Part shown: in pieces, positions 1 through 64,000 of the stretch
Numbering within the stretch: position 1 is the stretch's first letter
How the letters are laid out: each line of letters starts with the position of its first letter
Assembly: GCA_020629635.1 (NCBI GenBank)
Contig: JAHDCX010000005.1
Coordinates: forward strand, 64,721 to 128,720
Direction: 5' to 3'
Source of the DNA: Acidimicrobiales bacterium
GTDB taxonomy: Bacteria; Actinomycetota; Acidimicrobiia; Acidimicrobiales; SHLQ01
Length of the DNA: 64,000 bases
The notes under the pieces: model-generated
Databases searched by the model: none
What the model was told of the DNA's origin: nothing
The model's input: the letters and a program-made list of their open reading frames with translations, nothing else
Made by a program: the position numbers and the translations under genes

Positions 1-3000
1 GATCGTGAAGGTGAACGTCGCCTCATCACCCGGCTCGAACTCGGCCAGTTCGACCTCGCCTTCGGTCAGGGGGTCGTAGACCGTGTTCGTGATCGACAGG
101 CCGTACGTTTCGACGTTTGCTGTGTCGCTGATGCTCGGGGTGGCACCCGTCGCCGTCGTCGCCGACACGGTCGCCGTGTTGGTGAGGCCGTCGGTGACAT
201 TGGCGACGGTGCACGTGTAGGTGACCGATCCGCCCGGAGCCAAGGGGGTCGAGGCGGTGATCCCGAGCTCCGCAGACGTGCGATCACACGCCGGATAGCT
301 CGGGTCGGCGACGGCGGCGTCGGTCACGGGGTCCGAGCCGGTGTTCCGAACGATGATCTGGAATGTCACATCGCTCCCGATCGCATACTCCGCGTCGTCG
401 ACGTAGCTGCTGCTGTCCGGGTCGGCGACGGTTTTGATGATCGCCACGCCGGAGATCGCCACGGCTGCGGTGTCGGAGTCGCTGACATCGTCACGGCCGT
501 CGGCAGGCGTGCCGGTCGCCGATGCGGTGTTCGGGTTGAGCGAGTTGGTCGCCGTCCCGGAGCACTCGTACGTGACCGACGCGCTCGGTGCCAGATCGCC
601 GATCGTTGCGTTGTCGCACGCAGCGAAGTTCGGATCCGAGACGGTGACGTCCTCGAGGGCGACCTCGCCGGTGTTCGTGACGACGATCTGGAAGTTGACC
701 GTTGTCGCTGACCCGATCGTGATCGACTCGACGAACGTGTCGGGATTGTCGGGGTCCTCGACCTTCTTCTCGATCGTGATCTCGGCCGTGGGCAGGTAGT
801 AGCCGAAGTCGACGCTCAGGTTGGTGTCGGTGTCGACTGCACCGGAGACGTCCTTGGAGAGGACGTCCTCACTGCTCGGCTCGGTGCCAACCCCGAGCGT
901 CAGGACGCCGGATTCGTGTCCGTTGGTGGGGAGCGCAACCGCGGCGTCGTGGTCGACGTTCTCGTTGCGGTCGACATCGGGGTCTGCAGCCGCCCCGATT
1001 GTGACTTCGTGAGCGAAGAGCGGATCGGTGACCGTCGCGAAGTTCGACGAATCGACTTGCACCTTGAAGTCGCCCGGACGCTCGATGAAGTCGAAGACGT
1101 ACCGGCCGTCTCCATCCGTGGTCGCCGTGTCGAGCACGACGTTGCCGTTGGTGACGTCGATCAGGGTCACGTCGACTCCGGGCATCGGAGTGTCGCCGGT
1201 GTCGAACACCCCGTTGCGATTCTCGTCGACGAACACGAGGTCGCCGATCGAGCCACCCCACACTCGGGTGTAGACCTCGTTCGACTTCACGGGCAGCGTC
1301 AGCACGGAGTCCGGGAGCTTGACCGCGTACTCGTTGGCGTAGAAATCGATCGGGTCGTTGCCGACCGTCTGCGCCCGCACCGTCACGATCTGAATGCCGG
1401 ACGGCGTCGGCGGACCGACCAGCGTGTCGCCGGTGATGCGGAACGCCGTTGCGTCGGACAGGTCAGCAGCCGGGCAACCGGCGGTACCGAGCGCCGGCGT
1501 CCCGGCCACTGCACCGGCATCATCGGAGCACCAGATCGAACCGGCGCCCAGGACATTCGACGCATCTGATGCGTTCTCGACGATCGCGGTCGGTGCCGCT
1601 GCGCTGTAGTACGTCACCGAGGCGACGTTGCCGCCATCAGGGGTCACCGAAAGCAGCTCCAGGTCACCCTGATAGTCCGACGGGAAGAGGAGTGGGTCAG
1701 CCACGACTTCCTGATCGTTGTGCGGCAGGATGTCGATGAGGTCGTACCAACTCACGTCGACCGCAGAGACGTTGGCGTAGCGCAGCTCCCATTCGATGAT
1801 CTCGTCCGTGAAGATGATCGGTGTGTTCACTCGCTTCGACACGGCGAACGACCCGAGCTGGATGACCTTGATGCCGGTCTCGTCGCTGCGGCGATCCTCG
1901 CTGGCGTTGTCCGACGGCGAGTAGATCGTGGCCACGTTCGGGATGTCGGTGTTGGTCGGGGTGTCGATGGACGTGTAGGTGACGTAGGTCAGCTGCGGAA
2001 GCGGAGCGCCGAGCGGCACCTCGCCGAGATCCCACATCAGGCCGAGCACGGTCGCCGGATCGGCTGGCTCGACGTCGACCCAGTGGGACGGCGTGTCCTT
2101 GTCGCACGGGGCGACGACGCAGAAGTAGACCGGGTGGACATCGCCCGACGTGAGGTCGGTGAACTGCGCCGGCGACGCGGACCCCGGCGCGTACTCGAGA
2201 TACGGCTGGGGGAAGACGTCGACGACGCGCACGTCCTCGGCCGGGTCGGAGGCAATGTCGGTGAGCGAAGCCACCGTTGGCGACAACGTCCAAGTGACCG
2301 GGTCCCCGCCCAGGAAGTTCGGTCCCGAGCCTAGGGTCTTTTCGACGAACTCCTTGTCGATCCGCACCTGCGCCTTCGTCGCAATCAAACGATCACCAGT
2401 GCTGATGCTCGAATATGCAAGCGGGTCGAAGAAGACGTCACGGGTGAACAGCGTGTCGTTCTTGTTCGTGTACGAGTCGAACGCCATGTTGGCGAGGATC
2501 GTCGGATACGGATCGTTGGGGTTGTTCGAGTTGTTGAAGATCGTGTTGTCGTAGGCCACGTGGTGGACGGCGACGTTGATGCGCTGCCCGGCAGCGAGGA
2601 CGGAGCGTTCCTGCCACGTTCCGGCCGGATCGGCGTCGGGATGGTCGATGCGCACGCGGAACTTCGTGATGTCGGTCAGGTCGACACCAGCGGGCAGATC
2701 GGCTGGATCGTAGGGATTGGGCAGCTCGAACCAGCCGTTTGCGGAGTCACCGTCGCCACAGGTGGCATCGTCCATGAGGTTCCATCCGGGGCGCTGCCAG
2801 TGATCGAGACCACCCCACGTCGCCGGGTCCGACGGCACGGCGAAGTTGCCATCAGCCCAGTTGCCGGCGACGCCGCCGTTGAGGCCCGTGCCGAACTCGA
2901 TGATGACGTGCTGGTCCGGATTGATTGCCCGTCCGCTGAAGCCCGAGTCCCACGTGTCGAGCGATGTCGGGTAGGTCGTGTCGACGGAGTTGCCGTCCAT

Positions 3001-4686
3001 CCAGCCGACCCAGATGAACCCGTTTCGGTCGGGGGCGATCTGGTAGGTCGAGTTGTCGATGGCGTCGCACTGCTGGAACGACGTCCGGGACTGGAACGAC
3101 TCGTTGATCGTCGTCAGGTAGGTGGCCCACTCCGTGCCGTTCATCGCCTGGCCGTCGCCGGAGTCTCGTGACGTCGCGTTGGACGGCGCTTCACCCCAGC
3201 CGTTCCACACCCCTCCCCAGTCGCCGGGGATCGACTTGCGGAACTCCTTGTCCCAGCCAACGCCCTTTTCTTCGAGGGTGAACTGCAGGCCGTTCTGGCG
3301 GTGACCGAGGTCTGCGTCGTCGACGACGGGCTCGGTTCCGCCGCCGTAGTTGGAGGCCCCCCAGATGTCGTTGCCATCGAATGTGCCGAGCGTGTCGCTC
3401 GAGAGGTACTCGCCGTCGTCGGCGGTGCCGGGAACGCCGTCGGGGCCGTCCTCGATCGCGTCGATCGGAATCCACACGGCGAACCAACCCGAGGAGAACC
3501 ACTTCTGGTCCGCGCTCATGGCGGCGTTGTTGGCTGACGCCGTCGGGAAGCTCTGGCCCCGGAAGTCTGCCCCGGTGATGTCCATCGTGATTGTCGTGCC
3601 ACTCTGCGAGCAGGTCCACACACCCGAGTCCGGTGTCGCATTGGCGAGCGTGCCACCGTCGTGGCCGATCTGACCCCGGGGCTGATCGCCCCACACATTT
3701 AGCTCGCCACGCGCATCGGTGCCGTAGTTCGAACCACAGCCATCGCCAAGGTTCCCGAAGTTGAAGAGGTACGATCCAGCCGGGGTGCCGTACGGGCCAG
3801 CGCCACCGCTGATCGGTGCGATGTCGTCGGTGATGGTCACGACGTTGTCGATCGACCCACTTCCGTTGACATCCTCGTCGTACTCGGCGAGCATCGAGAG
3901 TCCTCGTGCGTCCCCGTCTCCCGCCAAAACGCCGACGGCGTACTGGATGACGACGCCGACATCGCCTTCGGTGCCCGGCCCGCCTGCGGGCATCGGGAAG
4001 GGTCCACGATTGTGCGCACGGCGCTTCCAGAGGTCGTAGCGCGGGGCGCTCGAGACGGTGACGGATTCTCCCTGAAGCGGACCGGTCGTCACTTCGACCG
4101 AGCCGTCGTCAGCACGCTCGCAGACCTCGTAGACGATGGCGTAGCGATAGCCGTTGGGGATGGAGTTGTCTGCCTCGACCTGGATCGTCACGAAGGCCGT
4201 CGTTCCGGACGGCACGCTTCCGATCACACATTCGACACTGTGTCCGTCAGCAGCGATTGCGGACCCGCCCTGACAGGCCGGAGGCAGTTCGGGGAACGTC
4301 ACCCCCTCGGCGATCGGATTGCCGGTCGGGTTGCCGGCGGCGTCCACCTCGATGAGCGACGCCTTGAGGACGAGGTCGTCGGCATCTTGGTCGTTGACGT
4401 TGTACTCGAGCTTGTAGCTCGTCCGATCCCCGGTACGGACGTAGTGGCGAATCCCGTCGAAGCCGTCCGAGACGCCGCCGCCGATGTCGTCACCGGGATC
4501 CGCGACGCCGTTGCCGTTGGGGTCCCAGAACGGCGATGAGCCCGAGAACTCGATCGACGACGTGTGATCGAGCGTCGGCGTCCCCGCCGCAGCGAGGGAC
4601 GGATTGGCGATGGCGAAGACGGTGGACGCCATCGAGATCGCCACCAGCGTGGCGATCTTCGGAACGAGCTTGCGGTTGCGCGCCAT
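1..4686 (-). CDS. Large secreted surface protein with SdrD-B-like and DUF11-type repeats (3' end outside window)
   Basis: An uninterrupted reading frame of 1562 codons runs off the left edge. The start ATG at 4686 follows GGGAG by 6 nt. Residues 1-33 form a signal peptide (basic MARNRK, hydrophobic stretch, Ala-rich cleavage region). The long N-terminal part is Trp/Asp/Gly-rich and unrecognised. Around residue 1143 a SdrD B-like (collagen-binding B-type) unit starts with GDLVFVDENRNGVFD. From about residue 1300 there are at least three copies of a DUF11/DUF7507-type beta repeat with the signature F-x-I-x-V-x-NTG and paired Cys. Such proteins are extracellular, usually wall- or surface-attached, and act in adhesion or as cell-surface stalks. 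The C-terminal anchor is not visible. No operon partner is seen on this side. Confidence 0.85.
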   Translation of the reverse strand, partial: MARNRKLVPKIATLVAISMASTVFAIANPSLAAAGTPTLDHTSSIEFSGSSPFWDPNGNGVADPGDDIGGGVSDGFDGIRHYVRTGDRTSYKLEYNVNDQDADDLVLKASLIEVDAAGNPTGNPIAEGVTFPELPPACQGGSAIAADGHSVECVIGSVPSGTTAFVTIQVEADNSIPNGYRYAIVYEVCERADDGSVEVTTGPLQGESVTVSSAPRYDLWKRRAHNRGPFPMPAGGPGTEGDVGVVIQYAVGVLAGDGDARGLSMLAEYDEDVNGSGSIDNVVTITDDIAPISGGAGPYGTPAGSYLFNFGNLGDGCGSNYGTDARGELNVWGDQPRGQIGHDGGTLANATPDSGVWTCSQSGTTITMDITGADFRGQSFPTASANNAAMSADQKWFSSGWFAVWIPIDAIEDGPDGVPGTADDGEYLSSDTLGTFDGNDIWGASNYGGGTEPVVDDADLGHRQNGLQFTLEEKGVGWDKEFRKSIPGDWGGVWNGWGEAPSNATSRDSGDGQAMNGTEWATYLTTINESFQSRTSFQQCDAIDNSTYQIAPDRNGFIWVGWMDGNSVDTTYPTSLDTWDSGFSGRAINPDQHVIIEFGTGLNGGVAGNWADGNFAVPSDPATWGGLDHWQRPGWNLMDDATCGDGDSANGWFELPNPYDPADLPAGVDLTDITKFRVRIDHPDADPAGTWQERSVLAAGQRINVAVHHVAYDNTIFNNSNNPNDPYPTILANMAFDSYTNKNDTLFTRDVFFDPLAYSSISTGDRLIATKAQVRIDKEFVEKTLGSGPNFLGGDPVTWTLSPTVASLTDIASDPAEDVRVVDVFPQPYLEYAPGSASPAQFTDLTSGDVHPVYFCVVAPCDKDTPSHWVDVEPADPATVLGLMWDLGEVPLGAPLPQLTYVTYTSIDTPTNTDIPNVATIYSPSDNASEDRRSDETGIKVIQLGSFAVSKRVNTPIIFTDEIIEWELRYANVSAVDVSWYDLIDILPHNDQEVVADPLLFPSDYQGDLELLSVTPDGGNVASVTYYSAAAPTAIVENASDASNVLGAGSIWCSDDAGAVAGTPALGTAGCPAADLSDATAFRITGDTLVGPPTPSGIQIVTVRAQTVGNDPIDFYANEYAVKLPDSVLTLPVKSNEVYTRVWGGSIGDLVFVDENRNGVFDTGDTPMPGVDVTLIDVTNGNVVLDTATTDGDGRYVFDFIERPGDFKVQVDSSNFATVTDPLFAHEVTIGAAADPDVDRNENVDHDAAVALPTNGHESGVLTLGVGTEPSSEDVLSKDVSGAVDTDTNLSVDFGYYLPTAEITIEKKVEDPDNPDTFVESITIGSATTVNFQIVVTNTGEVALEDVTVSDPNFAACDNATIGDLAPSASVTYECSGTATNSLNPNTASATGTPADGRDDVSDSDTAAVAISGVAIIKTVADPDSSSYVDDAEYAIGSDVTFQIIVRNTGSDPVTDAAVADPSYPACDRTSAELGITASTPLAPGGSVTYTCTVANVTDGLTNTATVSATTATGATPSISDTANVETYGLSITNTVYDPLTEGEVELAEFEPGDEATFTFTI

Positions 4687-4947
4687 TGAGCACTCCCAGG
4701 GTCAGGTGCAGACCTCGTTCAATCGGCAAACGCCCGTCTGGCTTGAGACGTGCGACCCACTTTCCGGGTGAGATGACTCACGAGCCGACAGACAGCCATG
4801 ATGCGAAAGGCCCCCGTCGGCGATCGGACCGAACCCGTGTTGGTGAGGGTGATCGTGCCCGAACATGAATTACGGAAGGACCGTGTCAAGCTAAACTTGG
4901 GCGGGGCTCGCCGGCCCGACCTCTCGAGGTGCGGAAACCGAACGGAA
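4687..4947. other. Intergenic region between surface protein and antiporter genes
   Basis: About 260 bases without a convincing gene on either strand. It must hold the promoter of the surface-protein gene (minus strand) and the 3' end of the antiporter transcript. I see no perfect hairpin followed by a T-run and no family A or B palindrome. Confidence 0.5.
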
Positions 4948-6543
4948 TCAACGTTCGCGTCGTGGTGCGCCCGGTTCGAGGAGGTCGCAGGCGTCGTCGG
5001 CAAGACCTTGACCGGCTTCGCCGTAGAGGTTGCGGGCGACATCGACACCGGCCGCTTCGAGCTCGGCGACCTCGTCGTCGAGCGTTGCTGTTGCGGCGAT
5101 CTGGACCGACGGGAGGAACTGACGGACCCAGTTGACGGCAACGAGGTTGGCTTCATGATCGCTCATCGCCAGCACGACGAGGTCGATGCGAGCATCGAGG
5201 CGGAGCCTGCCCCAGAACTCGACGTCGAGCGCATCACCGCGCACCATGCGTCGACCTTCGCCCTGGTGATGTTCGACCGTGGCGGCGCTGCGGTCGACGC
5301 CGAGCACCACATCACCTCGCCGAATGACGAGCTCGTCGTACGATCCGGCACCGATCCTCCCCATGCCGAAGACGATGATGTTGGCCTCGCCGGGTTCGAT
5401 CAGTGCGTCCTCCGGCTGCACCGTGTCGCGTTCGAGTCGAGTCAGTGCTGGCTGTACGCGGGCGTACCACTCGTATCGCTTCGTGTTCAATGGTGAGGCG
5501 ACGACGAACGAGACCGCCACGGCCACCGCGATCGTTGCGGTCCATCGCTCGTCGATCATCGATCGTTCGACGCCGATCAGGGCGACGATCAACCCGAACT
5601 CGCTGTACGAGGCGAGGCTCAACGACGTGTGCCAAGCGGTGCGAGCACGGAAACCGAACGACGTGATCAACGCCACGAAGCCCGCCGTCTTGAGCGGGAG
5701 AAGAACAAGGACGACGGCTGCGAGCGCCAGCTCTCGTCCGGTCGGAAGCCCGCCGAGTCCGATCGACAGGAAGAATCCGATCAGCAAGACATCCTTGAGA
5801 TCGAGCAGGGTCTTGGCGAGCTCGGGAGCCCGCGGGTGATTGGCGAGCGTGAACCCGACCACGAGCGCACCCAGATCCGCCTTCACCCCAACACGATCGA
5901 ACGCCTCTGCCCCGACGCCCACCGCAAGCGCAAGTCCGAGGAGCATCAACAACTCACCATGCCCGCTTCGATCGAGGATCCATCCGTACACCGGCCGGGC
6001 GAGGACGATGGCCGCAACGACAGGGACCGCCCAGATCGATGGGGGCGTGTCGACGGCGAGCGTCAGAAAGGCGACGGCGTAGATGTCTTGGACGACGAGA
6101 ACACTGATCGCCAGAATTCCTTGGAGCGAGTCGCTCTCATTGCGTTCTTGCAACGCCTTCACGGCGAAGACCGTGCTCGAGAACGAGAACGCGAATCCCA
6201 CGAGAGCCGCCGAGCGGACGTCGAGATCTGTGGCGAGGGGCATGCCGAGCGCGCCCAGACCGAGCATCACGCCACCGATGACGCCCGTCGTCACGGCCAT
6301 GTGCAGCGTCGCTCCACCCCAGACGACCGGTCGAGCGAGCGAACGCAGTTGCAGTTTCAGGCCGATGCCGAAAAGCAGGATCAGAATGCCGAGATCGGAG
6401 ATGAGCTCGATGGTCTCGGTCGACTCCTGTCCCACCGCTCGCAGCACGAACCCCGCGACGAGGTAGCCGACCATCGGAGGCAGCCGAACATGATTTGCAC
6501 CAAATCCGAAGGCGAACGCAACGGCGATAAGCCAGAACTCCAT
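4948..6543 (-). CDS. Monovalent cation:proton antiporter, CPA2/KefB type with TrkA-N domain
   Basis: A 531-residue protein. About 12 hydrophobic segments in residues 1-370 match the Na+/H+ exchanger (CPA2) fold, beginning MEFWLIAVAFAFGFGANHVR. A soluble C-terminal Rossmann domain carries the nucleotide-binding motif IIVFGMGRIGAGSY near residue 390, as in KefB/KefC/YbaL. Family knowledge: K+ or Na+ efflux coupled to H+ uptake in the inner membrane, gated by nucleotide binding to the TrkA-N domain. The length is typical of a KefB-like protein ending after a short TrkA-N domain. It stands alone on the minus strand, 19 nt downstream of the anti-sigma gene, so it may be cotranscribed with sigK-rskA. 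The ion specificity cannot be told. Confidence 0.85.
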   Translation of the reverse strand: MEFWLIAVAFAFGFGANHVRLPPMVGYLVAGFVLRAVGQESTETIELISDLGILILLFGIGLKLQLRSLARPVVWGGATLHMAVTTGVIGGVMLGLGALGMPLATDLDVRSAALVGFAFSFSSTVFAVKALQERNESDSLQGILAISVLVVQDIYAVAFLTLAVDTPPSIWAVPVVAAIVLARPVYGWILDRSGHGELLMLLGLALAVGVGAEAFDRVGVKADLGALVVGFTLANHPRAPELAKTLLDLKDVLLIGFFLSIGLGGLPTGRELALAAVVLVLLPLKTAGFVALITSFGFRARTAWHTSLSLASYSEFGLIVALIGVERSMIDERWTATIAVAVAVSFVVASPLNTKRYEWYARVQPALTRLERDTVQPEDALIEPGEANIIVFGMGRIGAGSYDELVIRRGDVVLGVDRSAATVEHHQGEGRRMVRGDALDVEFWGRLRLDARIDLVVLAMSDHEANLVAVNWVRQFLPSVQIAATATLDDEVAELEAAGVDVARNLYGEAGQGLADDACDLLEPGAPRRER

Positions 6544-6562
6544 CGAGAACGAACCCTATTGC

Positions 6563-7279
6563 TCAGGCCGATCCGACGTAGACGATGTCCGACGTTGGCT
6601 GTGGTGATCCGCCAGAGGGCTCGATGGTGACACCCCATGCCACGGGCGGGCGACCGTCGCCGTCGCCAACGTCGAGCAGGGTACGTACCTGACCGTCGTC
6701 ATCGGGGTCGAAGACCCCAGCGGACGCAACCGTCTCGTCGTCGAAGACGAACCACAGCTGGTACTGCTCGTCCTCCCCCACCGTTGGCACCTGGTTGGCG
6801 AGCAGCGCAATCTGATCCAGGTCGTCGGACCAGACGAGTTGAAGGTCACCAGCCTCGCCGTCGAGGGTGACGACCTCCGCATCTGCAGCGGCGATCACCT
6901 CCTCGATCGCATCTGTGCCCGACTGGATCGCAAGCAAGCCGACGACGAGCACCATCGCGGCCGCCACGGCCAGTACGCCTGCGCCGAGCCGGCGCCGGTG
7001 CGTCGAGAGGTCGATCACCTCCGCGTCTGGCTCTGCCTCGACTCGTGTCGAAAGTTGTGGAGTCTGAGAGATCTCGGCCAGCACGTTGGCCCGAAGCTCC
7101 TCCGGCGGTGGGGCCGCTGCAGCGCTTGCCAAGCGAGCCGCAACCTCTCGGTTGGCTCGCACCTCGGCTTGGTGATCGTTCTGCGTCAAGACGTCGCGTT
7201 CGAACGCTCTTCGCTCGTCGTCGCTGAGGGCATCGAGCGCGTATGCGGCCGCCAAATGTTGGAGGTCGTCACTCGTCAT
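6563..7279 (-). CDS. rskA: Anti-sigma-K factor RskA-like, membrane-anchored
   Basis: 238 residues. The N-terminal 75 residues match the zinc-less anti-sigma domain of the RskA family (opening LQHLAAAYALDALSDDERRA). One transmembrane helix lies near residues 97-117 (GVLAVAAAMVLVVGLLAI). The extracytoplasmic part ends with an RskA C-terminal-type domain containing QLWFVFDDE and a GVFDPDDDG turn. Family role: holds SigK at the membrane until regulated proteolysis releases it. The ATG overlaps the last 11 nt of the sigma gene, which implies translational coupling and one transcript. The match to RskA rests on the C-terminal domain and context. Confidence 0.88.
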   Translation of the reverse strand: MTSDDLQHLAAAYALDALSDDERRAFERDVLTQNDHQAEVRANREVAARLASAAAAPPPEELRANVLAEISQTPQLSTRVEAEPDAEVIDLSTHRRRLGAGVLAVAAAMVLVVGLLAIQSGTDAIEEVIAAADAEVVTLDGEAGDLQLVWSDDLDQIALLANQVPTVGEDEQYQLWFVFDDETVASAGVFDPDDDGQVRTLLDVGDGDGRPPVAWGVTIEPSGGSPQPTSDIVYVGSA

Positions 7280-7877
7280 GGGGGTCTCCCAGGTTCGTGC
7301 GAAGCCGTTTCAGCCCATCTCGGATTCGCGTCTTTATGGTTCCCTCCGCAACATCGAGCAATGCGGCAACCTCGCGGTAGGTGTACCCGTCGTAGTACGC
7401 GAGCGACACTGCCTCGCGTTGCGCATCGGTCAACCCTTCGAGCGCTGCGCGGACCTGCTCGGCATCGAGTTCGTCCTCGACGACCTCTGCAGTCGACGGA
7501 ACCGTGGTGGCCGCTTCACGTTGTGCGTCTCGTTCTTCTCGGTTGCGTCGCGCTTGTTCGGATCTGACCCGATCCACGGCCCGCCGGTGCGCAAGGGTGT
7601 TGATCCATGCCTTGGCGGTGCCCTTGTCGGGTGAGAATCTCGGCGCCAAACGCCAGACCTCGACGTACACCTCCTGGGTGATCTCTTCGGCGATCGACGG
7701 GTCGCGCACGATGTGCAGAACGATCCCGTACGCCGAGGCAGACGTCAGGTCGTAGACGTCGGCGAACGCCGCCTGATCACCCCGTCCCGCTCGTACGAGC
7801 GCATCGCACGCCGGACTGGTCTCGGGGCGCGTGGTGGCCTCGACGGAGCGCAGGCGAAATCGGGCCATGTCGATCAT
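7269..7877 (-). CDS. sigK: ECF sigma factor, SigK type
   Basis: 202 residues when started at the ATG at 7877, which has GAAGG 7 nt upstream. A longer frame extends upstream but without coding character. Region 2 is seen as EITQEVYVEVWRLAPRF, and region 4 as YDGYTYREVAALLDVAEGTI followed by a basic helix. SigK in mycobacteria is controlled by RskA and drives mpt70/mpt83 (fasciclin) genes and a neighbouring operon. Here the same logic is visible, since a molybdopterin oxidoreductase and a fasciclin lipoprotein lie divergently. A SigK-like promoter is present upstream (7938-7965), consistent with autoregulation. Confidence 0.9.
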   Translation of the reverse strand: MIDMARFRLRSVEATTRPETSPACDALVRAGRGDQAAFADVYDLTSASAYGIVLHIVRDPSIAEEITQEVYVEVWRLAPRFSPDKGTAKAWINTLAHRRAVDRVRSEQARRNREERDAQREAATTVPSTAEVVEDELDAEQVRAALEGLTDAQREAVSLAYYDGYTYREVAALLDVAEGTIKTRIRDGLKRLRTNLGDPHDE

Positions 7878-7937
7878 CGTCGCACCTTCGCTCACGCTTT
7901 GGCGACAGGGGTGATCGACAACGGCAGTCACACCTCT

Positions 7938-7965
7938 TCTTCGGAGACACGACGCATCTGGATTG
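7938..7965 (-). promoter_or_regulatory. Candidate SigK-type promoter of sigK-rskA
   Basis: On the minus strand CAATCC (7965-7960) is separated by 16 nt from CGAAGA (7943-7938). This resembles the mycobacterial SigK consensus CCATCC-N16/17-CGAAT. Transcription would start near 7931, giving a leader of about 55 nt. I see no equally good match pointing toward the divergent oxidoreductase gene. Confidence 0.45.
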
Positions 7966-7985
7966 GACACGAAGAAAGAGGATCC

Positions 7986-9614
7986 ATGACGTGTCCAATC
8001 CGGGCGGCGGGTCGGCACCGAACCTCCGCCATGACCCCTCAGCCCGATACCAATCAAACCCTGACGGCCAGACGCTCTCGGCGACGGAGCGTGGTGCTTG
8101 CGCTCTTGGGTGTGCTCTCCGGCGCGCTCGGACTCGCCACGACCGAGTTGCTCGCGGGCCTGCGGCGAACCTGGCGCAATCCGATCTTCGATGTCGGCGA
8201 TCGTGTGGTCGAGCGCAGCCCGCAAGCGCTGACCAAACTCGCAATCGAGTGGTTCGGCACAAACGACAAGGTTGTGCTGCTCGGCGGGATCATCGTCGTG
8301 TTGGGGTTGCTGTCTGCCTGGTTCGGCGTGCTCGCCGCTCGTGGCCGTCGCAAGATCGTGCTCGCCGCAATCGTGATCATCGGGGCACTTGGCGCGCTCG
8401 CTGCGAGCGCGCCAACACCGGCGATCTCTGGTTGGGAGCCACTGCAGACAGTTCCTTCTGCGCTCGGCACGATCGTCGCCATCGCGGCATTCGTCTGGTT
8501 GACCGACGCCGAGCGAGCGGCATTGTCGACTCGGGCAGCAACCGCAGCTACGCCCTCACGACGCGACTTCGTGCTTCGTTCAACTGGTGTGGCGCTCGGC
8601 GCGGGAATCGTCGCCGCGACCGGACGAGGTTTGGCCCGGCGCTTCGAGGTCGCGAGTTCACGCGATGCCATCACGCTCCCAACCCCCATGACGCCGGCGC
8701 CAGACCCTGGCACGGCAATTCAGGCACCGAACGCAGCACCGTTCTTCACCACCAATCGGGACTTCTATCGCATCGACACGGCGCTCACGATCCCGCAGAT
8801 CGCACCGGACGACTGGACGCTACGCCTGACCGGCATGGTCGAGCGTGACATCGAACTCACCTACGCCGACCTGGTGGATCGACCGATCGAGGAGCACGAC
8901 ATCACGCTCACGTGTGTGTCGAACGTGGTCGGCGGCGACCTGATCGGCACTGCACGATGGCTCGGAATTCGCCTCGACGATCTCCTCGAGAGCGCAGGCG
9001 TGGACCCGGAGGCCGACCAGATCGTCGGCCGATCCATCGACGGGTACACGTGTGGGTTTCCTGTCGAGGCGCTGGATGGACGGGCCGCTCTCGTGGCGAT
9101 CGGGATGAACGGCGAACCGCTCCCGTTGCGACACGGATTTCCGGCACGTCTGATCGTGCCAGGGATCTACGGGTATGCATCCGCCACCAAGTGGCTGACC
9201 GAGATCGAGCTCACGAGATTCGACCGATTCGATCACTACTGGGTTCCGCGAGGGTACGCAGCGCAGGCTCCGATCAAGCTGCAGTCGCGCATCGACACTC
9301 CCCGTGGTCTCGACCGAATCGCTGCCGGACCGTTCGTCATTGGCGGCGTTGCCTGGCATCAGCCAATCGGTATCGACGCCGTCGAGGTCCGCATCGACGG
9401 GGATGACTGGATTGCGGCGACGCTTGCCGACGAGCTCGACGAATCCACGTGGAGGCAGTGGTCGCTGCCGTGGGACGCCACTCCCGGCCGCCACACGATC
9501 GAGGCCCGCGCAATTTCTCGAAATGGAGCAATCCAAACCGAGGACCGCTCCGAACCACTCCCAGACGGCGCAACCGGACACCACACGGTGGTCGTGCTCG
9601 TCGACGAAGCCTGA
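7986..9614 (+). CDS. Membrane-bound molybdopterin-dependent oxidoreductase (sulfite-oxidase fold)
   Basis: 542 residues if started at ATG 7986, which has AAAGAGG just upstream; ATG 8031 is the alternative. The first part has four hydrophobic helices, then an internal Tat-like SRRDFVLRSTGVALG segment at about residue 185. The following domain matches the oxidoreductase molybdopterin-binding family (PF00174). It includes the likely cofactor cysteine in LTCVSNVVGG and GYTCGFPVEAL, and the C-terminal Mo-co dimerisation domain (IDAVEVRIDGDDW). Catalysis is expected on the outer face of the membrane; the substrate is unknown (sulfite or another S/N-oxide). It is divergent from sigK by 108 nt and directly upstream of the fasciclin gene, a layout like the SigK locus of other actinobacteria. 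Confidence 0.87.
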   Translation: MTCPIRAAGRHRTSAMTPQPDTNQTLTARRSRRRSVVLALLGVLSGALGLATTELLAGLRRTWRNPIFDVGDRVVERSPQALTKLAIEWFGTNDKVVLLGGIIVVLGLLSAWFGVLAARGRRKIVLAAIVIIGALGALAASAPTPAISGWEPLQTVPSALGTIVAIAAFVWLTDAERAALSTRAATAATPSRRDFVLRSTGVALGAGIVAATGRGLARRFEVASSRDAITLPTPMTPAPDPGTAIQAPNAAPFFTTNRDFYRIDTALTIPQIAPDDWTLRLTGMVERDIELTYADLVDRPIEEHDITLTCVSNVVGGDLIGTARWLGIRLDDLLESAGVDPEADQIVGRSIDGYTCGFPVEALDGRAALVAIGMNGEPLPLRHGFPARLIVPGIYGYASATKWLTEIELTRFDRFDHYWVPRGYAAQAPIKLQSRIDTPRGLDRIAAGPFVIGGVAWHQPIGIDAVEVRIDGDDWIAATLADELDESTWRQWSLPWDATPGRHTIEARAISRNGAIQTEDRSEPLPDGATGHHTVVVLVDEA

Positions 9615-9648
9615 CCCCCGGGCTCGACCAACCACCCAAGAAGGAATC

Positions 9649-10860
9649 ATGTTCAACAACTCCCGAACTCCGAGAAAACGTACGGCCGCACTCCTCGCCG
9701 CAGCAGCGCTGTTCCTGGCGGCATGTGGCGGCGACGGTGACGACGTCGCCCAAGCCGACGTCGAAGAAACCACCACGACGACCGAGGCTCCCGCAGAATC
9801 CACGACCGAGGCCATGGAAGACATGGACGAGGGCGCAATGGATGAAGGCGCAATGGACGACCCGATGATGGGAGCGTTCGGTCCGGCGTGCTCCGCAGTG
9901 CCGGCCGATGGTGAAGGTTCGTTCGCCGGCATGGCCGACGACACCGCCGCCACCGCAGCGAGCAACAACCCGCTGCTGTCCACCCTCGTGACCGCAGTGG
10001 TCGAAGCCGACCTCGTCGACACCCTCAACAGCGACGGACCCTTCACGATCTTCGCCCCGACCAACGACGCCTTCGGCGCCATCCCCGAGGACATCCTCGG
10101 TGCGGTGCTCGCCGACAAGGACCTGCTCACCAGCGTCTTGACGTACCACGTCGTGGCAGGCGAGGGCACCCAGGCGGCTGGGCTCGGCACGGCCGGCGAA
10201 CTCGCAACGGTCGAAGGCGGAACGATCGCATTCGGCGCTGACGGCACCACCGTGAATGACGCGTCGGTGATCTGCTCCGATGTTCCTGTGGCGAACGGTG
10301 TCGTGCACATCGTTGACCAGGTGCTCTTGCCGCAGGTTGCTTTGGATGCGATCGAGGCGATCACGGCTGCCGAAGCGATGCTGGGCGCAAACGGTCCGGC
10401 GTGCTCCGCAGTGCCGGCCGACGGTGAAGGTTCGTTCGCCGGCATGGCCGACGACACCGCCGCCACCGCAGCGAGCAACAACCCGCTGCTGTCCACCCTC
10501 GTGACCGCAGTGGTCGAAGCCGACCTCGTCGACACCCTCAACAGCGACGGACCGTTCACGATCTTCGCCCCGACCAACGATGCCTTCGGCGCCATCCCCG
10601 AGGCCGACCTCGCTGCGGTGCTCGCCGACAAGGACCTGCTGACCACGGTGCTCACCCACCACGTCATCGCCGGTGACTCGCTCTCGAGCGCCGACCTCAT
10701 CGCCGCTGGAACTGTCACGACGGTGGCCGGTACCGAGCTGACCTTCAGCGCCGAGGGCGAGGTGACCGGGATCAACGGTGTGGCCACCACGCTCTGCCAG
10801 AACGTGCCCACGGCCAACGCAACGGTGCACATCATCGACACGGTGTTGATCCCCGGCTGA
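9649..10860 (+). CDS. Lipoprotein with two fasciclin (FAS1) domains
   Basis: 403 residues. The ATG at 9649 has AAGGA upstream and lies 34 nt after the oxidoreductase stop, so it is likely in the same operon. The signal peptide ends in a lipobox (LFLAACGG). An acidic, Thr/Met-rich linker (residues 35-75) is followed by two FAS1 domains at about 80-235 and 250-400. Each has an FTIFAPTNDAFGAIPE core and an H-I-[VI]-D C-terminal motif. The domains are nearly identical in their first 83 codons (see repeat). Known relatives are MPT70/MPT83, SigK-regulated envelope proteins involved in adhesion. It is exported and lipid-anchored. Confidence 0.92.
   Translation: MFNNSRTPRKRTAALLAAAALFLAACGGDGDDVAQADVEETTTTTEAPAESTTEAMEDMDEGAMDEGAMDDPMMGAFGPACSAVPADGEGSFAGMADDTAATAASNNPLLSTLVTAVVEADLVDTLNSDGPFTIFAPTNDAFGAIPEDILGAVLADKDLLTSVLTYHVVAGEGTQAAGLGTAGELATVEGGTIAFGADGTTVNDASVICSDVPVANGVVHIVDQVLLPQVALDAIEAITAAEAMLGANGPACSAVPADGEGSFAGMADDTAATAASNNPLLSTLVTAVVEADLVDTLNSDGPFTIFAPTNDAFGAIPEADLAAVLADKDLLTTVLTHHVIAGDSLSSADLIAAGTVTTVAGTELTFSAEGEVTGINGVATTLCQNVPTANATVHIIDTVLIPG
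9880..10129 (+). repeat. Direct repeat copy 1 within the fasciclin gene
   Basis: This 250-bp stretch recurs at 10393-10642, 513 bp downstream and in frame. Only single-base changes are seen until near the end, where several bases differ (ATCCTC vs GACCTC region). It encodes the N-terminal half of each FAS1 domain. The flanking halves are much less alike, which points to recent gene conversion or partial duplication. Confidence 0.9.
10393..10642 (+). repeat. Direct repeat copy 2 within the fasciclin gene
   Basis: Second copy of the in-frame repeat described at 9880-10129. It starts GGTCCGGCGTGCTCC and carries synonymous differences such as GAT to GAC. Confidence 0.9.
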
Positions 10861-10991
10861 TCCTCATCGACCCCGGCGCACCGTCCCTCCGCTCCGGGGG
10901 CGAGCAGGCGGGTCGAGACCGACGCAACGAGGTCCGGCCCGCCTGCGTAGTTCCTCTCATTCACGCCAGCCAGCCAATGGGAGGGCGATCG

Positions 10992-11034
10992 CCCCTCTTC
11001 GGTTCTGCCGAAGGGGGGCTTTCGCCGTTTTGCA
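10992..11034 (+). terminator. Intrinsic terminator after the fasciclin gene
   Basis: CCCCTCTTCGG (10992-11002) pairs with CCGAAGGGGGG (11008-11018) across a 5-nt loop, giving 11 pairs with one G-U. A T-containing stretch ends in CCGTTTT. It lies between the convergent fasciclin and GGDEF genes and is oriented for the plus strand. Confidence 0.7.
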
Positions 11035-11077
11035 ATCTGACGCCGACGACTCTCCAGGCACGCGTGCGGCGTGGTGG

Positions 11078-12127
11078 CTACGAGCGGAGTCGCTCTGCCA
11101 GCTCGACGCGGTTTCGCCCCGAGTCCTTCGCTTTGTAGAGGGCCTGATCCGCGCGCTTGAGCCACTGTCTACCCGTGTCACCTTCGTGCATAGCAACGCC
11201 GAACGACATCGACACCTCGATGTCGGCGGGCCGTGCGACGACGATCTGTTGCCGTAGCTGATTGGCCGCAGACAGCGCTCGTTCGGCGTTCACACCGCGA
11301 ACCAGAATGGCGAACTCCTCGCCGCCGATCCGAAATGCTCGGTCGTGGGAGCGGAACGAATCGCCCAGGATCGACGCAACCTGTTCGAGCACGACATCGC
11401 CGGTGGCGTGTCCGTACGTGTCGTTTACTCGTTTGAAGTGGTCGACGTCGCAAATGATCAACGCAGCCGATTCGGGGCGGCTGGCCAGTTCGGCTGAAAT
11501 CGTCTTCAGCTCCTTGTTGAAGAAGCGGCGATTCGGCAAGCCGGTCAGTTGGTCGATCAGCGATGCTGCTCGATAGTCCAAGCCGGAGTTGAGCAGATCG
11601 GTCCCGAAGACCCGCAACGACAAGATCACGCAGACGAGGGTCCCGAACCGAAAGACCCCGTCCAGATCCGACGACTGCGCTGGTCCGAGCGACGCAACGA
11701 CGGCGACCACGATGAGGAACGCAAAACTGCCGATCGCCCGGGACTCTCGATAGAGGATGGGGAAGATCCCCGCGAACACGACGAGAAACGGCAAGAACGG
11801 AGAGCCAACCCCTCCAGAGACGAACACGATTGCGCCGATCAGCACGGCGCCTGAGTACTGATTGATGTCGTAGGCAGCACCGACCCGGTTCATGCGTGAC
11901 CCGAGGAGATGTGTCAGCACGCCTTTCACGAGGTCGAGGATCATGAACGCTGCCGCCTGCCACCCGTAGGACGGGGCTGACGAAATGACGAGGACGACAA
12001 ACGCCAGATAGATGGGGGCGAACCGCGTGAGCACGCGTTCCCATGCCCTGAGCTGGGTCGCCGAGTCATCCAAGTGAGGGGACTGCGGCATCCGCCCGCT
12101 CAGTGGTTTCATCAAACGGCTACTCAT
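11078..12127 (-). CDS. Membrane-bound diguanylate cyclase (GGDEF)
   Basis: 349 residues. About six hydrophobic helices lie in residues 30-180, then a GGDEF domain starting LIDQLTGLPNRRFFNKEL. The active-site loop is GGEEF at residue 268. The inhibitory site RxxD (RSHD) lies exactly 5 residues before it, so product inhibition by c-di-GMP is expected. The sensor part shows no recognisable ligand domain beyond the membrane region. Role: synthesis of c-di-GMP from two GTP at the inner membrane. Start alternatives are ATG 12112 and 12091; none has a strong ribosome-binding site. Monocistronic. Confidence 0.9.
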   Translation of the reverse strand: MSSRLMKPLSGRMPQSPHLDDSATQLRAWERVLTRFAPIYLAFVVLVISSAPSYGWQAAAFMILDLVKGVLTHLLGSRMNRVGAAYDINQYSGAVLIGAIVFVSGGVGSPFLPFLVVFAGIFPILYRESRAIGSFAFLIVVAVVASLGPAQSSDLDGVFRFGTLVCVILSLRVFGTDLLNSGLDYRAASLIDQLTGLPNRRFFNKELKTISAELASRPESAALIICDVDHFKRVNDTYGHATGDVVLEQVASILGDSFRSHDRAFRIGGEEFAILVRGVNAERALSAANQLRQQIVVARPADIEVSMSFGVAMHEGDTGRQWLKRADQALYKAKDSGRNRVELAERLRS

Positions 12128-12328
12128 TCCGACCGGCCGATTTTTGAATCGTCGTGAGGCACTCCCATCGGCACCCTTGAAATTTCGACACTCATCGACC
12201 CGGAGTTAATGGTTCGTCGGATCAGGTCACCCGAAGCTCAATGGGGTGAGGGCCGACCGGGCGCAAACGACAGAACGACCAAACATGGCGAATTTTGCGC
12301 AGGAGCACACGGGCGGCAACATCGACCC

Positions 12329-13129
12329 ATGGTCGAGAAGATCGTCGCCAGCGCCGTGGTCGCCTTCCTGGTCATTGCGAGCAGGGTCATCTTCGGACGA
12401 GTCCTGGCCCGGCAGTCCCGAACGCCAGTCGAAGAGCGGCGGAGCCACATCGTCCTGCTCCGAAACATCACCCTGCTGACGGGTTCGCTCCTGCTGATCC
12501 TCATCTGGGCGGACGAACTGCAGGTACTCGGTCTGTCACTCGTCGCCTTCGGTGTCGCAATCGCCATCTCCCTTCAAGACGTCGTGAAGTCTGCGATCGG
12601 CGCAGCGGTCCGGGCCACGAGCAGCACCTACACCGTCGGTGACCGGATCAAAATTGGCGACATCCGAGGGCAGGTGATCGACCATTCGCTTCTCACGACG
12701 ACACTGATCGAGATCGGACCCGGAAGCACGCGGACCGGGCGGACGATCACGATTCCGAACAGTCTTCCGCTGACCGAACCCTTGCTCAACGAAACTGCAG
12801 GACACGAGTACGTTCTCCATTCGTTTGCCGTCCTGGTGAAGCGCACGAGTTGGCGCACGGCGGAACAGGTCCTTCTCGCTGCTGCGCAGGAAAACGCCGG
12901 TCCCTACGTCGACCCGGCGAGGAACCAGATGGAGGAACGGGCACGAACCCATGCGCTGTCTGCACCGAACGTCGTACCGCTGGTCTTCCTCCGGTCGGTC
13001 GACGTCGACGTCGTCGAGCTCACGGTTCGTGTTCCGGTCGCGGCAGGATCGGCTGGCGCTGTCGAGGACGCGATCGTCCGCACCTGGCTCGCTCACGGTG
13101 ACGAAACCGACGCACACCCTGCCCAATGA
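12329..13129 (+). CDS. Short MscS-family mechanosensitive channel
   Basis: 266 residues from ATG 12329, where the first membrane helix begins (MVEKIVASAVVAFLVIAS). An upstream in-frame ATG at 12209 has GGAG before it but would add an uncharacteristic polar 40-residue leader. Two to three helices are followed by the pore helix LVAFGVAIAISLQDVVKS and the beta domain TYTVGDRIKIGDIRGQVIDH, typical of MscS. Family role: pressure-gated release of solutes in the inner membrane. The stop TGA is the first three bases of the family A palindrome at 13127. Confidence 0.8.
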   Translation: MVEKIVASAVVAFLVIASRVIFGRVLARQSRTPVEERRSHIVLLRNITLLTGSLLLILIWADELQVLGLSLVAFGVAIAISLQDVVKSAIGAAVRATSSTYTVGDRIKIGDIRGQVIDHSLLTTTLIEIGPGSTRTGRTITIPNSLPLTEPLLNETAGHEYVLHSFAVLVKRTSWRTAEQVLLAAAQENAGPYVDPARNQMEERARTHALSAPNVVPLVFLRSVDVDVVELTVRVPVAAGSAGAVEDAIVRTWLAHGDETDAHPAQ

Positions 13130-13142
13130 CACACCTGTGTCA
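13127..13142. promoter_or_regulatory. Family A palindrome, site A1
   Basis: TGACACACCTGTGTCA, a perfect 7-2-7 inverted repeat overlapping the stop of the MscS gene. CAGCCT (nAnnnT) begins 24 nt after its end. The ATG at 13178 follows that hexamer by 6 nt, so the next gene could be leaderless. Confidence 0.65.
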
Positions 13143-13177
13143 TCGCGTTCGAGCCTTGGGGTCGCCAGCCTCCTTTC

Positions 13178-13561
13178 ATGGGTCAGATGGAGCCGATCAT
13201 TGCGGTGTCCGTGTCAACGCAGCCACCCGTCCTCGTGCGCGTCACGTACCACCTGGAGGGCGCGGTCCTGTGTGCGGGGGTCGTGCTTCCGGAAGGGCCA
13301 TTGATCGGCTCGTCGATCTGTCCAGCACTCCAGACGGGCTCCACGCTCGCCATCGCGGGCGTCATTCCCCTGCCCTCGAGTCCGGTGAGCTCGCTGGAAT
13401 TCTCCGGTCTTTGGACGCGCACGTCCGGAGGCTGGACGTGCCGCCGATCGGACGCACACCTACTCGATTGCCGTGGACGCCTCGTCGCCACGCCAACGCT
13501 CGTGGCTGAGCCGTCGGTCGACCGAGCGCACCCGCCCTTCCGACGGCCTGCTCGCCGATGA
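13178..13561 (+). CDS. Hypothetical protein in family A regulon
   Basis: 127 residues, no recognised family. The N-terminal half is beta-type and hydrophobic (ISVSV-like runs, VLVRVTYHLEGAVLCAGVVL); the C-terminal tail is Arg/Pro-rich. No ribosome-binding site is seen. The start sits where a leaderless transcript from site A1 would begin, which is the main support. The TGA stop again forms the first bases of the next palindrome (13559). It has the same layout as the following gene, suggesting two consecutive promoter-gene units. Codon use is less biased than its neighbours, so the reality of the gene is moderately supported. Confidence 0.5.
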   Translation: MGQMEPIIAVSVSTQPPVLVRVTYHLEGAVLCAGVVLPEGPLIGSSICPALQTGSTLAIAGVIPLPSSPVSSLEFSGLWTRTSGGWTCRRSDAHLLDCRGRLVATPTLVAEPSVDRAHPPFRRPARR

Positions 13562-13574
13562 CACATCTGCGTCA
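13559..13574. promoter_or_regulatory. Family A palindrome, site A2
   Basis: TGACACATCTGCGTCA, one mismatch between arms. TATCGT (13598-13603) starts 24 nt downstream and the ATG at 13611 follows 7 nt later. The same 16-mer occurs on the minus strand at 22682-22697. Confidence 0.68.
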
Positions 13575-13610
13575 GGGATCGCCCTGGGGGCGATCCGTAT
13601 CGTCGAGTTC

Positions 13611-14087
13611 ATGACCGCAAACCTCAGTTCGCCGCCGGACATCGACACTCGCTCGATGAGCCGATCGACGATCATCGAATTCGCCGACGGCATCGTTGGC
13701 CGACAAATCGGAGTCGTCGTCAACCTGGATCGACGTCGGGTGTTGGCCGCCGTCGTCACGACCGCTCGGGGATTCCATCGGGTCCCGCAGTGGTCGATCA
13801 CGGGCTCATCGCTCCCCTTCTCTCGTCGCCTTGTGTCCTGGTGCGAAGCACAGCCGACGCTGATGCGCCCGGCGCCGGTCGAAGACGTCTCGGTGTTCGG
13901 CGAAACAGTCATTGCCGACTCCAGCGGACCAGTCGGTCATTTGTCGTGCGTCCGAATCGATCACGAGGGCTTCGTGAACTCCCTCGACGTCATCGCCGCC
14001 GACGGGCTCGTCGAGACCGTTCGCCGGAACGCCTTCGAGTGGGTCGATGGCTCCACCATTCTTCAACCCTCCGCTGAGTTCCACTGA
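13611..14087 (+). CDS. Hypothetical protein, first gene of a RimB-like operon
   Basis: 158 residues from ATG 13611, placed 7 nt after a -10-like TATCGT. It has no leader ribosome-binding site, consistent with leaderless translation. Beta-rich sequence with SRSTIIEFADGIVGRQIGVV near residue 20 and a Ser/Val-rich remainder. It has no membrane segment and no family I can name. Its gross features (size, acidic-beta content) recall the 151-residue protein at 21204, also in this regulon, but I see no clear homology. Its TGA overlaps the next ATG by one base, so it is translationally coupled to the protease-like gene. Confidence 0.7.
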   Translation: MTANLSSPPDIDTRSMSRSTIIEFADGIVGRQIGVVVNLDRRRVLAAVVTTARGFHRVPQWSITGSSLPFSRRLVSWCEAQPTLMRPAPVEDVSVFGETVIADSSGPVGHLSCVRIDHEGFVNSLDVIAADGLVETVRRNAFEWVDGSTILQPSAEFH

Positions 14088-14563
14088 TGGCGACGATCTC
14101 TCCTCACCCGACCGGACATCGAGCGACCGGCGGTGTTCCCCTCCCCCTCGGTTGGATCGAAGCGGTGCGAGTCCCCGAAGTCTCGGCGCAGCCCTTCGCG
14201 GCCAAGCTCGACACCGGAGCCAGAACGGCGGCGTTGCACGCCGTCAACATCGACTACCGAAGCGAAGGCGGTGTCGACTACGTGGAGTTCGAGTCGGTGT
14301 CCCCCACCTCAGAAGAACAGCGGATTTGTCTGCCACTGATCGAGCACCGCCTGGTGCGGTCCTCCAATGGGCACTCCGAGCTTCGCCCCGTCGTGGAGAT
14401 CGGTCTCGAACTCGGGCCGTTGTCTCGTCGGATCGAGTGCACGCTCACCGACCGGTCGCGTCTTCGGTATCCCATGATCCTGGGACGGACCGCCCTCGCC
14501 GGTATCCGTGTCGATCCGACGAACGAACACGTCCTCGCCCAAGCTCCGGTCTTGGCGAGTTGA
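14087..14563 (+). CDS. RimB-like ATP-dependent zinc protease family protein (retropepsin-like fold)
   Basis: 158 residues. The aspartyl-protease signature KLDTGARTAALHA appears at about residue 39, and the second-lobe motif MILGRTALAGI near 130, as in PF05618 (called ATP-dependent zinc protease; RimB/SspG-like retropepsins). Family members are encoded near RimK-type ATP-grasp ligases and process or counter their polyglutamate products. A RimK-like gene lies at 17831. The ATG overlaps the previous stop (TGATG). It is convergent with the histidine kinase gene, which ends one base further on. Cytoplasmic; the protein substrate is unknown. Confidence 0.85.
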   Translation: MATISPHPTGHRATGGVPLPLGWIEAVRVPEVSAQPFAAKLDTGARTAALHAVNIDYRSEGGVDYVEFESVSPTSEEQRICLPLIEHRLVRSSNGHSELRPVVEIGLELGPLSRRIECTLTDRSRLRYPMILGRTALAGIRVDPTNEHVLAQAPVLAS

Positions 14564-14564
14564 T

Positions 14565-15764
14565 TCAGGTCGTGTCTTGAACGGGTCGGAGTCCGGGCAG
14601 GTGGATACGGACGGCTGTCCCCGATCCCTGCTCGGACTCGACCTCGAATCTGCCCGATGCGCGTGCGGCCAACTCAATGCAGTTGGCCATACCCATGTGT
14701 CCGATCTTGCGTCGCTGGGCAACGGCTGGATCGAATCCCCTACCGTCGTCGCGCACGGCGATGTCGACACCGCCGCCGTGGGCGGCGACATCGACTCGAA
14801 CCGTCGAGGCCCCAGAGTGCTTGACCACATTCCACAGCGCCTCCACCGACAACCGATACGCCAATGCGGCAGTGCCGCTGTCGGGTTCGACGTCCTCGGT
14901 CGCAGCGAAGTCGACGTGGATTCCGTGCGGCTCGACAACCTCGTAGAGATAGTTTTCGATCGCTGCGGCCAGTCCATCATCGTCGAGCGACGGTGGGTGG
15001 AGGTCGACGAGCAGCCGACGGAGCCGCTCAATGCTGGCCGTGACGGCTTGCTGGACGTCCGTGAGGATCGCCACACCGGCCTCGTCGACCCGCGGGCGGA
15101 GACGTTGCAGGCGGAGCGACACGCCGGTCATCACCTGAATCGGATCATCATGAAGCACTCCGGCGAGGGCTCGCCGTTCGTCGCTGATCAGGCGGTGCAT
15201 CGTGAGCTCGCTGAGGTGTTGACTCAATGCGAGCCGAATCAGGCCAGCATGATGAATGAGCACCGCAACCTCGTCGACCGCCGTGATCTTCTCCGGCGAC
15301 AGGACCACGAGCCACGCCCGCAGATCGTCCCGCCCGGGGAACACTTCGACGATGAGGATCGCCCCGAACCCCGCAGCCTCGATTGTCGACGAGATCTCAC
15401 CCCATGTGTCCCGAGTTGGTCGGAGAATCGCTGCATGCGAGTCGTCCGCCAGCCGGGCATAGCGCGCAATCCGAGCATCATCGACGGTCAGTTCGGAAAG
15501 AATCCCGACCACGTCGTCACTCACCGAGCCCGCACCCGCAATCGCACTGTCTGCTTCGGCATCGGGCCAGACGACCGCCACTCTCGAGTTCGGCCACAGA
15601 GATTCGAGTTCCTCGATGATCACCGGGAGGGCATCGTCGAAGGACGAGTCCCCCGCCAGCAGGTCGACGATTCGCCCCTGTGTGTCCGCAACGGCTCGGG
15701 CTTGCTCGGCGTCGAGGTCGTCAACGTCGGCCTCGACCACCTCAGGCTTCGAGTTCGGGCTCAT
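14565..15764 (-). CDS. Sensor histidine kinase, HisKA_3 (NarL-type partner)
   Basis: 399 residues from ATG 15764 (AGGGC upstream; the longer frame adds a basic tail without support). Residues 25-190 form a GAF-like sensor with no transmembrane helix, so sensing is cytoplasmic. The dimerisation/phosphoacceptor motif DERRALAGVLHDDPIQ places His at 205. An N-box (EALWNVVKHSG) and G-boxes (DDGRGFDP, GHMGMANC) follow. Divergent by 65 nt from its likely partner regulator. The soluble GAF-HisKA_3 architecture is shared with redox/oxygen sensors such as DevS, but no haem ligand can be assigned here. Confidence 0.9.
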   Translation of the reverse strand: MSPNSKPEVVEADVDDLDAEQARAVADTQGRIVDLLAGDSSFDDALPVIIEELESLWPNSRVAVVWPDAEADSAIAGAGSVSDDVVGILSELTVDDARIARYARLADDSHAAILRPTRDTWGEISSTIEAAGFGAILIVEVFPGRDDLRAWLVVLSPEKITAVDEVAVLIHHAGLIRLALSQHLSELTMHRLISDERRALAGVLHDDPIQVMTGVSLRLQRLRPRVDEAGVAILTDVQQAVTASIERLRRLLVDLHPPSLDDDGLAAAIENYLYEVVEPHGIHVDFAATEDVEPDSGTAALAYRLSVEALWNVVKHSGASTVRVDVAAHGGGVDIAVRDDGRGFDPAVAQRRKIGHMGMANCIELAARASGRFEVESEQGSGTAVRIHLPGLRPVQDTT

Positions 15765-15829
15765 GCGCCCTACTCTGACACGACGAGTGCCTGCCGTCCT
15801 TGGCACGTCCAACCCGGAGGAAGGTCGTT

Positions 15830-16471
15830 ATGGACCGCTCCCCATCCGTACTCATCGTCGACGACCACACCATCGTCGCTGGTGGCATGGCCGCCCTGCT
15901 CGACGATGCTGGCATCGACGTGCTCGGCACTGCCAGCTCGAAGGCCGATGCGCTGGCGCAGCTGACCGCAACGACCCCGGACGTCGTGCTGGTCGATTAC
16001 CGACTGCCGGACGGCAATGGCATCGACCTGGTCCGCGCGGCGAAGAGCCAGACCAGCGCGCACTTCGTCATGGTGACGGCCGCCGCTGATCGACGGGTCG
16101 TCGCCAAGGCGCTCGAGGTCGGGTGTATCGGGTTCTTGTCGAAGAACGCCGCACCCGCGGAGATCGAAACCGCCGTCCGGGGGGCAGCCCGCGGCGAGAG
16201 CGTCTTCACGAGCGATGTGATCGGGCATCTGCGCCACCTCGAACGGTTCGAGATCTTTGACGCCGAGGAACTCAGCGATCGCGAGGCAGAAGTCCTCGAA
16301 CTGTCGGCGCAGGGTCGGTCGCCAGAGGAGATTGCTGCCGAGCTGTACCTGAGCGTGCACACCGTCCGAAACCACATTCGCAATGCCATGACCAAGCTGC
16401 AGGCACACACGAAACTCGAGGCGGTCGTCAAGGCCGTCCGACTGCGGCTCATCTCGATCGACGAATCATGA
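15830..16471 (+). CDS. NarL/LuxR-family response regulator
   Basis: 213 residues from ATG 15830, preceded by a strong GGAGGAAGG. The receiver has acidic residues DD at 11-12, phosphoacceptor D56 (VLVDYRLPDG) and Lys in GFLSKNA. A LuxR-type HTH occupies 150-213 (LSDREAEVLELSAQGRSPEE, then SVHTVRNHI). NarL-type regulators bind 7-2-7 inverted repeats, the geometry of the family A palindromes around it. It is therefore the best candidate for their regulator, though this is inference. It is cotranscribed with the stand-alone receiver (ATGA overlap). Confidence 0.92.
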   Translation: MDRSPSVLIVDDHTIVAGGMAALLDDAGIDVLGTASSKADALAQLTATTPDVVLVDYRLPDGNGIDLVRAAKSQTSAHFVMVTAAADRRVVAKALEVGCIGFLSKNAAPAEIETAVRGAARGESVFTSDVIGHLRHLERFEIFDAEELSDREAEVLELSAQGRSPEEIAAELYLSVHTVRNHIRNAMTKLQAHTKLEAVVKAVRLRLISIDES

Positions 16472-16842
16472 CCGACAAACCAATCACGGAACGCTCGGTC
16501 ATCATCGCCGATGATGACGATGTCGTCCGCGAAGCGCTGGCCGATCTCATTGCGGATCATCCGACGTTCGTCCTTGCCGGAGCCGGCGAATCAGGATGGG
16601 AAGCTGCCCAGCTTGCCAACGAGCACGATCCCGATTTGGCGATCGTCGACGTGATGATGCCCGGTGGCGGGGTGGACGCTGTGGCGCTCATCCACGCCGA
16701 ACGACCAGTCCTGCCCGTGTTTGCGTTCACCGCCAACCGCTCGAGGCGCACCCGCTCCGAGCTCCTCGAATCCGGCGCACGGGCCGTCTTCATCAAAGGC
16801 GATGGCACGGACCTTCTTGCAGCAATCGAAGATCTCCTTTGA
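16468..16842 (+). CDS. Stand-alone response-regulator receiver protein
   Basis: 124 residues: a single CheY-like domain with acidic cluster DDDD at 15-18, phosphoacceptor D61 (AIVDVMMPGG) and Lys in AVFIKGDG. No output domain. It overlaps the upstream regulator by ATGA and would be made with it. Such proteins act as phosphate sinks or relay modules for a nearby HisKA_3 kinase. Cytoplasmic. Confidence 0.85.
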   Translation: MTDKPITERSVIIADDDDVVREALADLIADHPTFVLAGAGESGWEAAQLANEHDPDLAIVDVMMPGGGVDAVALIHAERPVLPVFAFTANRSRRTRSELLESGARAVFIKGDGTDLLAAIEDLL

Positions 16843-16848
16843 CGAGAC

Positions 16849-17244
16849 TCAGGCAGTTCGCGGAGCGTGCAACCCGAGATGCCGAACGAAACATCCGTCT
16901 GGCCGCCGAATCGTGAGATGTCCACTCGACGCATCGGTGGTGCGCGGAATCAGTATTTGGCCGGCCACGTGGAGGTCGCCGCCTTTCAAATCGACCGTGC
17001 GGTGATGCCACAGCGGCAGCTCGAACTGCAGGATTGCGTGCGTCACCGTGTGATCGATCGTGAACGAGCCGTCACCTCGATACATCGCATCATGAAGCCA
17101 CAGCGCGAGATAGACCCGGCGCTCGTCGCCATGGAGCCGAACACGAGCGACATCAGCACCGTCGGAAGCAGCCAGTTCGATCGGCGCAATGCGACCATGC
17201 CTGTGTTCGGCGACGGGTGCGGGGGCCTGCCGAAAATCGATCAC
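16849..17244 (-). CDS. Hypothetical protein, second gene of minus-strand family A operon
   Basis: 131 residues starting at GTG 17244, overlapping the previous stop in a GTGA junction, the usual sign of coupled genes. Beta-rich, with many His/Arg (LHGDERRVYLALWLHDAMY, FTIDHTVTHAILQFELPLWH). No signal or membrane segment and no recognised family. It ends 7 nt from the receiver gene on the opposite strand. It could be a partner of the upstream 152-residue protein, as both are small beta proteins. Confidence 0.6.
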   Translation of the reverse strand: MIDFRQAPAPVAEHRHGRIAPIELAASDGADVARVRLHGDERRVYLALWLHDAMYRGDGSFTIDHTVTHAILQFELPLWHHRTVDLKGGDLHVAGQILIPRTTDASSGHLTIRRPDGCFVRHLGLHAPRTA

Positions 17245-17699
17245 GGCCGTCGTGACGCAGACTTGCGTTGGCGTGGTCCGGAGAGCAGAGCAAGCATGCG
17301 CTGCCCAGAGCTGACCGTCTGAGAGAAGCGTTCGCTGACTCGGCCGTTGATGATCAGCGCTCCGTCAACGTGCGACCATTCGAAGCGCCCGGATCCGCCG
17401 AGAGCGCATTGGCCCCAGAAGTTGACCTGGGAAGGCACTACATGGTCGAGCGGGATACTTCCCGAGACGAACAGATCGTCGCTTCTGTCGTCCTTGCACT
17501 GCACATCGATGGAATCCCACCCATTGAACGCCACACCATCGAGAACGAGCCACGCGCTTGCCACCCCCGAGTCTCGTGAATCAGCGAGATGCACGGAAAG
17601 GTTGACGTGATCGTTGGCGGCAACACGCGATCGCAGCCGAATGGAGATGGGCGGCTGCAGACCTTGGCGGGTCGACAGCAAACCCTTGCGAAGGAGCAT
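17241..17699 (-). CDS. Hypothetical beta-rich protein, divergent from RimK-like gene
   Basis: 152 residues. Core rich in V/L/D (SVHLADSRDSGVASAWLVLD, FEWSHVDGALIINGRVSERF). Basic C-terminus. No known domain recognised. The gene is read away from palindrome A3 (17780). On this strand GATGAT begins 24 nt after the palindrome, as at other sites, giving a leader of about 45 nt. No strong ribosome-binding site is seen. The shared divergent operator links it to the RimK-like ligase. Confidence 0.62.
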   Translation of the reverse strand: MLLRKGLLSTRQGLQPPISIRLRSRVAANDHVNLSVHLADSRDSGVASAWLVLDGVAFNGWDSIDVQCKDDRSDDLFVSGSIPLDHVVPSQVNFWGQCALGGSGRFEWSHVDGALIINGRVSERFSQTVSSGQRMLALLSGPRQRKSASRRP

Positions 17700-17779
17700 C
17701 TGGTGCAGCTTTCTCTAGTGAGGACGTCCCGGCCAGTCCGGAACACCGTCATCATCTCGGCTACACCACCGCTGCGCCA

Positions 17780-17795
17780 TGACATGAACATGTCA
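17780..17795. promoter_or_regulatory. Family A palindrome, site A3 (bidirectional)
   Basis: TGACATGAACATGTCA, perfect arms extended by one further base pair on each side. Rightward, CATACT (17819-17824) begins 24 nt after the site and GTG 17831 lies 6 nt further on. Leftward, GATGAT begins 24 nt from the other end. Both divergent genes thus carry the same geometry. Confidence 0.7.
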
Positions 17796-17830
17796 TGTCG
17801 GAACGTGGATCTGATTCTCATACTGAAGGC

Positions 17831-19057
17831 GTGATCGACCAGCACCACTCCGACGCGCCGCTGAACATCGGGGTTCTGTCTCGCGCTCCCGAGGCATATT
17901 CAACCAAGCGAATCGTTGAGGCGATTCGGGATCGTGGGCATCAGCCTCGGGTTCTCGACACGCTCCGGTTCGCAATCGACCTTTCGGAGAGAAACCCCGA
18001 GTTGTTTCACCGTGGCAAGCGGATCGAAGAGATCGACGCCGTGATCCCGCGAATCGGTACGTCGATCACTTTCTACGGCCTTGCCGTACTTCGACAGTTC
18101 GAGCAGATGGATGTGTACACCCCCAACACGTCGAACGCCGTTGCGTCGTCGCGCGACAAGCTGCGTGCGAACCAGGTGCTGGCGAGGCACGGGATCGCCA
18201 TGCCCCGGACGACCTTCGTACAGAACCGCAACGACATACTCCCGGCGATCGAACGTGTCGGTGGCGCTCCGATCGTCATCAAGCTGCTCGAGGGCACACA
18301 GGGAATCGGCGTGATCCTCGCCCCCGATGTGAAGGTCGCCGAAGCCGTGATCGAAACACTGCATTCCACACGGCACAACGTGCTCGTTCAGGAGTTCATC
18401 GCGGAGAGCAAGGGTCGCGACATTCGAGCCTTCGTGGTTGGAGATCGCGTCGTTGGTGCGATGCGACGTGTCGCCAAACCGGGTGAGTTCCGGTCGAACG
18501 TGCACCGAGGTGGTCACGCAGAATCGATCGACCTCCCTGATGCCTTCGCCGAGACGGCCGTACGGTCGGCGCAGATCATGGGCCTCGAGGTCGCCGGCGT
18601 CGACATGCTCGAGGGCGCCGATGGTCCAATGGTGATGGAGGTCAACTCCTCACCGGGTCTCGAAGGCATCGAGGGGGCGACGGGTCTCGACATCGCTGGA
18701 GCCATCGTCGACCACGTCGCCTCCCGTATCGTGTTTCCTGACGTCGATGTCCGTCAGCGCCTGTCGGTCTCGGCGAACTACGGCGTGGCCGAACTCACCC
18801 TGAACGACGGAGCTGCGATCTTCGATCGTGCCGATACCGTCGGCGACCTTCGCGAGCTCGACATCACTGTCCTGACCCTTCACCACGATCGGACGGTGAT
18901 CCCTCACCCGCGCGATGGCCGTCCTCTTCATCCCGGCGATCGCGTCGTCTGCTTCGGCAACCTCGAGGTGCTGCGAACCCTCGTGCCGAAGCGGAAGCGA
19001 CGCGAACGGCTGCCGGAGATCAAGCCGCTCGAGACAGATCTCGAACCCACCTCGTGA
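17831..19057 (+). CDS. RimK-type ATP-grasp ligase fused to a C-terminal RCK (TrkA-C) domain
   Basis: 408 residues from GTG 17831. An ATG at 17795 lies inside the palindrome and is less likely. N-terminal RimK pre-ATP-grasp domain (INIGVLSRAP-like start, IDAVIPRIGTSITFYG) is followed by ATP-grasp with SSRDKLRANQVLARHGI, IVIKLLEGTQGIGVILA, DIRAFVVGDRV and the metal-binding VMEVNSSPGLEGIE. About 90 further residues match TrkA-C/RCK_C (LTLNDGAAIFDRADTV, PLHPGDRVVCFG). RimK relatives add glutamate or similar residues to protein C-termini. The RCK_C fusion would make the activity ligand-gated; that part is inference. Pairs functionally with the RimB-like gene at 14087. Confidence 0.88.
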   Translation: MIDQHHSDAPLNIGVLSRAPEAYSTKRIVEAIRDRGHQPRVLDTLRFAIDLSERNPELFHRGKRIEEIDAVIPRIGTSITFYGLAVLRQFEQMDVYTPNTSNAVASSRDKLRANQVLARHGIAMPRTTFVQNRNDILPAIERVGGAPIVIKLLEGTQGIGVILAPDVKVAEAVIETLHSTRHNVLVQEFIAESKGRDIRAFVVGDRVVGAMRRVAKPGEFRSNVHRGGHAESIDLPDAFAETAVRSAQIMGLEVAGVDMLEGADGPMVMEVNSSPGLEGIEGATGLDIAGAIVDHVASRIVFPDVDVRQRLSVSANYGVAELTLNDGAAIFDRADTVGDLRELDITVLTLHHDRTVIPHPRDGRPLHPGDRVVCFGNLEVLRTLVPKRKRRERLPEIKPLETDLEPTS

Positions 19058-19126
19058 CGAACCGCTGAACCGACCAACCGGTCGCCGGGATGACGTACAT
19101 CGCGTTTCTGTGCCAGCGTTGTCTCC

Positions 19127-20212
19127 GTGGAGGTGACCGAGCGTTGGTTCGAGCGCCAGTCGGGCCGCTTTCGTCGCAACGCCGACGCGGAGCGGTCTGA
19201 ATCGGACTGGTTCTGGCTCGATCTGGTCATCGACCCCAACGAACAGCCCGAGGCAGCCACCGAGCGTCTCGCAACTTTCGACTTCGACCAGCTTGCGATT
19301 CGTGATGCGCTTGGACCCGATGTCGATTTGCCGAAACACGAAGACTTCGATGATCACGTGTTGGTCGTACTGCGAGAACTCGCCGCCGACCGTGTGGAGA
19401 CCCATGAGATCAACGGCTTCCTCCACGGGTCCGGGTTGGTCACGATACGCCGAGAGGCCTCACCGGTCCTCACGGCGATCCATGATCTCGCTGACCGCGG
19501 CCGCAACTTCGATCTCGGCGGCCCCGACGAGCTCCTGGCGACGATCGCCGAGTCGGTTTGTCGGCGCTATCTGCTGTTCGAACGCATCATCGACGAAAAC
19601 CTCGAGCCCCTCACCGAGATGGCGCTCGCCGCAGACCCACATCTCCTCGAAGAACTGACCGGGCTCCGGAGATCGGTTGCCGAAGTACGGGGGCTCCTAC
19701 GGCCCCATCGGGACGTTTTCGACGAGCTTCGCCAACCGACACCGCTGGTCACCGAAGCTGGTCGGCGACGATTCTCCGACGCCTATGACACGGCAAGTCG
19801 CGCCGTGCACGAGCTCGACGGCGCACGGACTGCAATGGCGGAGATCCTCGGTGCCTACCAGGGCGCCGAGGCCAGGAAAGCAACCGAGATCACTCGGGTA
19901 CTGACCGTCTACGCCGCAGTACTGCTGCCACTCGCGTTGATGGCCGCAATCTTCGGCATGAACGTCGAGATTCCCGCTGGGGACTCGCCGCGAGCGCTCC
20001 TCTACATCGTCGGAGCGATGCTCGCCGGGGCCGTGCTGTCTCTGCTCGTCTTCTTCCGGCTCGGGTGGCTCAACAGCCCGCAGCGTCGGCGACCATCAGA
20101 AACCGCCATCTCGAGGAGTGTGCTCGAAGCTGTCCGCTCGCCAACCACGGTCGACCTCGCAGAGCGCCGTTCGAATCCGCGCCGGAAAAAGCTCAGTCGA
20201 CGACGGCAGTGA
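19127..20212 (+). CDS. CorA-family divalent cation transporter
   Basis: 361 residues from GTG 19127. A soluble alpha/beta N-domain and long helices are followed by two C-terminal membrane helices. The signature GMN lies near residue 277 (IFGMNVEIP), defining the CorA/MRS2 superfamily. A basic tail (RRSNPRRKKLSRRRQ) ends the protein. Role: Mg2+ (or Zn2+/Co2+) passage through a pentameric inner-membrane channel. It is 69 nt after the RimK-like gene, possibly with its own promoter. A TGACGTACAT half-palindrome upstream does not meet the family A consensus. Confidence 0.88.
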   Translation: MEVTERWFERQSGRFRRNADAERSESDWFWLDLVIDPNEQPEAATERLATFDFDQLAIRDALGPDVDLPKHEDFDDHVLVVLRELAADRVETHEINGFLHGSGLVTIRREASPVLTAIHDLADRGRNFDLGGPDELLATIAESVCRRYLLFERIIDENLEPLTEMALAADPHLLEELTGLRRSVAEVRGLLRPHRDVFDELRQPTPLVTEAGRRRFSDAYDTASRAVHELDGARTAMAEILGAYQGAEARKATEITRVLTVYAAVLLPLALMAAIFGMNVEIPAGDSPRALLYIVGAMLAGAVLSLLVFFRLGWLNSPQRRRPSETAISRSVLEAVRSPTTVDLAERRSNPRRKKLSRRRQ

Positions 20213-20254
20213 TGGCGCAATCGCCGTTGAACGCATCTCCGTTCGACTCGCTGT

Positions 20255-20827
20255 TCAGCGAGCCACCGGTGCGCTGTCGAGCAAGTGAACAATCCCGTCC
20301 TGCACGGGAACATTGCCTCGCAGAATTCGCGCTCCTCCGATCGTGCCCGCTGCGGCATCGACGGCTACCTCGTTTCCATCGGAAAACGTCGCGGACGACT
20401 CGCGCATCAACGAAAGGTCAGACATCACGCCATCGATGGTGAAGATCGCCGCATCACCGTGTGAACTCGGCGCGACGACGACAAACCACGTGTAGGGAAG
20501 TACAGGGTGCGGATCGATCGGGTGCTCTGCAAGCCAGTCCGACGCATGTTCGAGTCCTTCCGAAGAGGCGAGCAGCTCTGACACGGTCAACGATGAAGGG
20601 CGCCGTGGTAGCTCAAAGTGAGGCGGTTGGTCAACGACTGCGACGGACTCGACGACCCCGGGGTCTGTGGGGCCGATGATGGCTTGGGCGGCGACCGCGA
20701 TGAGGACGACGATCACCGCATAGGCGAATCGGAAGCTGGGCCGCCGACCACCGAAGCTGCTGCTGGCATCGTGCAGCCCTGCGCCAAGGTGGGTGATCGA
20801 CGGAGCGCCTTTGAGAGTCAGGGTCAT
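20255..20827 (-). CDS. Membrane-anchored divergent fasciclin-like protein
   Basis: 190 residues. A short cytoplasmic N-terminus and one helix (FAYAVIVVLIAVAAQAII) are followed by an extracytoplasmic domain. It has the outline of FAS1: SSLTVSELLASSEG, then YTWFVVVAPS in place of FTVFAPTD, and DGIVHLLDSAPVAR matching the H-x-[VI]-D end motif. The central region is reduced, so adhesion activity is doubtful. AAGG lies 7 nt before ATG 20827. It diverges from the lipoprotein gene at 20959 across palindrome A4. It is a second fasciclin-type gene in the window. Confidence 0.65.
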   Translation of the reverse strand: MTLTLKGAPSITHLGAGLHDASSSFGGRRPSFRFAYAVIVVLIAVAAQAIIGPTDPGVVESVAVVDQPPHFELPRRPSSLTVSELLASSEGLEHASDWLAEHPIDPHPVLPYTWFVVVAPSSHGDAAIFTIDGVMSDLSLMRESSATFSDGNEVAVDAAAGTIGGARILRGNVPVQDGIVHLLDSAPVAR

Positions 20828-20908
20828 GGGAACACCTTGCCCAAACGCCCTGATCCGTCACCTGGCACAGAAATGTCATCGTGGCCGGCGGATGACTCTG
20901 CTGGACGA

Positions 20909-20924
20909 TGACATGTTCATGTCA
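20909..20924. promoter_or_regulatory. Family A palindrome, site A4
   Basis: TGACATGTTCATGTCA, perfect arms with one extra flanking pair. GATCAT (20947-20952) follows 22 nt after its end, and ATG 20959 is 6 nt later. It lies between the divergent fasciclin-like and lipoprotein genes. Confidence 0.68.
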
Positions 20925-20958
20925 TGACCTTTTGAACTGGCGAGCGGATCATGTGGTC

Positions 20959-21207
20959 ATGCTCAATCAACGACGTTTCGTTCCGGCCACAACGCTGGCT
21001 CTCGTTGTGCTCATCACCACATCCTGCGGCCCCCTGGCGCTCCCGACCCAACAGATCGTCCCCGTTCCTGAAACGCCGGTGATCGTGGGCAACCATGGCG
21101 ACACAGTCGTCTCCGACCGCGACGGCACACCGATGACGGTCATCGTCGTCGACGGCCAGACCGGACTCCTCGGGCCAGCCCCGACCCTGCCGCCGGTGAC
21201 ACCATGA
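20959..21207 (+). CDS. Small lipoprotein
   Basis: 82 residues. Signal peptide with lipobox LITTSCG (Cys at about 23), then a Pro/Val-rich tail (VPVPETPVIVGNHGDTVV). The start has no ribosome-binding site and follows a -10-like hexamer by 6 nt, compatible with leaderless expression from A4. It overlaps the next gene by ATGA. Function unknown; lipid-anchored outside the membrane. Confidence 0.78.
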   Translation: MLNQRRFVPATTLALVVLITTSCGPLALPTQQIVPVPETPVIVGNHGDTVVSDRDGTPMTVIVVDGQTGLLGPAPTLPPVTP

Positions 21208-21659
21208 GCGCCATCGATTCGGCGCAGGCAATTCGCCTGCGATTCGGTGACCTCATCTCGCTCGACGACAGGCGCTCCGGCGTCCTCGAAGGCTTCGAAG
21301 TGAGCCGGGTGCACGGCCGGCTCGAAAACCTGATCGTGCGCGTTGACGCCGAAATGACACTGCTCGTCGGGGCCGCCGTCATGACTCGCGCCACGGCCGA
21401 ATCTGGCGCCGTTTCGGTGCTGCCCCAAACCGCCTGGCCGGTGGTCGACGACCACCTCACCCGACTCGTCGTCGGCGCACGGATCCAGACCGAACTCGCC
21501 AACGGCGTGCTCCGTTGGATTGCAATCGACGACGACCGACGAATCATCTCGGCCGGCTGGCGCACAGACGAGTGCAACGGAATCCGTCTCGATCTCGATG
21601 CGCTGTTTTGCCACGTCGATGGCGACGGATTTCACGGCCGCTACGGCTGGCACAACTGA
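21204..21659 (+). CDS. Hypothetical protein coupled to lipoprotein
   Basis: 151 residues, acidic, beta-rich, without signal or membrane segment. Notable stretches are IRLRFGDLISLDDRRSGVL and a C-terminal CHVDGDGFHGRYGW. The start overlaps the lipoprotein stop (ATGA). Family not recognised; cytoplasmic. The preceding lipoprotein and this protein form a two-gene unit of the family A regulon. Confidence 0.72.
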   Translation: MSAIDSAQAIRLRFGDLISLDDRRSGVLEGFEVSRVHGRLENLIVRVDAEMTLLVGAAVMTRATAESGAVSVLPQTAWPVVDDHLTRLVVGARIQTELANGVLRWIAIDDDRRIISAGWRTDECNGIRLDLDALFCHVDGDGFHGRYGWHN

Positions 21660-21674
21660 TCCCCAGGTCGCGGG

Positions 21675-21690
21675 TGACACGAACACGTCA
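21675..21690. promoter_or_regulatory. Family A palindrome, site A5
   Basis: TGACACGAACACGTCA. CATCGT (21714-21719) starts exactly 24 nt after its end. Transcription would begin near 21726, leaving a 39-nt leader that contains AAAGGAG before ATG 21765. Confidence 0.68.
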
Positions 21691-21764
21691 TGTGCGACAC
21701 CTGGGCCCTCCGGCATCGTGACAACTGGCCGAGATCTCCTCGGCCCACCAACCAAAGGAGCACC

Positions 21765-21998
21765 ATGGGTTTCATTCTCAGCTTGTTCGTGATCGGTGTC
21801 GGAGCCGTGCTCCGCTACGCGATCAGCGTCGAGACGAACGGGGTCGACCTTCCCCTCATCGGGACGATCGTCATGGCCGTCGGCATCGCATCCGCAGTCG
21901 CCACGGCCGTCGACTGGGCACGCGATGCCTGGTTCGAAGCCGAAGAACTCGAACACCACGACGACCGCCCCCGCGTCAGCGAACCGATCACAAACTGA
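21765..21998 (+). CDS. DUF6458-like small membrane protein
   Basis: 77 residues. Two helices (ILSLFVIGVGAVLRYAISV and IGTIVMAVGIASAVATAV) are separated by a short TNGVDLPL loop, with an acidic His-containing tail. The pattern GAVLRYAI...I-G-x-I-x-M-x-V-G matches the actinobacterial DUF6458 family of unknown function. ATG 21765 is preceded by AAAGGAG. Transcribed from site A5 and ended by the hairpin at 22010-22049. Confidence 0.8.
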   Translation: MGFILSLFVIGVGAVLRYAISVETNGVDLPLIGTIVMAVGIASAVATAVDWARDAWFEAEELEHHDDRPRVSEPITN

Positions 21999-22009
21999 TC
22001 GTGTTCAAC

Positions 22010-22049
22010 CGAACCGGCCGGGTCCGCCCATCCACGCCCGGCCGGTTCG
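22010..22049. terminator. Strong hairpin between convergent genes
   Basis: CGAACCGGCCGGG (22010-22022) and its exact reverse complement (22037-22049) form a 13-bp GC-rich stem with a 14-nt loop. It sits between the DUF6458 gene and the minus-strand gene ending at 22117, so it can serve both. No T-run follows. Confidence 0.65.
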
Positions 22050-22116
22050 CGCTCTACACGCCTCCCTGAGGGGGGCAATGGCACACCCACATCGACGTCC
22101 GAGATCGGCCCGGAGA

Positions 22117-22608
22117 TCATGTGGGTCGAGAGTCCGGGCGAGCGGAGCCTTCGCCTGTGGCAGCGCCGATGTCGTGGAGAAAGTTGTCCAGGGGCGGTTC
22201 AAGGGTCGCAGCATCGGTTTCGACTGGCACGACCGGGGTACTCGACGTCATTGGCGGATTGGTGGTGGTGAGCGGGCTGGCCGTCGTCCCCGAAGTCGAT
22301 TGCGTGCCGTCTTCGATCGTCGTCGGTGTCACGATGACCGACGGAACCTCCCGATCAACATCGTCCTGCTCTGACTCGACCGCAGCGGCGACAGGCGTTC
22401 CGAGATCGACAACCGACCGAGCGCCTGAAACTGGAGCGTTGCGACCCGCAACGACAACGGCACCGAGGACCACGACTCCGGCACCGAGTCCGAGCAGGGC
22501 AACGGCGCCGATGATCCGGAGAATCGGATGGTCGGACGCCCAAGGAGATCTCGGGTCTGTTGACTTCGTGTGTGCTCGATCGGCGATGAACGTGGGCATC
22601 TTGGGCAT
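22117..22608 (-). CDS. Single-pass membrane protein with Thr/Pro-rich extracellular linker
   Basis: 163 residues. A cytoplasmic start, one helix (IIGAVALLGLGAGVVVLGAVVVAG at about 32-55) and a Ser/Thr/Pro/Val-rich outside part (TPTTIEDGTQSTSGTTAS). AAGGA touches ATG 22608, so the second ATG at 22599 (9-nt spacing) may be the true start. No family recognised. Read away from palindrome A6 on the minus strand. Confidence 0.72.
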   Translation of the reverse strand: MPKMPTFIADRAHTKSTDPRSPWASDHPILRIIGAVALLGLGAGVVVLGAVVVAGRNAPVSGARSVVDLGTPVAAAVESEQDDVDREVPSVIVTPTTIEDGTQSTSGTTASPLTTTNPPMTSSTPVVPVETDAATLEPPLDNFLHDIGAATGEGSARPDSRPT

Positions 22609-22681
22609 TCCTTGGCTCGTGCGGCAACGAGAATTCGTCGCTCTCGGAGCGAAGTGTCATCGCACAGCGTCCGACGGGCCA

Positions 22682-22697
22682 TGACGCAGATGTGTCA
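22682..22697. promoter_or_regulatory. Family A palindrome, site A6
   Basis: TGACGCAGATGTGTCA on the plus strand, which reads TGACACATCTGCGTCA on the minus strand, identical to A2. On the minus strand GACACT (22658-22653) begins 24 nt away. It serves the membrane-protein gene to its left. The rightward side has no such hexamer. Confidence 0.68.
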
Positions 22698-22728
22698 ACA
22701 CGCCAAATGACCAACCTGGCTCCTCGTC

Positions 22729-22821
22729 GTGGTTCTCGTCGGAATTGTCGGCCCGGTCCTCTATCTGACGATCGCCCGACCACGCCTCAACGAAGCAAAC
22801 TCGCACTTGCCTGCCGCCTGA
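22729..22821 (+). CDS. Possible micro-protein or gene remnant
   Basis: GTG at 22729 opens a 30-residue frame with one hydrophobic helix, VVLVGIVGPVLYLTIARPR, resembling the N-terminal helix of phospholipase-nuclease (PLDc_N-type) small membrane proteins. The same frame is coding-like for four codons upstream but is then blocked by TGA, so this could be a 5'-truncated remnant. No ribosome-binding site. Weakly supported. Confidence 0.25.
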   Translation: MVLVGIVGPVLYLTIARPRLNEANSHLPAA

Positions 22822-22869
22822 ACGGGCCCGGCAACGTGCGGCGATGTCGCGTCGGCCGCCAGAACGCGG

Positions 22870-22930
22870 GCCGGCGCCGCAGCCCGAAGGCATGCGGCGC
22901 CGGCTCTTCCCCACCGGAACGGCGGTGGGG
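22870..22930. terminator. Double hairpin downstream of dps
   Basis: Two adjacent stems: GCCGGCGCCGCA (22870-22881) with its exact complement at 22893-22904, and CCCCACCG (22909-22916) with CGGTGGGG (22923-22930). They follow the stop of the minus-strand dps gene by about 20 nt. The arrangement suggests strong transcription termination. Confidence 0.65.
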
Positions 22931-22951
22931 TCTCACGGGAGGACCCGGACC

Positions 22952-23443
22952 TCAGGGGACCATCTTCGCGACGTGTGATCGGACCAGCCATTGGAAGAAC
23001 TCCAACGTGGCCGTCTGCGAAATGAGCAGGTCCTCGGTGACCGGATCCGGCTCAGCCGCCGCGATGGCCTCCCGGTGGTCGAGGATGATCCCTGAGTACA
23101 CGCTGTCGAGCGCGTGGAGGTGGAGGTCGGACTCCGCTCTTCCGAGCGGGTAGTCGGACCAGGTGCGCTGAGAAACGAGATGTTGAGGCGTGCCGATCGG
23201 TTCTCCTCCGAGAACTCGAAGACGTTCGGCCAGCGCATCCGACATCGATCGGACCTCGACGACATGCTCGTCGAGCATCTCGTGAATGGCGATGAAGTTC
23301 GGCCCGATCACGTTCCAATGGACGTGTTTCAGCGTCAATGCGAGGTCGATCAGACTGTTCAGGCGCTGCTGGAGGACGGCGTGAATTTCTCGGACGCTGT
23401 CGAGTTCCAGGCCATCGATCGCTGGGGTTCGGACGGTGCTCAT
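22952..23443 (-). CDS. dps: Dps-family ferritin-like DNA-protection protein
   Basis: 163 residues from ATG 23443, with AAAGG 5 nt before it; the longer frame lacks support. The four-helix ferritin fold is seen, with the Dps ferroxidase signature LTLKHVHWNVIGPNFIAIHE followed by LDEHVVEVRSMSDALAERLR. Family role: oxidises Fe2+ with H2O2, stores iron and binds DNA in stress or stationary phase as a dodecamer. It lies beside the partner-switching sigma locus, a common target class. No family A palindrome precedes it. Confidence 0.92.
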   Translation of the reverse strand: MSTVRTPAIDGLELDSVREIHAVLQQRLNSLIDLALTLKHVHWNVIGPNFIAIHEMLDEHVVEVRSMSDALAERLRVLGGEPIGTPQHLVSQRTWSDYPLGRAESDLHLHALDSVYSGIILDHREAIAAAEPDPVTEDLLISQTATLEFFQWLVRSHVAKMVP

Positions 23444-23523
23444 GGGTGCCTTTCTGTTGGCTTCACTTGGGGTGTACCCAGCTGCAGCGGTCCTCAAACT
23501 CAAATTCCCCCTGGAGAGGTCGA

Positions 23524-25599
23524 TCACCTGTCCCCGAAGCTCGCTCGGACAACGGTTCCCGATCCTGTCGAAAAGACGGACAGGTCCGACAAGAGCGCAG
23601 TCATCGCCAAACCTCGGCCGCGAACCTCCGACGGTTCGGGCATGTCGGGAACGTGGCTGAACGGTTCGCCCGGATTCTCGACCTCGATGACCACGGAGCG
23701 CTCGGGACCGGTCACGACCTGTCCCCTGAGGACGACGATGCCATCTTCATCACATGCCGTTCTGGCGTTGGTGACGAGTTCGGTCACCACGAGGAGCACG
23801 TCGTCGAGACGAACCTCGGCGGGGTCCAACCAACGGCGTACGGTCTCGCGAACGTCAGCGAGATCGGCAGTACCGGCGGGAGCCGACCAGAGGACATCCA
23901 TCGACCGACTCTCTGCCGGGCGGCGGATCGCGAGTACGGCCACGTCGTCGTCCCGCTCGACCGGAAGGCGCTCGGTCAATCTGAGGGCGAGGTCCTCGGC
24001 GTTTCGGAACCGCACTGTTGCGAGCTGTTCGTCGAGTCGAGCCTCAGACACGACGAAGGATTCCGAACGCCGCTCGATCAACCCATCGGTGAAGGCAACG
24101 AACGTGTCCCCGACGCCCAGGTGCACGACGTCTTCTCGATAGTGCGATGGCCCGTAGCCAAGCAAAGGATCACCAAGCGGGCCGATGGCGCTCACGGATC
24201 CGTCGCGCCTGATGAGGCGAGGCTGCGGGTGCCCTGCGTTGGCCATGATCAACTCACCGGATTCGATGTCGACGAAGCCACACACGCAGGTCACGAGCGT
24301 GCGCTTGCCCGATCGTTTCAAGTACCAGTCGACGGCGCGCAGCACCTGAGCTGGAGACGTCTCCTCGAAGGCGAGCACCCCGATGGCATGGCGTATTCGA
24401 GCGATCGCTTTGGACGCCTCGAGGTCATGGCCGGACGCGTCCGCAATCACGAACGAGACCCGTCGATCATCGAGCGAGATGACATCATAGAGATCGCCGC
24501 CGACTCGTTGATGAACGGTTGGCGGCAAGTACCGTCCGCCAACCTCGAGGTCGGGCACAACCGGCAGCTGCGTCGGCAAAGCGATCGTTTCGAGCAGTTG
24601 CGCATGTCGTCTCGCCCGCTGGTAGCCGACCGCACGATCCAAGCCTTGTTCGGTGAGCTCGGCGAGCCGCTGCATGTGCGCAGACGGTTCAGGGCTTGCC
24701 AGCGGCTGGGCGAATCCGAGTCCGATGACCGCGGCGGCGGTGCCTCCCGCACGGCTCCTGACTGGGAGTGCCACGAACGACGAGATGGAGAGCGAGGAGA
24801 CCGCTTCGTCGAAGACCGGCCAGGCCCGGAAGTCCTCGTCTGACCCGAGCACGACAGGACGCCCATCACGAGCGGCGACCGCCATGGGTATCGGGGCCGA
24901 CAACGGCGCGGTCGGCCACGCTTCAGCAACCGCACCATCGACCCCGATGCCGTGAACGAACCTGAGCAGGCCATCCTCGACGAGCGCGGTGGAGATCAGT
25001 GCTGCGCCGAGCGTCTCGGTACCGTGCCGCCCAACTGCTTCGGCAACGGCATCGACGGTCCAGGCGCGGTTGACCGCCGCCGCCAGAGTGGCGAGCGGAT
25101 CTGCCATCTCTGTCGATCCGACCGCAGGCCAAACGTTGCCTGCTGCGAACATCGAGATGGCTTCGAGCAGCCGGTTGAGCACGTCGAGATCAACGGTTCG
25201 GACACCGTGGAGCGACGTCGGTGCCACGCACGCTGCCGCACGCCCTGGGAGCGGGCACCACAAGAGATCGCCGTTTGGTCCGATTGGCAGAATCCCGCTT
25301 GCTCGATCGGACACCGAGAGCTGCTCGAGCACGTCGACAGATTCGCCGAGCACGCGAGCCATCCATGCGTCGCTGGCCTCGGTCTGACCGGATGAGTCGA
25401 CGGCGACCAGGTCACCGTCCGGTGGCACCAGACACATATCTGCGACGCCGACGATTCGCTCGACGATGGCGTGGAGGTTCTGTGCAAGTTCGACGAACCG
25501 GGTTCTGTCGCCGAACGGCGATGTCTCCTCGTCAGTGGGCCGCACGACATCCGACGGTAGTCGGTGGGGCCAGACAAGCCGTCGCCGGTCACCGAGCAC
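23524..25599 (-). CDS. PP2C/SpoIIE serine phosphatase with C-terminal RsbW-like kinase domain
   Basis: 691 residues from GTG 25599. An upstream extension would cross the divergent sigma-gene start and is not supported. Order: an N-terminal GAF-like segment; a second GAF near 210-370 (ALISTALVEDGLLRF...SSFVALPVRSRAG); SpoIIE phosphatase with RVGGDLYDVISL, FVIADASGHD and VAFTDGLIERRS; and finally HATPase_c with N-box DVLLVVTELVTNARTA and G-box SEVRGRGLAM. Family role: dephosphorylates an RsbV-type antagonist to release a SigB-like sigma factor, while the kinase domain can do the reverse. Divergent, 15 nt from the sigma gene. Cytoplasmic; the signal is unknown. Confidence 0.9.
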   Translation of the reverse strand: MLGDRRRLVWPHRLPSDVVRPTDEETSPFGDRTRFVELAQNLHAIVERIVGVADMCLVPPDGDLVAVDSSGQTEASDAWMARVLGESVDVLEQLSVSDRASGILPIGPNGDLLWCPLPGRAAACVAPTSLHGVRTVDLDVLNRLLEAISMFAAGNVWPAVGSTEMADPLATLAAAVNRAWTVDAVAEAVGRHGTETLGAALISTALVEDGLLRFVHGIGVDGAVAEAWPTAPLSAPIPMAVAARDGRPVVLGSDEDFRAWPVFDEAVSSLSISSFVALPVRSRAGGTAAAVIGLGFAQPLASPEPSAHMQRLAELTEQGLDRAVGYQRARRHAQLLETIALPTQLPVVPDLEVGGRYLPPTVHQRVGGDLYDVISLDDRRVSFVIADASGHDLEASKAIARIRHAIGVLAFEETSPAQVLRAVDWYLKRSGKRTLVTCVCGFVDIESGELIMANAGHPQPRLIRRDGSVSAIGPLGDPLLGYGPSHYREDVVHLGVGDTFVAFTDGLIERRSESFVVSEARLDEQLATVRFRNAEDLALRLTERLPVERDDDVAVLAIRRPAESRSMDVLWSAPAGTADLADVRETVRRWLDPAEVRLDDVLLVVTELVTNARTACDEDGIVVLRGQVVTGPERSVVIEVENPGEPFSHVPDMPEPSEVRGRGLAMTALLSDLSVFSTGSGTVVRASFGDR

Positions 25600-25614
25600 T
25601 AGGTTGGTTTCAGC

Positions 25615-26358
25615 GTGTCTCGAGAAGCTGCCCACGACCCAGCCGTTGGCGAGGAGCACTCCCCGCGTCGTACCCGGAAGAATCGCGACGCATTGGTTGC
25701 TGACCACCTCGGCCTGGCGGTCTTCTTCGCCCGCCGCTATCGCGGTCGTGGCGTCGAAGACGACGATCTCGAGCAAACCGCGCGTCTGGCGCTCGTTCGA
25801 GCGGCAGAGCGCTTCGACCCAGACCTCGGCGTCAGCTTCTCGACGTTTGCCGGCCGAACCATCGATGGTGAACTCAAACGATGGTTCCGTGATCGTGCCT
25901 GGGCTGCCAGGGTTCCGCGTTCTCTCCAGGAACGCTCATTGCAGGTGAGGCGCGCCACCGAAGATCTCACCAACACGCTGTCGCGGACTCCGCGGCCTGC
26001 AGAGATCGCCGAGCACCTCGAACTCGATCTGGACCAAGTGCTCGAGGCGCTCGATGTTCGCGACGCGTACCGCCCACCGAGCCTCGACGCCCCACGCGGT
26101 GGCGACGACGATCAGCCTGCGGCGGTCGTGTCGACGGACGACGCTCGAGCACGGGCGACCGTCGAGGATCGAATGATCACGACTGAGCTGTTGGAACGCC
26201 TGCCCGAGCGCGAACGTCAGATCCTGACGATGCGATACTTCGACGAACGCACACAATCGGAGATCGCTGATGAACTCGGCATCAGCCAGATGCACGTGAG
26301 CCGACTGATACGACGTTCACTGGAGCAGCTACGGGCAGGCTTCGATATCCACCCGTGA
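25615..26358 (+). CDS. SigB/SigF-type general stress RNA polymerase sigma factor
   Basis: 247 residues from GTG 25615. Region 2 reads LAVFFARRYRGRGVEDDDLE...FDPDLGVSFSTFAGRTIDGE, and the basic RDRAWAARVPRSLQER leads into region 3 (RTPRPAEIAEHLELD). Region 4 is ERERQILTMRYFDERTQSEI followed by SQMHVSRLIRR. The length, region 3 and absence of region 1 match the SigB/SigF/SigG group. Such factors are held by an RsbW kinase and freed through RsbV, and both types are encoded around it. It directs stress-response promoters. Start spacing is unusual: it diverges only 15 nt from the phosphatase start. Confidence 0.92.
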   Translation: MSREAAHDPAVGEEHSPRRTRKNRDALVADHLGLAVFFARRYRGRGVEDDDLEQTARLALVRAAERFDPDLGVSFSTFAGRTIDGELKRWFRDRAWAARVPRSLQERSLQVRRATEDLTNTLSRTPRPAEIAEHLELDLDQVLEALDVRDAYRPPSLDAPRGGDDDQPAAVVSTDDARARATVEDRMITTELLERLPERERQILTMRYFDERTQSEIADELGISQMHVSRLIRRSLEQLRAGFDIHP

Positions 26359-26372
26359 GGCGCCGCCGCCGG

Positions 26373-26687
26373 TCACGCCGGCGCAGCGTCGACGCCAAAC
26401 GTGGCGAGTAGACCCGTGATCTCGAGCACCCGGTGGACCGCGGGTGACGGATTGACGATCGACACCCCGATCCCATCAGCTGCGAGGCTGGTGTGGATCC
26501 GCAGAAGTTCACTGATGGCCGAAGAATCGAGAAAGGTCGTTTCCGCCATGTCGATGTTGAGGGCGTCGGTCGGGCGCGAGCCCTCGTTCGAAATCGATGA
26601 CCCGAGCGCCGCGCAGTTGTCCGCATCGACTTCGCCAGCGACGCGCATGACGGTCACCGACGGCGAGTGTTCGACTTCGATCTCCAT
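26373..26687 (-). CDS. Anti-sigma factor antagonist (STAS domain, RsbV-like)
   Basis: 104 residues: a complete STAS fold starting VTVMRVAGEVDADNCAALGS. The phosphorylatable serine lies in TTFLDSSAISELLRIH, the RsbV/SpoIIAA signature. Family role: in the unphosphorylated form it binds the anti-sigma kinase and frees the sigma factor. Convergent with the sigma gene (14 nt), so it has a separate promoter. Cytoplasmic. Confidence 0.92.
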   Translation of the reverse strand: MEIEVEHSPSVTVMRVAGEVDADNCAALGSSISNEGSRPTDALNIDMAETTFLDSSAISELLRIHTSLAADGIGVSIVNPSPAVHRVLEITGLLATFGVDAAPA

Positions 26688-26749
26688 CGTTCCTCCAGAA
26701 TTGCTGGCCTCGAAGCGTACAACGTCGAGTTCGCCACGGGGTCCGCTGT

Positions 26750-27085
26750 TCAGCGAACCGCCCGCCGATTGCGAGCGCGGTGCAGTTTGCCTCCGAGCCG
26801 ATCGCGAACCCGCTGCAACGTCGGCCGGTCGGTCACCGTGTTGTCAATGATGAGCCGCGTCACTACCCGACGGGCCCGAGGGCCCAGTCCGAGGGCGACA
26901 GCGTGGCCGCGAGCGATGCGGGACTGTGCCGATCCGTCCACCGTAGGTGTGGCATCGCGCACAGCTTCCAACGCTGCATCGAGTTGCTCTTCATCTGCGA
27001 GGCCTGGTTGGTCTTCGAGAAGCGCATGAAGCTCACGCGCAGCATGCAGCTCCAAAACGACAGTCGGTCGTGAATCACTGGACAT
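26750..27085 (-). CDS. Hypothetical small helical protein in partner-switching cluster
   Basis: 111 residues from ATG 27085 with AAAGGAAG 6 nt upstream. Helical, Glu/Arg/Leu-rich (VLELHAARELHALLEDQPGLA), no membrane segment. No family recognised. It sits between the antagonist and an RsbW-like gene whose frame overlaps its start on the other strand. Position suggests a regulatory partner, but that is inference. Confidence 0.68.
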   Translation of the reverse strand: MSSDSRPTVVLELHAARELHALLEDQPGLADEEQLDAALEAVRDATPTVDGSAQSRIARGHAVALGLGPRARRVVTRLIIDNTVTDRPTLQRVRDRLGGKLHRARNRRAVR

Positions 27086-27143
27086 GATGAACTTCCTTTC
27101 AGAGAGGACGTGCGTAAAGACGCCGAATGGGGACACGGCTACG

Positions 27144-27569
27144 ATGCAGTCGATGGAGCAGGAAACTTCCAACGCTCAGACGGTGGCCGATGGGGCCAAC
27201 GACTTGCGGGTGCTGTTTCCCGCAACGCCGGGGTATCTCACCGTGTGTCGCCTCAATGCGTCGGCGATCGGGGCCGACGCCGGACTCGACACGGACGGGC
27301 TGGATGATCTCCGTTTGGCGATCACCGAGGCCGCGGCATTTCTTCTCTCCGACGACGCTTGTGGCGGAGAGGTCGAACTTCGTCTTGCCCACGACGAGAA
27401 GCTCCTCTTCATCACCGGCACCCGAACCGGCGTCGATCTCCCACCGCGGTCGCTCGACGACCTGAGTCAGGCGATTCTCGGGGCGACGGTCGACCGTTTC
27501 GTGGTCAACGAGGTACCGGGTACGGAACGAGGCATCACCGTCGTGAAGTCGGTCTCGCCCTCGTCCTAA
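27144..27569 (+). CDS. RsbW-like anti-sigma regulatory factor (HATPase), reduced
   Basis: 141 residues from ATG 27144. ATG 27084 is also in frame but overlaps the divergent gene and lacks a ribosome-binding site. The core VCRLNASAIGADAGLDTDGL then DDLRLAITEAAAFLLSDD follows the RsbW/UsfX outline. However, the N-box lacks the usual Asn and the ATP-lid G-box is weak (VPGTERGITVVKSV). It may bind the sigma factor without being an active kinase, as reported for some actinobacterial relatives. Cytoplasmic; a likely partner of the sigma factor at 25615. Confidence 0.75.
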   Translation: MQSMEQETSNAQTVADGANDLRVLFPATPGYLTVCRLNASAIGADAGLDTDGLDDLRLAITEAAAFLLSDDACGGEVELRLAHDEKLLFITGTRTGVDLPPRSLDDLSQAILGATVDRFVVNEVPGTERGITVVKSVSPSS

Positions 27570-27727
27570 GGAGCCGCGCGAGTAGGGCCCGAGCGGCCCA
27601 TTGCCGAAGGCGATTGGAGCGGGAGAAATGACGAAGGAGCGTGCGGGCACAATCAGGTGCGAAGCACCTACCCGCCAAGCTTCTGAGTGGCCATCGGCCA
27701 GAAGGCGTGACCGGTCTCTCGACGATC

Positions 27728-28231
27728 TCACGGGCTGCCGAACGCAAGCGGGAGGCGTGCGCGCACTTCGATCAATCCGTCTGACGCTGCCCCGACCTCC
27801 AACTTCGTACAGAGATGTTCGACGATGCCGAGTCCACGGCCTCGGACGTCGATTTCGGTACCGCGAGTTTCCGCAATGGACGGACGAATCACGTTGTGCG
27901 CCATGTCGGCGAGCGCTTCGGGAGCAATCCGATTGCGTACGGTGATCGTCAGATGCTCGGCAGCCCGACGGATCTCGTACTCGATCTCACCGCCATCACC
28001 GTGCTCGATCGCATTGGCGACGAGCTCGGTCGAGCACAGCTCGAGTGCGAACACGTCAACATCATCGATGCTGTCTCGGACGATGGCTCGGAGCCGAGCG
28101 AGCGTCGAAAACGTCGGGCCGACGAAGTGGACTCGAAGGACGTCCCCCGTACCACGGATCACTTGGTCGACGCGGCGACGAGGTTCAGCCGGGCTGGGTC
28201 GTGTGAGCGTGGATGGGCTGGAAGTGGACAC
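27728..28231 (-). CDS. RsbW/SpoIIAB-type serine kinase (HATPase_c_2)
   Basis: 167 residues from GTG 28231. Clear GHKL ATPase: N-box ELCSTELVANAIEHG with the catalytic Glu and Mg-binding Asn, and G-box DVRGRGLGIVEHL. Unlike the 27144 protein it has all ATP-binding residues. Likely phosphorylates the RsbV-like antagonist and/or holds a sigma factor. Preceded by a divergent stress-type operon at 28325. Cytoplasmic. Confidence 0.88.
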   Translation of the reverse strand: MSTSSPSTLTRPSPAEPRRRVDQVIRGTGDVLRVHFVGPTFSTLARLRAIVRDSIDDVDVFALELCSTELVANAIEHGDGGEIEYEIRRAAEHLTITVRNRIAPEALADMAHNVIRPSIAETRGTEIDVRGRGLGIVEHLCTKLEVGAASDGLIEVRARLPLAFGSP

Positions 28232-28324
28232 ATGGAGGACCTACCCGACGGCTCATCTGCTCAAACCTGATGTGATGTTTCGTTGAAAGGTTTCGAACAC
28301 TTCTGGTCTGGGAACAACGCCACC

Positions 28325-28804
28325 ATGAAGGACCGAATCGTCACCCGAACAGAGATCGATCTCAGAAGCGATGATCAGCGATTCGCTGACGAGAACGTCG
28401 TCCAGCGGCGGCTGCTCGCTCAGGCACTTCGCTCGGCAAACGTCGTGGACGTCGTACTCCACGGACACGGATCCGGACCGTGGTCATCCATGGATCCCGA
28501 GGTGGGGACACTCCATCTTTCCCTGCCCAAGCGGGTCAGTAATCCGACGGTGCATTCCATCGGCGGCGCCATCACCGTTGCGCACCTCGCCGCACGCACG
28601 AGTCACACGGGAATCGGCGTTTCGCACATCCCTCGGCTCACGGACGAGGGACGCGTCGACGGAGTCGTGATTGCAATCTCCGCCGAGGGAACCGCCTCAT
28701 GGCGCGAGTTCGGCCCGCCCGCATCGACGTCACCACTCACGTGGACCCTCGCCTCGATCGACTCGCTCCGTCAACCAGTCGTCTACCAAGAAAGGAAATC
28801 ATGA
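28325..28804 (+). CDS. Hypothetical protein in front of baeRF gene
   Basis: 159 residues from ATG 28325; a TTG 42 nt upstream is a less likely start. Alpha/beta composition (VQRRLLAQALRSANVVDVVL, HSIGGAITVAHLAARTSH), no membrane segment. No family recognised. Its stop overlaps the next ATG (ATGA), so it is made together with the baeRF protein. Confidence 0.65.
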   Translation: MKDRIVTRTEIDLRSDDQRFADENVVQRRLLAQALRSANVVDVVLHGHGSGPWSSMDPEVGTLHLSLPKRVSNPTVHSIGGAITVAHLAARTSHTGIGVSHIPRLTDEGRVDGVVIAISAEGTASWREFGPPASTSPLTWTLASIDSLRQPVVYQERKS

Positions 28805-29865
28805 GCAGCCACATCATCTCGAACCGACCCACCATCGAGGATCTCCAGAAGATCCTGGATCGGCCAGGGCCCTTTCTGACGATGTATGTCGATCTCACTG
28901 AGGCGCACCCCGCCGATGAGTGGGCTCGCTGGCGCACCGAACCCGTGGACGCGGAGCATCAGGTGCTCGCAGCAGCCATGGACGAGGTCACGGCTGACCT
29001 TGCCGGCACAACCGCCGATGTGGCCGGATGGGCCTGCATCGTCACCGGCGATGGGTCGTCGACGATCTTCCACTCGGCGGATGCTCCACGGCGCACCATC
29101 GTGCGACTCAGTGCACTGCCGTACCTGGCACCGATCCTCGAGTGGGCTCAACGGGAGATCCCCCATCTCGTGCTGTCGCTCCCGCCACACGCAACTGAAG
29201 CTGACCAGGTGACAGAAGTCGACGTCGTGCCATTTGCCATGGACGTTGTGCCGAGAACATTCCGCTCTGTGAGCGCCGCAGTCACCCAGACCGCGGAGAT
29301 GACGAACGAGTCCGACATCCCGCTCGTTTCCGTTGTTGGTTCGCCGTCGGCGGCGCGAGCCGTCGCGGCCCGCCTCCGAGACCGATGTGCCATCGAGACG
29401 GTCATCGATGTCGTCGAGAGTGACAACGTCGACGTGCTCGCTGATTCGATCGTCCGATCGGTCGCAACAATCGGAGCGAACGCGACCGTCGCTCGTCTCC
29501 GCGAGTTCCGATTTGAACGCTCCCACAACAATGTCGTCGAAGGGGTCGAGTCGACCCTTGCCGCTGTGGGTGGCGGTCACGGGCGGTTACTCCTCGTCCA
29601 TGACGACCCCGACGATGCCCGATACGTCGACGAGGAGCGCATGCACCACGTCCCGGTGTTCGGCATTGTCGAATCACCGGTCCGCGTCGTTGATGCAGCG
29701 GTCGCCGCAGCAATTGCGACGGACACGGATATTCGCATCATCCCTGACGCTGCACGCGGGCCCCGTGGAGCAATCGGCGCCGTCCTTGACGACCAGTCGA
29801 CCGTTTGGCCGCGAAGACTGGCCGACCCGACCACCAGCCCTGAGCCCAAGCTCGTCGCCGCGTGA
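28801..29865 (+). CDS. baeRF/Vms1-type eRF1-like protein (Rv2629 family)
   Basis: 354 residues from ATG 28801. Beginning PTIEDLQKILDRPGPFLTMYVD, with conserved ARWRTEP, then a VDVVPFAMDV and LVSVVGSPSAARAVAARLRD middle domain and a L7Ae-like end (GRLLLVHDDPDDARYVDEE, VPVFGIVESPV). This matches the bacterial archaeo-eukaryotic release-factor families (baeRF_2, Rv2629-like), related to Vms1 peptidyl-tRNA hydrolases. In mycobacteria Rv2629 is a dormancy (DosR) gene. Expected to act on stalled ribosomes in stress. It ends in GTGAGC close to the small gene downstream. Confidence 0.82.
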   Translation: MSSHIISNRPTIEDLQKILDRPGPFLTMYVDLTEAHPADEWARWRTEPVDAEHQVLAAAMDEVTADLAGTTADVAGWACIVTGDGSSTIFHSADAPRRTIVRLSALPYLAPILEWAQREIPHLVLSLPPHATEADQVTEVDVVPFAMDVVPRTFRSVSAAVTQTAEMTNESDIPLVSVVGSPSAARAVAARLRDRCAIETVIDVVESDNVDVLADSIVRSVATIGANATVARLREFRFERSHNNVVEGVESTLAAVGGGHGRLLLVHDDPDDARYVDEERMHHVPVFGIVESPVRVVDAAVAAAIATDTDIRIIPDAARGPRGAIGAVLDDQSTVWPRRLADPTTSPEPKLVAA

Positions 29866-29909
29866 GCGGAACCTTCATGACATCAACCACATCGAAAGGA
29901 CTGTTGACA

Positions 29910-30077
29910 ATGAACACGCCTACTCGTGCCACACCTGCGATTGACGATGACACCGTCGTCGAGAAATCGCTCGACCGAACCTCCGAGGTCTGGGACGACG
30001 GAGTCGGTCGTGGCTTCATGATCGGCCCTACGACCGAGACCCTCGACCTGTTGGTCGACCTCGTCGACGATTCCTGA
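29910..30077 (+). CDS. Small hypothetical protein downstream of baeRF
   Basis: 55 residues from ATG 29910, with AAAGGAC 9 nt upstream. Acidic, with no membrane segment (EKSLDRTSEVWDDGVGRGFM, ETLDLLVDLVDDS). The W-D-D-G-V-G-R-G-F motif is distinctive but matches nothing I know. Third gene of the 28325 operon, which ends at the hairpin at 30115. Confidence 0.65.
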   Translation: MNTPTRATPAIDDDTVVEKSLDRTSEVWDDGVGRGFMIGPTTETLDLLVDLVDDS

Positions 30078-30114
30078 CGTCACCACCAGTCACCGCTGTC
30101 TTGACCCTGACCGG

Positions 30115-30155
30115 CGCACCCCTGTCCTCAGCGACGGGGGTGCGTCGATGGTTTT
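30115..30155 (+). terminator. Intrinsic terminator of the baeRF operon
   Basis: CGCACCCC (30115-30122) pairs with GGGGTGCG (30137-30144) across a 14-nt loop, followed within 7 nt by GGTTTT. It lies 38 nt after the small gene. Confidence 0.7.
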
Positions 30156-30781
30156 ACACACACCGGCGGCCGTGAAGTACGGCAGCGCTTGAGAATCATG
30201 AACGACGTGCCTTTGTGGCGGCGCCGGGCTCGACCGTGCGGTTCCTCACTGATGCCAGCGTCAAGCACGCACAACGCCATGTGGGTGCGACTCGGTATCT
30301 CCGGGCCCGGCTTAGGACATCCGAGGCGCTGCGACCTCAGCGGATGACGGCCCTGTCCCGGTCCGAAAGTCTCGGCGGGTGCCTTCGAACCGTCGTGCGT
30401 AGCAACATGCCGAACGGCACGGCTGATCGCCGGATGGATGCTCTCGGGCGGAGGTGGCGCTGAGTCGCAACCGCCGATTCGTCGAGATGTTCTCGATGCC
30501 GACGGAGCGTCGGCAGCGGTCCGAACGCTCGAAAGCGCGATTGGGGCGCTCCAGCAACATGCCACAAGACCCCCAAGCCCCCGGCCTCGACGCGGAGGTT
30601 GTGCAGGCGAAGTTGGCTCAGATCGCTGCGTGGCAACATGACCCGCAGGCTGATCCCCAGATTCTCGAATTGCTCATTCGGGGCTTGGGTGCGCCATTTC
30701 GCGGAGCGTCTCCGCGTTGAGGACAGCCAGGAGTTGCTTGCACGGGAGATGCATGCCTCGCTAGGCCGATCCGGGGCGCCT
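30156..30781. other. Gene-poor region, probably decayed or non-coding
   Basis: About 630 bases without a well-supported gene. Frames on both strands are short and Arg-rich, without start signals. No tRNA-like cloverleaf, palindrome family member or transposase remnant was seen. The only frame with some coding look is 30559-30720. Confidence 0.5.
30559..30720 (+). CDS. Possible small protein or remnant
   Basis: A 53-residue frame beginning MPQDPQAPGLDAEVVQAKLA, with Ala/Leu-rich helix content and PQILELLIRGLG. No ribosome-binding site and no recognised family. Neighbouring sequence looks degenerate, so this may be a leftover of a larger gene. Confidence 0.25.
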   Translation: MPQDPQAPGLDAEVVQAKLAQIAAWQHDPQADPQILELLIRGLGAPFRGASPR

Positions 30782-31009
30782 CTAGTTCGCAGATGGTGGT
30801 GGAGGAGAGTTGGCTGCTTCAGGACGGCGAGTCCACACCACGATCAGTCCGACGAACAGGAGCGCCACGCCGACCATGAACAGCAGGCCAGCGCCGATGT
30901 TGGCATCGTTGGGCACATTCTCGTCGACATCGACGATGCCCCACACGACGGCGATTGCCATCGTCGTCAGTCCGGCGACTGCAATACCGAATCGCGTGAT
31001 GATTCGCAT
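30782..31009 (-). CDS. Small two-helix membrane protein
   Basis: 75 residues. Helices at 6-26 (RFGIAVAGLTTMAIAVVWGI) and 39-60 (GAGLLFMVGVALLFVGLIVV) with an acidic DVDENVPND loop; the C-terminus is Pro-rich. No family recognised. No ribosome-binding site is seen. CACCAT lies 5 nt before the ATG, so it may be leaderless. It follows the 31028 membrane gene by 18 nt and may share its transcript. Confidence 0.72.
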   Translation of the reverse strand: MRIITRFGIAVAGLTTMAIAVVWGIVDVDENVPNDANIGAGLLFMVGVALLFVGLIVVWTRRPEAANSPPPPSAN

Positions 31010-31027
31010 CGTTTATGGTGGCACCGT

Positions 31028-31495
31028 TCAGGAGACGAGCGTTGGGTTCTCGCGAACCTGATCGTCGACGACAGCTGCAGTGTGATCGTCGAGCTCGTGA
31101 AGGTCAACAGACACGCGGGCCGCTTCGGCCATGTCCAAGTCGCTGATATTGCGATGCAGACTCAGACGGCTGTACAGCCCGTACAGAGACCCGAGCAGGG
31201 TGCTGGCGATCGTTGGGAACACGAAAGAGACGGCCGCAGACTCCGACGTCGTCAGATACGTGAAAAGACCAATGCCGAGACCGGCCGTCAGCCCCACGAG
31301 TGCACCAATCGACACGCGACTCACGAGCCGCTGGATGCTTCGACGGTCGGCGTCGACAAGCTGCTTCGTGGATCGTTCTCCGGTGGTGTCGATCGTGATG
31401 ACACGAGGCGGCACACCAGCGTGTTCGAGCTCGACGATGAGCTCATGGGCCTCAACCGGAGGAAGTTCTTCGGAGGTGACGGTTTCGTGCTTCAT
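31028..31495 (-). CDS. Membrane protein with soluble N-domain (stress-protein-like)
   Basis: 155 residues from ATG 31495; the longer frame begins with a non-coding-like tail. Residues 1-60 form a small alpha/beta domain (ELIVELEHAGVPPRVITIDT), recalling proteins of the general-stress YflT type. Two glycine-rich helices follow (SIGALVGLTAGLGIGLFTYL and SFVFPTIASTLLGSLYGLYS), then a short acidic tail. The N-domain assignment is tentative; the topology is clear. No ribosome-binding site is obvious. Confidence 0.7.
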   Translation of the reverse strand: MKHETVTSEELPPVEAHELIVELEHAGVPPRVITIDTTGERSTKQLVDADRRSIQRLVSRVSIGALVGLTAGLGIGLFTYLTTSESAAVSFVFPTIASTLLGSLYGLYSRLSLHRNISDLDMAEAARVSVDLHELDDHTAAVVDDQVRENPTLVS

Positions 31496-31565
31496 GGCGA
31501 GGTCATACCCGTGGGGCAAGCTGGGCAAACATCGATTCGGGCGGCGACACGCCGCATTTCCTTCA

Positions 31566-32225
31566 TCATGACTCGTACACGACGGAACTGATTCGAACCT
31601 TCGAGGAAGCCACACCGCCGCTCACCCGAACCGCTGCTTCGAGGACACGGCTCCACATGTCTGCCTGTACGAGTCGGCCGATGCGGAGGAACCGATACAC
31701 CAGATCGAAGAGGCGATCCCCCGAACGAGCGACACTCGAGATCGAGAATTCGAGCATCGTTGGACTGATCCTGCTGGCCGAGAACACGATCCTCCCGGCT
31801 TCGAGGTGGCCATCTCGGGTGACGAGCTCAACCGAGTCAGGAGTCACCGAACCGACGACAACGGGCCCATCCCATGGCCCCGGAAGTTCGACGACAAGGG
31901 AGTCGCCCCGCTCCATTGGTGCATCGCTGTCTTGTCGAAACACGGCGTATTCGGTGGGGCTGAACTGGTTGGGATCACGTCGGAACGCTCGGATCAGCTC
32001 AGTCGCATCGAGCTTCGGGTCGGCGATGGTGATCGCATACCGGCGACCCTCGAGGGGCCCAACGCCATCGGACGGCGCTTGGATGTCGTCGCCAGGCGCG
32101 GGCGCAGCCGAAGGTGATGGGCGCAACCGGCTGCCCGGTTCGGACCGTTGGCGCTCGGTCCACCAGCGTCCCTCGGCTGCACGTTTCACCAGGGAGACGA
32201 CCGGCGCGAGAAGGCGGACCCTCAC
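31566..32225 (-). CDS. DUF1990-like protein
   Basis: 219 residues from GTG 32225, overlapping the SRPBCC stop (GTGA). An Arg/Pro-rich N-terminal 60 residues are followed by a beta domain with ELPGPWDGPVVVGSVTPDSV, ELVTRDGHLEAGRIVFSASR and SVARSGDRLFDLVYRFLRI. This matches the outline of DUF1990, a family that often sits beside SRPBCC or lipid-handling genes. Function unknown. Coupled to the following lipid-binding-fold gene. Confidence 0.72.
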   Translation of the reverse strand: MRVRLLAPVVSLVKRAAEGRWWTERQRSEPGSRLRPSPSAAPAPGDDIQAPSDGVGPLEGRRYAITIADPKLDATELIRAFRRDPNQFSPTEYAVFRQDSDAPMERGDSLVVELPGPWDGPVVVGSVTPDSVELVTRDGHLEAGRIVFSASRISPTMLEFSISSVARSGDRLFDLVYRFLRIGRLVQADMWSRVLEAAVRVSGGVASSKVRISSVVYES

Positions 32226-32692
32226 CCCGGCCGTGCCTCGTCTCCGAAGACCCGCAGCAGGTGCTCGTTGCGGAAGGCGATGAGTGCCCGCAGGTGCCGG
32301 CCGAGGAGGAGTCGTTCGGCAAGGACACCGACGGGGCCGAACGGCGCTGCGTAGTCGATGACATCGGTCATCGTCGTGGAGTCTGCGCCCAAGGTGGTGA
32401 AGCGATGTTCGTGCCTGAAGTGGTCGAAAGGTCCGGTCAGCTGCTCGTCAACGAACAGGAGTGGAGGCTCGTACTCGGTGATCTCGGAGGTCATCCGCCA
32501 CCACACACCGAAGTGCTTTGCGCGCCACGTGACCGTGTCCCCCAAGACCATTCCACCGCTCGACGTCCCAGCGACGATCTCTTCTCCGGTGTGGAGCATC
32601 GAATCGAGATGGAAGTCGACGTCGAGTGAACGTTCGAAGACTGCGTCGATCGGCGCAGGAATCGTCGTCTCGAGTACAAATCGGTCGGTCAT
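32222..32692 (-). CDS. SRPBCC (START-like) ligand-binding protein
   Basis: 156 residues. It starts MTDRFVLETTIPAPIDAVFE and has the polyketide-cyclase/START fold pattern: edge strand, helix with FERSLDVDFHL, FDHFRHEHRFTTL, then a long C-terminal helix (LLLGRHLRALIAFRNEHLLR). Family members bind hydrophobic ligands. First gene of a pair with the DUF1990-like gene. No signal peptide; cytoplasmic. Confidence 0.8.
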   Translation of the reverse strand: MTDRFVLETTIPAPIDAVFERSLDVDFHLDSMLHTGEEIVAGTSSGGMVLGDTVTWRAKHFGVWWRMTSEITEYEPPLLFVDEQLTGPFDHFRHEHRFTTLGADSTTMTDVIDYAAPFGPVGVLAERLLLGRHLRALIAFRNEHLLRVFGDEARPG

Positions 32693-32722
32693 CGGGGGCA
32701 GGCGTCGTGGCCCGCAATGTCG

Positions 32723-32941
32723 TCAGGCAGCAACGACATTGGACCGCTGCCCAAAGGCGATCTCGTCGAGAGCCGCAGCGGTGAGTTCGAGTTCGGCCGC
32801 ACGCCGGTTCATCGCGATCCGAAGTGGCTCGAGCCCGCTGGGCAGAGCTGCCGAGCGGATTCGGACCCGCTCAGCGCGGTTTCGACGGTCGTCGGCGAGC
32901 TGCTGATAGCCGTTGGCGGGATCGATGAAGAGGGTGGTCAT
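32723..32941 (-). CDS. Small helical protein, unknown
   Basis: 72 residues from ATG 32941, preceded by a strong AGGAGA at 7-nt spacing. Helical with basic and aliphatic residues (ANGYQQLADDRRNRAERVRI, AAELELTAAALDEIAFGQRS). A longer in-frame extension upstream overlaps the MscS gene and lacks coding pattern. No family recognised. Confidence 0.7.
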   Translation of the reverse strand: MTTLFIDPANGYQQLADDRRNRAERVRIRSAALPSGLEPLRIAMNRRAAELELTAAALDEIAFGQRSNVVAA

Positions 32942-33014
32942 GATGAAGTCTCCTGAGATACACAAGCCGACGGCGCCGGCAGACTTGTCGTGGCGTACCC
33001 CGTTCGACGTGGCC

Positions 33015-33902
33015 TCAAACCTCTGACGTTGCGTGCTCTCGGTCGTGCGGATCCGCACCCGGTCTTTCGTGCCACAGCACTCGCTGGGGAAACGGGATCT
33101 CGATTGCGTGATCGCGGCACGCTCGGTTGAGCGAGAGCATCGCCTCGTGCCGTACGCGAACCTTCTCGGCGAAATCAGGTGCGTGCCAGAAGTGGACATT
33201 CACGTCGATGGCAGAATCGCCGAATCCTTCCACCCGAACAGTCGGCGCAGGATGTGACCGCACACCATCGGTCCGTCGCGCCGCCTCGAGAAAGACCGTG
33301 CACACCAGGTCCAAGTCGGACGAGTAGGCGACGCCAATGGTGATCGTGGATCGACGCCGACCGAAGTGTGTGTGGTTGATGATGGCGTCGCTGATGACCA
33401 TGCTCGATGGCAGGTGGACGGTCTCCCCGTCGACGGTGTGGACGGTCACGGACCGAGCGTCCACCGACCGAACCGTACCGTCGATCTCGCCAGTGGTGAT
33501 CTGGTCGCCATAGGAGAATGGCCGGCGGAGCTGAATCAGCAACCCGGCCACGAAGTTCTCGAGGATCTCCCGGAGCGCAAATGCGAGCGCAATACCCAGC
33601 ACTCCGAGCGCGCCGAGCAGTGGCGCAATGGCAATGCCCACATGTTCGAGGGCGTAGACGAACCCGAACGCGGCGATCAGATAGCCCACCAGGCGGGCGA
33701 GAAGATCGGCGGCAGCGGCGTCGGCACGGCGGCTCAACACTCGTCCCACGCCGATCTTCGCGATCCGCGACGCGAGGATGGCGGCGGCAGCCATGGCGGC
33801 AGCGACAGCCCATTCCCAGCCGCTTGCAGTCCCCCCGCCAAGTGCGGAGAGCACGTCATCGACGTTGTCTTCTTGTGCGAGAAACGTGACGTTGATGGTC
33901 AC
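33015..33902 (-). CDS. mscS: MscS-family mechanosensitive channel
   Basis: 295 residues from GTG 33902 with AAGGGAG upstream. Three helices (WAVAAAMAAAAILASRI, LLARLVGYLIAAFGFVYALE and the pore helix ALGVLGIALAFALREILENF) are followed by the beta domain RRPFSYGDQITTGEIDGTVR and the alpha/beta C-domain (HFWHAPDFAEKVRVRHEAML). Typical length for MscS. Role: osmotic-downshift safety valve in the inner membrane. It is the second MscS-like gene in the window. Confidence 0.92.
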   Translation of the reverse strand: MTINVTFLAQEDNVDDVLSALGGGTASGWEWAVAAAMAAAAILASRIAKIGVGRVLSRRADAAAADLLARLVGYLIAAFGFVYALEHVGIAIAPLLGALGVLGIALAFALREILENFVAGLLIQLRRPFSYGDQITTGEIDGTVRSVDARSVTVHTVDGETVHLPSSMVISDAIINHTHFGRRRSTITIGVAYSSDLDLVCTVFLEAARRTDGVRSHPAPTVRVEGFGDSAIDVNVHFWHAPDFAEKVRVRHEAMLSLNRACRDHAIEIPFPQRVLWHERPGADPHDREHATSEV

Positions 33903-33989
33903 CAGCTCCCTTCAGCAGAGAGCTTTCCCACCTGTGGTCGTGTTGAAACGTCGACCGGTGACAAGTCGGGGGGCGCTCAACGCATCCCG

Positions 33990-34553
33990 TCACGCGGATT
34001 CGGAGATTCGAATATCGACGAGCACAAGCAGCGCGTCATCGTCGCGAGGAGACCCGTCGAGAAGCTGGTCGGCCAGGGCGACCGCGCGACGTTGGTCGCT
34101 CGTTTCTGCCTGGAGTACCTCGAGTGGGGGTGGATGACCAGCACAGGAGTACGTGAGGACTCCGGCCGACGGATCGAAGCGTGCGATCCACATCGACGCG
34201 AACCGGGCGTCGGGTTCGTTGATGACGTACGCATCGAGGCGTTCGAGGATGGCCGCGGGATCGCCCGTCTCGGCAGCAAACAAGCGACACACCGATCGGA
34301 GCCCCGCCATCGCCGCTGCTGCCCGCTGATTGTGGCCGACGACATCGCCGACGATAATCAGGATCGAGTCGTCTGGCCGCTCGACCATACGAAGAGCCCG
34401 GCACCGGATCGCGGTATGAGCGTGCTCGACAGGTGTTTGGCTGGTTCCCGCATTGCCTTTGTGACTCGTCCGTGTGCATTTGCAATCGGCGTCGAGTGGC
34501 GCCAATTGAGTAGAGGGCTCCTCAGTACACAGCAGTGCAGCGATCGGGGCCAT
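33990..34553 (-). CDS. Reduced SpoIIE/PP2C-type phosphatase
   Basis: 187 residues. Part of the SpoIIE fold is clear: LIIVGDVVGHNQRAAAAMAG, FASMWIARFDPSAGVLTYSC and AGHPPPLEVLQAE, ending DDDALLVLVDIR. The usual GGDWYD metal motif at the front and the TDGLVERR segment are missing, and DVVGH is followed by N instead of G. The N-terminal 45 residues are Cys/Thr-rich and unlike the family. It may be a non-catalytic or decayed relative of the two complete phosphatases in the window. ATG 34553 lies 32 nt from palindrome A7. Confidence 0.7.
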   Translation of the reverse strand: MAPIAALLCTEEPSTQLAPLDADCKCTRTSHKGNAGTSQTPVEHAHTAIRCRALRMVERPDDSILIIVGDVVGHNQRAAAAMAGLRSVCRLFAAETGDPAAILERLDAYVINEPDARFASMWIARFDPSAGVLTYSCAGHPPPLEVLQAETSDQRRAVALADQLLDGSPRDDDALLVLVDIRISESA

Positions 34554-34585
34554 CTGTCATCCGGTGTACGGCCGTTGCGTGCAGA

Positions 34586-34601
34586 TGACATGGCTGTGTC
34601 A
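34586..34601. promoter_or_regulatory. Family A palindrome, site A7
   Basis: TGACATGGCTGTGTCA. Rightward GATGAT (34625-34630) begins 24 nt after its end, then a leader of about 48 nt with GAAGGA reaches GTG 34686. The leftward phosphatase start is 32 nt away but has no matching hexamer. Confidence 0.66.
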
Positions 34602-34685
34602 TGGATGCGCGGTGCCTCCCTGGCGATGATGACAACACCACGTCGACGCACCTCGCGACGACAACGACCCCACGAAGGAACCATC

Positions 34686-35486
34686 GTGCCCACCCCGTCC
34701 GCCTTCTACCGATCCTTGCGGATCGCCACTGCGACTGCCGCAATCGCCGGCGTGAGCATCATCGCCCTGGCCCCCGCCGCGGGCGCCACCATGGGTTGCG
34801 GCCAACACTCCTACGGCTTCGACGGCACCCGCCTCCTCAACAACGGCATCTCGAACACCGCAGGGCCCTTCACCATCGAGACCCTTCCCGCTGGTACCTA
34901 CGACATCATCGTCCAGTCGTACGACGCGCACGACGAGCATCCGGGCCAAACGGACCAGACCGCCGAACAGTGGTACTTCACCCTGGACTCCGGCTACACC
35001 TCGCCTCTGAGCACCGACATCCCGGATGCGTCGAATCACACCATCGATGTCTGGGACGCGCAGGTGATCGACACTGCGGCGACGACGGTCACCCTCCACC
35101 ATCGCGGCGAAGGCAACGTCAACTCCGTCGACCCCATCTGCGTTGGCTTCACCCCAACGCCGGCAGAACCCGCCCAAGAAGGTCCCACGACGACAGTCGC
35201 CGAACCCGTCATCGACGAACCCACCGCGCCTGCCGCGGAGCCTCTCATCGCCGGCCCGACTCTCCCCATCGCCGATGCAGAGCACACATCGATCGGAGCG
35301 GTCACCGACGCAGCAACCACGCCCGTCGTCGTCGAGGTCAAGCCCGCGGTCGAAACCACCCAGGTCGAAGAGGTCCTTGCCCTGACCGGCCCGAGCCACG
35401 CCCAGATCCTCTCTGGCATCGGCCTCGGGGCCCTCGCTCTCGGCATGGGTCTCGTCACGGCCGAACGACGGACCCGCACCAGCTGA
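34686..35486 (+). CDS. Secreted cell-wall protein with LAxTG sortase motif
   Basis: 266 residues from GTG 34686 (AAGGA 6 nt before). A very long upstream in-frame extension is a shadow of other genes and is discarded. A signal peptide to about residue 35 (LAPAAGA) is followed by a beta domain with one Cys pair and repeated VQSYDAHDEHPGQTDQ-like surface loops. A Pro/Thr/Ala linker leads to LALTG, then a helix (ILSGIGLGALALGMGLVTA) and RRTRTS. LAxTG is the motif of class E sortases in actinobacteria. Expected to be linked to peptidoglycan. Controlled by site A7. Confidence 0.85.
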   Translation: MPTPSAFYRSLRIATATAAIAGVSIIALAPAAGATMGCGQHSYGFDGTRLLNNGISNTAGPFTIETLPAGTYDIIVQSYDAHDEHPGQTDQTAEQWYFTLDSGYTSPLSTDIPDASNHTIDVWDAQVIDTAATTVTLHHRGEGNVNSVDPICVGFTPTPAEPAQEGPTTTVAEPVIDEPTAPAAEPLIAGPTLPIADAEHTSIGAVTDAATTPVVVEVKPAVETTQVEEVLALTGPSHAQILSGIGLGALALGMGLVTAERRTRTS

Positions 35487-35640
35487 CCGACCATCTGCGC
35501 AGCCCGACCGGCACGACACGAACGGACTCGCTCGCATCGCCCGGCCGCACATGGCCGGGCGATGCACTGCGCAAGCCGAGTCGTCGGAGGGTCCTGATCC
35601 AAGGTGGCGCGTCAACCTTTCGACCGGTCATCGTGTCTGT

Positions 35641-36126
35641 ATGGGTATGCGCAGCTTCGATGACTTCTTCGCTTCCCATCAACAGCGACTCATTCGGCTG
35701 TGCTGGCTGTTGACCCTGGATCGGGATCGGTCTCGCGAGCTCGCGCAAGAGGCGATGACTCGGGCCTGGACACACTGGGAGTCGATCGGCGACTCCGACT
35801 CAGATCCGGTGGCGTGGACGAATCGCGTCGCCGTGAACTTGTCGTCCAACGAGCGGCGCAGACTCGGAACCCGAACGCGTTGGCGACACCTCGTGTCGGT
35901 TCCCGACTCACTTCCCCCGCCGACCGAACACGCCGACCTCGCCCAAGCACTGCGTCGACTCCCCGAACGCCAGCGGCAGGCAGTCGTGCTCCGCTACTGG
36001 GGTGACCTCGACCTTGCGGGGTGCGCTGAGGCGATGGAGATATCGGTCGGCTCCGTCAAGACGCATCTCTCACGCGCCCTCACATCGCTGGCCGCATCGA
36101 CCCATCTCGTCCTGGAGGACTCATGA
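35641..36126 (+). CDS. ECF-type RNA polymerase sigma factor (SigE-like)
   Basis: 161 residues from ATG 35641 (ATG 35647 is also possible). Region 2: FFASHQQRLIRLCWLLTLDR...LAQEAMTRAWTHWESIG, and region 4: LRRLPERQRQAVVLRYWGDL then SVGSVKTHLSRALTSL. It matches the SigE subgroup of ECF factors. It overlaps the downstream membrane protein (ATGA), which takes the place of an anti-sigma factor. No strong ribosome-binding site. The promoters it drives cannot be read here. Confidence 0.88.
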   Translation: MGMRSFDDFFASHQQRLIRLCWLLTLDRDRSRELAQEAMTRAWTHWESIGDSDSDPVAWTNRVAVNLSSNERRRLGTRTRWRHLVSVPDSLPPPTEHADLAQALRRLPERQRQAVVLRYWGDLDLAGCAEAMEISVGSVKTHLSRALTSLAASTHLVLEDS

Positions 36127-37202
36127 CTTCGAACGCCACACTCCGAATCGCCCTCGACGACCTCGCCGGGGCCAACACCGCTGGGATCACACTGCAGAAC
36201 CCTGCGAGTGGTGTCCATCCGCTCGAACCTGACCACCGCGGCCGTGGTCGAGCGGTCATATTCGCCGCTGCAGCGTGTGTCGCGGTGCTCGTCGGCATCT
36301 GGATCGTTCGTCCCGGTGAGTCTGACGTGATCGAATCTGTTGACGCGCCGGTCGCCCGGTCGATCTCACTTTTCGAGGATCCCGGCACTCCCCTCGCCGA
36401 TCTTCCACAACCGCTGGCCGATTCGTTCGCCTCGGCCCGGGCTCGCCCGTTGGACCGGCTCGACCCGGAGTGGACGCCGATGTTCGACAGCGTCACCGTC
36501 GTGAGCGCCGACAGCGCACCGACCGTGACCTTCGCTGTCGGACTCGACACGACTGGTCAGCTGCTCTGCATTGCCGAATACGACCAGGTCTCTGCATCGA
36601 CATCGAGCTCCTGCAACCCGGTCATGGGTGTTGCCCTGCAGGGGGCACACTGGCTGAGCGTGGACCGCGTGGAAGCGAGTGCAGCGGTTGTCGTGGTGAC
36701 CGACGACGTGGCTGCGGTCCGTCTCGGTGACGAGCGGCTCGAGACGCAGGCACCGGGGGCACAGCAGAACATCGTTGTGTTCGACCGAGCCATCGATGGC
36801 CCGCTCACTCTCGAATGGGTCGATGGCTCCGTCACGACCGTGGCGATGCTTCCCGATCCTGACGTCGAAGGTGTGCTCGAGCTCGATGGCAACGAGGAGA
36901 TCTCGATCTCCGCGGTCGGCTGTGCAACGACCTTCGACGGCTTCAACGCAGAGATCGCGTTCGTCACCGACGGTTCGATCGGCTCTGCGCTCATCACCGA
37001 GGACGGGTTCTACCTGACCGGCTCGGTCACCAGCGAAGCCATCGAGATCCTGGACCCGGCGGCAGTGGTCGACGTGACAGTCAATGATCGTTTCCTCGAA
37101 TTCAGCGTCGAATTCGACGATGGCACCAATGCCGGAACGTTGACCGGCTCATGCGGCGACCACCACATCGACACGACCACGAGCGTCGGTTCGGCGTCCT
37201 GA
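36123..37202 (+). CDS. Putative anti-sigma factor, single-pass membrane protein
   Basis: 359 residues. A short cytoplasmic part of about 40 residues, one helix (AVIFAAAACVAVLVGIWIV near 45-65) and a large extracellular beta domain with Cys pairs (SSSCNPVMGV, GCATTFDGFN). No zinc anti-sigma HHCC motif, so the cytoplasmic part would be of the minimal type. Start ATG overlaps the sigma stop. Its role is inferred from the operon. Confidence 0.7.
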   Translation: MTSNATLRIALDDLAGANTAGITLQNPASGVHPLEPDHRGRGRAVIFAAAACVAVLVGIWIVRPGESDVIESVDAPVARSISLFEDPGTPLADLPQPLADSFASARARPLDRLDPEWTPMFDSVTVVSADSAPTVTFAVGLDTTGQLLCIAEYDQVSASTSSSCNPVMGVALQGAHWLSVDRVEASAAVVVVTDDVAAVRLGDERLETQAPGAQQNIVVFDRAIDGPLTLEWVDGSVTTVAMLPDPDVEGVLELDGNEEISISAVGCATTFDGFNAEIAFVTDGSIGSALITEDGFYLTGSVTSEAIEILDPAAVVDVTVNDRFLEFSVEFDDGTNAGTLTGSCGDHHIDTTTSVGSAS

Positions 37203-37341
37203 AACGACTGACCTGGTGCTGCGACCCAGCCGGTACTTCGCGACCGTCAGTCGCGGCACCCCCGGCGACTTGGAGGTCCGTCCACCCGCCGCCTCGCCTC
37301 TCACGCTTCGCCGACTGACTCTGGGGACTCGTCGACAGATC

Positions 37342-37357
37342 TGTCATACAACTGCCA
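37342..37357. promoter_or_regulatory. Family B palindrome, site B7
   Basis: TGTCATACAACTGCCA fits TGKCAG-N4-CTGMCA with one mismatch (T for G at position 6). It lies 95 nt before the lipoprotein gene at 37453. A separate 12-bp palindrome GACAGATCTGTC overlaps it at 37334-37345 with different spacing. The surrounding 37203-37452 holds no gene. Confidence 0.5.
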
Positions 37358-37452
37358 CCAGCTCCTGGCAAAGGTGGGCTCCTCATCTGCGACCACCCAC
37401 GAGCCCTGATCCAGCAACTGCGCGGAAGCTCACAACCTGAGGAAAGGACCCG

Positions 37453-39012
37453 GTGAAATCGGAGCCCTCACGTCTGCTAACCCTCGCACTCGCAGTCCTG
37501 ATCCTTGCCGGCTGCGGTGAGCCAATCGAGGCCACTGCGGCCCAGCCCGAGGACCGGGCCGGCGGGAGCATCCTCCTCGACGCGCTGGGTCCGTTGCCGG
37601 AGCGCTACGGCAACCACGAGTATCTCAAGACTCAGACCTTCGTACTCGTGGACGACGCTGCGGAGCCTGTTCCCAGCGGCAACGCCGAGTTTCCTCTGTT
37701 CACCATTCGGATCGACGCATTGACCCAGCGAGACGGCAGCGTCGGCTACCACGCGTTCGCTGGCAATCTCGCCGAGGGGCTTCCGCTCCGATTCCAGTGC
37801 GATCATCGGCGAGGAGTGATGATCTTCGACTCGCCAGACAGCTTCCGCTTCGTCGTCGACGGCCAGCTGGACACGGTCGCTGCCTTCGACAGCGATGCGA
37901 TGGGGTGCGGGCCAGCACCAGAACCGCACGCTGCGAACGACATCCTCGGTGAGTCGTCGACCACCATCGCCCGCAGCGGCGAGGTGCTCACCTTCACGAC
38001 GGTCGATGGGGACACGTGGAGGTTCGCGCCGCTGGTTGTCGAGGAATCGTCTCCACCAACGTCGCGGGCGCCCGCTGGCTCGATGAGCGACGTACTTCTG
38101 CTCGCATCGCCTTCGGACGTGTTCTTCGCACCAGCCTTCGAGGAGCTCGCTCGTCGCTACGCCGCTGACTGCGGCTGGACCATCGTCGGGGCGACCGATG
38201 CGCAGCCGGATGCCGCAACGTCCTCGTTGATCGATGACATCGAGACTGTCGCTGACGCACTGTCGTGCGAAGGAGTGCTGAAAGTGGACACCGGTGGAAC
38301 AGTCTTCGTCTTCGAACCTTCGGAAGCTGCCAGAACACGAATCAGCGAAGTGTTGTTGGATTCGGGCGCAGACATCGTCATCGACCCTGCGCCCGGCGGC
38401 ACTATGCAAGCTTCGGACCATCCTGCAGACGACGTGCCAACTCTGGACTCGTCGGACGCGCTCGGCACCGCTTGGAGCGTTGAGATCAGGCACGCAGAAC
38501 TCCTCGGGACACGTCGCCACACGTGGCTCGCTGTGCTGATCGACCCCAGGCCGTCGTTCGATCCGGTTCACGTCGCCGTGTACGACGACAACGCTGACCA
38601 GTGGAGCACGTTCGTCCACCTGGGCAACTTCTCCATCCCGCAGGTGATCACCACCTCGTCCACACTGGCGGTTGCGGGCGTCGGAGGCGGCGACAGCGGC
38701 TTGACGATCTTCGACCCTCGGGTTCAAGCGGTCACTGAGGTTCTGACCGAAACCCCGATCGCTCGATGCGAGGGTGCTGAAGCTGCAGCCACGATCGACG
38801 ACCGGATCCTGCTTCGGGATGGCTGCGGCGGCCCCGAAGCCTTCGAGTATGCAGGCAATGACAGCTGGACCCCGCTGGGCACCAATGCGCCGCTTGCCGC
38901 CGACGCGACCTCCATCGATGCAGACGGGGTTCTCGTGACCCTCGTTCCCGTGCGCTCAGCCGAGTCAGCCGTCATCGAAATCCTCGGTCCTCCACAACAC
39001 GGCACGGGCTGA
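37453..39012 (+). CDS. Large lipoprotein of unknown function
   Basis: 519 residues from GTG 37453 with GGAAAGGA upstream. Signal peptide with lipobox LILAGCG (Cys at 22). The mature part is acidic and beta-rich, with scattered Cys (RFQCDHRRG, DAMGCGPAPEP, ADCGWTIVG, ARCEGAEAA, LRDGCGG) and a C-terminal part that resembles beta-propeller blades (WLAVLIDPRPSFDPVHVAVY, VAGVGGGDSGLTIFDPR). No named family. First of the lipoprotein genes with a family B palindrome. Confidence 0.75.
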   Translation: MKSEPSRLLTLALAVLILAGCGEPIEATAAQPEDRAGGSILLDALGPLPERYGNHEYLKTQTFVLVDDAAEPVPSGNAEFPLFTIRIDALTQRDGSVGYHAFAGNLAEGLPLRFQCDHRRGVMIFDSPDSFRFVVDGQLDTVAAFDSDAMGCGPAPEPHAANDILGESSTTIARSGEVLTFTTVDGDTWRFAPLVVEESSPPTSRAPAGSMSDVLLLASPSDVFFAPAFEELARRYAADCGWTIVGATDAQPDAATSSLIDDIETVADALSCEGVLKVDTGGTVFVFEPSEAARTRISEVLLDSGADIVIDPAPGGTMQASDHPADDVPTLDSSDALGTAWSVEIRHAELLGTRRHTWLAVLIDPRPSFDPVHVAVYDDNADQWSTFVHLGNFSIPQVITTSSTLAVAGVGGGDSGLTIFDPRVQAVTEVLTETPIARCEGAEAAATIDDRILLRDGCGGPEAFEYAGNDSWTPLGTNAPLAADATSIDADGVLVTLVPVRSAESAVIEILGPPQHGTG

Positions 39013-39036
39013 GACCAGCAGCCAGCGATTACGATC

Positions 39037-39052
39037 TGTCAGACGACTGCCA
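39037..39052. promoter_or_regulatory. Family B palindrome, site B1
   Basis: TGTCAGACGACTGCCA. TACGGT (39064-39069), a canonical TAnnnT -10, follows by 11 nt, and ATG 39076 lies 6 nt later. The operator would thus overlap the -35 region of a leaderless gene. Confidence 0.62.
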
Positions 39053-39075
39053 AGCTCTATCCGTACGGTGAGCAC

Positions 39076-39204
39076 ATGAAGACTCTGCGAAGCGTCCTGA
39101 AGCAATTCATCGAGTGGTTCCGCACACCACCGGAGCCGTACACCGAGATCTCCGACGAGCTCCACCTCGAACGCGAGCTGCGCCGCGGGCCGGTCGGAGG
39201 CTGA
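39076..39204 (+). CDS. Micro-protein (42 residues) in family B regulon
   Basis: 42 residues: MKTLRSVLKQFIEWFRTPPE then an acidic/basic tail ending GPVGG. The N-terminal 16 residues form an amphipathic, Trp-containing helix. Codon third positions are GC-rich. No leader: TACGGT ends 6 nt before the ATG, so it is likely leaderless. It resembles in style the 68-residue protein at 50881 (hydrophobic/Trp N-helix, charged tail), also preceded by a family B site, but no clear identity is seen. Confidence 0.5.
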   Translation: MKTLRSVLKQFIEWFRTPPEPYTEISDELHLERELRRGPVGG

Positions 39205-39211
39205 CGCGTTC

Positions 39212-39227
39212 TGGCAGTCGACTGCCA
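39212..39227. promoter_or_regulatory. Family B palindrome, site B2
   Basis: TGGCAGTCGACTGCCA, a perfect 16-bp palindrome between the micro-protein stop and the lipoprotein ATG (39277). Confidence 0.65.
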
Positions 39228-39276
39228 AGCTGTTGGCCGCGGGGAACCAGGCCATCGAAGTGGGCGTCTGACCAAC

Positions 39277-40518
39277 ATGGAAACAACGAAGCAGCAATCC
39301 CGGTCGCTCACCCGAATCTGTCTTTTTGTTGCGCTTGCGGCGTTGACCGCTTGCGGCACCACGCTCGAGACGGGGCTCGGCGCTCCCCCCGAGGTAGCTG
39401 GTCTCGAGGAGGCGGAGCGGCGTTGGAAAGATGCTGCGCTGACCCACTATCGGGTTGAATACCGCATTCAGGGAGGAGTCGAGGTCGGACCGATTTGGGT
39501 CGAGGTACGAGACGGTGAAATCGTGGATCGCGGGTTCGAGGGTCAACTCGAGCCCGAGGGCCTCGTCCGTACGATCGATGATCTGTTCGCAGAAGTCCGG
39601 CAAGTCGCCAGAGACGGCGAAGTACTGGCCGCCGAGTTCGACGCCGAGTTCGGCTATCCCACGCTTCTGAGCCTCGATCCCATCCCCGACGCGATCGACG
39701 ACGAGTTCGCCTATGTCATCATTGACGTCCGTCGGCTCGTCGAGGCGACCGACGAGTCTCCCGAAGCGACATCCATCGAACACCGCGTGTTGGAGGATGA
39801 CATCGGCACCGATGGCGCAGAGCCGTACAGCGTCCGTGTCGCTCGTGACAAAGACGGGCTCTTCGCCCTGGCGGCAGTTCTCGACATCGAGGCGCCGACC
39901 GTCGATTTCTCCGAAGAGATCGTCCTGAACTTCAACCTGGCCGAGTCCAACAGCTGCAGGTTCGATGCCATCGCCGACCTCGTTTTTGACGACCCACATC
40001 AGCGGCTCCATCCCGTGGTCCCCTTGATCGATCCCGGACGAGAATCCTGCGAAGGCGATGCAAACCCGCACGGCATCCTGCTCGCCGTGCCACGCAATGC
40101 ACTGCCCGCCGGTGGGTTCAGTCTGTGGATCGATGCGCAGGATCCCCCTGGGTGCTGCAGCGACCGACTGGTGTTCATTGCGCCGGGCGAACTCAACCCG
40201 CCATCCGCAGACGTCGTCGTACTCCCGGCGAACGGAGCGATCGCCATCGGCGAGACCAAGCTCGCGACGGGCATCGATACCCACTGCGGCGTTCAGCGCA
40301 TCTTTCGCTCTATCGACGACAGCCAGTGGGTCACCGACGCAGCATCGTTCGACTCGACTCCGATTGAATGGCAGGAGGCGATCGACGGTGACGCAGGCTC
40401 GGGAACGCTTGATCTCTTCGTCGAACGCATTGACGTCGACTCGCTTTCCGTGACTGCCGCCGGAACGGACCACACCATCACCTATCGACGAGCATCCGAC
40501 GCCGTCGCCTGCAACTAA
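39277..40518 (+). CDS. Lipoprotein with DUF6174-like domain
   Basis: 413 residues. Lipobox LTACGT (Cys at 26). An N-terminal domain resembling DUF6174 follows (RRWKDAALTHYRVEYRIQGG, IWVEVRDGEIVDRGFEG). The middle is the segment SCRFDAIADLVFDDPHQRLH ending in DANPHGILLAV, which aligns with SCPLGSLSHLEFNRTTRELY and DFNPHPIVVSI of the lipoprotein at 48416. The rest is beta-rich with Cys residues. No ribosome-binding site is clear. Preceded by B2. Exported and lipid-anchored; function unknown. Confidence 0.75.
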   Translation: METTKQQSRSLTRICLFVALAALTACGTTLETGLGAPPEVAGLEEAERRWKDAALTHYRVEYRIQGGVEVGPIWVEVRDGEIVDRGFEGQLEPEGLVRTIDDLFAEVRQVARDGEVLAAEFDAEFGYPTLLSLDPIPDAIDDEFAYVIIDVRRLVEATDESPEATSIEHRVLEDDIGTDGAEPYSVRVARDKDGLFALAAVLDIEAPTVDFSEEIVLNFNLAESNSCRFDAIADLVFDDPHQRLHPVVPLIDPGRESCEGDANPHGILLAVPRNALPAGGFSLWIDAQDPPGCCSDRLVFIAPGELNPPSADVVVLPANGAIAIGETKLATGIDTHCGVQRIFRSIDDSQWVTDAASFDSTPIEWQEAIDGDAGSGTLDLFVERIDVDSLSVTAAGTDHTITYRRASDAVACN

Positions 40519-40544
40519 AGAGAAGTCGAAGCGTCCAGCCATTA

Positions 40545-42965
40545 TCAGATCGACTTTCTGGTGACTTGGTTGGTTGTGAGTAGCCAGCCGCCAGCGGCCG
40601 CGATTGCCGGGATGGCAAGACCGATGATGGCGAGTTCGAGCCATGGCATGGTGAAGTCGAACTCTTCGTCGGAGTTCAGGTACACACCGGCGAGCAGCGC
40701 GAATGTCGCGGGCACGGCAACGGCAACGGCGACCCAGGTGAGTCCAGCTGCGGTGGCGGCGCCAATGGACCGGCTGACACGGGGCGATGCACCGATGGCG
40801 TTGAGCGACCGGATCTGGGGCTCGGCTTCGGTCCGGATCAAGGCAACGGCGACTGCGACGACGGCGAGTCCGAGGAGTCCTGCGACCGCCAGAGCTCCGA
40901 TCCGCATGAGCAGGAACGGCGGCTTCTGCTCGAATCCGGAAACGAACAGTCCCTCCGGTGAACGTTCGGCGATGGCTTCCATCCGGTCGAGTTCGGCTTG
41001 GTCGAAATCGGTCGGTTTCTGCAGGTACCAGCCACCAGGAATAACAACGTTGCGGGACGTGCCTTCGATCTCCGTGATGAGCAGGACGTCTGGGAATCCT
41101 TTGTAGCGGGCGGTTTGGCGTTCGATCGTGATGTCTTCTGGGAGATCAAGCGGTGTGGTGAGTGTGGTGATCACGTCGACTCCCTCACCCGGTGCCTCGA
41201 GTTCCATGGCGGCGAGCAATTCTTCGCTGGCGAACGCCGTGTAGGCGCGTTGGGTGCCGGATTGGCGGATTGTGGTCACAGCGAAGGGGAAAGTGCCGTC
41301 GTGCCCGGCTCGCTCTGCCCCTTCTGCATCCACCGGAACGTCGAACGTGAGCACCGTGAGGTTGGGGACGACGTCACGAAACGGCCCGGCTGCCTCGGTC
41401 ACCTGCATGGCCGTGAGGTCTCGGTCTTGAGATTCGGGATCCCACATGAATGCACCACTGAAGACGACCGTGTCGCTTGGGAGTTCGGGCCGCCACGTCT
41501 CGTCGAGCGAAGCGATGAAGGTCGAGATGCCGAAGGGAACTGCGATGGCCATTGCGGCTGCTGCAGCAGCCGCTGCCGAACGGGACCGGTTCCGGTTCAG
41601 GTCCCGCCAGCCGACCCGAACCGGGAGCCTCGCCCATCGAGCGGTGGCATCGAGGAGCTGGATCGCGGCGGGAACGACAAGCAACGCGCCAATCGTGATC
41701 GCAACGACTCCGCCAACGACCATCGGCGGCGAGTTCCGTGGCGCCCCAACGATGGTGAGCCACATGCCAGCCGTAGCCACGATCAGGCCCACGACAGCCG
41801 CCGGCGCCGTGCGAGCGTTCGAGGGGCGGCGAGCGTTGAGTGCGTCGATCGTAGACAGCTTGCGTATTCGACGGGCCGGCCACCACGACGCCAACAGTGC
41901 AGTTACGACCGCCAGCGGAAGCATGGGAAGCAACGCGACCCACGGCAGATCGAAGCGCTCCAGCCGGTAGGGGACGGCGAGCTGGATCAATGGCACAGCT
42001 GCGATCACGATTACGACGCCAGCGATCAACCCGATTGCGCCTCCGGTGATGCCCACGATCAGGCCGGTGGCCCGGAGGACACCGGCCAACTGTTTCGGCT
42101 TCGCCCCGATTGCAGAGAGCATGCCAAGTTGCTGCGTGCGGCGTTGGGCCAGCACCGTGAAACCAGCCGACCCCAGAACCGCGATCTGTAGTGCGAGAAC
42201 AGCACCGACGAGGTATCCGCCGGCGACTGCCGATGTATCGCTGTCACCCGTTTGCGCAGTGTCGAAGATGAACGCCTGGATGGGCTGCTCGGAGTCGCCA
42301 TCAGCGTCAGTGTCAATGCCCCAATCGTCAAGTGCTTCGCCAACGATGGGGTGACCGCCGTCCGGAATCGAGAAGCGCACGGTGGAGAATGGCGCGATGT
42401 CTGCGGGAGGGACGATTGCGGCCGCGTCGTTGATCGCCCACCGGTCCTCGAAGATTCCAGAAACGAACCGATCCTCACCAGCCAAGTTCACCGAGTCGCC
42501 AAGGCCGATCGGCGAAGCCTCGAGGGCCGAATCGGCGACAAGCCGGTCGGTGGCTCGGCGCGTCACGGCGACCTCGCCTGAGGCGGGCCACGCACCGTCG
42601 ATCAGGTGGTAGCGCTGCTCGAGCGCTGATCCGGCTGGGTTGGCCCCAAGGATCTGCACGAGTCGGTTCTCAGCCTCCCGTGATGTGACCACGAAGCTCA
42701 GGTCGCCGTGCCGGTCCATGAGCCGCTGCGCTTCGGCATTGAAGGTCTGCACCGTTGCATTGTCTTCGCTGACGGATCGCACAAAGAGTTCGCTCTCGAA
42801 CCCGTCGATCGTTCGTTGGGGTTGGTTGAGATGCACCGCCATGCTCACCACCACCACAGCGAGCGCAATGCCGAGAGCAAGCATCCCGACGACGAGCGCG
42901 TGTTGACGGCGCTCGACTCGGACGACTCGGGCGACCCAACGAAACAGGACCAGTCGTGACCTCAT
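40545..42965 (-). CDS. ABC transporter permease, FtsX/MacB-type
   Basis: 806 residues from ATG 42965, overlapping the ATPase stop. The first helix is ALVVGMLALGIALAVVVVSM, followed by a large extracellular domain (FESELFVRSVSEDNATVQTF), a cluster of helices near 250-470, a second outer domain and four C-terminal helices. Two FtsX-like units in one chain are typical of exporters of the LolCE/MacB/BceB group. Role with the ATPase: export or removal of a lipid, peptide or antibiotic. Substrate not inferable. Confidence 0.85.
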   Translation of the reverse strand: MRSRLVLFRWVARVVRVERRQHALVVGMLALGIALAVVVVSMAVHLNQPQRTIDGFESELFVRSVSEDNATVQTFNAEAQRLMDRHGDLSFVVTSREAENRLVQILGANPAGSALEQRYHLIDGAWPASGEVAVTRRATDRLVADSALEASPIGLGDSVNLAGEDRFVSGIFEDRWAINDAAAIVPPADIAPFSTVRFSIPDGGHPIVGEALDDWGIDTDADGDSEQPIQAFIFDTAQTGDSDTSAVAGGYLVGAVLALQIAVLGSAGFTVLAQRRTQQLGMLSAIGAKPKQLAGVLRATGLIVGITGGAIGLIAGVVIVIAAVPLIQLAVPYRLERFDLPWVALLPMLPLAVVTALLASWWPARRIRKLSTIDALNARRPSNARTAPAAVVGLIVATAGMWLTIVGAPRNSPPMVVGGVVAITIGALLVVPAAIQLLDATARWARLPVRVGWRDLNRNRSRSAAAAAAAAMAIAVPFGISTFIASLDETWRPELPSDTVVFSGAFMWDPESQDRDLTAMQVTEAAGPFRDVVPNLTVLTFDVPVDAEGAERAGHDGTFPFAVTTIRQSGTQRAYTAFASEELLAAMELEAPGEGVDVITTLTTPLDLPEDITIERQTARYKGFPDVLLITEIEGTSRNVVIPGGWYLQKPTDFDQAELDRMEAIAERSPEGLFVSGFEQKPPFLLMRIGALAVAGLLGLAVVAVAVALIRTEAEPQIRSLNAIGASPRVSRSIGAATAAGLTWVAVAVAVPATFALLAGVYLNSDEEFDFTMPWLELAIIGLAIPAIAAAGGWLLTTNQVTRKSI

Positions 42966-43711
42966 GATGGGCTCAGCCCGGTCATCGGTGGCACTGTCGG
43001 CTCGGTGTGATCGACCATGCGGCCGTCCCGAAGGAAGACGACGCGATCTGCCCATGCGGCGAGTTGCGCGTCATGTGTGACGACGACTGCTGACGTTCCG
43101 GCATCACACGCGGAGCGAAGTGTTCGCATCACGGATTCGCCTGTCACCGAGTCCAGGGCGCCCGTCGGCTCATCAGCCAACAACAACCGACCCCCACCAA
43201 CCAGCGCTCGAGCAATCGCAACACGTTGTTGTTCGCCACCAGACAAGTCGTCGGGGAAGTGGTCGAGCCGGTTCGCGAGACCGACAGCCCCGAGCTGCTC
43301 GATTGCCGCCTGCGTTGCGTCCCGGCGGCCACGGCCCGCCAACTCCAAGACCATTGCCACGTTCTCGACCGCAGATAGAGCGGGGAGCAGGTTGAAATCT
43401 TGGAACACATAGCCAACTCGACGCAGTCGGACATCGGCCAACCCCGCTGCCTCCATTCCGCCGAGGTCTTGCCCGTCGACTCGAACCGTTCCCGTCGACG
43501 GCACTTCCAGCCCGCCAGCGATTGTCAGCAGGGTCGACTTGCCAGACCCGGACGGCCCCATCACCGCCACGAACTCCCCTCGAGCCACGCTCAACGACGC
43601 ATCGACCAACGCACGCACTTCGTTCGGTGGTTCGCCATAGGTTCGACACACCGATGTCAACTCCAGTGCGGGTGTTTCGACGGTCTTCGGCTGGGCGCTG
43701 ATTGCGTTCAT
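42962..43711 (-). CDS. ABC transporter ATP-binding protein (LolD/MacB type)
   Basis: 249 residues from ATG 43711 with GGAGGAG before it. Walker A VMGPSGSGKSTLL, signature LSGGEQQRVAIARALV, Walker B LLLADEPTGALD and H-loop VVVTHDAQLA are all intact. The GALDS after Walker B is characteristic of the LolD/MacB group. It overlaps the PadR stop (ATGA) and the permease start, so the three genes form one operon. Confidence 0.95.
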   Translation of the reverse strand: MNAISAQPKTVETPALELTSVCRTYGEPPNEVRALVDASLSVARGEFVAVMGPSGSGKSTLLTIAGGLEVPSTGTVRVDGQDLGGMEAAGLADVRLRRVGYVFQDFNLLPALSAVENVAMVLELAGRGRRDATQAAIEQLGAVGLANRLDHFPDDLSGGEQQRVAIARALVGGGRLLLADEPTGALDSVTGESVMRTLRSACDAGTSAVVVTHDAQLAAWADRVVFLRDGRMVDHTEPTVPPMTGLSPS

Positions 43712-44286
43712 CGCTGCTCCTCCACGGCAATCTCTTCCGGAGCGACACTCGTTTCGTCCGGTGCCCCAAGCAGCGACACGCCGGCCCGCACCCGAGCGTC
43801 GACCGTGTCGAGCCACCGAATCGATGCTTCGAGGCGAAACAACTCGGCGTCGCACATCAACAACAACGGCGTGTCCGCAGCCGGGGTCGCCTTCACGTGC
43901 GTGAGCGTTCTCATCCGCTCGATCAGCTGCCGCCGCTGGCTCTGAACGATCTCAACGCTCCCCTCAGGATCGATCGACACAGCGATCATCACTTTCATCA
44001 CCAGGTCGTCACGCGGCGGTGCCTTCGGCGGTGCAGCGTCCTTCAACCAGAAGTCCAACTCCACCTGTCCGGCAGCAGTGATCACGTACGGTCGAGTCTT
44101 GGCGTCGACATCAGCGCCCGGAGACTCGACGAAGCCATCTCGTTCAAGACGATCGAGGCTCGTGTAGACCTGGCCGACGTTCAACGGCCAAAACGACCCC
44201 GTCCGAGACTCGAACTCAGACTTCAACTGCTGCCCATACATCGGGGCAGTCGACAACAACGCAAGAAGCGAATGGCGAACTGACAT
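43708..44286 (-). CDS. PadR-family transcriptional regulator
   Basis: 192 residues. Winged-helix PadR domain MSVRHSLLALLSTAPMYGQQ, then VGQVYTSLDRLERDGFVES, and a C-terminal helical Vir-like part (QRRQLIERMRTL). Controls the ABC exporter downstream, being the first gene of that operon. The palindrome CATACTCGGTATG covers its own start codon (44284-44296), so autorepression is likely, as known for the family. Confidence 0.93.
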   Translation of the reverse strand: MSVRHSLLALLSTAPMYGQQLKSEFESRTGSFWPLNVGQVYTSLDRLERDGFVESPGADVDAKTRPYVITAAGQVELDFWLKDAAPPKAPPRDDLVMKVMIAVSIDPEGSVEIVQSQRRQLIERMRTLTHVKATPAADTPLLLMCDAELFRLEASIRWLDTVDARVRAGVSLLGAPDETSVAPEEIAVEEQR

Positions 44287-44296
44287 ACTCGGTATG
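44284..44296. promoter_or_regulatory. PadR operator overlapping the start codon
   Basis: CATACTCGGTATG is a perfect inverted repeat whose left arm contains the PadR start codon. A further GGTATG half-site lies at 44314-44319 (CTGGGTATG), so the operator probably extends 30 bp upstream. Confidence 0.55.
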
Positions 44297-44337
44297 CTAC
44301 GGTTATTCTACTGGGTATGCAACCGAAGCCGCGATCC

Positions 44338-44484
44338 TCAGCTCAAAAGGGCAGGAACCCAGATCGTCGTGGCATCGGTGTAACTCGGCCAGCCGATGGC
44401 GGTCCGATGTTCGCCAAAGGTTCGTCGCAGTGCCGTCTCGGCTGCCAGACCAAAATCAACAGAGAACAGCCAGAACGGTGTCAC
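44338..44484 (-). CDS. Possible micro-ORF downstream of the Panacea gene
   Basis: GTG at 44484 opens 48 codons (VTPFWLFSVDFGLAAETALR start, ending TTIWVPALLS). It begins 19 nt after the stop of the Panacea-domain gene and is open back to a TGA inside that gene. Aromatic-rich and with no ribosome-binding site. It could be a small toxin or the end of a broken gene. Weak. Confidence 0.28.
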   Translation of the reverse strand: MTPFWLFSVDFGLAAETALRRTFGEHRTAIGWPSYTDATTIWVPALLS

Positions 44485-44503
44485 GACGCGGAGCTTGCTC
44501 GTC

Positions 44504-45106
44504 TCAGGTAGGAAAACCGCTGTCGTTCAACAGCTTCTTCACATCGAAATCCGTCGCAACCGACCTGGTATCGATGAGCCATGCGGAATCGGGGATGAGG
44601 TCGCCGTCCTCGAGATTCTTCCAAGCGATGGACTCCCGATGCGAAAACTCGCTCACTTGAGTTCCCGTCCAGTTGTGGAACTTGGCGAGAGCTTCCTCCA
44701 ACATCGCCACATCGTCCTCATCGAGCAGCCGTCGCACCTCACTCATGTCCGACGATGGCCCAGGTTCGAGAACGATGGCAGGGTTCGGGGCGCCAACGTC
44801 TCGATGCCCGATGGTCACTCGTGCTCCGCGCGCCAGCTGTTGTCGGATGAGGTCCAGGCGGTGTGGGACGGGGCCCTGCGGTAGTCGCTGGTAGTCGCTA
44901 CCGGTGATCGAGTAGCCACCGCGACGGTACGATTCCTGATCCGCCCACCACACGATCTTGTTGAGCTTCACCGCTCCTCGATGGCGGTCGCCTCTCTCGG
45001 CCATGCGGATCGTCACGTACTCGACTGCAGCTGCAAGTCGATCGGAGCTGTCACTCTTTCGACTACTTCGGATCGCTTGAATTTGTTCAGCTGCGCATTG
45101 GGTCAT
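44504..45106 (-). CDS. Panacea-domain (SocA-like, DUF4065) antitoxin-type protein
   Basis: 200 residues. After a polar N-terminus the Panacea core appears: VKLNKIVWWADQESYRRGGY, ITGSDYQRLPQGPVPHRLDL and a helical region (LDEDDVAMLEEALAKFHNWT), with a C-terminal IDTRSVATDFDVKKLLND. Panacea domains are antitoxins of diverse toxins or adaptors for proteolysis (SocA). No recognisable toxin is adjacent, only a 48-codon frame downstream and a region of about 310 bases without a gene upstream. It is therefore called orphan. SD-like CCAGGG precedes ATG 45106. Confidence 0.8.
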   Translation of the reverse strand: MTQCAAEQIQAIRSSRKSDSSDRLAAAVEYVTIRMAERGDRHRGAVKLNKIVWWADQESYRRGGYSITGSDYQRLPQGPVPHRLDLIRQQLARGARVTIGHRDVGAPNPAIVLEPGPSSDMSEVRRLLDEDDVAMLEEALAKFHNWTGTQVSEFSHRESIAWKNLEDGDLIPDSAWLIDTRSVATDFDVKKLLNDSGFPT

Positions 45107-45417
45107 CCCTGGAGATCAGTGAGCCACAGACCTTACGTGTGCCGTGAGACATTGATCGTACTCGTCCGAGGAACGCCGGATTGGCCGAACGACGCCGTCG
45201 CCAGGCGTCCCTTTGCCGCACCGATCGTGGCGGCTCAACCCAACTCGATCGCCCTCGCCACGCCCGCATCCCATGCCGTTGTGATTTGACGGCCTGAGCA
45301 AAGACGATCCGAAACCCCAACCAAGATGCACATTTTCTGACATGGAGGTTTACGGGAGGGTGAGGCGGGATACAACTTCGGAGTCCGACCGACCACTTCG
45401 ATCGAAACCGAGGAACC
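45107..45417. other. Intergenic region upstream of SulP gene
   Basis: About 310 bases. Frames present are Arg/Gly-rich and without start signals. It holds a TGAC half of a family A site (45338) but no matching right arm. The SulP start GTG 45418 has GAGGA upstream. Confidence 0.45.
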
Positions 45418-47136
45418 GTGGCCATCAAATCCGACTCGCCCCCGATGGGCGTCGACCAACTCTCCCCATCAGCGGTCTGGCGAGGTGACCTCCTCGGCGG
45501 TCTCGTCGCCGCCGTCATCGCCTTGCCCCTCGCACTCGCCTTCGGCGTGCAATCTGGTCTCGGTGCCGAAGCCGGCCTGTACGGCGCAATCGCGGCCGGG
45601 ATCGTGGCGGCGATCTTCGGTGGTACGGCCACGCAGGTGACCGGACCGACCGGACCGATGACCGTGGTCAGCGCAACCGTCGTGTCGCTCGCCATCGTTC
45701 GCGAAGGTGGCCTCGAGAACGCCTTCGGCCTGATTCTGTTGACGTTCTTCGCTGCCGGCGTGTTCCAGATCCTCTTTGGTTTCCTCGGCGTTGCAAAGTA
45801 CGTCCGGTACTTCCCGTATCCCGTCGTCTCCGGGTTCATGAGTGGCGTCGGCTTGATCATCGTCGTGCTTCAAATCTGGCCATTGCTCGGATCCGCGTCA
45901 CCGAAATCGACCCTCGACGTGTTCCTCCGCATCGACGAGCCGCTCTCGGCGATCGACGGCGCCGCCGTGACCGTGGGATTGATCACGGTGGCTGCGTTCT
46001 ACGCGCTCCCCCGGCTCACCTCAGCCATCCCCGCAGCGCTCGGCGCGCTCATCGTCGGCACACTCTCGGCGCGCGTCCTCGGCTTGGACGTTCCGACGAT
46101 CGGCGACATCCCGCAGGGCCTCCCCACACTGCAGATCGCCGAGATGTTCGGCATCGACCCGTCCGACCTCGTCCTGGTCATCGAATACGGCCTGATTCTC
46201 GCCGTGCTCGGCTCGATCGACTCGCTGCTCACGTCGGTGATCGCCGACAACATCACGAGGACGAAACACGACTCAAACCGCGAACTCATCGGCCAGGGCC
46301 TCGGCAACATGGCGGCGGCACTCATCGGCGGCCTTCCTGGCGCAGGCGCCACCAAGGGCACGGTCGTCAACATCGATGCCGGTGGCCGAACCCGACGCTC
46401 GGGGGCGCTCCACGGTCTCTTCCTGTTGATCATGCTCCTCGGTGCCGGCTCGCTCGTCGCAGAGGTTCCGCTCGCCGTGCTTGCCGGCATCTTGATCCCG
46501 ATCGGATTCGCCATCGTCGACATGAAAGGCATCCGTCATCTGCGGTCCGTTCCGAAAGCGGACGCTGCCGTGCTCGTCCTCGTGCTCGCCATCACCGTCT
46601 TCGGTGACCTCATCGTGGCCGTCGGCGTGGGTGTTGCCCTTGCCTGCGTGCTGTTCATGAAGCGCACGGCCGACCTCGGCGAACACCGGACCAAGCTCGT
46701 CGCCGTGGACCCGACACAGGTCCATCACGGTGAGCTCGAAGACCTCGAGTCGATCGGCGACGGCATCTACATCAAGCACATCTACGGACCGCTGTTCTTC
46801 GGCTTTGCCGCCGGCTTCAAGGAGGTCACCGAGCAGCTTCCCACCGATGCACAAGTCCTCATCATGGACTTCGCCGATGTTCCCGTCATCGACCAATCCG
46901 GTCTGTACGCACTCGAAGACGCAATCCTCTTCGCCGAGCGCAGCGGCGTCCAGGTGATACTCGCCAACATCGCCGAGCAACCCCAGGACATGCTCCGCGA
47001 CGTCGAGATCATCGGCGCCCTCGTCGACGAGGCGCACGTCGTCGACTCGATCCTCGACGCCCTGCACGTCATCCGACTGCCCATCGACCTCGATGCGGCC
47101 ACCGATCTCGACCCCCAATCCACGACAGGAGCATGA
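45418..47136 (+). CDS. SulP-family anion transporter with STAS domain
   Basis: 572 residues from GTG 45418. About 11-12 helices from residue 20 to 420 contain the SulP signature GLYGAIAAGIVAAIFGGTATQ and NITRTKHDSNRELIGQGLGN. The C-terminal STAS domain (residues 430-555) includes VLIMDFADVPVIDQSGLYAL. Immediately followed by a carbonic anhydrase (2 nt), so bicarbonate is the likely substrate (BicA-like), with sulfate as alternative. Inner membrane. The STAS serine position is kept (IDQSG). Confidence 0.9.
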   Translation: MAIKSDSPPMGVDQLSPSAVWRGDLLGGLVAAVIALPLALAFGVQSGLGAEAGLYGAIAAGIVAAIFGGTATQVTGPTGPMTVVSATVVSLAIVREGGLENAFGLILLTFFAAGVFQILFGFLGVAKYVRYFPYPVVSGFMSGVGLIIVVLQIWPLLGSASPKSTLDVFLRIDEPLSAIDGAAVTVGLITVAAFYALPRLTSAIPAALGALIVGTLSARVLGLDVPTIGDIPQGLPTLQIAEMFGIDPSDLVLVIEYGLILAVLGSIDSLLTSVIADNITRTKHDSNRELIGQGLGNMAAALIGGLPGAGATKGTVVNIDAGGRTRRSGALHGLFLLIMLLGAGSLVAEVPLAVLAGILIPIGFAIVDMKGIRHLRSVPKADAAVLVLVLAITVFGDLIVAVGVGVALACVLFMKRTADLGEHRTKLVAVDPTQVHHGELEDLESIGDGIYIKHIYGPLFFGFAAGFKEVTEQLPTDAQVLIMDFADVPVIDQSGLYALEDAILFAERSGVQVILANIAEQPQDMLRDVEIIGALVDEAHVVDSILDALHVIRLPIDLDAATDLDPQSTTGA

Positions 47137-47138
47137 CC

Positions 47139-47768
47139 ATGGCCATCACCCACGCCGTCCCCACCAGCGAGTTCCAGAGTTCGGCCACGCCAGAATCGGT
47201 TCTGAGCTGGCTCAAAGACGCCAACCAGCGCTTCGTCGACGGAGAGCACGTCGAACGCGATTGGAAGGCCGACATCGACACGACTGCCAGTGGCCAGTTC
47301 CCTCTCGCGGCGTTCGTCAGTTGCATCGACTCACGGGTTCCGCCAGAGGTCGTGTTCGACCTGGGTCTCGGCGACGTGTTTGCCGCCCGCACGGCAGGCA
47401 ATGTGATCGACACCGACGTGATCGGAAGCCTCGAGTTCGCTTCGGCGGTGGCTGGCGTGAAGGTCATCGTCGTCCTCGGCCACACCGCCTGCGGCGCAGT
47501 CAAAGGCGCCTGTGACGGCGTCGAACTCGGCCACCTCACCAGCTTGCTCGCCAAAATCACCCCGTCCGTCGAGGCGGTGACCGGCGAGACCGCTCCCGGA
47601 TCTGGCGACGACGCCATCGTCAACCAGGTCGTACAGGCCCACGTCGACCGCACGGCGGCAGGTCTCCTCGAGGCGAGTCCGGTTCTGCGCGGGCTCGTCG
47701 ACGAAGGCTCGCTCCTCGTTGTCGGGGCCACCTATGACCTCGAGACCGGCCGAGTCGACTGGCACTGA
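47139..47768 (+). CDS. Beta-class carbonic anhydrase
   Basis: 209 residues from ATG 47139 (AGGAG 7 nt before; ATG 47133 is the alternative and overlaps the SulP stop). The zinc site is complete: C62, D64 and R66 in SCIDSRVPPE, and H115 and C118 in LGHTACGAVKGA. Catalyses CO2 + H2O to bicarbonate and H+. Clustering with SulP points to inorganic-carbon uptake or pH control. Cytoplasmic. Confidence 0.93.
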   Translation: MAITHAVPTSEFQSSATPESVLSWLKDANQRFVDGEHVERDWKADIDTTASGQFPLAAFVSCIDSRVPPEVVFDLGLGDVFAARTAGNVIDTDVIGSLEFASAVAGVKVIVVLGHTACGAVKGACDGVELGHLTSLLAKITPSVEAVTGETAPGSGDDAIVNQVVQAHVDRTAAGLLEASPVLRGLVDEGSLLVVGATYDLETGRVDWH

Positions 47769-47819
47769 GGTCGACTTGTTTGCACCGGCGCGCCGGTTCG
47801 ATTTGATCCGGCCAGACCG

Positions 47820-48226
47820 TCACCCGGCCGAGACGTGCTCCCACAGTGTTTCGCCGGATGGTCGTGAGACGATTCGTGCCGCTGAGGGTGGAATCGATGC
47901 CTCGACGCCGCGCAGTTCTTGATCGGCGGTGCAACCGTCCCCTCGGATGCGATGGATCGACCGGGCGGTGAAAGAGGCGATGTCGCCATCGACCGTATCT
48001 TTGCCAAGAAGGTGAAGTCGTCATTCCAAGAATAGCGCACGATCGCACTTTCAATTGAGATCCCTTTCGCGTCTGCAATCGTTTGAAGATCCTCCAACTC
48101 AGCGAGTGAGGGCTTTGGGAACAAGGCCGCTACTTCCTGGATCTCGAATGACTCATTCGTCACAGATGAGCCGGACGCCGACACCTCTGAATTCCCTGCC
48201 CAGAGGAGTACTCCGGTGGCAACCAT
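47820..48226 (-). pseudogene. Frameshifted small exported-type protein
   Basis: From ATG 48226 the frame reads MVATGVLLWAGNSEVSAS, then SLAELEDLQTIADAKGIS and SAIVRYSWNDDFTF. It then turns into unlikely His/Arg-rich sequence after about codon 74 (48010). A change to the other minus-strand frame in TTCTTGGCAAAG restores a plausible continuation (GKDTVDGDIASFTARSIHRI ... SGETLWEHVSAG), with stop TGA at 47822-47820. This is best read as a one-base indel in a gene of about 130 codons. The N-terminal region resembles actinobacterial exported proteins with a SLAEL-x-GIS motif. Two family B palindromes lie upstream (48342-48378). Confidence 0.5.
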
Positions 48227-48341
48227 CCCGAGCGTCGCTTTCGGTTCCCGAAGTTGACGATCATCAGTCTTTCTTCCGAAGGTCGGCCACCCGCCGGATC
48301 GCGTATCGACAAAGGCCTATGTGGAGCATGCACCTCCCGGC

Positions 48342-48357
48342 TGGCAGTCGTCTGACA
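48342..48357. promoter_or_regulatory. Family B palindrome, site B3
   Basis: TGGCAGTCGTCTGACA, upstream of the frameshifted gene. Centre-to-centre distance to B4 is 21 bp, two helical turns, so paired binding is plausible. Confidence 0.58.
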
Positions 48358-48362
48358 GATGT

Positions 48363-48378
48363 TGGCAGTCGGCTGCCC
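48363..48378. promoter_or_regulatory. Family B palindrome, site B4
   Basis: TGGCAGTCGGCTGCCC, one mismatch at the last base. Adjacent to B3 and the 3' end of the 48416 lipoprotein gene. Confidence 0.55.
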
Positions 48379-48415
48379 ACACAGAACGTTCTCCACATCG
48401 GCGAACCGGCGATGT

Positions 48416-49843
48416 TCATTCGCCCTCCTCGCGTGCGATGCCGATGCCGTCGACCATGTTGTTCACGATGGCGATCTCGCCGTGCTCGTTGTCGACACAA
48501 GCCCGAAGCCGCTGCGCCGCCTCCTCGTCGACAAATCGCTCCACCGACTCCTGGCCGGTGTAACCGCCACCTCCGTAGACGAGATTGCCGGCCCCGATCG
48601 AGTCGCCGTTGGGAAGGGTGAGACGCTCTGAGTCGACATTCCAGCTCGTCGTGGCGGGCCATACAACCGGAAATCGCTCGCCGATCTCGTCCAACCGAAC
48701 GTAGAGACAGTCACCCTCGATGTCGATGACGCCTCGGATCTCGGCGCCCTGCCCGTCGTCCGTGAATGAGCCGAGATGCCGGACGACCGGACCGTCCAGA
48801 CTCGTCGAGGACGAGCCGGACGCCTCCCGGGCCCACGGAGTACCCGGCCGCCCAGGACCGGTCGTGAATACGACCTCGCCGCTCGGCAGATCGGCTGGCA
48901 GGATCGACACGACGATCGGGTGCGGATTGAAGTCGGCGGTGCACGAGTCGCTGCCGTGGTCCCCGTCGTTCACGACCGGATACAGCTCCCTCGTTGTGCG
49001 GTTGAACTCGAGGTGGCTGAGCGATCCGAGCGGGCACGAACCAGATTCTCCGACGATGAACTCGACAGGCACGGAGCCGCCGGACAGTTCGACCTCGCCG
49101 TATCGCGCCCGCACCTGTTCCGCCGTCAACACGCTGGCCATCTCGTTCGCCTCGACCTCGACGCCGCTCACGATCAACTGGTGCGGGACGACCTCGAGGT
49201 CGCTCTGATCTGTTGGGGGATCAACGATCGAGCGAACGGCAGATTCGATGTCGTCGACCGATCCGACGATGCCCGAAGGAAGGGGCTGGATGACCGGGAC
49301 TGCAGGATCAGCTCCGCAGCCCACATGCAGTCCCTCGATGTGCACCAGGAGCGGGGTGTCGGGTCCGCTCACGTTGAGGAAGGCAATGAAGCGGGTCGTC
49401 CCCGGGTCGAACGAAACCGGTGAGGCGAGTGGGTCGTCCTCCGGGCCGCTCGAATCGATCAGGAACGCCCGATCCTCCGCGAACCGATCCGCGGCGATAC
49501 TGCGTTCGCCGTGCACGACGACGTGCTCGGCGGTGGTGACCCGGGTCCATTCGGTGAGCAGGCTGTTCGAACCCGACTCTCGCACTGCACTGTTCAACGT
49601 CCCACTGACGATCAGGTCCGAGCTCGCAATGAGCGACTCGAGGTCCGGGGAGGGGTCGTAGTCGTAGGTCGGCAGTCCGCTCCGCAGGGTCGCCGCCACG
49701 GATTCGCTGCACTCGACATCGGCCGCCGCAAAGCTGTCCAAGGGGGCTCCCGACTCCAGGGCTTGTCCAGCGCTCCCGCAGGCTCCCAGCAGAAGTCCGA
49801 GCGCCACGATGGCGCAGCCTCTAGTGGTTCGTGTACGTCGCAT
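48416..49843 (-). CDS. Lipoprotein with shared SC-x-NPH module
   Basis: 475 residues from ATG 49843, with AGGAG 5 nt before. Lipobox LLLGACGS (Cys at 22). The mature part: residues 80-240 with SLIASSDLIVSGTLNSAV and SFDPGTTRFIAFLNV, and then SCPLGSLSHLEFNRTTRELY with NPHPIVVSILPADLPSGEVV. The second part aligns with the lipoprotein at 39277 in Cys spacing, PVV, D-x-G-x-(D/E)-SC and NPH residues. The C-terminal domain is acidic and contains a CVDNEHGEIA segment. Preceded by B5 75 nt upstream of the ATG. Function unknown. Confidence 0.75.
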   Translation of the reverse strand: MRRTRTTRGCAIVALGLLLGACGSAGQALESGAPLDSFAAADVECSESVAATLRSGLPTYDYDPSPDLESLIASSDLIVSGTLNSAVRESGSNSLLTEWTRVTTAEHVVVHGERSIAADRFAEDRAFLIDSSGPEDDPLASPVSFDPGTTRFIAFLNVSGPDTPLLVHIEGLHVGCGADPAVPVIQPLPSGIVGSVDDIESAVRSIVDPPTDQSDLEVVPHQLIVSGVEVEANEMASVLTAEQVRARYGEVELSGGSVPVEFIVGESGSCPLGSLSHLEFNRTTRELYPVVNDGDHGSDSCTADFNPHPIVVSILPADLPSGEVVFTTGPGRPGTPWAREASGSSSTSLDGPVVRHLGSFTDDGQGAEIRGVIDIEGDCLYVRLDEIGERFPVVWPATTSWNVDSERLTLPNGDSIGAGNLVYGGGGYTGQESVERFVDEEAAQRLRACVDNEHGEIAIVNNMVDGIGIAREEGE

Positions 49844-49918
49844 GATGGCTCCTGTTGTGCGTCGGCTTACCCAGTGATACGGCCTCCGGTCGCCCGTGGT
49901 TCCTACAGGACCCACGTT

Positions 49919-49934
49919 GGCAGATGTCTGCCAA
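49919..49934. promoter_or_regulatory. Family B palindrome, site B5
   Basis: TGGCAGATGTCTGCCA, extended by one pair each side (TTGGCAG...CTGCCAA). It lies between the minus-strand lipoprotein gene and the plus-strand LuxR-type regulator gene at 50086, so it may act on both. Confidence 0.65.
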
Positions 49935-50085
49935 GGCCCACTCGACACGTTGATGAATCGAGACGGCGGAGTTCGCCCCACACTCAACGACAGCGTGACC
50001 AACCGACACGGGCACGTGCGGCTGGGGTGACCGCGATGGCGGGCCGTCAGACGTGCACCATGGGGCCGTCTACGCTCGACGGTCG

Positions 50086-50778
50086 ATGACCGCGGATGAT
50101 CAACGGGTAGACATGGCGCTCATTGGTGTCGCCGCGGGCCGCATTCGCCGATTCGCCGAGGCGATCATTCAGGGACACGAATTCGGCATCGCACCTGGCA
50201 ACCACCACGAGCCGTGGACGTTCGATTTCCAACGCACTGCAGTGAGCGTCTACGAGCTGACCCTTCCATGGCCGTACCTCACGCGCCTCGCGTCGGCGTT
50301 CGAGGACTGCGCGAATCGGATGCTCACCGACCAACTCCCACCCGACGTCTCCCTCGATGGTTGGTCGCTCGTGCACGACTACCTGCGCGCTGCAGCGAAG
50401 GCGATCTCCGAGGCGGGCGAAGTCACGATCGATTCAGATGACATTCCCACTGCCGAGGACATCGACCCTGTCACTCCTCCGGTGATGTCGTTTGGGAAGC
50501 TCGCTGCGCTCGTCTCGGCCGAAGGAGCGAGGAGACTCGCAACCGCAGCCGGCGGGGTGGAACGTGCCTGCGGCGAAGCCGACACCTGCCCACTGAGCGA
50601 AGCCGAACTCGATTGGCTGCGGCGAAGCCGGCGCGGCGACCGCATCATCGACATCGCGTTCGATCACGGATACTCCGAGCGAAGCTTGTACCGAGCGCTG
50701 GCAGACCTCTACGACCGACTGGCGGTCGACAACCGCACCGAGGCCGTCGCCGTAGCGGCCGAGAACGGCTGGATCTGA
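50086..50778 (+). CDS. LuxR-type transcriptional regulator, orphan
   Basis: 230 residues from ATG 50086. TACGCT ends 9 nt before it, so the transcript is nearly leaderless. The N-terminal 160 residues are helical, without a receiver domain (FDFQRTAVSVYELTLPWPYL). The C-terminal 65 residues fit a LuxR HTH: LSEAELDWLRRSRRGDRIID, YSERSLYRALADLYDRLAVD and NRTEAVAVAAENGWI. It is flanked by palindromes B5 and B6, and is thus the natural candidate to bind family B sites. That link is inference. Confidence 0.72.
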   Translation: MTADDQRVDMALIGVAAGRIRRFAEAIIQGHEFGIAPGNHHEPWTFDFQRTAVSVYELTLPWPYLTRLASAFEDCANRMLTDQLPPDVSLDGWSLVHDYLRAAAKAISEAGEVTIDSDDIPTAEDIDPVTPPVMSFGKLAALVSAEGARRLATAAGGVERACGEADTCPLSEAELDWLRRSRRGDRIIDIAFDHGYSERSLYRALADLYDRLAVDNRTEAVAVAAENGWI

Positions 50779-50813
50779 TTCGGTGCACCGCAGCGTTGAC
50801 AACTGCCCGATGT

Positions 50814-50829
50814 TGGCAGCCTTCTGCCA
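50814..50829. promoter_or_regulatory. Family B palindrome, site B6
   Basis: TGGCAGCCTTCTGCCA, whose symmetry extends to 11-bp arms (GATGTTGGCAG and complement). TACCTT (50869-50874) lies 39 nt downstream and GTG 50881 6 nt after that. Confidence 0.65.
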
Positions 50830-50880
50830 ACATCAGGCGATCCCGTTTCGCCGCTGATCGGCTCTCCCTACCTTGGCCGT

Positions 50881-51087
50881 GTGGTCGCATTCATCGACAA
50901 CATTCGCTTTCTCTTGTCCGATTGGTGGAAGTCACGTCACGAGGCTCGGCAGACCTCGAGCGGTCTGGCCCGGACGCTCCGCGATGCCTCGTTCTCGGGC
51001 TCGAGCCGTGGTGCGGTTGCGCCCAGCGAGGAGATCCTTCAGCAGGCGGCGGACGGTCACGAGCAGTACCGCAAGAGTTTCGACTGA
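50881..51087 (+). CDS. Small Trp-containing protein in family B regulon
   Basis: 68 residues from GTG 50881: VVAFIDNIRFLLSDWWKSRH, then a charged helical remainder (EEILQQAADGHEQYRKSFD). The amphipathic N-terminal helix could touch the membrane. TACCTT is placed exactly at -12 to -7 if GTG is +1, hence probably leaderless. Similar in character to the 42-residue protein at 39076. Function unknown. Confidence 0.7.
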   Translation: MVAFIDNIRFLLSDWWKSRHEARQTSSGLARTLRDASFSGSSRGAVAPSEEILQQAADGHEQYRKSFD

Positions 51088-51119
51088 CTGACGACCGGGC
51101 GAAGCAACGTGCCTGACAC

Positions 51120-51143
51120 TACTGTCTAACCCGTGGTACTGTC
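51120..51143. promoter_or_regulatory. Candidate PadR operator, direct repeats
   Basis: TACTGTC occurs at 51120-51126 and 51137-51143, 17 bp apart, upstream of the PadR gene at 51200. The placement fits autoregulation. Confidence 0.4.
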
Positions 51144-51199
51144 CATCGCAAAGTACACGACGGCGGACACGCCGATGTCGAGCGCACAAGGTTTGCCGC

Positions 51200-51526
51200 A
51201 TGGACACCACCCAACTTCTCAAGGGCGTGCTCGAACTGGCGGTGCTCGCGATTCTCGACGAACGAGACAGCTACGGCTACGCAATCGTCGTCGCCCTTCG
51301 TGAGGCCGGACACGAGACCGTCGGGGAAGCCTCGGTGTACGGAACGCTGCGGCGACTCGCTGCCGACGGAGCGGTATCGACGTACCAAGTCCAGTCAGCA
51401 CATGGCCCCAACCGCAAGTACCACACGCTCACCGAAGACGGAATCGAGCGCCTGCGAGCCGGGACCAAGACCTGGACCAGCTTCAGTCAGACGATGAGCT
51501 ACCTGCTCCGAGAGGACACACCATGA
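51200..51526 (+). CDS. PadR-family transcriptional regulator (short)
   Basis: 108 residues: compact winged-helix PadR with MDTTQLLKGVLELAVLAILD, YGYAIVVALREAG, GEASVYGTLRRLAADGAVST and QSAHGPNRKYHTLTEDG. Lacks the C-terminal Vir domain, as in the PadR-s2 group. It overlaps the DUF1700-like membrane gene by ATGA, the usual partner arrangement. Confidence 0.93.
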   Translation: MDTTQLLKGVLELAVLAILDERDSYGYAIVVALREAGHETVGEASVYGTLRRLAADGAVSTYQVQSAHGPNRKYHTLTEDGIERLRAGTKTWTSFSQTMSYLLREDTP

Positions 51527-52476
51527 CCCGCACGATCGGCCCGTCGGCCCAGCTCGATCTCGATGATTACCTGAGTCGGTGCGAGGAACACCTCGACGAC
51601 CTACCCACCGGCACCCGACTCTCACTCCTCCACGACATCAACGAGATCATCCAAGAAATCTCGACCGAACTCGACGGGCGGCCCGACGATCTCATCGGCG
51701 ACCCCGCAACCTTCGTCTGCGAACTGCGACGGACGTCCGGGCACCCGCCGCCAGCCGAACCCCAACCAGCTCGCAGCCGATCTCGCAGCATTCGAGACAC
51801 CGTTGGCAACGCACGCAGCCGCATCGAGCATCGCGCCCTGCCGTGGTTCCTTCGTTTGGCACGTGATCTTCGACCAGCGTGGTGGGTCGCTCGCGGTATC
51901 GGATTCGCGATCGTGTTCGACCTTGGCCACATCAACAACGGGAACGGCTTCATTCCCGCCATCGCCGGATCGAGCGCGCTCTGGGTCGCTGTGGCCGGAC
52001 TCTGCGTCTTCGGCTCTGTCGAGGTCGGCCGCAAACCGCCGACTCAGCCGTGGATGCGTCTCGCCGTCGTCGCTATGGGAATCGTGGCGATCGGCGCGAC
52101 CGTCAACGACATCGACAACGTTCGGGACGGCCGATTCGAAGGATGGGACGCCTGGGCCGCCTCATCGGGGGCCGCCGTCATCAGCGGACCGTTGGATGAG
52201 CTGACCACCCCACGCCACATCCAGGTCGTCGACGTGACGTCCGGCGATCTCGTGCTCGACATGGGCGCCAGCTACTACGACATCGTTGACGTACTCGAAG
52301 ACCTCGGCCTCGAGGACGCCACCGCCCACGACTTCCTCGTGTCGGTCGAAGGCATGGACGGTCCGCAACGGCTTCGTGGTTGGGAAGCGGTCCGAACCAC
52401 GATCGTCGAGCACTTCATCGATCGCATGGAGTTCGCCACCATCAACGACATGGGCCGCTCGTCACCGGAATCGTGA
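51523..52476 (+). CDS. HAAS/DUF1700-like membrane protein partner of PadR
   Basis: 317 residues. The N-terminal 80 residues fit the HAAS signalling domain found with PadR genes (DDYLSRCEEHLDDLPTGTRL, IIQEISTELDGRPDDLIGDP). Membrane helices follow (ARGIGFAIVFDLGHI, IAGSSALWVAVAGLCVFG, MRLAVVAMGIVAIGATVND), then an acidic soluble C-domain (DVLEDLGLEDATAHDFLVSV). Function unknown; regulated together with PadR. Confidence 0.78.
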   Translation: MTRTIGPSAQLDLDDYLSRCEEHLDDLPTGTRLSLLHDINEIIQEISTELDGRPDDLIGDPATFVCELRRTSGHPPPAEPQPARSRSRSIRDTVGNARSRIEHRALPWFLRLARDLRPAWWVARGIGFAIVFDLGHINNGNGFIPAIAGSSALWVAVAGLCVFGSVEVGRKPPTQPWMRLAVVAMGIVAIGATVNDIDNVRDGRFEGWDAWAASSGAAVISGPLDELTTPRHIQVVDVTSGDLVLDMGASYYDIVDVLEDLGLEDATAHDFLVSVEGMDGPQRLRGWEAVRTTIVEHFIDRMEFATINDMGRSSPES

Positions 52477-52575
52477 AGGGCACCTGCCCGCGAATTCCGA
52501 TCAGATTCGGGCAGCTGAAAGACCATCGATCTCCTCGCCAGCTCGAAGAGTTCCCGGACCCCTGGCGGCCGTTCG

Positions 52576-53004
52576 TCAATCTTCGTTGCGGCGGCGATCG
52601 ATGTCAGCGCAGTAGGCGGCACCCAGCGTCACTTTCTCTTCGTCATCGAGCGCTCGACCGGCAACGGGAAAGACCTCGATCTCTTCTTCGTCCAAGCGGT
52701 GGATGAGACGGCTCTCGAGTTCCTTGGCTGTCCGAAGCCAACCTGGAGAACTCATGTCGATCGAGGAGAGCTTCTCGACGAAGTCGTCGAGTTCCTTGTG
52801 CTCAGCGATGGAGTGCCGTGCGTTGTCCTGTGTCATGTCGACTTCCATCAGTGGCACGTAGAAAAACCGTTCCTCAGCACCAGCGTGAGCTTGAAGCTCG
52901 GCTGTCAAGCGACCGAATGCGACCTTCCGGCGCTTGCTGTCGCCGTGAGTATCTGTGAGTTCCGCGATCAAGGATCGTTGAAGGTCGTGGTGCTGTGAAT
53001 GCAA
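52576..53004 (-). CDS. Hemerythrin-like HHE-domain protein
   Basis: 142 residues from TTG 53004; an in-frame TGA just upstream rules out a longer start. Helices with metal-ligand His/Glu pattern: LHSQHHDLQRSLIAEL, ELQAHAGAEERFFYVPL, SIAEHKELDDFVEKL and RLIHRLDEEEIEVFPVAGR. This is the di-iron HHE cation-binding fold. Related proteins respond to O2, NO or oxidative stress. Cytoplasmic. No operon partner. Confidence 0.88.
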   Translation of the reverse strand: MHSQHHDLQRSLIAELTDTHGDSKRRKVAFGRLTAELQAHAGAEERFFYVPLMEVDMTQDNARHSIAEHKELDDFVEKLSSIDMSSPGWLRTAKELESRLIHRLDEEEIEVFPVAGRALDDEEKVTLGAAYCADIDRRRNED

Positions 53005-53173
53005 CCGTCAGGTCCCACCGTTGCGCACATCGCAATTCCGTGCTTGGGGATCAGGGATTGCAGCTTCATGGATGTCTTCGGAGTTGCTCATGCCTGTCGC
53101 TGTTCCCTGGAAGGATCGAGACGAAACGCAACATCTGGGTTTGAACTTCGGCCGCTGAGGGCAAAGCCCGACA

Positions 53174-54076
53174 ATGAGCCGGTCCAACACTTCCGCAAGC
53201 ACATCCACCAACATCGACGTTTCGGAGCTCCGACTCGACGTCGACGTTGCGTCGCCGCCGGCCACAGGAGCCAACCTCGACGACTGGTTCTCGTTCTCGG
53301 AGATCTTCCGTCGCGTACTCGCCTCTGCACACGAAGAACTCTCACGGTCGAGCACGCCACTGTTCTGGAGTGGCGTCGCAGCAGGCCTCGCTCTCGGATT
53401 GACGTTTCTCTCCCGAGTGGTCTTCAGCGAGATCGGCTCGTCGCCGCTCATCGGAAACCTGCTCTACCCAATCGGTTTCATCCTCATCGTGCTCGGCCGG
53501 TACCAGTTGTTCACCGAAAACACATTGACGCCCGTGGCGCTCGTCCTCACCGGTCTGGCGAAGGCCCGTCAGCTCACCCGCTTGTGGCTCGTCGTACTGG
53601 CCGGAAACCTCGTCGGGGCGATTGGGATGGCCGCCCTGTTGGCGTGGTCCGACGTGTTCACCCCGACTGCTGCAGACGTGGCCGAGAAGCTCGGCGCACA
53701 TGCGCTCGAAGCTTCGACCTCGACCGTGCTGGCCCGCGCAGTCATTGCCGGCTGGATCGTCGCCTCGATGGTGTGGCTCCTCCACGGAGCCCGAGACACG
53801 CTCGCCCGCTTCGCCATCGTCTGGTCACTCATGTACTTGATCGGAGTCGCAGATCTCTTCCATGTGGTCACCGGGACGCTCGAGGTCACCTACCCAGTCT
53901 TCTCGGGAGCGGCGGACTGGGCCGGAGTTCCCGCCTTCGTGGCGACCGTCCTGCTCGGCAATGTCATCGGCGGAGTTCTCTTCGTCGCCGTCCTCAACTC
54001 AGCACAGTTCGGCCGGGAGGACGGTGGTCGTCTCGCAGCACGTCTCCGCTCTACAGCTCGCCACCACGCCCAGTGA
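53174..54076 (+). CDS. Formate/nitrite transporter (FNT) family channel
   Basis: 300 residues. After a 65-residue acidic N-terminus come about six helices with FNT features: SGVAAGLALGLTFLSRVVF, YPIGFILIVLGRYQLFTENT, LWLVVLAGNLVGAIGMAALL and VFSGAADWAGVPAFVATVLL followed by GNVIGGVLFVAVLN. The QLFTENT element corresponds to the FNT selectivity region; the YfdC-like subgroup fits best. Role: passage of formate, nitrite or a related weak-acid anion in the inner membrane. Confidence 0.88.
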   Translation: MSRSNTSASTSTNIDVSELRLDVDVASPPATGANLDDWFSFSEIFRRVLASAHEELSRSSTPLFWSGVAAGLALGLTFLSRVVFSEIGSSPLIGNLLYPIGFILIVLGRYQLFTENTLTPVALVLTGLAKARQLTRLWLVVLAGNLVGAIGMAALLAWSDVFTPTAADVAEKLGAHALEASTSTVLARAVIAGWIVASMVWLLHGARDTLARFAIVWSLMYLIGVADLFHVVTGTLEVTYPVFSGAADWAGVPAFVATVLLGNVIGGVLFVAVLNSAQFGREDGGRLAARLRSTARHHAQ

Positions 54077-54334
54077 TCTGGAGCTGCCCGCAAGAGAAGC
54101 GCTGAACTGACCGCAGTGAAGAAGCGATCGTCGATTCACCTCGTCAAGACCGGACCAGCGGAACGAAGGGGTGCGACCGAGTCCGAGCCTCGCTTTCGTC
54201 GGCAGGGACGGATTGGCGCTGCGTCGCATGCGACGGTGGTTGATGTCGCCCGAGCGACTACGCCCCGATCTGGGTGACGTGATGGTGTCTCTGGGCTGAG
54301 ACGCTGCTTGCCGTCGGCCGACGTTCGTGGACCA
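54077..54334. other. Intergenic region after FNT gene
   Basis: About 260 bases. Frames are short and unconvincing. No clear terminator, RNA gene or palindrome-family site was found. Confidence 0.45.
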
Positions 54335-54631
54335 CTATCCGTCTTCCGGGCTGCCTGAATCGTCGAGGTCACCGAAGGGTTCCAAAGGAATCGCCTCAGA
54401 GCCTGTGAGATGTGCATCGGCAAGGGTCGTCGCTGGGTTACCTCCAGCGGGCGGAGAGCCGTCCGCCTCACCAAAGCCGTATGAGCCCGGCATGTCCGTG
54501 GCCCGCGACTCGTGCCCTTCCCGTTCCAGGTCATCGAGGGCGTCTTTGTTGGCTGGATCTGTTGTCATGTCCAAGGCTGTACCCAAGTGCGGCGAAATCG
54601 AATCATCAAGTCCTCCAAACGCAACGAGCAT
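54335..54631 (-). CDS. Small acidic hypothetical protein
   Basis: 98 residues from ATG 54631 (GGAGAGG upstream), or 77 from ATG 54568. Rich in Gly/Asp/Glu/Pro (DALDDLEREGHESRATDMPG, EPFGDLDDSGSPEDG), low hydrophobicity, probably disordered. No family recognised. Confidence 0.5.
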   Translation of the reverse strand: MLVAFGGLDDSISPHLGTALDMTTDPANKDALDDLEREGHESRATDMPGSYGFGEADGSPPAGGNPATTLADAHLTGSEAIPLEPFGDLDDSGSPEDG

Positions 54632-54744
54632 CCTCTCCGTCCACGATCAGTGTTGGGTGAGATCAGTGTTGTTTGAACAGCGACAAGAGTGGGAAACGTT
54701 CCATTGTCGGCCGATGCGCCGACTCTCGAACCGAAAGGACAACC

Positions 54745-54894
54745 ATGAACCTCCTGCTTTCCATCGCTGCCGTCATCCTCGCCATCATGGGCATCGTCAG
54801 CCTGATCAATGGCGCTGTGCTGTACGGCATCATCCTCCTGATTGCCGCCGCGGTGATCGGCCCCGGCGGATACTCGATCGCTCGAACGCGCTGA
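54745..54894 (+). CDS. 49-residue two-helix membrane protein (GPGGYS type)
   Basis: 49 residues from ATG 54745 with GAAAGGA upstream. MNLLLSIAAVILAIMGIVSL and a second helix (LYGIILLIAAAVIGPGGYS) end in IARTR. The GPGGYS ending is typical of a small actinobacterial membrane protein often found near stress genes. Function unknown. Confidence 0.75.
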   Translation: MNLLLSIAAVILAIMGIVSLINGAVLYGIILLIAAAVIGPGGYSIARTR

Positions 54895-54940
54895 GTCCCT
54901 GCTGACAACCACCCGTACCAGTTTCTTGAAGGAGCCCTCA

Positions 54941-55477
54941 ATGAAGACCCCAGATGTTGATCTCAACGACCGCCTCGACCAGCTCGAGGAGTCGCTCCCG
55001 CAACCACTCGACGCAACGTTGCGCCTCCAGCGAACGATCGTCGGCCGTGCTGCAGACGCGACACGCAGCGGAACGAAAGCTGTCGCAGGATCCGCCAAGG
55101 TGATCGCCGACGCCCAACTCACCGCTGCGAAGACCGTGGTTGGAACCGCCCGGCATGCTGCCTCGGTGGCCAGCGATGCTGGCAGAACGGTGGTGGGCCA
55201 GACCCGCGCTCAACTCCGCTCGGTAGCCGACGCTGCCGGTTCAGAAGGATCCGATTTGGCTGCAAATGCGAAGAATGCAGCGAATTCGGCGCGATCACGC
55301 GCTGGTGATGTGCTCGAAGCTGTCGAGGTGGCGGTCGACGACGACGTCGCTCTCACGAACGAGACCTACGCCGACCTCACGAAGGAGGAGCTCTATCGCA
55401 GGGCAAAGTCTCTCGACATCTCCGGACGCTCGTCGATGTCCAAGCCCGAGCTGATCGCGGCGATCGACGCACTCTGA
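54941..55477 (+). CDS. LEA-like helical protein with Rho-N/SAP-like C-terminus
   Basis: 178 residues from ATG 54941 with GAAGGAG upstream. The long central region is Ala/Thr/Val-rich helix with repeated AAKTVVGTARHAASVASDAG, QLRSVADAAGSEGSD and NAANSARSRAGDVL units, as in late-embryogenesis-abundant-like proteins. The last 35 residues (LTKEELYRRAKSLDISGRSS then SKPELIAAI) match the Rho N-terminal SAP-like fold. Suggests a stress chaperone or nucleic-acid-associated protein. Follows the 49-residue membrane gene by 46 nt. Confidence 0.75.
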   Translation: MKTPDVDLNDRLDQLEESLPQPLDATLRLQRTIVGRAADATRSGTKAVAGSAKVIADAQLTAAKTVVGTARHAASVASDAGRTVVGQTRAQLRSVADAAGSEGSDLAANAKNAANSARSRAGDVLEAVEVAVDDDVALTNETYADLTKEELYRRAKSLDISGRSSMSKPELIAAIDAL

Positions 55478-55505
55478 AGATCGTCAGGACGCGAAGGACT
55501 CGCCG

Positions 55506-56717
55506 ATGTTCGAAGCTCATGGCGACCAACTGTCGGGTATCCGCATCGATGAAGCTGCGATCGATTCTGCGCAGGCAGCGCTCGTTGACGAGATCGAGAC
55601 TCTCACCGGGTCCACCGTCCAGCCAGCCCATCTCATCGATGTTCTCGAGAACGGGGAGGAAATCTTTCCGGCGATGCTCGACGCAATACGAGCTTCGACA
55701 ACGACGATTGACCTGTTGACCTACGTGTACTGGTCCGGTTTCGTTGCCGATCGGTTCGTCAACGCTCTCGAGGATGCCGCTCGACGCGGAGTTCGAGTGC
55801 GGTTTCTGCTTGACGCAGTCGGCGCCAGAGGGTTCGACGATGCTGCCAACAATCGACTCCGCTCGGCAGGATGCGATGTGCGGCTGTTTCGGCGGCCGAC
55901 CGTAGCGAACCTGCCCGGCTTGATCCATCGCACGCACCGGAAGTTGCTCATATGCGATGGCCACATCGGCTTCACCGGTGGAGTCGGAATCGCCGACGAA
56001 TGGGACGGCGACGGCAAATCCGAGAACGAGTGGCGCGATCTCCATCTTCGCATTGAAGGGCCGTCGGTCAAGGCGATGACTGCTGCCTTCGTCGACAATT
56101 GGGTCGACGAAGGCGGTGCCGCCGCCGATTGGAACGAGTCTGACGTGCCCGGCATCCGTTCAGAGGACGGCGCTCACGTCGCCGCAATCTCCGATTCACC
56201 GGAGGAACGTGTCAGTCGTATTCACGTTCTCCTCGGTGCCCTGTTTCGGGATGCATCGACAACCATCACGGTCGCCACGGCCTATCTCAACCCCACTGTC
56301 GACCTCTGCACAGAGTTGTGTGCCGCCGCACGTCGGGGCGTGCGGGTCGATCTGATCGTTCCGGGTTCGAGGATTGACAAACAGATCTCACGGATCATCG
56401 CCTGGGGGCACTACGAAGACCTCCTTCTTGCGGGAGTTCGACTCCACGAGTACCAACCCTCCATGTATCACGCAAAGGCGATCACGGTGGATGGAAGGGT
56501 CGCCGTTGTCGGGTCACCCAATCTCAACCGGCGGAGCCGAAGCCTCGACCACGAAACCGCCCTTGTCATCATCGATGCGGCGGTTACGGCCCGTATCGAT
56601 GATGCCCTTCGAGTCGACATTGCCCGAAGCAGCGTGGTCGATTGCGATTGGCCAGGGCACTTCGAGTGGCGCCGACGACTCGGGCGACTCGTTTCGCCCC
56701 TGCGGCCCTTCGCCTGA
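55506..56717 (+). CDS. Phospholipase D/cardiolipin-synthase-like enzyme
   Basis: 403 residues. Two HKD motifs: THRKLLICDGHIGFTGGVGI near residue 148 and YHAKAITVDGRVAVVGSPN near 320, both with intact His, Lys and Asp. No N-terminal transmembrane helices, unlike typical ClsA, so it is likely peripheral or cytoplasmic (ClsB-like). Catalyses phosphatidyl-group transfer to make or modify cardiolipin. AAGGA lies 7 nt before ATG 55506. Same strand as the 54745 and 54941 genes, 28 nt after the latter. Confidence 0.87.
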   Translation: MFEAHGDQLSGIRIDEAAIDSAQAALVDEIETLTGSTVQPAHLIDVLENGEEIFPAMLDAIRASTTTIDLLTYVYWSGFVADRFVNALEDAARRGVRVRFLLDAVGARGFDDAANNRLRSAGCDVRLFRRPTVANLPGLIHRTHRKLLICDGHIGFTGGVGIADEWDGDGKSENEWRDLHLRIEGPSVKAMTAAFVDNWVDEGGAAADWNESDVPGIRSEDGAHVAAISDSPEERVSRIHVLLGALFRDASTTITVATAYLNPTVDLCTELCAAARRGVRVDLIVPGSRIDKQISRIIAWGHYEDLLLAGVRLHEYQPSMYHAKAITVDGRVAVVGSPNLNRRSRSLDHETALVIIDAAVTARIDDALRVDIARSSVVDCDWPGHFEWRRRLGRLVSPLRPFA

Positions 56718-56722
56718 GTCGG

Positions 56723-58564
56723 TCAGATTGCGGGCGTCGAATTCTCCCGTCCGACGCAGAGAACCACACGATCATCGGAGTTGGCACGACGGTTCTGCGG
56801 CCTGTCCAGAACCACTGCGGGTGTGATGGCATCGACCACGCCAGAGACGAAGCGTGCCAAGCCGTCCAGCGACTCGTCGACGGGCTGATCTCGCCGCTCG
56901 ACCACGCCGTCGGTCATGAGGATCAAGGAGTCGCCGGGGTCCAGCACGAGATTCGACACGTGGTCCGCCTGTGCACGGTTCTCGCCAAACCAACCGAGCG
57001 GTGGGAGCGGTGAGACGTCGCAAACCTCGGCTCGACCATCGCCGCGTCGGACAATCGGCGGCGGGTGTCCCGCCGAGGCGATCTCCACCTTGCCCGAGAC
57101 CCGGTTGACCCGGGCCACGATCATCGTGACGAAGTCGGGGTCTTCTCCGGCGCTGCCATGAACAATCAGTTCGGAGACCTCGCGTAGGAGCTCCGACGGG
57201 TCGGCGGCTCGAAGCGCCGCGACGCGGGTCAGCGCACGCACGCTCGACATCGACGCAACGGCTGCCAGACCGTGCCCGGCCACATCTCCCACGACGCACG
57301 TCAGGTGTGTGTCGGTGATGAACACGTCGTAGAAATCGCCTCCCAAACGATCTCGATTCCCCGGCGCTCGATATTCCGCATCGACTCGCCAGCCGTCGAT
57401 GTTGCGCACGGCCCCAGGCAGCAACACGTGCTGCAACATCTCTGCGTGGCGCCGCTCTTCGTCGAAGCGCTCTGCGCGCAGGATCGCGTTCGTGGCGAGA
57501 TCGGCGATCGCCTCGATGTGGGCCTCGTCCTCTCTCGTCGCCTCCCGTGGCGCCGTGAGTTGGAGAAGCTGGTCCCGGTTGCCATCGGCCAGCGGGAGCC
57601 GTTGCACCTCCCCGCCGAGCGTGTCGAGGACCGCACGCACCTGACTCATCACCTCGTCGACCGACGACACGGCGTTCAGGTCAGCTGCCAGGCGTTGCAG
57701 GCGCGTGCTTCGCTGCAAGGCCTCTTCTCTGTCTGTCACGTCGAGAGCGAACCCGAGAAGCCGCACGGGTCGTCCGTCTGCGGAGAAGAACACCCGACCG
57801 CTGGCTTGCAGCCAGAACGTCGATGAATCGGCACGCTGAGCCCGATACAGGATGCGATAGTCGCCAGCGCCCCCCAACGCCTCCCCGATCGTCGCCTTCA
57901 CGGTCTCTTCGTCGTCATGGTGAACGTGTTCGAGGAACGCATCGAACGACGAACCGAACGTGCCGTGTTCGAGTCCATGCAACGATTCGAGCGACGCCGA
58001 CCAGCGGACGAACCCCGTCGGAATCTCCCATTCGAACGTCCCTGAATAGGGAAGCGAGAGCGCCACCTCGAGCTCGCGCCCTCGATCCCGGTCCCGAAGC
58101 AAGGACTCGATTGCCGCGACCAGGAGCTCAGGAGAAACGGGCTCGGTGAGATACTGAGAGGCACCTGCTCGCAATCCTTCGATCACCGCCGTTTCGTCGA
58201 TTCGAACAGCACAGCGGTGGATGATCGGAATCGACGCCGTACGCCGATCATCACGAAGCTGACGTGCGAGCTCGACACCGGATCGATCCGGAAGTCCGAC
58301 TTCGAGGACGGCGAGGTCTGGCGCACGGAGCGCCATCTCGAGGCACGCGTCGGCATCGTTCGCCTCGACGACGCCGTATCCGGCCTGCTCCAGCCAACGC
58401 CGCAAGCGCTGTCGAGTCTCGGGGCAGTGATCCACCACGAGGATCGTCGCTCGTTCGACGGAGACCTCTTCATCAACGGTCACGGTCGATGCACCACCGC
58501 ACCAACGTCGACGATCGAGACCGAGCTGTGCATTCGGACCTCCGTCTGGTCGTCGAGTCTCCAC
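56723..58564 (-). CDS. Response-regulator/PAS/SpoIIE phosphatase
   Basis: 613 residues from GTG 58564; GTG 58483 is an alternative, as the domains start at about residue 39. Receiver (ATILVVDHCPETRQRLRRWL, AVLEVGLPDRSG); note Glu at the usual phospho-Asp position region. PAS (GTFEWEIPTGFVRWSASLES). SpoIIE/PP2C with RLGGDFYDVFI, VVGDVAGHGLAAVASMSSVR, SAGHPPPIVRRGDGR and LMTDGVVERRD, all metal-binding motifs present. Role: dephosphorylates an antagonist protein in a partner-switching cascade in response to phosphorylation or PAS signals. Convergent with the PLD gene. Confidence 0.9.
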   Translation of the reverse strand: METRRPDGGPNAQLGLDRRRWCGGASTVTVDEEVSVERATILVVDHCPETRQRLRRWLEQAGYGVVEANDADACLEMALRAPDLAVLEVGLPDRSGVELARQLRDDRRTASIPIIHRCAVRIDETAVIEGLRAGASQYLTEPVSPELLVAAIESLLRDRDRGRELEVALSLPYSGTFEWEIPTGFVRWSASLESLHGLEHGTFGSSFDAFLEHVHHDDEETVKATIGEALGGAGDYRILYRAQRADSSTFWLQASGRVFFSADGRPVRLLGFALDVTDREEALQRSTRLQRLAADLNAVSSVDEVMSQVRAVLDTLGGEVQRLPLADGNRDQLLQLTAPREATREDEAHIEAIADLATNAILRAERFDEERRHAEMLQHVLLPGAVRNIDGWRVDAEYRAPGNRDRLGGDFYDVFITDTHLTCVVGDVAGHGLAAVASMSSVRALTRVAALRAADPSELLREVSELIVHGSAGEDPDFVTMIVARVNRVSGKVEIASAGHPPPIVRRGDGRAEVCDVSPLPPLGWFGENRAQADHVSNLVLDPGDSLILMTDGVVERRDQPVDESLDGLARFVSGVVDAITPAVVLDRPQNRRANSDDRVVLCVGRENSTPAI

Positions 58565-58678
58565 CTGAACACGTGATCACCGACGCCGACAAGTCCCCAA
58601 TCGGGGGGTGTTGCTCGTCTCCGGGAGGATGCGCACCGATCGGGTTTGCCGACGACAAGTCTTGGGTAGAGACCGAGC

Positions 58679-58870
58679 ATGACTGAATTCAACGACACCA
58701 CCCACTCGCACGAAGACGCCGCCTCCGAGACCGACGCCGGGCAGCCGTTCGACATCAACGACAGCACCCGAGAAGCGGACGACGACTGCGAGACCGAAGC
58801 CAGTGGCCGGCCCGGTGACCCCTCGGGGTCACCATTCAACATCAACGACAACAGTGTGGACCACGGCTGA
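58679..58870 (+). CDS. Small acidic protein with PF-x-INDxS repeat
   Basis: 63 residues from ATG 58679. Very acidic and polar, with a duplicated motif (GQPFDINDSTREADDD and GSPFNINDNSVDHG). No membrane segment. Ribosome-binding site unclear. It overlaps the next gene's GTG by 17 nt. Function unknown; likely disordered peptide with two short linear motifs. Confidence 0.6.
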   Translation: MTEFNDTTHSHEDAASETDAGQPFDINDSTREADDDCETEASGRPGDPSGSPFNINDNSVDHG

Positions 58871-59321
58871 ACACGGGCGGTTTCGCGAGAACGACGCGGG
58901 GCTGCTGTTCTTCGCCTGCCAAGCACTGGATCAGCTGGAAGCAGCCGGCGGTCCGCTTGTCGTGAGTGGTTGCGATCGAGACCTGATCACTTTTGCGACC
59001 CACTTCGGCTCGACTGAGACCGTTGTCGCCGAGGTTTGCCCCAGCGACGACGTGTCTCTTGGTAGCCAGATTCGGGGAGCGGCTGTTGCCCACGCCGATG
59101 CACAGATCAACCTCGCGTCCAACACTTCGTCGAACGTCGCACTTGCCGTGCGCGCTGTCGACAATGCGACCATGATCGCCACCGTCGTGTCTCCCATCGG
59201 CGCAGCGTGGCGCCCCTTCGACCGCAACGTTCACGATCCCACCATCCATGTCGCCGACGTCCTCACGTGGGCTGCCGAGCGAGCACGCGATGGCTCCGGG
59301 CCCCAACGGAGGCCCCGTTAG
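58854..59321 (+). CDS. Hypothetical protein overlapping a small acidic gene
   Basis: 155 residues from GTG 58854, reading over the stop of the preceding gene. Alpha/beta content (AGLLFFACQALDQLEAAGGP, INLASNTSSNVALAVRAVDN) and a C-terminal Trp (ADVLTWAAERARDG). No signal peptide. No family recognised. The GTG start is chosen because the downstream sequence is coding-like throughout; the frame also continues upstream to GTG 58803. Confidence 0.58.
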   Translation: MWTTAEHGRFRENDAGLLFFACQALDQLEAAGGPLVVSGCDRDLITFATHFGSTETVVAEVCPSDDVSLGSQIRGAAVAHADAQINLASNTSSNVALAVRAVDNATMIATVVSPIGAAWRPFDRNVHDPTIHVADVLTWAAERARDGSGPQRRPR

Positions 59322-59430
59322 TGGACCCTTCGACGGACACTCGAGGTCTGTGGCCTCAACACACCGCTACTCCGCCAGGCTGGCGACAAGATGAGGTTTC
59401 CCTAGGCCTGCTCCTGGGAAAACCCCATTC

Positions 59431-60090
59431 ATGAATGCGGTATCTATCGACACTCGTCCCATCACCGTCAGCGTGGTCAACGACTACGAGCTCGTCGTAC
59501 GAGGAGTCGAGGCGATGCTCGCCGGCTTCGATCAGCGAGTCGTCGTGGTCGACACGAGCGCAGGTGGTGTTCCAGACGCCGACGTCGACGTTGCCCTGTT
59601 CGACACGACTGGTGCACGTGACATTTCGCTGCGTCTGCGCGAGGTCCTCGACAGCGGCTCGACACGGCGGCTGCTCCTGTATTCGTGGGACCCCGCTCGA
59701 GCATGGGCCTCTGCCCCAGCCGATGATCGAATCGTTGGCTTTCTCTCGAAGACTGCACCTGCGGCCGAAGTCGTCGACGCCATCGAGAGTGCAGCAACAT
59801 CATCGCCTCGCACCGCTCCCCCGAAGATCACGACTCAACACCGAGGGTGGATCGAACCGCTGTCTGCACGCGAGTCCGATGTCGCGATTCTGTTGTCCGA
59901 AGGACTGACGAATCGCGAAATTGCCGATGAGCTGGGACTGTCGATCGAGACCGTCAAGACGTATACCCAGCGCCTCTTCGACAAACTCGGGGCACGAAAT
60001 CGCACCCACGCTGCGGCGAGGATCGTGCACATGGGTCTGTCCGATGGGTCGGGCCGGCTCTTGAGACAGGCAATACCGGTAGCTGGCTGA
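59431..60090 (+). CDS. LuxR/NarL-family response-regulator-like protein (atypical receiver)
   Basis: 219 residues. The N-terminal receiver-like domain starts VSVVNDYELVVRGVEAML: the first of the two usual acidic residues is Asn. Phosphoacceptor-like Asp lies in DVALFDTTG, and Lys in GFLSKTAP. The C-terminal HTH is typical (LSARESDVAILLSEGLTNRE, then SIETVKTYTQRLFDKLGARN). The signal may not be classical phosphorylation. Convergent with a paralogue at 60092, separated by one base. Confidence 0.87.
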   Translation: MNAVSIDTRPITVSVVNDYELVVRGVEAMLAGFDQRVVVVDTSAGGVPDADVDVALFDTTGARDISLRLREVLDSGSTRRLLLYSWDPARAWASAPADDRIVGFLSKTAPAAEVVDAIESAATSSPRTAPPKITTQHRGWIEPLSARESDVAILLSEGLTNREIADELGLSIETVKTYTQRLFDKLGARNRTHAAARIVHMGLSDGSGRLLRQAIPVAG

Positions 60091-60091
60091 T

Positions 60092-60760
60092 TCAATCGGA
60101 CGCATCGACCGACCGTCTGAGGTCAGTGACATTGTCTTTGCGGGCGATTCCGAGCTCGACGGCGCGCATGACGGCTTGCGCCCTCGAGTGCACACCGAGC
60201 TTTCGGTAGACCCGTTTCAGGTAGGTCTTCACGGTCGACTCGGCCAAGAACATTGCGTGGCCGATCTCGTAGTTGCTGAGACCTCGTGCGACGTGAACGA
60301 GCAGCTCAGACTCCCGTTCGGTGAGCGCAACATCGGCAACGTCGCCACCTTCGTGCAACAACGTTGCATCACCGAAGTCGTGCACGACACATTCTCCCGC
60401 GGCGATCCGTACGAGAGCGTCGGCGATGTCTTGCGCCGGTGCCGCTTTCGACAGAATGCCGTCGGCGCCTGTCTTGACGATCTCGACGGCCATCGACGTC
60501 GAGATCTGCCAGGTGTACAACGCGACGTGATTGCAGGTCCCGAGACTCGTGACGTCGCGCAGCCGGTCGAGACCTGCTCGGGGATGCCCGAACGCATCGA
60601 CCAGCGCGACGTCTGCGTGAATCGGTCTCAGTTCACCAGCAATGGTGCCCACGATTCGAATCTGATCGCCGTAAGGACGAAGCATGGCGACGACGCCTTC
60701 GACGATCAGCTCGACGTCGTTCACGACGAGCACATCGATCGGAGGCGAGTTGGGGGCCAC
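60092..60760 (-). CDS. LuxR/NarL-family response-regulator-like protein, paralogue
   Basis: 222 residues from GTG 60760. Receiver-like start VLVVNDVELIVEGVVAML also has Asn-Asp in place of Asp-Asp; Asp in DVALVDAFGHP; Lys in GILSKAAP. HTH: LTERESELLVHVARGLSNYE, then ESTVKTYLKRVYRKLGVHSR. The two proteins align along their length. No kinase gene lies adjacent. Possible heterodimer or independent regulators; targets not known. Confidence 0.87.
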   Translation of the reverse strand: MAPNSPPIDVLVVNDVELIVEGVVAMLRPYGDQIRIVGTIAGELRPIHADVALVDAFGHPRAGLDRLRDVTSLGTCNHVALYTWQISTSMAVEIVKTGADGILSKAAPAQDIADALVRIAAGECVVHDFGDATLLHEGGDVADVALTERESELLVHVARGLSNYEIGHAMFLAESTVKTYLKRVYRKLGVHSRAQAVMRAVELGIARKDNVTDLRRSVDASD

Positions 60761-60809
60761 ACCTCAGCTTCGGGGCCCACCGCCATCCCGTTGTCCCCCG
60801 AATGAGGGA

Positions 60810-62078
60810 TCAATCGTCCGGAGCCGGTGCTGCGTCGAGTAGCCGTTCGACGGCGATGGCGGCGCCCGCAGTGCGAAGCGACACGCGATCGGCAGCCGCG
60901 CGTTCCCACATGAGTTCGTTCGAGCGTCGAACCCGGTCGACAAGTCCCTCGGTCGGGTCGCCTTCGGTTGATTCGCAACGGTTCGCCAGCCACTCGTAGT
61001 ACGAGCCGATGACACCACCAGCATTGGCGGCGATATCAGGGATCGTGGTGATGCCACGCCGATCCAAGACTCGCAGGGCGCGTGCCGTCGCCGGACCGTT
61101 GGCTGCTTCGACAATGAGGTCGGCAGAGACTCGTCGGGCGGTGTCGACGTCGATCGCGCCCTCCAACGCCGCGGGGATCACGATGCGGGCCGCCGTTTCG
61201 GTCAAGACGTCGAACGATGACATCGTCATTCCTTCGTATGCGGTGACACTTCCGGACGCCTGCTTGGCGTCGATGACCGCCTCGATGTCGAGCCCAGAAT
61301 CGTCAGCGACTCCACCTCCCGAATCCGACACGCCCACGATGGGGTGCCCGTCCTCGCTCAGAAGTTCGGCGAGCCGCTGTCCGACGGACCCGAAACCCTG
61401 AATTGCGACGGGTACGGAGGTGTCGAGAGAGAGGTTCTCGCGCGCCACCGCAATGGACTCTCTGACGCCGGCTGCGGTTGCGCCCGAGCGGAGGTCGATC
61501 CCTCCACTTTGGAGCGACTTGCCTGTGGCCACGGCTCGGCCATCCATGCCCTGCAGCTCGCCCCAGGTCTTCGCGAAGCGGTCCATGTCGTGCGCACCGG
61601 TGCCCACGTCGGGGCCCAAAATGTCTGTCGAGGGGCCGACGAAGGCGCCGAAAAGGTGGGCGAGCTGGTCGGCGAGCGCATCTCGAGCCTCGTCATCGAG
61701 CTGACGAGGATCAACGGCCACGCCGCCCTTGGCTCCGCCGTACGGAAGGCCAGCAAGCGCGTTCTTCATCGTCATGACCGATGCGAGGCCAAGTACCTCG
61801 TGGGCCGAGACGCTGGGAGAAAATCGCATCCCACCCTTCCCCGGACCCAAACGACGGTCGTGCTGGCACCGCCAGGCACGCACGATGGTGGGACGGTCCT
61901 CGATGGTCACCCGCGGATGCACTTCGATGGCCCGCTCGGCGTGAAGAAGGTCCTCGATGTCCACAGCCGACATGTCGAGGTGGAGCGCAGCATCGACGAT
62001 CGTCTGTTGTGCAACACCGAGCAAGTCTTCGGTGGTGGCGCCGTGCGCAAACGATGAGGGCGGAAGTAGTGGTGACAT
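60810..62078 (-). CDS. Glutamate/leucine/phenylalanine/valine dehydrogenase family protein (probable GDH)
   Basis: 422 residues from ATG 62078; longer frames upstream run into unrelated sequence. Dimerisation domain with RCQHDRRLGPGKGGMRFSPS and catalytic MTMKNALAGLPYGGAKGGVA, then a Rossmann domain with AIQGFGSVGQRLAELL and ending ANAGGVIGSYYEW. Typical GDH length. Catalyses reversible oxidative deamination of glutamate with NAD(P)+. Next on the same strand is upstream gene 62096 (17 nt apart), whose neighbour across the divergent region is heliorhodopsin. Confidence 0.9.
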   Translation of the reverse strand: MSPLLPPSSFAHGATTEDLLGVAQQTIVDAALHLDMSAVDIEDLLHAERAIEVHPRVTIEDRPTIVRAWRCQHDRRLGPGKGGMRFSPSVSAHEVLGLASVMTMKNALAGLPYGGAKGGVAVDPRQLDDEARDALADQLAHLFGAFVGPSTDILGPDVGTGAHDMDRFAKTWGELQGMDGRAVATGKSLQSGGIDLRSGATAAGVRESIAVARENLSLDTSVPVAIQGFGSVGQRLAELLSEDGHPIVGVSDSGGGVADDSGLDIEAVIDAKQASGSVTAYEGMTMSSFDVLTETAARIVIPAALEGAIDVDTARRVSADLIVEAANGPATARALRVLDRRGITTIPDIAANAGGVIGSYYEWLANRCESTEGDPTEGLVDRVRRSNELMWERAAADRVSLRTAGAAIAVERLLDAAPAPDD

Positions 62079-62095
62079 GACGTGATGAGACGTGC

Positions 62096-62281
62096 TCAGC
62101 GGGTGCCGAACGAGTCTTCGGGCCGACCAGCGTCGATGCGCAGATCCGGGATCCCATCGATGAGCAGGTATGCCGTCCACGCCACGGCGAACGCGATGGC
62201 GCCATAGGCGATCAGCTCGTTGGCCAAGCCGCCCACGAAGAGCGCAAAGAATCCGGTCAGATACAACACGAGTGCTCTCAT
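62096..62281 (-). CDS. Small two-helix membrane protein divergent from heliorhodopsin
   Basis: 61 residues. MRALVLYLTGFFALFVGGLA and LIAYGAIAFAVAWTAYLLID form two helices, followed by PDLRIDAGRPEDSFGTR. No family recognised. Probably cotranscribed with the dehydrogenase. Its start is 141 bp from the heliorhodopsin ATG on the other strand, so they may share regulation. Confidence 0.7.
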   Translation of the reverse strand: MRALVLYLTGFFALFVGGLANELIAYGAIAFAVAWTAYLLIDGIPDLRIDAGRPEDSFGTR

Positions 62282-62326
62282 GGTGTCGCCTTACCCACAC
62301 TGCGTGCAGCCGAAACATCGCCATGT

Positions 62327-62357
62327 GGGTCCGAGAGTGCAGTGCGGGTCCGAGAGT
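62327..62357. repeat. Tandem direct repeat upstream of heliorhodopsin
   Basis: GGGTCCGAGAGT occurs at 62327-62338 and again at 62346-62357, 19 bp apart (about two helical turns). It lies 66 bp before the heliorhodopsin ATG, in the divergent promoter region. A possible activator-binding repeat. Confidence 0.55.
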
Positions 62358-62422
62358 CGGCGGAGACAGCTCCCACGTTCGACCGACGTTTACGTGCCCC
62401 GGCCACTGGGTAGGTCGCCGAC

Positions 62423-63289
62423 ATGACGATGATCTCCCAACCTCCGATTCCCCCGATGGTGACCTACCCGCTCCACAAGGATCCAGGACACGGCGATCAC
62501 CACCACGACCACGTCGACCCCGTGGATGAGGATCCACAGCCGAAGTACCAACAACTCCGGCGTCGCAACGTGCTCTTCGGCACCCTTCACCTGATGTCGG
62601 GCATCGCGATGGTGGCACTCGCCAACGACTTCACCCTTCCGGTTTCGACGACGTATCTCGATGGGATCCCGGGCGGCACGATCGATCCCGCGCGACTTGA
62701 TACCCCCATCGACATCCGCCTCGGTTGGGCGACAGCGGCCTTCCTGTTCATGTCGGCGATCGCCCACTTCGTGATCGCTGCGCCGGGTGTGAACGCCGTC
62801 TACAACCGAGAGCTCGAGCGCGGCCAGAACCGCTTTCGGTGGGTTGAATACTCACTCTCGTCCAGTCACATGATCGTGCTGATTGCCATGCTGACCGGAA
62901 TCTCGGACGCGGCCGCACTACTGGCCATCGCCGGGGCGAACGCCGCAATGATCCTCTTCGGCTGGTTGATGGAAACGACCAACGACGTCCGCGGCGACAC
63001 GACGATCACGTGGACGCCCTTCTGGTTCGGGTGCATCGCTGGCGCCGTGCCGTGGGTGGCGATCGGCATCTATCTGTTTGGGCCAGGATCAGGTGTACCG
63101 AACTTCGTCTACGGGATCTTCTTCTCCCTGTTCGTGTTCTTCAACTGCTTCGCCGTCAACCAAGCGCTCCAGTACTCAAGAGTCGGCAAATGGAAGGACT
63201 ATCTCTTTGGCGAGCGGGTGTACATCACGCTCAGTATCACCGCCAAGAGCATCCTCGCCTGGCAGATCTTCGCCAACACCCTCGTGTGA
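62423..63289 (+). CDS. Heliorhodopsin
   Basis: 288 residues. Seven-helix retinal protein of the heliorhodopsin family. The counterion-region motif RWVEYSLSSSHM places E142. Helix seven carries the retinal-binding Lys275 in TAKSILAWQIFANTLV. Other family features are TWTPFWFGCIAGAVPW and FFNCFAVNQALQYSRVGKW with DYLFGE. The N-terminus is His-rich (PGHGDHHHDHVDP) and lies inside in this inverted family. Heliorhodopsins photocycle slowly without pumping; signalling or enzyme-regulation roles have been proposed, including binding to glutamine synthetase. Here a glutamate dehydrogenase is a divergent neighbour. ATG 62423 follows GGGTAGG by 8 nt. Confidence 0.95.
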   Translation: MTMISQPPIPPMVTYPLHKDPGHGDHHHDHVDPVDEDPQPKYQQLRRRNVLFGTLHLMSGIAMVALANDFTLPVSTTYLDGIPGGTIDPARLDTPIDIRLGWATAAFLFMSAIAHFVIAAPGVNAVYNRELERGQNRFRWVEYSLSSSHMIVLIAMLTGISDAAALLAIAGANAAMILFGWLMETTNDVRGDTTITWTPFWFGCIAGAVPWVAIGIYLFGPGSGVPNFVYGIFFSLFVFFNCFAVNQALQYSRVGKWKDYLFGERVYITLSITAKSILAWQIFANTLV

Positions 63290-63336
63290 TTCGGTGGCGA
63301 ACACCGGCTCCGCCGAGGAACCGCTGCCGCAAAGGG

Positions 63337-64000
63337 TCAGTAGAACCGGCGCGGGTGCTCCACGCTGCGGCGACGTTGCATCAACACGAAGAGGACGACT
63401 CCGGCCACGGCGACGAGCAGCCCGATCAGGAACGGGACTGCACGTTGCAGATAGTCGGGAGCGAGCTGGATCGGCGTGGGTTGCACTTCGCCGGCCCGAA
63501 CAGAAATGCTCAGCGGGGGCGACCCCTCCGACACCAGGTAGGTGTCGCCGAACAAGGTCTTGAACGAGTCGGTCCGCGAGCTGAAGCTGTCGATCAGGTC
63601 GGTGGCCAGTTCTGGTCCGCTGACACCGATCTCACCCTCGGTCCAGGTCAGCAGCAAGCGATCGTTGTTCTCGAGTTCGTAGGCGCTCAGAATCGCGCGG
63701 CCGACGTCCACGTCGAAGCGCAACAGCTCCACACGATCCTCCGATGCGACCGCCAGCGGCTCGTCGGCCAAGAGGTCGAGGTACTGGCCGATGTCTGCGG
63801 TGTCTTCGGCCACGAGGAAAGACGGCTGGTTCGTCGCCATCGCCGTCTGCAAGTCCACGAAGTCGGGTTCGAGTGGCTCGCGAGTGATGCGCTGGAGCGC
63901 AGCAAGCGTTCGAATGGCGAGCGCCACCCGATCGTGGGAGTACGCATCCAGACCAACTCGAAACTCTGGAACGAAGACCTGTGGGTATCGATCGAAGCTC
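63337..64000 (-). CDS. Membrane-anchored extracellular protein, 5' end outside window
   Basis: At least 221 codons, open to the right edge with no stop. The visible part is extracellular: SFDRYPQVFVPEFRVGLDAY, IRTLAALQRITREPLEPDF, RLLLTWTEGEIGVSGPELAT. One C-terminal helix (AVPFLIGLLVAVAGVVLFVL) and a basic tail (MQRRRSVEHPRRFY). The topology (long outside domain, single C-terminal anchor) recalls BcsB-type exopolysaccharide co-subunits, but no signature proves it. Convergent with heliorhodopsin. Confidence 0.65.
   Translation of the reverse strand, partial: SFDRYPQVFVPEFRVGLDAYSHDRVALAIRTLAALQRITREPLEPDFVDLQTAMATNQPSFLVAEDTADIGQYLDLLADEPLAVASEDRVELLRFDVDVGRAILSAYELENNDRLLLTWTEGEIGVSGPELATDLIDSFSSRTDSFKTLFGDTYLVSEGSPPLSISVRAGEVQPTPIQLAPDYLQRAVPFLIGLLVAVAGVVLFVLMQRRRSVEHPRRFY

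Follow-up and report, generated by a model that had tools for sequence, protein, structure and literature searches.

A candidate two-component controller for a palindrome-marked local regulon in an Acidimicrobiales bacterium

A 64,000-nucleotide stretch of an Acidimicrobiales genome (hereafter the window) carries a set of similar palindromes, the family A sites, around the genes for a sensor histidine kinase, a NarL-type response regulator and a stand-alone receiver, which raises the question of whether this two-component system controls the genes that the palindromes precede. The original prediction named the system as candidate controller from its position between two of the sites, A2 and A3. 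It did not define the sites, and we rebuilt them by palindrome scans, the first of which returned TGACATGNNCATGTCA at 17780 and 20909. The rebuilt consensus, aTGACAYRNNYRTGTCAt, is a 16-base palindrome with eight sites at 13.1-34.6 kb of the window, either exact TGACAN6TGTCA matches (13127, 17780, 20909 and 34586) or one mismatch away (13559, 20863, 21675 and 22682). A2 and A3 are most likely the sites at 13559 and 17780. Across the 4.45 Mb genome (37 contigs) the exact motif occurs five times, with four of the five copies within 21.5 kb, a clustering that would arise with a chance of about 3e-9 if five sites were placed randomly; allowing at most one mismatch gives 32 genome matches, eight of them here, and 11 for a reversed-pattern control. 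In geometry the A sites are 7-2-7 inverted repeats that co-occur with the regulator, and they are its predicted binding sites. A CRP/FNR-like reading of TGACAN6TGTCA (5-6-5) was rejected, as there is no CRP-type gene among the island ORFs and conservation spans the 7-2-7 core. The sequences at 13559 (TGACACATCTGCGTCA) and 22682 (TGACGCAGATGTGTCA), 9 kb apart, are exact reverse complements of each other.

Most of the sites have a predicted target gene. On the + strand, TGACACACCTGTGTCA (13127-13142) is followed by a weak -10-like hexamer, CAGCCT (13166-13171), and, at +36, by the ATG of an unknown ORF (13178-13561), while the site at 13559-13574 is followed by the -10 hexamer TATCGT (13598-13603) and an ATG at 13611 (+37). 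The latter opens a + strand gene (13611-14087; considered as a PRC-barrel protein and rejected for want of similarity), the first in an operon with a PF05618 "ATP-dependent zinc protease" (14087-14563, +; Pfam 4.7e-28), a retropepsin-like protein that we take, partly on our own reading of the family, to be of RimB type. The basis for this assignment is the pairing of retropepsin-like proteins with RimK (PMC12239564, PMC11957791). Site TGACATGAACATGTCA (17780-17795) faces both ways: on the + strand lie the -10 hexamer CATACT (17819-17824) and the leaderless GTG at 17831 of a RimK-type ATP-grasp ligase (17831-19057, +; Pfam 1.1e-58; start backed by ortholog lengths), with a CorA-like divalent metal transporter gene downstream (19127-20212, +; Pfam 8e-41), and on the - strand GATGAT stands at +24 toward genes 17241-17699 and 16849-17244. 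In Pseudomonas, RimB and RimK form a module through which ribosomal protein S6 gains and loses glutamates (PMC11957791, PMC7343187). A one-mismatch site on the - strand (20863-20878) has the -10-like CAAGGT at +24 and the ATG of gene 20255-20827 (-) at 20827, +36. On the + strand, TGACATGTTCATGTCA (20909-20924) has the -10-like GATCAT at +23 and, at +35, the ATG (20959) of a small lipoprotein-like gene followed by 21204-21659; a weak ortholog with the same site exists in genome G258. The one-mismatch site TGACACGAACACGTCA (21675-21690, +) has CATCGT at +24 ahead of a DUF6458 gene (ATG 21765, +). The site at 22682-22697 is unoriented, with NANNNT at +24 on the - strand, and its target is unsure (22117-22608 on the - strand or a short + strand ORF).

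The last site, TGACATGGCTGTGTCA (34586-34601, +), has GATGAT at +24 and lies ahead of a gene start near 34686 that opens a secreted LAxTG-type surface protein (34686-35486, +), supported by an alignment of three orthologs; ATMGCGQ begins its mature part, and the sortase-like motif LALTG lies near its C terminus, both being conserved in G258 and G579. This gene was overlooked by composition-based gene calling and was found through the promoter rule set out below. The window gene and its surface-protein orthologs in G258 and G579 are each preceded by a site and hexamer. A SpoIIE protein (33990-34553, ATG at +33) was considered as the target of this site and rejected in favor of the surface protein, given the + strand GATGAT and the orthologous promoters.

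At oriented sites, a hexamer of the form NANNNT (e.g., GATACT, GATGAT, GACAAT, TATCGT or CATACT) starts 23 or 24 nt past the 16-bp palindrome, and ATG or GTG start codons peak 36 nt after it. We selected sites by the motif alone (at most one mismatch) from four orthologous islands and found NANNNT at +23/24 in at least one orientation at 15/15, compared with 12% of random positions (binomial 2e-14, a guide figure, as the rule had been seen before testing and orthologous promoters are not fully independent); off-island control sites with the same motif had the hexamer in 6 of 33 cases. The A sites are promoter elements. Off-island one-mismatch sites of the window genome were rejected as regulon members, their geometry being at chance level, with one possible exception at C31:34107 before an unrelated, glycosyltransferase-like gene. 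If the hexamer is taken as the -10 box, the palindrome is centered at -42.5 to -43.5 (about -43) and transcription begins right at those start codons that stand at +36, giving leaderless mRNAs, which are common in actinobacteria such as M. tuberculosis (PMC3898074). The predicted A-site promoters would thus be mostly leaderless, with a palindrome near -43, the layout expected of a NarL-type activator: NarL 7-2-7 sites lie at -40/-49 at napF and -38/-47 at yeaR (PMC4549865), and the start-proximal DevR site overlaps the -35 element (PMC3029386). No sigma70-type -35/-10 promoters were found in 12-24 kb of the window. Applied as an annotation rule, the succession of palindrome, 23-24 nt, -10 and leaderless start can reveal start codons and small genes that escape composition-based prediction; the surface protein is one such gene.

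The three genes of the system are real by Pfam. The kinase (14565-15764, -) matches HATPase_c (2.1e-11) and HisKA_3 (7.9e-8), and an alignment of four orthologs shows its N, G1 and G2 boxes intact and invariant; with an H-box of HDDPIQ containing His205, it qualifies as an HPK7-type kinase by its HisKA_3 dimerization domain and HATPase_c domain. Its divergently transcribed partner, the regulator (15830-16471, +), has the NarL/FixJ architecture of a receiver (Response_reg, 1.2e-22) followed by a GerE helix-turn-helix (2.9e-16), with its phospho-acceptor residues present: D11, D12, D56, T83 and K105 are invariant in four orthologs, as is the recognition helix HTVRNHxRN among orthologs. The stand-alone receiver (16468-16842, +; Response_reg 8.5e-17 and no further domain) is co-translated 3' of the regulator through a 4-base stop/start overlap (ATGA) and retains, by sequence, the acidic, phospho-acceptor, Thr and Lys positions for phosphorylation. 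The original description of the kinase as soluble and of GAF-HisKA_3 type held in part: HisKA_3 is present and the protein shows no membrane segment (19-residue hydropathy at most 1.64), while Pfam finds no GAF domain in the window kinase and matches GAF_2 in two of four orthologs (best 1.6e-4). The AlphaFold model of the kinase is weak (pLDDT 64), and a fold search returned catalytic-domain matches only, with a low overall TM-score; an N-terminal GAF domain is plausible from the ortholog matches. The claim that no other two-component system lies nearby holds for every ORF scanned (window ORFs from 4.9 kb onward), the nearest others being an orphan GerE protein with a pseudo-receiver (60092-60760) and a REC-PAS-SpoIIE protein (56723-58564), each more than 40 kb away.

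The regulator is rare, with counts of 2/297 genomes of the order, 4/19 of the family and, at E < 1e-55, 2/395 of the class; in the order sample, G258 has the sole close regulator besides that of the window. Four distinct loci were read, namely the window, G258, G579 (L175) and L018, the last being the same contig as G491 and near-identical to L019/G578, and counted once. These near-identical contigs (G491 C17 and G578 C244/C251) come from metagenome-assembled genomes of two orders, through either binning contamination or very recent transfer, and the taxonomic origin of L018 is unsure. Common to all four islands are A sites (at most one mismatch), the kinase, the regulator, the receiver adjoining it, RimK and the RimB-like protein; of these shared genes, the regulator alone encodes a DNA-binding protein. 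Gene order varies among the islands and the link between site and target is retained; in L018, a CorA gene and a RimB-like gene diverge from a single shared site, their start codons lying at +34 and +36. A position weight matrix (PWM) built from 15 sites, which gave three control hits above 8 in 151.6 kb, places a site in the regulator's own promoter in three of four lineages (G258, 18911, score 21.6; L018, 8392, score 16.4; G579, 1075, score 15.2), with the regulator ATG at +36 in L018 and G579. Across the order genomes geometry-correct exact sites are rare, with seldom even one per genome; the window genome has five and the next best four, on four contigs.

Several other loci in the window deserve description. 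Directly beside the regulon, 22952-28231 encodes a partner-switching general stress cluster (Dps, a SpoIIE phosphatase with HATPase, a SigB-type sigma factor, STAS and two RsbW-like HATPase genes) that is conserved in G258 and lacks A sites, so that it is linked to the regulon by neighborhood only. A REC-PAS-SpoIIE phosphatase (56723-58564) is a candidate link of phosphorelay signals to this cluster. A gene within the island (28699-29865), also lacking an A site or Pfam hit and conserved in G258 beside Dps, resembles by our own reading the baeRF/Rv2629 group; in M. tuberculosis, Rv2629 belongs to the DosR regulon. At 60092-60760 lies an orphan GerE protein with a degenerate (pseudo-)receiver, which has two relatives in the G258 island and may rival the NarL-type regulator or act with it. 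TGGCAG-N4-CTGCCA defines a second family of palindromes, with seven matches against 1.9 expected, clustered at 37-51 kb (37342, 39037, 39212, 48342, 48363, 49918 and 50814) in the vicinity of an ECF-like sigma factor gene (35551-36126) and of PadR-type regulators; these are probably operators of another regulator. The window also holds an ECF-type sigma factor with an RskA-like anti-sigma partner (6563-8225) and a 300-nt direct repeat (9858-10157 and 10371-10670; 92% identical, 513 nt apart).

Since orthologs of the system are surrounded by sites and related, distant or housekeeping loci are free of them, the A sites are, judging from sequence, likely controlled by this two-component system. 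No A site (at most one mismatch) lies within 1.5 kb of RimK in 12 family genomes lacking the regulator, nor within 1.5 kb of the second RimK copies of three other genomes, and the best PWM score around these loci is 12.6. G011, G152 and G029 carry more distant regulators (44-46% identity) with neither sites nor an island around them, and these were rejected as members of the system. The check originally proposed, joint presence of system and sites across genomes, is borne out by the three other lineages and contradicted by one genome, G113, the single case found of the retained site that had been named as a refutation. There, an MscS ortholog (54%) is preceded by a site (12872, PWM 22.3, TACTCT at +23), and no regulator ortholog was detected in the 89%-complete assembly; the regulator may have been lost or lie in missing sequence, or another protein may bind the site. 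The contig with this MscS site (L204-L205, C51) is rich in insertion sequences and transposase genes. The window regulator's own promoter, which has no acceptable A site (best PWM score -2.8), likewise speaks against the proposed control, on the other side of which stand the sites around orthologs, the 7-2-7 repeat near -43 and the site-free housekeeping RimK genes.

Both counter-examples would fit a different arrangement, in which another factor, such as the orphan GerE protein or an unlinked one, binds the A sites and the two-component system is merely a target. Relatives of the orphan sit next to sites inside the G258 island, and the autoregulatory sites would be expected on this account too. 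However, 25 kb separate the orphan from the closest A site of the window, and the orphan is absent from the L018 and G579 contigs (which are short) and has a different recognition helix; moreover, site clusters occur only where the regulator is present, and no other DNA-binding gene is shared by the islands. We consider a different binder unlikely, though it is the strongest of the alternatives, and retain the NarL-type regulator as the probable binder.

The role of the stand-alone receiver was originally placed in a phosphorelay branch. Its intact phosphorylation residues and constant position beside the regulator agree with this, but neither an HPt protein nor a hybrid kinase was found among the scanned window ORFs. 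HisKA_3 kinases normally phosphorylate receivers directly, and this ordinary HisKA_3 kinase would be expected to do the same. Single-domain receivers that carry an output have been described, as have phosphate sinks (PMC5964349, PMC4214558), and either a sink or a second output fits the receiver better. With no HPt found in the window ORFs scanned, a relay is the least likely of these options, and we regard it as improbable.

It is also conceivable that the regulator binds the A sites and represses, since a protein bound over the -35 region could keep polymerase out, and NarL bound at the start site is a repressor of frdA (PMC4549865). Against this, the site replaces the -35 box at a fixed distance from the -10 hexamer in all 15 cases, the pattern of activator-dependent promoters, which makes repression very unlikely. 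Repressor sites usually vary in position. Finally, a motif as short as TGACAN6TGTCA should turn up a few times in a genome, but the reading of the palindromes as chance or structural (terminator-like) repeats has a negligible probability given the clustering of four of five genome matches in 21.5 kb, the fixed geometry and the conservation before orthologous genes.

We therefore favor activation by the two-component system, and we hold the following scheme as a whole to be probable. The kinase would sense a cytoplasmic cue, probably via an N-terminal GAF-like domain, autophosphorylate at His205 and pass the phosphate to Asp56 of the regulator. The phosphorylated regulator is predicted to dimerize on the palindrome, with each 7-bp half holding one subunit, at a position some 43 bp before the transcription start that would otherwise be that of the missing -35 box, and to recruit RNA polymerase to -10-only promoters, many of them leaderless. 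Its output would be a local stress regulon of about 10 neighboring genes, comprising the RimB-like protease, RimK (glutamate ligation), CorA, DUF6458, the small lipoprotein, the surface protein and unknowns, with MscS as a further target in some relatives; the combination of channels with RimB-RimK suggests osmotic or ionic stress. The regulator-receiver operon may itself be a target in three of four lineages, amounting to positive feedback. Adjacency in four lineages and the translational overlap in the window point to the receiver as a 1:1 functional partner of the regulator, and it would most likely compete for phosphate as a threshold setter or carry a second output; phosphate sinks that set thresholds and single-domain receivers that act as hubs are both documented (PMC4214558, PMC10368727, PMC5964349).

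More tentatively, these genes may form a transferable stress module, in which one system with a receiver side-branch governs RimB-RimK glutamylation, ion/osmotic channels and surface proteins through leaderless promoters of one fixed design, and which adjoins, and possibly feeds, the SigB-type partner-switching cluster. The parts of the system are of known kinds and the regulon appears undescribed, literature searches having found none of this kind in Acidimicrobiia. To our knowledge, this would be the first case of RimB-RimK protein glutamylation tied to a two-component signal. The analysis gives Acidimicrobiia and relatives, a lineage that is uncultivated or has hardly been studied, a concrete candidate regulon with a precise operator and promoter design; one palindrome and one purified protein are all that a binding assay would need.

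Among known systems, DosRS/DevRS of M. tuberculosis shares the domain plan of a NarL-type regulator and a soluble kinase (GAF HisKA_3 in DosRS), a palindrome near -43 over the -35 box, autoregulation (predicted here in three lineages) and local stress genes. The similarity is only remote, at a 24-bit-per-residue level (DevR, 4e-24); the conserved sites here are TGACAYRNNYRTGTCA in place of a DosR box of the GGGACTNNNAGTCCC type, and here there is an extra stand-alone receiver and no evidence of a haem-GAF. The system is thus predicted to work like DosR but is not a DosR regulon. NarXL of E. coli shares the 7-2-7 inverted repeat and the activator position of -40 to -49 (PMC4549865), whereas its heptamer is TACYYMT rather than TGACAYR and its sensor is a membrane nitrate sensor rather than a soluble kinase. 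In the envelope-stress systems VraSR/LiaSR, VraR is the closest solved regulator by sequence (7e-29) and VraS the closest in fold to the kinase catalytic domain; unlike these, the kinase here is soluble, the sites and targets are others, and the ORFs read next to the kinase and the regulator include no LiaF/VraT-type membrane partner. MadRS (NF047785/NF047786) provides the best NCBIfam model for the regulator, but its score of 124 bits is far under the 300-bit equivalog cut-off and places the regulator outside that family. Finally, RimABK of Pseudomonas likewise combines RimK with a retropepsin-like protein of RimB type, which form a conserved pair; its links there are to cyclic-di-GMP and RimA (PMC11957791, PMC4741518), whereas RimB-RimK here is predicted to be under two-component control.
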